Shown here: positions 1 to 20,619 of the stretch, in pieces
Position numbering within the stretch: the first letter of the stretch is position 1
Layout of the letters: every line of letters starts with the position of its first letter
NCBI GenBank assembly: GCA_913054485.1
Contig: CAJXHQ010000008.1
Location: 1-20,619 of the forward strand
Length of the DNA: 20,619 nucleotides
Direction of reading: 5' to 3'
Source: an uncultured Paracoccaceae bacterium
GTDB taxonomy: Bacteria; Pseudomonadota; Alphaproteobacteria; Rhodobacterales; Rhodobacteraceae
Translations under genes and position numbers: made by a program
Notes under the pieces: generated by a model
Database searches by the model: none
What the model was told of the DNA's origin: nothing
The model's input: the letters and a program-made list of their open reading frames with translations, nothing else

Positions 1-403
1 CCAGATCCTTGCCCAGATCCCAGGGTCTTTGCTTTTTGCGCTCGCGGATTTGCAGATCGCGCCGGGTCATGTCCAGCGCGCAGCCGTAGCCATAGATGGC
101 CGCGCGGGCCTGTTCCGGTGTTGCGTTGAACAGCGGTGCGCCCACCGCCACGGCCAGTTCCATTTCATAATGGAAGTTTTCCGTGCCGGGCGGATAGGGC
201 ACGCTTGCGCCGGTCAGCACTGCATTGACGGCGGATTTGGTGAAATAGAAGGGCGCTTCACGGTCGACCTCCACCCCCATCTCGGCCGCATGTGCGGCGT
301 AGTTGCGCCCGACACAGAAGATCCGGCCCAGCGGGTAGGCGGCTGGTTCACCAAGCACCGGAACAGCCGGGGGCTGCGGCAGCTGGAACAGGGTCTCGGT
401 CAT
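1..403 (-). CDS. Fumarylacetoacetate hydrolase family protein, probably fumarylpyruvate hydrolase (partial, C-terminus off left edge)
   Basis: The minus strand from the ATG at 403 stays open to the window edge and encodes the first 134 residues of an FAH-fold hydrolase. Visible family features are GRIFCVGRNYAAHAAEMG near residues 26-43, PFYFTKS about ten residues later, the metal-site-type stretch HYEMELAVAVG, and ALDMTRRDLQ followed by PWDLGKDL. This pattern resembles fumarylpyruvate hydrolases of gentisate-type aromatic catabolism (known for the family), which cleave a C-C bond next to a carbonyl with Mg2+ or Mn2+. The sequence AGGAAGGAC lies upstream of the ATG as ribosome binding site. 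It is divergent from the DMT transporter at 589 across a 185-bp gap. The exact substrate is uncertain; other FAH-family activities, such as oxaloacetate decarboxylase or acylpyruvase, remain possible. Confidence 0.85.
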   Translation of the reverse strand, partial: MTETLFQLPQPPAVPVLGEPAAYPLGRIFCVGRNYAAHAAEMGVEVDREAPFYFTKSAVNAVLTGASVPYPPGTENFHYEMELAVAVGAPLFNATPEQARAAIYGYGCALDMTRRDLQIRERKKQRPWDLGKDL

Positions 404-471
404 GGCAGCGGGTCCTTCCTGATATCTCCGCCGCCAGTGAGACCGCGATACGGGCGGGCTGTAAAGACCGG

Positions 472-530
472 TGGCAGATTTCTTGACAGGGGCAGCGGCT
501 GAAACCGGCACCGGTGCCGCAAATCTGCCA
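472..530. promoter_or_regulatory. Nested inverted repeats in the divergent FAH/DMT intergenic region
   Basis: TGGCAGATTT at 472-481 is perfectly complementary to AAATCTGCCA at 521-530 (10-bp arms, 39-bp spacing). Inside the pair, next to the right arm, is a 14-bp perfect palindrome CGGCACCGGTGCCG at 506-519. A TTGACA hexamer at 483-488 lies just inside the left arm on the plus strand, but no good -10 box follows at 16-18 bp. The region sits between two divergent start codons (403 minus, 589 plus), which is a usual place for a shared operator. Seen: the repeats. Inferred: regulator binding; no regulator gene is present in the window. Confidence 0.45.
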
Positions 531-588
531 GATCGGCGGGGCGGCGCCCGCAAAGTCATTTGCAGAACAGATTTTGGAAGCGCGCATT

Positions 589-1590
589 ATGACAACCACC
601 GATCCCGCCTCGGCAGGCTATGCCGTCCCCACGCATGATTCCCGCCCGCTGGCGGGGATCGCCTTCCTGCTGCTGGCCACCACGCTGTTTCCTATTCAGG
701 ATGTCATCATCAAGAGTCTCAGCGGCGGCTTCGCAGTGCATCAGATCGTTTTCTGGCGCGGGCTGTTTGCGCTGCCGATCGTCGCCGCCATCGCCTGGTA
801 TGACGGCACCCTCTGGCCGCTGAAGCTGGGGTCGATACCCTTGCAGCTGGCCCGCGCAGCGGGGGCGTTCAGCTCTTACCTTGTCTACTACATGGCGCTG
901 GCCGCCATCGGCCTGGCCGAGACCGCGGCGATTACCTTCTCCACGCCGATCTTTGTGACCGTGCTGGCGACCGTGTTCCTGAGCGAAAAAATCGGTGTCT
1001 TCCGCTGGGTGGCGGTAATGCTGGGACTGGCCGGCGTTGTGGTTGTGGTGCAGCCGGGGGCGGGCGTGTTTGAGCCTGCCGCCGTGCTGGCGCTGTTTGC
1101 GGCCATCTTCTATGCGGTGTCGATCATCTGCACCCGCAAGCTGGGCAACCGTACCAATGGCGGCTCGATGACGCTGTTCACGCTGGCTTTCTTTATCACC
1201 GGCGGTGCGGTTCTGGGGCTGGTGTTCTCGCAAGTAGACAACACTTCTCCGCACCCAAGCCTTGCCTTCCTTTACCGCAGCTGGGCCAGCCCTGAGCCGC
1301 GCGACTGGCTGCTGCTGCTGGTACTTGGGTCGATCTCCGGCGTTGGGTTCTTTTCCCTGTCGCAGGCCTACCGTCTGGCCGAAGCTTCCGTCGTTACCCC
1401 CTTTGAATACACCTATCTGCCCTGGGCGATCCTCTGGGGCTATATGATTTTCGGCAGCCTGCCGGGCGTCTCCACCTGGATCGGGCTGATGATGATTGTC
1501 GGCGCCGGGTTGCTGATCGTGTTCCGCGAGACGCTGAAGGGGCGCAAGCCGTTGCTGCGCAAGGGGCTGGGGGTGCTGCGCCAGCGCTGA
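589..1590 (+). CDS. DMT superfamily transporter (EamA family)
   Basis: This 333-residue integral membrane protein has about ten hydrophobic segments arranged as two EamA repeats, the first from roughly residue 18 to 150 and the second from roughly 160 to 305. Characteristic parts are the N-terminal LAGIAFLLLATTLFPIQDVIIK, the AETAAITFSTPIFVTVLATVFLSEK stretch closing the first repeat, and the matching VVTPFEYTYLPWAILWGYMIFG in the second. EamA proteins export metabolites or amino acids through the inner membrane; the substrate cannot be read here. The ATG at 589 is preferred over an upstream in-frame ATG at 514 because TTGGAAG sits 8 bp before it, and because the extra 25 residues would overlap the intergenic palindromes. 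The ProC-like gene follows after 56 bp in the same direction, so the two may be co-transcribed. Confidence 0.88.
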   Translation: MTTTDPASAGYAVPTHDSRPLAGIAFLLLATTLFPIQDVIIKSLSGGFAVHQIVFWRGLFALPIVAAIAWYDGTLWPLKLGSIPLQLARAAGAFSSYLVYYMALAAIGLAETAAITFSTPIFVTVLATVFLSEKIGVFRWVAVMLGLAGVVVVVQPGAGVFEPAAVLALFAAIFYAVSIICTRKLGNRTNGGSMTLFTLAFFITGGAVLGLVFSQVDNTSPHPSLAFLYRSWASPEPRDWLLLLVLGSISGVGFFSLSQAYRLAEASVVTPFEYTYLPWAILWGYMIFGSLPGVSTWIGLMMIVGAGLLIVFRETLKGRKPLLRKGLGVLRQR

Positions 1591-1646
1591 ACCCTTGACG
1601 AAGCACCCGCGCCCGTGCCTCAAAGCGCGGCAGGGAGGACAGGCAT

Positions 1647-2381
1647 ATGAACATCGGCATCTTGGGCACCGGCACCATTACATCCGCAGTGGTCGAAGGA
1701 ATTGCGGCAGACGGGCATGTGATCACCGTTTCCGAGCGCAGCCGGGCGCGGTCCGCAGACCTGGCGGCGCGGTATGACGATGTAGCGGCAGCCGGCAATC
1801 AGGCCGTCGTGGACTGCAGTGATGTGATCTTCCTTGGCCTGATGGCCGAAACCGCCCCGGCCGTTCTTGCGGATCTCTCTTTCCGCCCTGACCAGCGGGT
1901 TATCACCCTGATGGCGGGCGCCACGCTGGAGGAGGCGGACGCCATGGTTGCCCCGGCCCGTGCCGTGGCCATCATGATGCCTTTCCCTGGTATCGCACAG
2001 GGCGGATCGCCCGTCATGGCGCAGGGGGACACGGTGCTGATTGAGGAGATCTTCGGTGCCTCCAACACTGTCTTTGCTGTGCGGGATGCGGCCGAGATGG
2101 ACGCCTACCTCTGCGCCCAGGCGGTGCTGTCGCCGGCGGTTAAACTGGTGGATGATGCCGCCACCTGGCTGGGCGGGCGGGTCAGAGACCCGGAGCAGGG
2201 CGAGGCCTTCCTGCGCCTGCTGACCGGATCCAGCCTGCTGGCCGCGCCCTGCGCTGAGATGCTGGAGGCGCTGAATACGCCCGGCGGCTACAATCAGCGG
2301 CTGCGCCAGCACATGGAAAACGCCCGAACAGGCGAAGAACTGCATCGCGGACTGGATGATCTGGCAGTGCGCCAAGAGTAA
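1647..2381 (+). CDS. ProC-like NAD(P)-binding oxidoreductase (pyrroline-5-carboxylate reductase family)
   Basis: This 244-residue cytosolic protein has an N-terminal Rossmann fold starting at residue 1 (MNIGILGTGTIT, with a GxGxxT nucleotide loop). It then has the beta-alpha pattern DVIFLGLMAETAPAVLADL, the ITLMAGATLEE turn, and a C-terminal helical dimerisation region containing TPGGYNQ, a typical ProC-type signature. It is somewhat shorter than usual ProC (about 265-275 residues), and its MMPFPGIAQGGSPV segment replaces the usual RVMPNTPALV-type motif. A non-canonical substrate is therefore plausible. It could reduce a cyclic imine or be a related NAD-binding reductase. The start is supported by GGGAGGA at 1632-1638. 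It follows the DMT transporter closely and precedes the zwf promoter region. Confidence 0.75.
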   Translation: MNIGILGTGTITSAVVEGIAADGHVITVSERSRARSADLAARYDDVAAAGNQAVVDCSDVIFLGLMAETAPAVLADLSFRPDQRVITLMAGATLEEADAMVAPARAVAIMMPFPGIAQGGSPVMAQGDTVLIEEIFGASNTVFAVRDAAEMDAYLCAQAVLSPAVKLVDDAATWLGGRVRDPEQGEAFLRLLTGSSLLAAPCAEMLEALNTPGGYNQRLRQHMENARTGEELHRGLDDLAVRQE

Positions 2382-2406
2382 AAAACCTGCGATAGAAACA
2401 TGTTAA

Positions 2407-2431
2407 ATACTGGTATCTTAGATGCCAGTAT
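2407..2431. repeat. 25-bp near-perfect inverted repeat upstream of zwf
   Basis: The arms ATACTGGTATC and GATGCCAGTAT are complementary at 10 of 11 positions (the exception is a T against G) around a 3-nt TTA centre. It starts 25 bp after the stop codon of the ProC-like gene and lies about 40 bp upstream of the likely zwf -35 box. No T-run follows, so a rho-independent terminator for the upstream gene is a weaker reading than a protein-binding operator. Function is inference only. Confidence 0.5.
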
Positions 2432-2448
2432 GGCGCGCAGCGGCAGGC

Positions 2449-2476
2449 TTGCGTTCTGCGCGAATCGCCCTATGTT
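2449..2476 (+). promoter_or_regulatory. Candidate sigma-70-type promoter of the zwf-edd-eda operon
   Basis: TTGCGT at 2449-2454 and TATGTT at 2471-2476 are separated by 16 bp, a plausible housekeeping promoter. Transcription would begin near 2483-2486, about 70 bp before the zwf ATG. The -10 box overlaps the LacI-type palindrome at 2473-2486. The prediction rests on motif match and position only. Confidence 0.45.
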
Positions 2477-2486
2477 AGCGATAACG
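2473..2486. promoter_or_regulatory. LacI-type operator candidate over the zwf -10 box (CceR-like)
   Basis: TGTTAGCGATAACG has perfect GTTA/TAAC arms around a central CG-containing tetramer, the usual layout of LacI/GalR-family operators. In Rhodobacter sphaeroides the LacI-family regulator CceR is known to control Entner-Doudoroff and central carbon genes and responds to a pathway intermediate. I recall its motif as similar to this one but cannot verify that here. Position over the -10 box fits repression. No regulator gene lies nearby. Confidence 0.5.
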
Positions 2487-2553
2487 GAAACGGGCGCTGC
2501 GGCCTCCACTCAAGCGACGCAGCACATGCCCCAGACGCGATCCGAGGCAAGAC

Positions 2554-3999
2554 ATGGTATCCCGAGTCATCCCCGTCCAGTCCTTCGACCTGGTCCTCTT
2601 TGGTGCGACCGGCGATCTGGCAAAACGCAAGATCCTCCCCAGCCTGTACCACCGCTTTCAGGCCGGTCAGTTCGGCGGTGAATGCCGCGTTATCGGCACT
2701 TCGCGCAGCACGCTGAGCACCGCGGAATTCCGCGAGGCTGTTTCTGTTGCTCTGAAGGACTTCGGCGGCGCGGAAGACGGCAAGGAACTCGCGGGCTTCC
2801 TGGAGCTTGTGGACTACGTGCCTGTCGACGCCCGCGGCGATGGCGGCTGGGGCGATCTGAAGAAACAGCTGCGCGATGACGCCACCCGCGCTTTCTACCT
2901 TTCTGTCGGGCCCAGCCTCTTTGGCAGCATTGCCGGCCGGCTGAAGGAGTCAGGCATTGCCACCGAAGACAGCCGCATCGTGGTGGAAAAACCCTTTGGC
3001 CATGACCTCGCCTCCGCGCAGGAGCTGAACCGCGACCTGCGCGCCGCGTTCGAGGAACATCAGATCTACCGGATCGACCACTACCTTGGCAAAGAAACGG
3101 TGCAGAACCTGATGGCGCTGCGCTTTGCCAATTCGCTGTTCGAACCCTTGTGGAACTCCACCCATATCGACCATGTGCAGATCACCGTCGCTGAGAGCAT
3201 CAGCGTCGAGGGGCGCGGTGAATATTACGACAATTCCGGCGCGATGCGGGACATGGTGCAGAACCATCTGATGCAGCTTCTGTGCCTCACTGCGATGGAG
3301 CCGCCCTCGCGGTTTTCACCCAATGCGGTGCGCGACGAGAAGGTGAAGGTGATCGAATCGCTGGAAACGGTGCCCAACAGCGACATCGTGCGCGGCCAAT
3401 ACAGCGCCGGGGCGGATCACGCGGGCTATCTGGAGCATGCAAACAACCCGGCCAGCCGCACCGAAAGCTTTGTGGCCATGAAGGTGCAGGTGTCGAATTG
3501 GCGCTGGGCCGGCACGCCCTTCTACCTGCGCACCGGAAAGTGCCTTCGCAAGCGCGTATCCGAGATCGCGGTCTATTTCCGCGACCCGCCGCATAATATC
3601 TTTCCCGGAATTGATCCCGCGACGGGCAATGTGCTTGTGATCCGCCTGCAACCGGATGAGGGAATCACCCTGCATACCACCATCAAGGACCCCGGCCCCG
3701 GCGGCATGCGCCTGACGGGGGCCAAGCTGGATATGACCTTTGCCGATACGCTGTCCGCACAGGAACAGCCGCAAGACGCCTATGAGCGGCTGATCATGGA
3801 TGTGATCCGCGGCGATCAGACTCTGTTCATGCGCGGCGACGAGGTCGAGGCCGCCTGGGCCTGGGCTGATCCGATCATTGCAGGCTGGGACAGCGGCCGC
3901 TTTGCGCCGCATCCCTACGATCCCGGAAGCTCGGGCCCCGAAGAAGCGCTGTTGCTGCCGCACCGCGACAACCGCCACTGGCGCCGCCTGGGCGGTTGA
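2554..3999 (+). CDS. zwf: Glucose-6-phosphate 1-dehydrogenase
   Basis: This 481-residue enzyme oxidises glucose-6-phosphate to 6-phosphoglucono-lactone with NADP+ or NAD+, the entry step to the Entner-Doudoroff and oxidative pentose phosphate routes. The coenzyme fold begins at residues 17-26 (GATGDLAKRK). The active-site signature RIDHYLGKE occupies residues 173-181, followed by QNLMALRFANSLFEPLWN. The substrate-domain part WAGTPFYLRTGKCL is present near residue 315. Length is normal for the family (about 480-500). The ATG at 2554 lies just after GAGGCAAGAC. It is the first gene of zwf-edd-eda, with a 33-bp gap to edd. A LacI-type operator and promoter lie upstream. No lactonase gene (pgl) sits between zwf and edd. 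Confidence 0.97.
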   Translation: MVSRVIPVQSFDLVLFGATGDLAKRKILPSLYHRFQAGQFGGECRVIGTSRSTLSTAEFREAVSVALKDFGGAEDGKELAGFLELVDYVPVDARGDGGWGDLKKQLRDDATRAFYLSVGPSLFGSIAGRLKESGIATEDSRIVVEKPFGHDLASAQELNRDLRAAFEEHQIYRIDHYLGKETVQNLMALRFANSLFEPLWNSTHIDHVQITVAESISVEGRGEYYDNSGAMRDMVQNHLMQLLCLTAMEPPSRFSPNAVRDEKVKVIESLETVPNSDIVRGQYSAGADHAGYLEHANNPASRTESFVAMKVQVSNWRWAGTPFYLRTGKCLRKRVSEIAVYFRDPPHNIFPGIDPATGNVLVIRLQPDEGITLHTTIKDPGPGGMRLTGAKLDMTFADTLSAQEQPQDAYERLIMDVIRGDQTLFMRGDEVEAAWAWADPIIAGWDSGRFAPHPYDPGSSGPEEALLLPHRDNRHWRRLGG

Positions 4000-4032
4000 C
4001 CCGCAGGCCGTGAACAGGAATAGGAACGCATC

Positions 4033-5841
4033 ATGACGCTGAACCCAACCCTGGCGAAAGTCACCGACCGTATCATCGCGCGCAGCGAGGCAACCCGCAG
4101 CGCCTATATGGACCGCATGCGCGCCGCGCAAAGCAAAGGCCCGGCCCGCGCGCATCTCTCCTGCTCAGGCCAGGCCCACGCCTATGCTGCCGCAGGTGAG
4201 GATCAGGCCCAGCTGGCCGAGGCCTCGGTGGGGCATCTTGGCATTATCACCGCCTATAATGACATGCTGTCGGCGCATCAGCCGTTTGAGACCTACCCGC
4301 AGCTGATCCGCGATTCTGTGCGTTCGATCGGCGGCACCGCGCAGGTTGCAGGCGGCGTGCCGGCCATGTGCGACGGTGTCACGCAAGGCGAAGCGGGCAT
4401 GGAACTCAGCCTGTTCTCCCGCGATGCCATTGCCATGGCGGCGGGGATTGCGCTCAGCCACAACACATTTGATGCCTCGGTCTACCTTGGTGTCTGCGAC
4501 AAGATCGTGCCCGGCCTTGTGATCGCGGCGCAGTCCTTCGGGCATCTGCCTGCGGTCTTCCTGCCGGCAGGTCCGATGACCAGCGGGCTGTCCAATGATG
4601 AGAAGGCGCAGATCCGCCAGCAGTTCGCCAAGGGAGAGATCTCCCGCGCCGAACTGCTGAAGGCCGAGATGGCGGCCTATCACGGCCCCGGCACCTGCAC
4701 CTTCTACGGCACCGCCAACACCAACCAGATGCTGATGGAGTTCATGGGGCTGCACTTGCCCGGCTCCAGCTTCGTCAACCCGAACACGCCGCTGCGCGAT
4801 GCGCTGACCGCAGAAGGCGCGCGCCGGGCGCTGTCGCTTTCCGCGCTGGGCAACCACTACACGCCGGTCTGCGATGTGCTGGACGAAAAAGCCTATGCCA
4901 ATGGTATCGTCGGGCTGATGGCCACCGGCGGCTCAACCAACCTCTTGATCCACCTCATCGCCATGGCGCGGGCAGGCGGGATCATTCTGGACTGGGAAGA
5001 CTTCTCCGAACTGTCCGATGTGGTGCCGCTTCTGGCGCGGGTCTACCCGAACGGTCTGGCCGACGTGAACCATTTCCACGCCGCCGGGGGCCTCGGCTTC
5101 ATGATCGGCGAGCTGCTGAAATCCGGCTACCTGCACGACGACACCAAGACCGTCGCCGGTGAAGGCCTGGAGAATTACACGCAGGAACCGTTCCTTGAAG
5201 GGGACGCGCTGACATGGCGCGCGGGCACCGAAACCAGCCTCAACGAAGGCATCGTGCGCCCGGCGTCGGCTCCGTTCCAGGAGACCGGCGGGCTGAAACG
5301 CCTGACCGGGTCGCTGGGCACCGCCGTCATCAAGGTCTCGGCCGTGGCCGAGGAGCACCGCATTGTTGAAGCCCCGGCCCGTGTCTTCCACGACCAGGAC
5401 GAGGCCAAGGCCGCCTTCAAGGCGGGCGAGTTCACCGGTGATGTCATTGTCGTGGTGCGCTTTCAGGGCCCCAAGGCCAATGGCATGCCGGAACTGCACA
5501 GCCTGACGCCGATGCTGTCGATCCTGCAGGGCCGCGGCCAGAAGGTGGCGCTGGTCACCGACGGGCGCATGTCCGGCGCCTCCGGCAAAGTGCCGGCCGC
5601 GATCCACGTGGTGCCCGAAGCGCTGGACGGCGGCCCGATCGCCCGCATCGCTGACGGCGATATTGTCCGCCTCGACGCTGTCGCAGGCACGCTGGAAGTA
5701 TTGAGTGAAGGCGCGCTGGACCGCGACGCCGTTGTTGCAGACATGTCGGCCCACCAGCACGGTGTCGGCCGCGACCTCTTTGCCTCATTCCGCCGCGCAG
5801 TTGGCTCTGCCGACACCGGCGCAACCGTATTTGGAGACTGA
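4033..5841 (+). CDS. edd: Phosphogluconate dehydratase
   Basis: This 602-residue enzyme converts 6-phosphogluconate to 2-keto-3-deoxy-6-phosphogluconate (KDPG), the defining dehydration of the Entner-Doudoroff pathway. It belongs to the IlvD/Edd family of iron-sulfur dehydratases. Likely cluster or active-site cysteines visible are C113 ([19 protein letters not shown]), C155 (CDKIVPG) and C222 ([14 protein letters not shown]). The C-terminal family signature [18 protein letters not shown] is intact. Length matches typical Edd (about 600-610) rather than the shorter IlvD. It is preceded by an AGGAATAGGAACG ribosome-binding region and is separated from eda by only 4 bp, so the two are very probably translated from one message. 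Confidence 0.97.
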
Positions 5842-5845
5842 TCCC

Positions 5846-6493
5846 ATGCCCATCACCCCCGCTGAAGCCAGCCGTCAGGCGCGCGAGATCTGCCAGCTGG
5901 CCCCCATCGTGCCGGTTCTGGTGGTGAAGGATGTGGCCCACGCCCGCCCGCTGGCCGAAGCGCTGGTCAAAGGCGGTCTGCCCGCGCTGGAAGTCACCCT
6001 GCGCACGCCCTGCGCGCTGGATGCGATCCGCGAGATGGCGCAGGTCGAAGGCGGCGTCGTCGGTGCCGGCACTCTGGTTACCCCGGCGGATGTGCATGCC
6101 GCCGTGGATGCAGGCGCCAAATTCGGCGTCTCCCCCGGCGCCACGGACGCGCTGCTGGACGCCTGCGAGGAAGCCGGCCTGCCGCTGCTGCCTGGTGCCG
6201 CCACTGCTTCGGAGGCAATGCGCCTTCTGGCCCGCGGCTATGACATGCTGAAATTCTTCCCCGCCGAAGCCTCGGGCGGCGCTCCGGCGCTGAAAGCCAT
6301 CGGTGCACCGCTGCCGCAGATCACCTTCTGCCCCACCGGCGGTGTCAGCCCGAAAAACGCCAACGACTACCTGTCGCTGCCCAATGTGGTCTGCGCTGGC
6401 GGCAGCTGGGTCGCCCCCGGCACCCTCGTGGAAGCGGGCGACTGGGCCGGGATCGAGGCGCTGGCTGCCGAGGCTGCATTGCTGAAAGCCTGA
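5846..6493 (+). CDS. eda: KDPG aldolase (2-dehydro-3-deoxy-phosphogluconate aldolase)
   Basis: This 215-residue class I aldolase splits KDPG into pyruvate and glyceraldehyde-3-phosphate, the last Entner-Doudoroff step. The Schiff-base lysine is K136 in MLKFFPAE, and the catalytic glutamate is E49 in ALEVTLRT. Other conserved parts are GAGTLVTPADV, SPGATDALLDA, and the phosphate-binding FCPTGGVSPKNANDYL. The ATG at 5846 is chosen because TTTGGAG lies immediately upstream, overlapping the end of edd; a longer in-frame ORF from 5705 would run through edd and shows no homology in the added part. It is the last gene of the operon, followed by a hairpin at 6496-6519. Confidence 0.96.
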   Translation: MPITPAEASRQAREICQLAPIVPVLVVKDVAHARPLAEALVKGGLPALEVTLRTPCALDAIREMAQVEGGVVGAGTLVTPADVHAAVDAGAKFGVSPGATDALLDACEEAGLPLLPGAATASEAMRLLARGYDMLKFFPAEASGGAPALKAIGAPLPQITFCPTGGVSPKNANDYLSLPNVVCAGGSWVAPGTLVEAGDWAGIEALAAEAALLKA

Positions 6494-6495
6494 TC

Positions 6496-6519
6496 TTTCT
6501 GCCCCATTGCGGGCAGAAA
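6496..6519 (+). terminator. Hairpin after eda, probable transcription terminator
   Basis: TTTCTGCCC at 6496-6504 and GGGCAGAAA at 6511-6519 form a perfect 9-bp stem with a 6-nt loop, starting 2 bp after the eda stop codon. The A/T ends of the stem are typical of a terminator, but the T-tract after it is poor (ACCCCGCATTTG). The stem is symmetrical and could also stabilise the operon's 3' end. Confidence 0.55.
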
Positions 6520-6726
6520 CCCCGCATTTGATGTCGTGAAAATGACATCCTGCCGTTTTCCGGCTTGAGCGGGTGCGCCTTGCGCCCGACCATCTAGCCC
6601 CATGGAAAACTGCATCATTCCCAATCCCATGGATCGCCGCGCCACCGGATGCGATCTCGTCACTGCCTGACCGCGCTGCCCCTTTGACGGGGGTCTCTTG
6701 CGCGTATCAGACAGACGGATTGAAGA
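6520..6726 (+). promoter_or_regulatory. Gene-free stretch upstream of hyuA with a weak promoter candidate
   Basis: These 207 bases hold no supportable gene. TTGACG at 6684-6689 followed after 15 bp by TATCAG at 6705-6710 could be the hyuA promoter, but the spacing is short and the match is modest. An 8-bp direct repeat CCCATGGA occurs at 6599-6606 and 6626-6633. I see no strong palindromic operator. Confidence 0.25.
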
Positions 6727-8829
6727 ATGACGACACAACCTGCTTTGCGGCTCGCCATTGATATCGGCGGCACCTTTACCGACACCGTTCTGGTGCAAGG
6801 CGAAGACACCATCCTTGCCTCCACCAAGACGCTCACCACCCACCAGAACCCCGCGGACGGCGCCATGGAAGGCGCGCAGCGCGTCATGGGCACCGCCGGG
6901 CGCACGCTGGGCGAGGTAACCGGGTTCATCCATGGGACCACCCTGGCCACCAACGCGCTGATCGAACGGCGCGGCGCGAGTGTGGCCACGGTAACCACCG
7001 AGGGTTTCCGGGACATCTTGGAGATCGCCTACGAGCGGCGTTATTCCCAGTATGACATCAACTTGGAGAAACCCGACCTGCTGGTGCCGCGCGAACGTGC
7101 CCTGACGGTGCGCGAACGCATGTCGGCGGATGGCGGGGTGCTGATTGCGTTGGAAGAAGACGCCATCGCAGCGCTTCTGGCCGGCATCGACGCCAGCGGC
7201 GCAGATGCCATCGCCATATGTCTGATGCATGCCTATGCCAACCCCGCCCACGAACGCCGTCTGCGCGATGTGCTGACGGAGAAACGCCCGGGCCTTGTGG
7301 TCTCGATATCTTCCGATGTCAGCCCCGAAGCGCGCGAATTCGACCGGCTCTGCACCACGGTTGCCAACGCTTATATCCAGCCGCTAATGGAGACATATCT
7401 CGCGCGCTTCGCCGAACAGTTCGCGGGCGAGGGCCTGACCTGCCCGATCCTGATGATGACCGCCGGCGGCGGCATGTGCACGATTGAAACCGCCGCGCGA
7501 TTCCCGATCCGGCTGGTGGAAAGCGGCCCCGCTGGCGGCGCCATTCTGGCCGCGCGGATTGCCGCCCGCGCCGGGCTGGACGAGGTGCTGTCCTTTGACG
7601 TCGGCGGCACCACCGCCAAGCTATGCCTCATTGACAACGCCCGCCCGCAGACCTCGCGCCAGTTTGAGATCGCCCGGGCCGCGCGTTTCATCAAGGGTTC
7701 CGGCATGCCGGTGCGGATCCCGGTGATCGAGATGATCGAGATCGGCGCCGGCGGCGGTTCCATCGCCGCGGTGGACCGGCTGGGCCGCCTGACCGTGGGG
7801 CCGAAGTCTGCAGGGTCCGAACCCGGCCCCGCAGCCTTCATGCGCGGCGGTACTGAGCCCACAGTGACCGACAGCGACATCACGCTGGGCTACATCCGGC
7901 CCGAAACCTTTGCCGAAGGGCATATCCATATTGACCCCGAGGCCTCGAAACAGGCTCTAACAAAAGTCATTGGCTCCAAGTTGGATCTGGACGCTACTGG
8001 CTCTGCTGATGGGGTCAGCCGCATCGTGGATGAGAGCATGGCGTCGGCCGGGCGCATGCACGCGGTGGAATCCGGCAAGGATCTGGCCCCCAGGACGATG
8101 ATTGCATTCGGCGGCAACGGCCCGCTGCACGCCACCCGCGTGGCGCGCTCTGCCGGGGTATCCCGCATTGTGATCCCGCCCAATCCCGGTGTTGGCTCCG
8201 CTGTTGGCTTCCTCTATGCGCCGGTTAGCTTTGAGATCGTGCGCTCGCGCTACTCCATGCTGGACGGGCTGGATATTTCCGGCCTCAACGCTTTCTTCGG
8301 CCAGATGATCGACGAGGCCCGCACCGTGGTCGCGCAAGGGGCAGGCGATGCGCCGACACAGACGCTGCGGTCCGCCTTCATGCGCTACAACGGCCAAGGT
8401 CACGAGATCGAGATCGCCCTCCCGGACCGTGACCTCACCCAAGATGATGCCGGCTCTCTGACCCGTGATTTCGAGGTGGAATACGCCAAGCAATTCTCCC
8501 GCCCGGTGCCCGGCATGAAGATCGAGATCCTGAACTGGGCCGTGCGCGTCGCCACGCTGGAAGGCGACGTTCCGGACCTGCCAATGACGCCGGATCTGAG
8601 CACGCTGACGCCCGCGGTCAGAAAACCCATTACCTGCGATGTGGATGCCACCGAGAAGCAGGCCGCCATTGTGGCCCGCGACAGCCTTCGGGCCGGCGAC
8701 CGTGTTGAGGGGCCGGCGCTGATCACCGAGCCGCAGACGACCACGCTGGTGTCTTCCGACTTCTCGGCCCATGTGGATGCCATCGGCAATCTTGTCCTGA
8801 TCCAGGACCAGAAAGGAGGTGCCGCATGA
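6727..8829 (+). CDS. hyuA: Hydantoinase/oxoprolinase family protein, subunit A
   Basis: This 700-residue protein is the ATP-binding subunit of an HyuA/HyuB-type enzyme. The family includes ATP-dependent N-methylhydantoinase, 5-oxoprolinase and acetone/acetophenone carboxylases. It starts with the actin-like ATPase signature LAIDIGGTFTDTVL (residues 9-22), then HGTTLATNALIERRGA near residue 70, VESGPAGGAILAARIAARAG near residue 262, a second nucleotide-site motif SFDVGGTTAKLCL near residue 288, and EIGAGGGSIAAVDRLGRLTVGP near residue 340. Length matches the usual 680-720. The stop overlaps the next start as ATGA, and AAAGGAGGT precedes that start, so A and B are translationally coupled. Substrate is unknown: hydantoin, lactam or a carboxylation substrate are all possible. 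No biotin or acetone-carboxylase gamma-type subunit is visible. Confidence 0.92.
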   Translation: MTTQPALRLAIDIGGTFTDTVLVQGEDTILASTKTLTTHQNPADGAMEGAQRVMGTAGRTLGEVTGFIHGTTLATNALIERRGASVATVTTEGFRDILEIAYERRYSQYDINLEKPDLLVPRERALTVRERMSADGGVLIALEEDAIAALLAGIDASGADAIAICLMHAYANPAHERRLRDVLTEKRPGLVVSISSDVSPEAREFDRLCTTVANAYIQPLMETYLARFAEQFAGEGLTCPILMMTAGGGMCTIETAARFPIRLVESGPAGGAILAARIAARAGLDEVLSFDVGGTTAKLCLIDNARPQTSRQFEIARAARFIKGSGMPVRIPVIEMIEIGAGGGSIAAVDRLGRLTVGPKSAGSEPGPAAFMRGGTEPTVTDSDITLGYIRPETFAEGHIHIDPEASKQALTKVIGSKLDLDATGSADGVSRIVDESMASAGRMHAVESGKDLAPRTMIAFGGNGPLHATRVARSAGVSRIVIPPNPGVGSAVGFLYAPVSFEIVRSRYSMLDGLDISGLNAFFGQMIDEARTVVAQGAGDAPTQTLRSAFMRYNGQGHEIEIALPDRDLTQDDAGSLTRDFEVEYAKQFSRPVPGMKIEILNWAVRVATLEGDVPDLPMTPDLSTLTPAVRKPITCDVDATEKQAAIVARDSLRAGDRVEGPALITEPQTTTLVSSDFSAHVDAIGNLVLIQDQKGGAA

Positions 8830-10475
8830 GCACGCTATCAAACGCCCGCCTGCAAGTGATGTGGAACCGCCTTCTGGCTGTGGTCGAAGAGCAGGGCCAG
8901 ACCCTGATCCGCGCGGCCTTCTCGCCCATCGTGCGCGAATGCGGCGACATCTCCGCCGGGATTTTCGACGCCGAAGGCCGCATGCTGGCGCAGGCTGTCA
9001 CCGGCACGCCGGGCCATATCAACACCATGGCCGAGGCGGTGCTGCATCTGCGCGACCGCTTCCCGGTTGAAGCGATGAAGCCCGGCGACATCTACATGAC
9101 CAACGATCCCTGGCTGGCCTCGGGGCATCTCAATGACTTCCTGCTGATGATGCCAGCCTTCAAGGACGGCAAGGTTGTCGGTTTCACCTCCTGCACCTCG
9201 CATCTGGTGGATCTGGGCGGTCAGGGCATGGGGCCCGAGGGCTCCGACATCTACGACGAGGGCCTGCTGATCCCGCCTTGCAAACTGGTCGAGGAGGGCG
9301 AGCCCAACGCGCTGCTGATGGACATCATCCGCGCCAACAGCCGCGAGCCGATCGCCAACGAAGGTGACATCTACGCGCTGATCGCCTGCTGCGAGGCGGG
9401 TGTCACCCGGCTGGTGGAGATGATGGAGGAATTCCGCATCGGCGATCTGGAAGCGCTCGGCGAATATATCATCGAAACCTCCCGCCGGGGCACGCTGGAG
9501 GCCATCGCCGAGGTTCCGAACGGCACCTACAAGAACGTGCTGAAAATGGACGGCTACGAGAGCGAGTTGGAGCTGCACGCCACGCTGACAGTCTCTGATG
9601 CGGGGCTTCACGTGGATTTTGCCGGCACCTCGGGATGTTCCTCTAAGGGCATCAACGTGCCGCTGAACTATGCCACCGCCTATACCGTCTTTGGCCTGCG
9701 CTGCCTTGTCGGGCCGGATATCCCGAACAATGCGGGCTCGCTGGCCCCCTTTACAGTCGATGGGCCCAAGGGCTGCATCCTGAACGCGCAGCGGCCTGTG
9801 CCGGTGGCGATGCGCCACACGCTGGGGCAGGTGACGCCTGATCTGGTGCTCGGCTGCCTGCACCAGGCGCTGCCCGATCAGGTGCCCGCCGAAGGGGCCA
9901 GTTGCATGTTCGACCTGCCGATGCGCCACGCGCCGGAAGTGGCCCGCGACGGCGGCCGCGAGTTTGCCATCGAACCCGTGCACAACGGCGGCACAGGTGC
10001 GCGGCCCCATGCGGATGGTCTGTCGGCCACGGCCTACCCGTCGGGCGTCTTCGGCAGCCAGGTGGAAATCACCGAAGCCGTCGCCCCCGTGGTCATGTGG
10101 CGGCGCGAGCTGCGCGCCGATTCAGGCGGTGCGGGCAGATACCGCGGCGGCCTAGGCCAGCGGATCGAAATGACGTCGTCCAACGGCGCGCCCTTCATCG
10201 TCTTCCTGTCGGTGGAACGGCTGAAGTTCCCCGCACTTGGCCGCATGGGCGGGCAGCCCGGCGCGCCCGGGCGCATCCGCTTCCGCGACGGAACCGCAGA
10301 CATCCCCGGCAAGGGAGAGCTGCGGGTGGAAGGCCAGGACTATCTGATTTTTGAGACCCCCGGCGGCGGCGGCTTCGGCAGACCGGACCAGCGCGACCCG
10401 GATGCGCTGGCGCTGGACTTGAAACGGGGTCTGGTCACGGACGAAGGCGCCAAAGCCTATGGAGGTGTCAAATGA
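8826..10475 (+). CDS. hyuB: Hydantoinase/oxoprolinase family protein, subunit B
   Basis: This 549-residue partner of HyuA has the usual HyuB length and landmarks: RLLAVVEEQGQTLIRAAFSPIVRE at the N-terminus, DIYMTNDPWLASGHLNDFLL near residue 88, TSHLVDLGGQGMGPEGSDIYDEGL near residue 122, the central VPLNYATAYTVFGLRCL, then VMWRRELRADSGGAGRYRGG. It ends with the glycine-rich ETPGGGGFGRPDQRDP. Subunit B of this family carries the hydrolytic or substrate-binding part, with energy supplied by ATP hydrolysis in A (family knowledge). Its ATG lies within the hyuA stop (ATGA at 8826-8829), and its own TGA overlaps the aminotransferase start in the same way. GGAGGTG at 10461-10467 serves the following gene. 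Confidence 0.93.
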   Translation: MSTLSNARLQVMWNRLLAVVEEQGQTLIRAAFSPIVRECGDISAGIFDAEGRMLAQAVTGTPGHINTMAEAVLHLRDRFPVEAMKPGDIYMTNDPWLASGHLNDFLLMMPAFKDGKVVGFTSCTSHLVDLGGQGMGPEGSDIYDEGLLIPPCKLVEEGEPNALLMDIIRANSREPIANEGDIYALIACCEAGVTRLVEMMEEFRIGDLEALGEYIIETSRRGTLEAIAEVPNGTYKNVLKMDGYESELELHATLTVSDAGLHVDFAGTSGCSSKGINVPLNYATAYTVFGLRCLVGPDIPNNAGSLAPFTVDGPKGCILNAQRPVPVAMRHTLGQVTPDLVLGCLHQALPDQVPAEGASCMFDLPMRHAPEVARDGGREFAIEPVHNGGTGARPHADGLSATAYPSGVFGSQVEITEAVAPVVMWRRELRADSGGAGRYRGGLGQRIEMTSSNGAPFIVFLSVERLKFPALGRMGGQPGAPGRIRFRDGTADIPGKGELRVEGQDYLIFETPGGGGFGRPDQRDPDALALDLKRGLVTDEGAKAYGGVK

Positions 10476-11539
10476 TCCGCGCTGTATCCCATGTTGCTGC
10501 GATGGGCGCCTATGCGCTTGCCGATCTTGGCGGGCCGGACACGGTGTCGCTGGCCCAGAACGAAAGCGCCTTTCCCGCCAGTCCCGCGGCTATTGCAGCG
10601 GGTAAGGCTATGCTGGACCAGATGCCGCTCTACCCGGACCCGGAGTGGCCGGACCTGCGCGGGGCCATTGCTGAAACCCATGGTTTAGAGCCTGAAACCA
10701 TTCTCTGCGGGGCAGGTTCGATGGAGCTGATCGGCTGCCTGATCCGCGCCTTTGCGGGCGCGGGCGACCAAGTGCTGGGAACGGACTATGGCTATGCCTT
10801 TGTCGCCTCTGCCAGTGCCCAGGTGCAGGCGGTGTATGCGAAGGCGCATGAGGAAGATCTGACCGTCTCAGTCGACAATATTCTGGCCGCGGTGACATCC
10901 GCGACCCGCATCGTTTTTCTGTGCAATCCGGGCAACCCCACCGGCACGCTGATCCCCAATACAGAAATCACCCGCCTGCGCGACACCCTGCCCGAAGATG
11001 TGATGCTGGTGGTGGACCAAGCCTATGCCGAGTTCGCCGACAGGCTGGAAGACCCGGCGGAAATCTTCAATCTGGTGAAGCGAAGCGATACGGTTGTGAT
11101 GCGCACCCTATCCAAGGCCTACGGGCTGGCCGGTGCGCGGGCTGGCTGGGGCTATTTTCCGCCTGCCATTGCCGCAGAGGTGAGGAAGCTTCTGAACCCC
11201 AATAATATCTCCATCCCGTCGCAGGCCATGGCTGCTGCCGCCCTGCGCGATCAGGCGCATATGCGCGATGTGGTGGCCAAAACCGCCGCGATCCGCGATG
11301 GTTTTGCGGACGGCTGCCGCGCGTTGGGGCTGACTGTGCCGCAGAGCCACACCAACTTCGTGCTGATCCGCTTCGCCGATGCAGATGCCGCCACCCGCGT
11401 CGATGCGGCCTTGCGCCAGGAGGGCCTCTTGATGCGGGGCATGGGCGGCTATGGCCTGGCCGACTGCCTGCGCGCCACCATCTGTAGCCAACACGTCATG
11501 GACCGCGCCCTGACGGTTCTGAAAGGAGTGCTGAAGTGA
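10472..11539 (+). CDS. HisC-like class I/II PLP-dependent aminotransferase
   Basis: This 355-residue fold-type I aminotransferase resembles histidinol-phosphate aminotransferase. The PLP-binding lysine is K215 in TLSKAYGLAGARAGWGYF. The conserved NPGNPTGTLIPN and VVDQAYAEFAD segments and the GAGSMELIGCLIRAF motif near residue 85 are all present. Location inside a hydantoinase operon, rather than with his genes, suggests it acts on an amino or keto acid released by that pathway instead of in histidine synthesis (inference). It is coupled on both sides: its ATG overlaps the hyuB stop and its TGA overlaps the GTG start of the following gene. It could instead be a decarboxylase of the CobD type, but the sequence looks more like a transaminase. 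Confidence 0.85.
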   Translation: MIRAVSHVAAMGAYALADLGGPDTVSLAQNESAFPASPAAIAAGKAMLDQMPLYPDPEWPDLRGAIAETHGLEPETILCGAGSMELIGCLIRAFAGAGDQVLGTDYGYAFVASASAQVQAVYAKAHEEDLTVSVDNILAAVTSATRIVFLCNPGNPTGTLIPNTEITRLRDTLPEDVMLVVDQAYAEFADRLEDPAEIFNLVKRSDTVVMRTLSKAYGLAGARAGWGYFPPAIAAEVRKLLNPNNISIPSQAMAAAALRDQAHMRDVVAKTAAIRDGFADGCRALGLTVPQSHTNFVLIRFADADAATRVDAALRQEGLLMRGMGGYGLADCLRATICSQHVMDRALTVLKGVLK

Positions 11540-12276
11540 CCTACGCTCCCCGCGACACGGCCAAGATCGGCGTTCTGGTGCCCTTCACCAACACCAACCT
11601 GGAACCGGACCTGATGGCCATGTGCCCGCCCGGCTGCACGGTTCATTTCCAGCGCCTCGGCGGCTATGACGTGGATGAGGTCCCCGGCTCCGACCAGATG
11701 GCGGGCCTAGGCGCCTCCGATATCGCCCATGACCTGAAGATGATTTCCGGCGTGCGCCCGGCGGCGGTGCCTTATGGCCGCACCTCAGCCACGCTCACCC
11801 ATGGGCCGCCCTTTGACGCGGATCTGGCCGCTAAAATCAAAGCAGGCTCCGGCGCGCAGTCCATCACGGCCGCCGGCGCACTGGTGGCCGCGCTGAAGGC
11901 GCTGGGCATCACCAAGGCGGGCTTCTCCTCGCCCTACCTGGGCGAGATCAACACGCAGGCCATGGGCTTCCTTGCGGACAACGGCGTTGAGACCGTGAAA
12001 TGCGCCGATGTGGGCCGCGAGCTGGGCAACTACGGTCAGGGTGAGCTGACCCCGGACGAAGTGTTTGACTTGGCCCTGCAGGCCGATCATCCGGAGGCGC
12101 AGGCCATTGTCCTCAGCTGCACCGACATGCGCTCTGTCGAAGCCATCGAACGGGTGGAGGCCGCATTGGGCAAACCGGTGGTCACCTCCAATCAGGCGAT
12201 GATGTTTGTGCTGATGCGCGCGCTTGGCCTGCCGCGGCACGCGGGCCTGCCCGGTCAGCTGTTCGACCTCTTGTAA
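11536..12276 (+). CDS. Asp/Glu racemase superfamily protein, arylmalonate decarboxylase/maleate isomerase-like
   Basis: This 246-residue protein starts at GTG 11536, overlapping the aminotransferase stop as GTGA, with AAAGGAG at 11522-11528. It has the family's N-terminal KIGVLVPFTNTNLEPDL and two-domain alternating fold. The second catalytic cysteine is present as C195 in IVLSCTDMRS. At the first cysteine position, where racemases and isomerases have YxCTS, this protein reads YGRTS (residues 80-84), so Arg82 replaces Cys. Arylmalonate decarboxylase likewise keeps only the second cysteine (known for that enzyme), so decarboxylation or another single-thiol reaction is more likely than two-base racemisation. 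In the operon it could process a hydantoin, a malonate-like intermediate or a stereocentre; the true substrate is unknown. Confidence 0.8.
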   Translation: MTYAPRDTAKIGVLVPFTNTNLEPDLMAMCPPGCTVHFQRLGGYDVDEVPGSDQMAGLGASDIAHDLKMISGVRPAAVPYGRTSATLTHGPPFDADLAAKIKAGSGAQSITAAGALVAALKALGITKAGFSSPYLGEINTQAMGFLADNGVETVKCADVGRELGNYGQGELTPDEVFDLALQADHPEAQAIVLSCTDMRSVEAIERVEAALGKPVVTSNQAMMFVLMRALGLPRHAGLPGQLFDLL

Positions 12277-12323
12277 ATTCCAGCGGAAGGCGCGAGATTC
12301 GTCTCTGAACAACGGAGATCGCA

Positions 12324-12833
12324 ATGCGCGCCTTCATTGCCCTGCCGGTCACCGGCGCGGCCCTGGACGGTCTCGTCCGGCTTCAGCAGCAGCTTCCCGC
12401 AGGCCGCCCCCTGCCGGAGGAAAACCTGCACCTCACCCTGGCCTTCCTGGATGACCAGCCGGAGGAAGCCCTGGAAATGCTGCATGAAAACCTGGCGCTG
12501 ATCCGCGCCGCGCCCTTTGCCGTCCATCTGCATGGGTTAGAGATGTTCGGCAAGGCGCTTGCGGTCCGCGGCAGCCTCTCTGGGCCGCTTTCCGCTCTGC
12601 AACAGTCGGTCCAGACCGCAGCCCGCGCTGCAGGCATTCTTCTGCCGCGCCGCCGGTTCCGCCCGCATGTGACCTTCGCGCGGCTGACGGGCGCGGCACC
12701 TGCGGCCTATCTTGCCAAAAATGCCGCCGCTACCCTGCCGCCTTTGCAGGCCGACCGCTTCAGCCTCTTTGCCTCAAGCCTGCGCCCGCAAGGCGCATTG
12801 CATGAAGAGCTTGCACAATACCCCCTGTATTAG
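12324..12833 (+). CDS. thpR: RNA 2',3'-cyclic phosphodiesterase (2'-5' RNA ligase family)
   Basis: This 169-residue member of the 2H phosphoesterase superfamily has both HxTx motifs, HLTLAF with H36 and T38, and HVTFAR with H115 and T117. The spacing of about 79 residues is normal for ThpR/LigT. Family members hydrolyse 2',3'-cyclic phosphate ends of RNA and can join tRNA halves with a 2'-5' bond in vitro. The ATG is preceded by ACGGAG about 8 bp upstream. It lies 47 bp after the racemase-like gene in the same direction but has no clear functional link to the hydantoinase operon. It ends 65 bp before the convergent dehydrogenase gene. Confidence 0.92.
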   Translation: MRAFIALPVTGAALDGLVRLQQQLPAGRPLPEENLHLTLAFLDDQPEEALEMLHENLALIRAAPFAVHLHGLEMFGKALAVRGSLSGPLSALQQSVQTAARAAGILLPRRRFRPHVTFARLTGAAPAAYLAKNAAATLPPLQADRFSLFASSLRPQGALHEELAQYPLY

Positions 12834-12871
12834 AGACGAAACTGCGCGCTTTCATCTTTTCCGAAATGCTC

Positions 12872-12899
12872 CGGGGGTGAATTTAGCCCCGTCAGGGCT
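12872..12899. terminator. Weak hairpins between convergent genes thpR and ldh-like
   Basis: Two overlapping stems can form: CGGGG (12872-12876) with CCCCG (12887-12891), and AGCCC (12885-12889) with GGGCT (12895-12899). They lie between two convergent stop codons, which is where a shared terminator would be expected. Stems are only 5 bp and T-tracts are poor, so the call rests mainly on location. Confidence 0.25.
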
Positions 12900-13936
12900 C
12901 AAGCGGGGGCTGCGTCCCCGTCCCACAACGGCTGACCAACAGATGCCGCCGCAGTTTTCAGCCCCTGGATCACCCCATCCGGGAGGGTAATGGCCCCCGC
13001 CTCAAGGCAGGCCGCGCGGCGTTCGGCCTCCATGTCGCCGGGCATCCGGACCCGGTCAAACCCGGGCGCAGGCGGGGTGTTGCGGACGAGGGAGGAAAAC
13101 GCTGCCGCGCCGTCACGATAGATGTCCGGTGTCTGGAAAGCATCCGCACGAATGGCAATCATCAGCCAGTTGAACTCCCGTGCCGGCCCCAGCAGCGCAG
13201 AGCCGATCAGCTCCGCCATGATGCCCAGACCGCTGCCCTTTGCCCCCGCTGCCGGCAGCAGCGACCCGCCTGCGTAGAAGTCTTCGGGATCGGTGCTGGG
13301 ATTGCCATTCGCGTCTGTGATGCAGCCCTCGGGCAGCTCTGTGCCATTGGCGCGGGCGATGGCCACCTTGCCCGAAGCCACAGTGGAAATGGCAAAGTCA
13401 CAGACCGCCGGCTGGCCGTCCGCGCCGGGCAGGGCAAGGGCGTAGGGGTTGGTGCTCATCACCGGTTTGCTCCCGCCAAAAGGCACCACGTCAGACCATT
13501 TGTCCCGTCCCCCGCCGCCGGTGCAGAAGGCAAAGCAGCCGTCCCTGGCGGCCTGTTCGGCGTAGGCGCCGATCCGCCCGGTATGGCCGCAATTGGTAAT
13601 CCCGACCATGGCGATCAGCCCGGTTTTGGCGCGCGCGGTTACCTCGGCCAGGGCGTGCTCCATCGCGACGATGCCAATGCCGCCCTGACCGTCAACGGTC
13701 ACCGCATTGGGCGATAATTCCGTGACCCTGGGCAGGGCCTCAGGGATCAGAGCGCCATCCCTGGCCAGTTCCAGATACCAGCCCAGACGGTTCACCCCAT
13801 GGGAGGTAACACCGCACATTTCGGCGTCCAGAAGATGGGCCGTGACGGAGGCTGCATTGCCGGCAGAATACCCTCCGGCCTCAAAACAGCGCTGCAGGAA
13901 CGCGGCCAGCGCAAAGGTTGTGATCGTCACGGCCAT
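12899..13936 (-). CDS. Ldh_2 family malate/lactate/ureidoglycolate-type dehydrogenase
   Basis: This 345-residue NAD(P)-dependent oxidoreductase belongs to the LDH2/MDH2 family, which is unrelated to the classical Rossmann-fold enzymes and acts on 2-hydroxy acids, ureidoglycolate or diketogulonate. Visible landmarks are CGVTSHGVNRLGWYL (the catalytic His region, near residue 47), GITNCGHTGRIGAYAEQAA near residue 110, FGGSKPVMSTNPYALALP near residue 155, and GSGLGIMAELIGSALLG near residue 225. The CGGAG before the ATG supports the start. It is the last gene of a minus-strand set mmgE(truncated)-mttB-ldh, 21 bp after mttB. The substrate is unknown; a hydroxy acid made by the same pathway is plausible. 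Confidence 0.88.
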   Translation of the reverse strand: MAVTITTFALAAFLQRCFEAGGYSAGNAASVTAHLLDAEMCGVTSHGVNRLGWYLELARDGALIPEALPRVTELSPNAVTVDGQGGIGIVAMEHALAEVTARAKTGLIAMVGITNCGHTGRIGAYAEQAARDGCFAFCTGGGGRDKWSDVVPFGGSKPVMSTNPYALALPGADGQPAVCDFAISTVASGKVAIARANGTELPEGCITDANGNPSTDPEDFYAGGSLLPAAGAKGSGLGIMAELIGSALLGPAREFNWLMIAIRADAFQTPDIYRDGAAAFSSLVRNTPPAPGFDRVRMPGDMEAERRAACLEAGAITLPDGVIQGLKTAAASVGQPLWDGDAAPA

Positions 13937-13953
13937 AATCAGACTCCGTCAGA

Positions 13954-13976
13954 CGGTTCAGGGTTCCCCTGAACCG
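13954..13976 (-). repeat. Perfect hairpin spanning the mttB stop codon
   Basis: CGGTTCAGGG at 13954-13963 and CCCTGAACCG at 13967-13976 form a 10-bp perfect stem with a 3-nt loop. The mttB stop codon (13958-13960) is inside the stem, and the structure ends 17 bp before the downstream dehydrogenase start. It could stabilise the upstream message, partly terminate transcription or tune expression of the distal gene. There is no T-tract. Confidence 0.6.
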
Positions 13977-15496
13977 ATCTCTTCCTTGCGGCGCGCCACA
14001 TAGGCGTCCAGCTCCTCGCGGATGGCAGCATCCATCACCGGGGCCTCATAGTCGCGCAATGCCTGCTGCCAGAGCCCTGTGGCACGCTGCAGCGCGTCTT
14101 TGGCACCGGCCGCTTCCCAGTTCTCGAAGTTCTGCCAGTCCGACAGCATTGGGCGGTAAAAGGCCGTCTCGTAGCGGGCCATCGTGTGGTCCGCGCCGAA
14201 GAAATGGCCGCCTGTAGGCACCGATTGGATGGCGTCAAAGCCCAGCTCGTCCTCGTCGAACTTCATCGGCTTCAGGAACTCGATCATGTTCTGGATAATC
14301 TCCACATCCATGATGAATTTCTCATAAGACGCGGTCAGCCCGCCCTCCAGCCAGCCGGCTGCGTGGTAGACCATATTGGCGCCGCCCAAGACTGCGCCCC
14401 AGGAGGACATCATCGTCTCGTAAGCCGCCTGCAGGTCCACCGCGTTGGACGCGTTTGCATTGGAGGTCCGGTAGGGGATGCCGTAGCGCCGCGCCAGCTG
14501 GCCGCCGACGATATTGGCCTTGGCGTTCTCCGGCGTGCCGAAGGCGGGCGCGCCAGAGCGCATGTCGACGTTGGAGGTGAAGGAGCCATACATCACCGGC
14601 GTACCGGGATTGATCAGCTGGGTCAGCACCACGCCGAACAGGGCTTCGGCGTTTTGCTGCGCCAGGGCTGCGGGCAGGGTCACCGGGGTCATTGCGCCCA
14701 TCAGCGTAAACGGCGTGATCGACACCGGCTGGCCGTGTTCGGCCATGGCAATCAGCCCGTCGCCCATGGCGTCGTCAAACAGCCGCGGCGAGTTGACCGA
14801 GATGATGGTGATCACGCCCGGATCATCGCGCAATTCCTCAACGCTTTGACCACGGCTGATGGCCATCATGTTGATCCCGTCCATCGCCCGCCCGCGTCCA
14901 ATGGCGGTGCAGTGGAAGGACAGATCCGACAGGGTGATATTGGACAGGTAGGTGTCCAGATGCCGGTTGTTGGCGGGCAGCTCCATCGGTGCCATCACCT
15001 GGTTGCCGATGATGTTCACCGCATTGAAGTGATGCGCCAGTTTGATGAAGTTCTGATAATCCGCCAGGTTGCCCTGCCGCCGCCCGTTGATGCAGTCGTG
15101 CACATTGGGCGGGCCTGCGACCAGTCCGAAGGTGATGTTGTTGCCGCCCAGCGTGATCCGCTTGGCGGCGTTGCGGGCGCGCAGGGTGAAGGTCTGCGGC
15201 ACCGTCTCCGGCGCCTTTGCGACGATGCTTTCGTCCATGCGGATGGTCTGGGTGTCGCGGTCGACGATTGCACCTGCCGCCTCGAACAGGTCCATGACGT
15301 TGTCGCCCATCACCCGGATGCCGGCCTCGGACAGGATCCGCATGGATGTGGCGTGCAAGCGGTCCATCTGATCGGGGTTCAGCAGCTCGTAAGCCGGGTA
15401 GGTGTTCTGCACCTGTTGCCAGGGCAGCTGTTCGATGCTGCCGCCGGAGCGGGAGGATTTTCCGCGGCGTCCGCCGCCGCGTTTTTCGCGTGCCAT
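13958..15496 (-). CDS. MttB superfamily methyltransferase (non-pyrrolysine trimethylamine methyltransferase family)
   Basis: This 512-residue protein belongs to the MttB/COG5598 family. Characteristic segments are EAGIRVMGDNVMDLFEAAGAIVD near residues 55-77, PVMYGSFTSNVDMRSGAPAFGTPE near residue 300, GIPYRTSNANASNAVDLQAAYE, and VYHAAGWLEGGLTASYEKF near residue 390. Archaeal MttB uses a pyrrolysine encoded by an in-frame TAG. This gene reads through its whole length without one, so it is of the non-Pyl type, of which MtgB demethylates glycine betaine to a corrinoid protein (known). No corrinoid-protein gene is present here. The N-terminus is basic and glycine-rich (AREKRGGGRRGKSSRSGG), probably a disordered tail. 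It lies 18 bp downstream of the MmgE part. A methylated amine or betaine is the likely substrate class, with no specific one identifiable. Confidence 0.87.
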   Translation of the reverse strand: MAREKRGGGRRGKSSRSGGSIEQLPWQQVQNTYPAYELLNPDQMDRLHATSMRILSEAGIRVMGDNVMDLFEAAGAIVDRDTQTIRMDESIVAKAPETVPQTFTLRARNAAKRITLGGNNITFGLVAGPPNVHDCINGRRQGNLADYQNFIKLAHHFNAVNIIGNQVMAPMELPANNRHLDTYLSNITLSDLSFHCTAIGRGRAMDGINMMAISRGQSVEELRDDPGVITIISVNSPRLFDDAMGDGLIAMAEHGQPVSITPFTLMGAMTPVTLPAALAQQNAEALFGVVLTQLINPGTPVMYGSFTSNVDMRSGAPAFGTPENAKANIVGGQLARRYGIPYRTSNANASNAVDLQAAYETMMSSWGAVLGGANMVYHAAGWLEGGLTASYEKFIMDVEIIQNMIEFLKPMKFDEDELGFDAIQSVPTGGHFFGADHTMARYETAFYRPMLSDWQNFENWEAAGAKDALQRATGLWQQALRDYEAPVMDAAIREELDAYVARRKEEIGSGEP

Positions 15497-15514
15497 TTGT
15501 CTTGGTCTTTCTGG

Positions 15515-17533
15515 TCAGGCCGGATCGTAGATCAAGCGGCCGAGGTCGGAGAATTTCGAAGTGGGGTCGGTGAAAGAGAGCACCGCGTCGCGGATTTCTG
15601 CCGAGCGCGATTCGCCCAGTGAAGGCGAGGCAAACTCCATGAATTTGGCGGCCACATCAGCGTCATCCATCGGTGCTTCGGGGCCGCCGCGCGCATGCAC
15701 ATCGCCCGATGCGATGACGCGCCCGTCGGTGAGGGTCACGGTCACATCGGCGACCCGGCAGGCGGGGAACCGGTCCGAGTGTTTCTTGTCCTCAGAGACA
15801 GTAATGCGCTCGTGGATCGAAGCGACCAGCGGATCGCGCAGGCCGTCGCCGGAGATATGTTCCAGCCCGATGCGGCCATAAGCGGCCTGTGTCGCCACCG
15901 CGTAGCCCAATGAGTACTGCGCCTGACTGGTGGTTGCGGGCACGCCGGGGTACAAACAGGCGCTTTCGTGGAAGGTGTTGATATGGATCTGCGCCAGCTG
16001 CTCGTGGGTCAGCCCGTGTTCCATCATCACCTGCCGGATCGCGTCAATGGGCGCATGGGCCCAGCGGCAGATCGGGTAGGGTTTCACATATTGGTGCTCC
16101 ATCTGCCAGAAGGAGCCGAGGTCGTCCCAGTACTGCGCGACCCGGTCTTCCTCGATGGTGATGGCCGGTGCGCCGGTGAAGCCTTTCTCGGCCATGATGG
16201 CAGAAGACATCCCCACCATCGCGCCCCAGCCGGAGCCGTCGTGCAGCATCGACGGATTGGCGATCTCGCGCATCATCTGGCTGCGGGGGCCGTGGTATTC
16301 GGAAATACCGAAGCCTTCGCGCAGCTGCGCACGGGAATGCCCACGCATCCGGGCTGCCATGACCGTCACGCCCAGCGCGTTCCAGGCACCCGAGGTGTGA
16401 TAATCGCTGACCGTGTTGTGCAGCGAGATCGCGGCACGGCCCGCCACCTCGTAACCGATGGTGGTGATCGCCAGAGCCTCAAGGCCGGAAAAGTCATCGA
16501 CCGTTTCCGACAATGCGGCGATCGCTGGGATCACCACCACGCCGATATGGCCCTTGGTGGGGTAGTAGCCGTCGTGGCCATCCAGATTGTCGGTGGCGGT
16601 TGCCGCGGCAAAGGCTGCCCCCGCGGCGCTGACCTTGCGGCCGTCAAACATCATCCGGGCGGCGAACCCTTCGCCCGCGCCGTAAATGGCTGCGGAAGTA
16701 TCCCGCGCGATGCGGCCCGCGTCCATCGGACCGGCGCCGATGGTGATGCCCCGGTCATCGACCGTCACCGACTGCAGTTCCGTCAGATGGCCGATGAAGA
16801 CGATCGGGTCGAGGAGGCGCATCTGCTTCGTCACCCAGATGCCGACGTCGGTCGAGCCGGCAACGATGGTGGCCTTCGGTTCCGCCGCGATGATCTCGGC
16901 AAGAGCGGCCATCGAGGCCGGCACGATCGAGCGGGCGCCATCCCTGGTGACGACGATGGTTTCGGGATGGGCGCGGATGTCCCAGAGCCTGGCGGCGATC
17001 TCGCTGCGGTCGCGCTCGAGCGGGTCGAAGAGCGAACTCGGGCGTTCCGCGCCCACCTGTTCGGCGGCCTTGATGATCGGCTCGTAGCCGGTGCAGCGAC
17101 AGAGGTTGCCCTGCAGCGCGCTTTCGATCTCGGCGCGCGACGGCGCATCGTTGGAGAGCCACAGGCCGTAGAGCGACATCACGAAGCCCGGCGTGCAGAA
17201 GCCGCATTGCGAGCCGTGCTGGTCGACCATGGCCTGCTGCACCGGATGCAGCGTGCCGTCCTTGGCGGCCAGATGCTCCACCGTCACCACATGGGTGCCG
17301 TGCAGCGAGCCGAGAAAGCGGATGCAGGCATTCACCGTCTCGTAGCGCAGCAGGCCCTCGACCAGGCGGCCGACGAGCACCGTGCAGGCGCCGCAGTCAC
17401 CCTCGGCGCAGCCTTCCTTGGTGCCGGTCAGCCGGCGCTTCAGGCGCAGGTAGTCGAGGAGCGTCTCGGTCGGGCCGAAGCCGCCGAGCGAGATCTCCTC
17501 GCCGTTGAGGATGAAGCGGATTGCGTCTGTCAT
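15515..17533 (-). CDS. Chimeric ORF: truncated XdhA-like subunit fused in frame to N-terminally truncated MmgE/PrpD protein
   Basis: This single 672-residue frame joins two unrelated families. Residues 1 to about 268 are the small subunit of a xanthine-dehydrogenase-type enzyme: the plant-type 2Fe-2S cysteines C42, C47, C50 and C70, the second cluster C110, C113, C145 and C147, and then the start of the FAD domain (ATIVAGSTDVGIWV, residues 221-234), cut after TIGAG. A full XdhA continues for about 200 more residues. From residue 269 to the end it is an MmgE/PrpD-family protein (DNLDGHDGYYPTKGHIGV near residue 315, YPICRWAHAPIDAI near 480) lacking roughly the first 60-70 residues. The two halves fit different neighbours: XdhA goes with rhizobial bdhA upstream, and MmgE goes with mttB downstream. 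I regard the fusion as a joint between sequences, not a functional protein. Confidence 0.8.
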   Translation of the reverse strand: MTDAIRFILNGEEISLGGFGPTETLLDYLRLKRRLTGTKEGCAEGDCGACTVLVGRLVEGLLRYETVNACIRFLGSLHGTHVVTVEHLAAKDGTLHPVQQAMVDQHGSQCGFCTPGFVMSLYGLWLSNDAPSRAEIESALQGNLCRCTGYEPIIKAAEQVGAERPSSLFDPLERDRSEIAARLWDIRAHPETIVVTRDGARSIVPASMAALAEIIAAEPKATIVAGSTDVGIWVTKQMRLLDPIVFIGHLTELQSVTVDDRGITIGAGPMDAGRIARDTSAAIYGAGEGFAARMMFDGRKVSAAGAAFAAATATDNLDGHDGYYPTKGHIGVVVIPAIAALSETVDDFSGLEALAITTIGYEVAGRAAISLHNTVSDYHTSGAWNALGVTVMAARMRGHSRAQLREGFGISEYHGPRSQMMREIANPSMLHDGSGWGAMVGMSSAIMAEKGFTGAPAITIEEDRVAQYWDDLGSFWQMEHQYVKPYPICRWAHAPIDAIRQVMMEHGLTHEQLAQIHINTFHESACLYPGVPATTSQAQYSLGYAVATQAAYGRIGLEHISGDGLRDPLVASIHERITVSEDKKHSDRFPACRVADVTVTLTDGRVIASGDVHARGGPEAPMDDADVAAKFMEFASPSLGESRSAEIRDAVLSFTDPTSKFSDLGRLIYDPA
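16715..16745. other. Joint between Rhodobacteraceae-like and Rhizobiaceae-like sequence
   Basis: Protein homology changes from XdhA to MmgE/PrpD between the codons for TIGAG (ending near 16730) and PMDAGRIA (beginning near 16729). Each half matches its family right up to this point with no linker. Both families could supply a glycine-alanine stretch here, so a few bases of shared sequence may have guided either a recombination or a misassembly. Confidence 0.7.
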
Positions 17534-17565
17534 GCTGTCTATTCTCTTTCGGGCCGTCTGTTCTC

Positions 17566-18342
17566 TTATTGGGCGGTCCAGCCGCCATCGATCGAAATAT
17601 GCGTGCCGGTGATCTGCCGCGCCGCGTCGCTGGCAAGAAACACGGCCGTGGCCGCGACTTCCTCGATGGCGACGAATTCCTTCGTCGCCTGCAGCCGCAG
17701 CATCACCTCGGTCTTCACCTCATCCTCACTGATGCCGCGTTCCCGGGCCGTATCCGGGATCTGGCGTTCGACGAGCGGCGTCAGCACATAGCCCGGGCAG
17801 ATCGCGTTGACGGTAATCCCGAATTCGGCAAGTTCCAAGGCTGCTGTCTTCGTAAAGCCTAAAATACCATGCTTGGCAGCCACATAGGCGGATTTGTAGG
17901 GGGAGGCCACCAGCGCATGCGCCGAGGCCACGTTGATGATGCGGCCCTTGCCCTTCGCCTTCATCAGCGGGATCGCCGTGCGGGTGGTGTGGAAGGCGCT
18001 CGTCAGGTTGATGGCGATGATGCGGTCCCACTGCGCGGTGGGAAAATCCTCGATCCTGGCGACATGCTGGATGCCGGCATTGTTGACCAGAACGTCGACC
18101 GAGCCGAAGTTTGCCGCCGCCGTGCCGATCAGGTCTTCGATCTCCTCCGGCTTCGTCATGTCGGCGCCATGGTAGATCACCCGGCCGCCGCCCAGCACCT
18201 CCAGTTCGCGCCGCACCGCCTCGATCGCGTCCGGCTCACCGAAGCCGTTGATCACCACGTGGCAAACCTCGACCGCAAACGCCTTTGCAATGCCGAGCCC
18301 GATCCCGCTGGTGGAGCCGGTGACGACGACGGTTCTGGACAT
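17566..18342 (-). CDS. bdhA: 3-hydroxybutyrate dehydrogenase
   Basis: This 258-residue short-chain dehydrogenase oxidises D-3-hydroxybutyrate to acetoacetate with NAD+, a step in polyhydroxybutyrate breakdown. The nucleotide loop TGSTSGIGLGIA spans residues 8-19, NNAG is at 87-90, and the catalytic triad is S140, Y153 and K157 in SPYKSAYVAAKHG. NGFGEPDAIEAV near residue 32, HGADMTKPEEI, GYVLTPLVERQIPDTA and the C-terminal GTHISIDGGWTAQ are typical of bacterial 3HBDH, especially rhizobial ones. The ATG at 18342 follows GGGAGGTCAGGC. The xdhA-like ORF begins 32 bp downstream. In Sinorhizobium meliloti bdhA is followed by xdhA in one operon (published knowledge), which supports a rhizobial origin of this block. 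Confidence 0.93.
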   Translation of the reverse strand: MSRTVVVTGSTSGIGLGIAKAFAVEVCHVVINGFGEPDAIEAVRRELEVLGGGRVIYHGADMTKPEEIEDLIGTAAANFGSVDVLVNNAGIQHVARIEDFPTAQWDRIIAINLTSAFHTTRTAIPLMKAKGKGRIINVASAHALVASPYKSAYVAAKHGILGFTKTAALELAEFGITVNAICPGYVLTPLVERQIPDTARERGISEDEVKTEVMLRLQATKEFVAIEEVAATAVFLASDAARQITGTHISIDGGWTAQ

Positions 18343-18359
18343 GCCTGACCTCCCAAATC

Positions 18360-18380
18360 GCGGTGTTCTTGTTGCACCGC
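18360..18380. promoter_or_regulatory. Inverted repeat in the bdhA leader
   Basis: GCGGTG at 18360-18365 and CACCGC at 18375-18380 are perfect 6-bp arms around 9 bp, 18 bp upstream of the bdhA start codon. It could be an operator or a leader hairpin. The arms are short, so chance is possible. Confidence 0.3.
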
Positions 18381-18450
18381 AGTGATTTGCCGAAGTTATG
18401 CGCAAATGGGAGGCGCTGGCAATCGGGCGTGGGTATTGGAGCGGTCGCCG

Positions 18451-18936
18451 TCAGATCATCTGGAACGTGCCGGTCCGCTCAAAGGCCTGGAAGGCGTCGA
18501 GGCTCCGACGCATGCTGGGAAGCGTGTCGGGCAGGGCGTCCAGGGGGAACCAGTCCACCGCCTTGGATTCCGCGTCGGTGACGGTCGCCACGCCATCGAA
18601 ATCCTCGGTGTAGAACATCATCGCGAAGAACTGGCAGACATCGCCGTTGGGGAAGGTGATGGTTTCGAACTCTGGATTGCTGGCAAACCCGAAGGGTCGG
18701 AGGTTCCAGATGCGCAGGCCGGTTTCCTCCATCGTCTCCCGGACGGCGACCGACATCAGGTCCTCTCCCTCTTCCGCGTTACCACCCGGAATACCCCAGC
18801 GATCGAAGTCGCTCCGATGTTGCATGAGCACGCAACCGTCCTTTCGCCTCACCACCACGCGAACGCCCGGAACCAGGACTAAGGCGGAGCCGATCCTGGC
18901 GCGCAATTTTCCGAGATAGCTTTCCGCAAAGCTCAA
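18451..18936 (-). CDS. NUDIX hydrolase with TTG start
   Basis: This 161-residue protein has a complete Nudix box (G-x5-E-x7-RE-x-x-EE-x-G-x) in GNAEEGEDLMSVAV followed by RETMEETGL, near residues 72-94. Nudix enzymes hydrolyse nucleoside diphosphates linked to another group using Mg2+ held by the box glutamates. The particular substrate is not identifiable. The start codon is TTG at 18936; it is preferred because CGGAGGG lies exactly 7 bp upstream and the N-terminus then reads SFAESYLGKLRARIG before the first beta strand of the fold. Similar proteins start WGIPGG near the box, as seen here. It lies 108 bp upstream of bdhA, with no obvious functional link. Confidence 0.88.
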   Translation of the reverse strand: MSFAESYLGKLRARIGSALVLVPGVRVVVRRKDGCVLMQHRSDFDRWGIPGGNAEEGEDLMSVAVRETMEETGLRIWNLRPFGFASNPEFETITFPNGDVCQFFAMMFYTEDFDGVATVTDAESKAVDWFPLDALPDTLPSMRRSLDAFQAFERTGTFQMI

Positions 18937-18992
18937 TATCGTACCCTCCGGTCATCGACGCCAAACGCGCCGAAGAGCACCGATACAGGAAA

Positions 18993-19017
18993 CCTGGCGG
19001 CTTTTCGATCCGCCAGG
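18993..19017 (-). terminator. Rho-independent-like terminator after the ridA-family gene
   Basis: CCTGGCGG at 18993-19000 and CCGCCAGG at 19010-19017 form a perfect 8-bp GC-rich stem with a 9-nt loop, 31 bp after the ridA stop on the minus strand. In that direction it is followed by TTTCCTGT, a short and imperfect T-tract. Confidence 0.6.
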
Positions 19018-19048
19018 ACAGGCAATTGTTGCCTTGTATCGCAGCCCG

Positions 19049-19447
19049 CTAGCTGCCTTGCGGAATGCGGGCGATGACCTTGATCTCGAAATCGAAGCCG
19101 GCCAGCCAGTTGACGCCGACGGCCGTCCAGTTTGGGTAGGGCGGCGCCGGGAAGACGTGGTTCTTGACGGCCATGATCGTCTCGAACTGGTTTTCGGGGT
19201 CCGTGTGGAAGCTCGTGACGTCGACGATGTCGTCGAGGCTGCAGCCTGCCGCCTCCAGGACGGCCGTCAGGTTGTCGAAGGCGCGTTCCACCTGTGTCCG
19301 GAAATCCGGTTCCGGCGTCCCGTCCTCGCGGCTGCCGACCTGGCCGGAGACAAACAGGAGGTCGCCGGAGCGGATGGCAGCGGAATAGCCGTGCGCTTCG
19401 TAGAGTGCATGTCGGTTGGCGGGGAAAATGGCCTGACGCTGGGTCAT
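19049..19447 (-). CDS. RidA family protein (YjgF/YER057c/UK114)
   Basis: This 132-residue member of the Rid superfamily has YSAAIRSGDLLFVSGQVG near residue 20, QVERAFDNLTAVLEAAGCSLDDIVDVTSFHTD near residue 52, and a C-terminal FEIKVIARIP. Classical RidA hydrolyses reactive 2-aminoacrylate imines using a conserved arginine in a P-x-R-x-x-V stretch. Here that stretch reads PNWTAVGV without the arginine, so imine deaminase activity is doubtful and another Rid subfamily is more likely. The ATG at 19447 has AAAGGAG 8 bp upstream; an in-frame ATG at 19615 is rejected because the extension would run through the operators and promoter. It is regulated by the palindromes at 19512-19573, probably through a TetR-type repressor (inference). 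Confidence 0.88.
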   Translation of the reverse strand: MTQRQAIFPANRHALYEAHGYSAAIRSGDLLFVSGQVGSREDGTPEPDFRTQVERAFDNLTAVLEAAGCSLDDIVDVTSFHTDPENQFETIMAVKNHVFPAPPYPNWTAVGVNWLAGFDFEIKVIARIPQGS

Positions 19448-19511
19448 GTCTGGCTCCTTTCGTGGGGCTGCCGGAAAACCGCCGACCTTCACACCGGTCG
19501 CTCGATTTGAT

Positions 19512-19524
19512 ATACGGTTCGTAT
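19512..19524. promoter_or_regulatory. Palindromic operator 1 (TetR-like)
   Basis: ATACG-GTT-CGTAT has perfect 5-bp arms and lies at the expected transcription start of the ridA-family gene. It shares its half-site with two further palindromes upstream, centred 26 and 49 bp away. Confidence 0.6.
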
Positions 19525-19526
19525 GT

Positions 19527-19555
19527 AAACTAGAAACATACGCGACGTATGTCAA
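19527..19555 (-). promoter_or_regulatory. Promoter of the ridA-family gene
   Basis: On the minus strand TTGACA (19555-19550, a perfect -35) and TAGTTT (19532-19527, a weak -10) are separated by 17 bp. Transcription would start near 19520, about 70 bp before the ATG. The spacer contains the 17-bp operator at 19536-19552. Confidence 0.6.
19536..19552. promoter_or_regulatory. Palindromic operator 2 (TetR-like), between -35 and -10
   Basis: ACATACG-CGA-CGTATGT has perfect 7-bp arms around 3 bp. It occupies the spacer between the -35 and -10 boxes of the ridA-family promoter, a classical repressor position. The half-site ATACG recurs in operators 1 and 3. Confidence 0.7.
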
Positions 19556-19560
19556 TTCAG

Positions 19561-19573
19561 ATACGCAGGGTAT
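19561..19573. promoter_or_regulatory. Palindromic operator 3 (degenerate)
   Basis: ATACG-CAG-GGTAT matches the pattern of operators 1 and 2 with one mismatch in the right arm. It is centred 23 bp from operator 2, so the three sites are nearly evenly spaced by two helical turns or slightly more. Confidence 0.4.
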
Positions 19574-19620
19574 GTGGATTTTGGAAGGCCATCCGAGAGC
19601 TTGACATATACGCAAGCGGT

Positions 19621-19750
19621 ATTGCCGCCATAGCGAACAAACTCAGCGCCTGGAGATGGTGTCGAACCACGAACACCATAAAATATTACCTGCATCCTAA
19701 GCAACCCCTACCATAAATTACTATTCCTCAATACCTTCTATCTAGCCAAT
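19621..19750. other. Gene-free transition into AT-rich foreign sequence
   Basis: Base composition falls from GC-rich to AT-rich inside this stretch, most sharply around 19,675-19,690. Reading rightward, GTG at 19659 opens a frame that closes at 19698 after only 13 codons. This is where the regulator gene divergent from the ridA-family gene would be expected to begin. No complete gene, terminator or repeat is visible. Confidence 0.5.
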
Positions 19751-20619
19751 CTATGCTGGCGTGAAAGATAAATCCACTGTACTCAGTTTAGACGTATCTG
19801 ACACGATACGCTTGCGGATAATCACACCCGTTGACATAACGGCATATACATAATCGCCGGCAATAACCATTCTGACAACATCACCAAAGAAACTGTGGTG
19901 GGATTCATCATAGCCGGCCTGAAAATCATTGTTTAATCTATGTACGACGCCTGACGACTGAGCGATAAAGTACTCACCATTAACGGTCGGTAAGGTGACG
20001 ATATCCGTCACTGAGCCACCGAGGTTAGCCGCAATATCATTTAAGCTGCCGCCAAGGGAAGCATCGTCAATGACGGCTGCGCTTTCTTCATCACCATCTT
20101 GGCTTCCCGCCACAACGAACTGATTCGATACTGAGTTAAATGTAATACCTTTATTAAACTCTGAGTAGCTATCGAGGCCATTCGAAGTCAAACTGAATGT
20201 GCTACCCGCGTCAGTCGAGTAATAATACTTGGTCGGGTCGCTCGTCGATATCCCCATAAGATTATTCGCGCCATCGGACGCAAATTGCGCAACGGTATTA
20301 GAAGAAGGTAGTCCTGGTGGCGTAACCGAGCCCGCATTAGTTGCTTGCCAATTAGTGGCGTCATCAGTGCGCAAAATAAAGCCTAAACTTTCTATCGTTT
20401 CTTGCACACCCATATAAAAATAACCACTATTATAAACTAAAGAGTTTCCAATCCAGCGAGCTTCCCCCCCATCAAGCTGAGAAGGTAACACCGGCACAGT
20501 CCATGTCGCACCATCCGTCGAAACCATCAAGTCATCGGTTCCCACCGTCACGAACACACTATTATTGACCGCTACCGCACGTAAATTACCATCAACCCCA
20601 TCACCATCGGTTAATGATG
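19751..20619 (-). CDS. Hypothetical propeller-like protein with Asp-box motif (partial, N-terminus off right edge)
   Basis: The minus-strand frame is open from the right window edge to a TAG at 19751-19753, about 289 codons. A GTG at 20557 exists but the frame continues above it (ending ...GNLRAVAVNNSVFVTVG), so that is not a convincing start. The protein is rich in Ser, Thr, Gly, Asn and Asp and built of short strands. STDAGSTF, encoded at 20195-20218, fits the Asp-box consensus SxDxGxTF/W of sialidase/BNR-type propellers, and VSTDGATW near 20520 is a related copy. Blades such as NGEYFIAQSSGVVHRL and GDYVYAVMSTGVIIRK recur at roughly 40-50 residue spacing. It is probably an extracellular or outer-surface protein. 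No function can be assigned. Base composition is far lower in GC than all other genes here. Confidence 0.7.
   Translation of the reverse strand, partial: SLTDGDGVDGNLRAVAVNNSVFVTVGTDDLMVSTDGATWTVPVLPSQLDGGEARWIGNSLVYNSGYFYMGVQETIESLGFILRTDDATNWQATNAGSVTPPGLPSSNTVAQFASDGANNLMGISTSDPTKYYYSTDAGSTFSLTSNGLDSYSEFNKGITFNSVSNQFVVAGSQDGDEESAAVIDDASLGGSLNDIAANLGGSVTDIVTLPTVNGEYFIAQSSGVVHRLNNDFQAGYDESHHSFFGDVVRMVIAGDYVYAVMSTGVIIRKRIVSDTSKLSTVDLSFTPA

Follow-up and report, generated by a model that had tools for sequence, protein, structure and literature searches.

Does the 672-residue open reading frame described here encode a genuine fusion of XdhA, the small subunit of xanthine dehydrogenase, with a protein of the MmgE/PrpD family, or do its two halves owe their union to the way in which the contig was built? 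The window analysed is an entire contig, C8, with a length of 20,619 bases. The draft genome to which it belongs (G000) comprises 3.84 Mb in 692 contigs and is 75% complete and 1.3% contaminated. Domain matches confirm the earlier claim that a single open frame changes family near position 16,730. Residues 5-268 match XdhA (positions 1-261 of the 468 of the TIGR02963 model) with a score of 372.6 bits, which lies under the curated cut-off of 467 and falls short of a full-length match. The [2Fe-2S] domains are present (Fer2_2 at 109.6 bits, over its cut-off; Fer2 at 20.2 bits, slightly below its cut-off of 21). FAD_binding_5, by contrast, is matched only at positions 1-71 of 170 (the best stretch being residues 203-268, profile positions 6-71), meaning that the frame lacks a complete FAD-binding domain and that XdhA is cut within it, as had been proposed. 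The MmgE/PrpD match falls between residues 252 and 653 (MmgE_PrpD_N and MmgE_PrpD_C), where PF03972 scores 82.6 bits over positions 22-230 of 244 and PF19305 scores 110.7 bits, both over cut-off. Its N-terminus is not intact either: 36 residues of the relative P0002 are absent from the frame, fewer than the 60-70 originally estimated, given that the heptapeptide GITIGAG at the junction corresponds to residues 37-43 of this 447-residue protein. The features on either side of the junction are collected in Table 1.

Table 1. Coordinates of the features of the window, with strand and the basis on which each was placed.
Feature	Position	Strand	Basis or remark
Roseobacter-group part of contig	1-16,730	.	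576-12,267 and 13,960-16,729 match G001
mttB-family gene	13,958-15,496	-	adjoins mmgE also in Leisingera plasmids and G001
Fusion ORF, 672 aa	15,515-17,533	-	open reading frame
mmgE/prpD 3' part, Roseobacter-type, without codons 1-36	15,515-16,750	-	G001, 85% DNA; P0002, 91% protein
Joint 1: 20 nt coding GITIGAG, third base of last codon outside	16,731-16,750	-	identical to P. pelagicum xdhA
Rhizobial piece	16,731-19,592	.	99.86% identity to P. pelagicum R1-200B4 JOKI01000002
xdhA 5' part, codons 1-268, Pseudorhizobium pelagicum	16,731-17,533	-	DNA identity
bdhA, 3-hydroxybutyrate dehydrogenase	17,566-18,405	-	family match; 99.3% to L016
NUDIX hydrolase gene	18,451-18,936	-	family match; 100% to L016
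Rid/L-PSP family gene	19,049-19,615	-	100% to L016 over residues 11-188; listed ORF start past joint 2
Third piece	19,588-20,619	.	46.5% GC
ORF 3' part running off contig end, 288 codons in contig	19,751-20,617	-	third piece

The DNA to the left of the junction resembles that of a same-genus Roseobacter-group genome (G001), with 82% identity over 576-12,267 and 85% over 13,960-16,729; the two stretches correspond to separate places on one G001 contig, and neither 1-575 nor 12,268-13,959 has a long match in that genome. The zwf product encoded at 2,554-3,999 is closest to a 483-residue protein (90% identity) and then, among the named matches, mostly to Roseobacter-group proteins. Taken together, these matches indicate that positions 1-16,730 are mainly Roseobacter-group DNA. 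The MmgE part of the frame is Leisingera-like, with 91% and 83% protein identity to P0002 and P0004, respectively, although its first 20 nucleotides are those of the joint itself and may stem from either parent. Its counterpart in Leisingera thetidis is the plasmid gene OKQ63_RS21730, which has mttB for a neighbour just as the window does, and identity to L. thetidis across mttB and most of mmgE amounts to 81.6% at the DNA level. In L. thetidis, the genes for hydantoinases A and B, an aminotransferase and a racemase are followed on the opposite strand by mttB and mmgE, and then by a LysR gene. The window keeps this order of families, with two genes added (one for a LigT/2'-5' RNA ligase, the other of the Ldh_2 family), as far as codon 37 of mmgE, where it departs, and unlike the L. 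thetidis locus it has neither the first 36 mmgE codons nor the LysR gene that follows. Gene names that go beyond family matches are those we presume to apply. Do the absent first codons of mmgE and the gene adjoining them occur elsewhere in the draft? A 4.8 kb query of G001 DNA covering them matched, in its mmgE part, the window alone, the other matches in the draft being weak (64-82%) or short; this absence says little, because the draft is 75% complete.

The two added genes deserve a comment of their own. They occupy positions 12,276-13,957, between the racemase-like gene and mttB, which are neighbours in L. thetidis and lie ~295 kb apart on one contig in G001. The best match of the Ldh_2 product among 25 relatives reaches 43%, and a short dispersed repeat (12,846-12,926) within this interval recurs with 78-93% similarity at several sites in G001 and on other contigs of the window's own genome. 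This gene order might result from rearrangement, from the gain of genes or from yet another joint.

To the right of the junction, the picture is markedly different. When the XdhA part was used to scan GTDB species genomes, the cultured marine rhizobium Pseudorhizobium pelagicum R1-200B4 (JOKI01000002; L016) emerged at a protein identity that rounds to 100%, with one residue differing, and the runner-up, P. tarimense, reached 84% over 16,731-18,428 only. At the DNA level, the match to R1-200B4 extends over 2,863 alignment columns and is broken by three mismatches and a single gap; one of the mismatches, at 16,840, is the only one in the xdhA part and alters one residue. The match starts sharply, base 16,730 already being different, and since the gap lies ~5 bases from the right end, clean identity ceases at ~19,587. 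This DNA identity assigns the 2.86 kb to the right of joint 1 to P. pelagicum, at strain level. In P. pelagicum itself, xdhA is intact and encodes 490 residues, of which the window retains 268 codons, i.e. the 5' part of the gene. Comparison of the DNA on each side thus assigns adjacent pieces to different organisms, with identity stopping at the joint.

The rhizobial piece is in turn bounded by a second joint at ~19,588, which the original prediction missed. Here the match to P. pelagicum stops, and the 1,032 bases that remain have a GC content of 46.5%. Because the 88 bases that precede this joint are AT-rich as well (41% GC) and still match P. pelagicum, it was placed by the end of identity and not by GC content alone. 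What could the source of this low-GC end be? Its open reading frame has no protein homologues at E <= 0.001. The segment 19,588-20,619 has no other match in its own genome or in G001, none among plasmids by protein or DNA, and none among phages (searched by DNA) or viral contigs; against 299 genomes of the phylum, its own included, it produced, besides the window itself, one 43-residue match at 49%. Since the second joint opens low-GC DNA beyond the Roseobacter and P. pelagicum pieces, a single contig, judged by base sequence, combines at least three sources. Oligonucleotide composition agrees with these boundaries. The tetranucleotide correlation with 19 sampled contigs of the window's own genome is 0.985 for 1-8,000 and 0.979 for 8,001-16,730, whereas 16,731-19,587 correlates at 0.863 with that genome versus 0.953 with the DNA flanking the P. 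pelagicum locus, a reference from which the homologous piece was left out; for 19,588-20,619 the correlation with both is ~0. A survey of 19 further large contigs out of the 692, covering the first 20 kb of each, turned up no 500-base bin below 51% GC.

Why, then, should the reading frame stay open across joint 1? In-frame continuity had been regarded as a one-in-three accident, but it need not be one, for the joint sits on a word that XdhA and the closest MmgE relatives have in common. GITIGAG occupies residues 262-268 of P. pelagicum XdhA and residues 37-43 in all eight MmgE relatives tested, a set picked from among the best matches. It is the longest word shared by P. pelagicum XdhA with any of the eight; no other word of at least six residues is shared, and the only other one of five, AALAE, occurs in four of them. 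When P0002 was shuffled 2,000 times, a shared seven-residue word never arose and a six-residue word did so 30 times. The location of the joint on this particular word favours joining guided by identity and disfavours random ligation. A stretch probably common to the two genes, and read as codons in one and the same phase in each, would leave the frame open. How long is the identity on which such joining would depend? Of the 120 MmgE relatives listed, 22 have GITIGAG, among them all of the best seven and 15 of the best 24; frequent alternatives are GITIGSG (20) and GITIGAT (7), the latter seen in L. thetidis MmgE as well. The exact 20 nucleotides were encountered at 10 of the 139 loci compared, five of them the window itself and five rhizobial, and thus in no Roseobacter mmgE among these 139. 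The congener agrees with the stretch at 17 of 20 nucleotides, and from the codon usage of the left part the chance that all six full codons would equal those seen is ~0.09. For these reasons (partial conservation of the word, 17 of 20 nucleotides and ~0.09), the stretch truly common to both parents may be shorter than 20 nucleotides; if, on the other hand, the Roseobacter parent had a leucine codon CTG before GITIGAG, it would measure 21 and not more. Viral contigs contained no exact match to the joint sequence.

A real fusion gene might be expected to recur in independent genomes, which the original prediction had named as one of the findings that would speak against a chimera. None came to light among the matches listed. 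The 120 protein matches listed, of 8,000 scored, are 405-471 residues long, none exceeding 471, and none is a fused protein; nor is there a fusion among the matches listed for sets of 40, 393 and 384 other genomes, which overlap one another. The six matches with the longer overhangs past the joint were inspected. Four of these (G1008, G846, G577 and G664) continue as plain XdhA, the one in G007 (query residues 6-323) is a small subunit with a stop codon ahead of a separate large subunit, and the one in G451 (query residues 20-91) is a plain MmgE. A literature search on a fusion protein of xanthine dehydrogenase and MmgE found nothing.

Considered together, these observations suggest, with a probability that we put at roughly 0.85, that the fusion frame is an artefact of contig construction, in which Roseobacter and P. 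pelagicum reads were joined at a short shared stretch and a third source was then appended. Most likely, in other words, the frame is not a gene fusion and the contig is chimeric, as the original prediction preferred; strain-level identity on the right, genus-level identity on the left, the second joint and the existence of intact parent genes all support this reading. In the scenario that we envisage, a mixed sample would have contained a Roseobacter-group bacterium alongside a P. pelagicum strain, and reads from the two would have been joined at no more than ~20-21 nucleotides coding for GITIGAG, on the assumption that those 20 nucleotides were present at the joint in the Roseobacter parent too. 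The shared stretch, lying in the same coding frame in mmgE and xdhA, would leave the frame open, and ~2.86 kb further on the growing contig would have been joined once more, to low-GC DNA of the third source. The joint would on this account have arisen when an assembler crossed over on the short shared word rather than in the wet laboratory, and the assembler is most likely what made the chimera; ~20-21 bases is a usual minimum word length of de Bruijn-graph assemblers. Precedents exist, in that one report describes chimeric contigs arising from misassembly (PMC8201837) and another speaks, for simulated viral metagenomes, of chimeric contigs at every taxonomic level (PMC3901335). The former also calls misassemblies relatively rare, which we count against an artefact, together with the partial conservation of GITIGAG among the MmgE relatives listed. 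That organisms of the kinds required do live together is suggested by part of a study of Mediterranean seawater enrichments, where P. pelagicum R1-200B4 showed full-coverage recruitment and Roseobacters were present too, and where the bins mentioned include an unclassified alphaproteobacterial one at 61.1% GC and unclassified gammaproteobacterial ones at ~41% GC, one of which, at 40.9%, came from the enrichment with full-coverage recruitment (PMC4916215). However, the assembly described there used K = 70-100, too long for a crossing on 20-21 nucleotides, and what that part of the study shows is the co-occurrence of such organisms only; it does not thereby identify the source of the contig (PMC4916215).

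Could the molecule nonetheless have been chimeric before it reached the assembler? The joint might then have arisen when a polymerase changed templates at the shared motif, in the course of library amplification or of multiple displacement amplification, or through ligation of two fragments. A change of template would explain the position of the joint on GITIGAG equally well, given that polymerases switching templates likewise exploit short shared sequence, and the presence of three sources within one contig would fit a laboratory origin. Plain ligation, however, would not be expected to hit upon the sole seven-residue word that the two proteins share, and a rare chimeric molecule would normally be outvoted by true reads unless coverage was very low, so that we regard a laboratory chimera as unlikely. 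Considerably less credible is a real and very recent recombination event, in which a Roseobacter cell would have taken up a ~2.9 kb P. pelagicum fragment by transformation or from a gene transfer agent and thereby acquired an in-frame xdhA-mmgE fusion. Such an exchange would at least have had the opportunity, considering that P. pelagicum R1-200B4 and Roseobacters come from the same Mediterranean enrichments, to judge from the part of the study concerned (PMC4916215), and contig C342 of the draft carries a stretch 88% identical to P. pelagicum. Against it speaks what lies at the far end: had a rhizobial fragment been inserted into the Roseobacter genome, the start of mmgE and its neighbour should be met on its right, but instead of a return to mmgE codons 1-36 and the LysR gene, as seen in L. 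thetidis, unrelated low-GC DNA unlike either genome follows to the end of the contig. Moreover, homologous recombination would ordinarily call for a longer shared stretch than 20-21 nucleotides, the fusion has no second representative among the matches listed, and with the FAD domain and the N-terminus of MmgE both cut, a working product would not be expected. We thus find it very hard to believe that a Roseobacter cell integrated 2.9 kb of P. pelagicum DNA, beside other foreign DNA, by way of a motif common to unrelated genes. The idea of a selected and functional molybdenum-hydroxylase/MmgE enzyme, the least plausible of all, can invoke the open frame of 672 codons, but it has to reckon with an FAD_binding_5 match that ends at position 71 of 170, a TIGR02963 match that stops at position 261 of 468 with 372.6 instead of 467 bits, an MmgE part deprived of 36 residues and the fact that none of the 120 listed protein matches is longer than 471 residues.

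What is the significance of a chimera made, in all likelihood, by an assembler? As in the interspecies chimeric metagenome contigs described in parts of the literature (PMC8201837; PMC3901335), pieces of different organisms stand here in one contig, but unlike such contigs in general, this one keeps the frame open at the joint and mimics a fusion gene. Where the shared word lies in coding DNA and in the same phase, gene-calling software would predict a protein with two domains; the contig illustrates neatly how such chimeras can pass for fusion genes. The fused frame most likely does not represent a real protein, and the distrust voiced earlier towards any annotation as a fused molybdenum-hydroxylase/MmgE protein is borne out by the intact xdhA of P. 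pelagicum and the intact mmgE of Roseobacter relatives. The contig also serves as a warning that neither function nor gene transfer should be read from it, and ~3.9 kb of the draft Roseobacter-group genome can be marked as foreign.

As to further rhizobial DNA in the draft, P. pelagicum DNA from past either joint has no near-identical match there except short repeats, and a relative of it at 67-70% identity resides on contig C315. An xdhA-like gene on that contig (L098; positions 1,022-1,732), with 51% identity to the XdhA part of the window, is perhaps the Roseobacter's own. An exact match of 36 nucleotides between contig C342 and P. pelagicum, considered as a second copy of the joint, was rejected in that it proved to be a dispersed P. 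pelagicum repeat. On C342 (L131), positions 3,199-4,521 are 88% identical to P. pelagicum and positions 2,931-4,254 are 82% identical to G001; this contig also bears a repeat frequent in P. pelagicum. Its make-up may reflect contaminating rhizobial DNA in the bin, a transfer of genes or a further joint.
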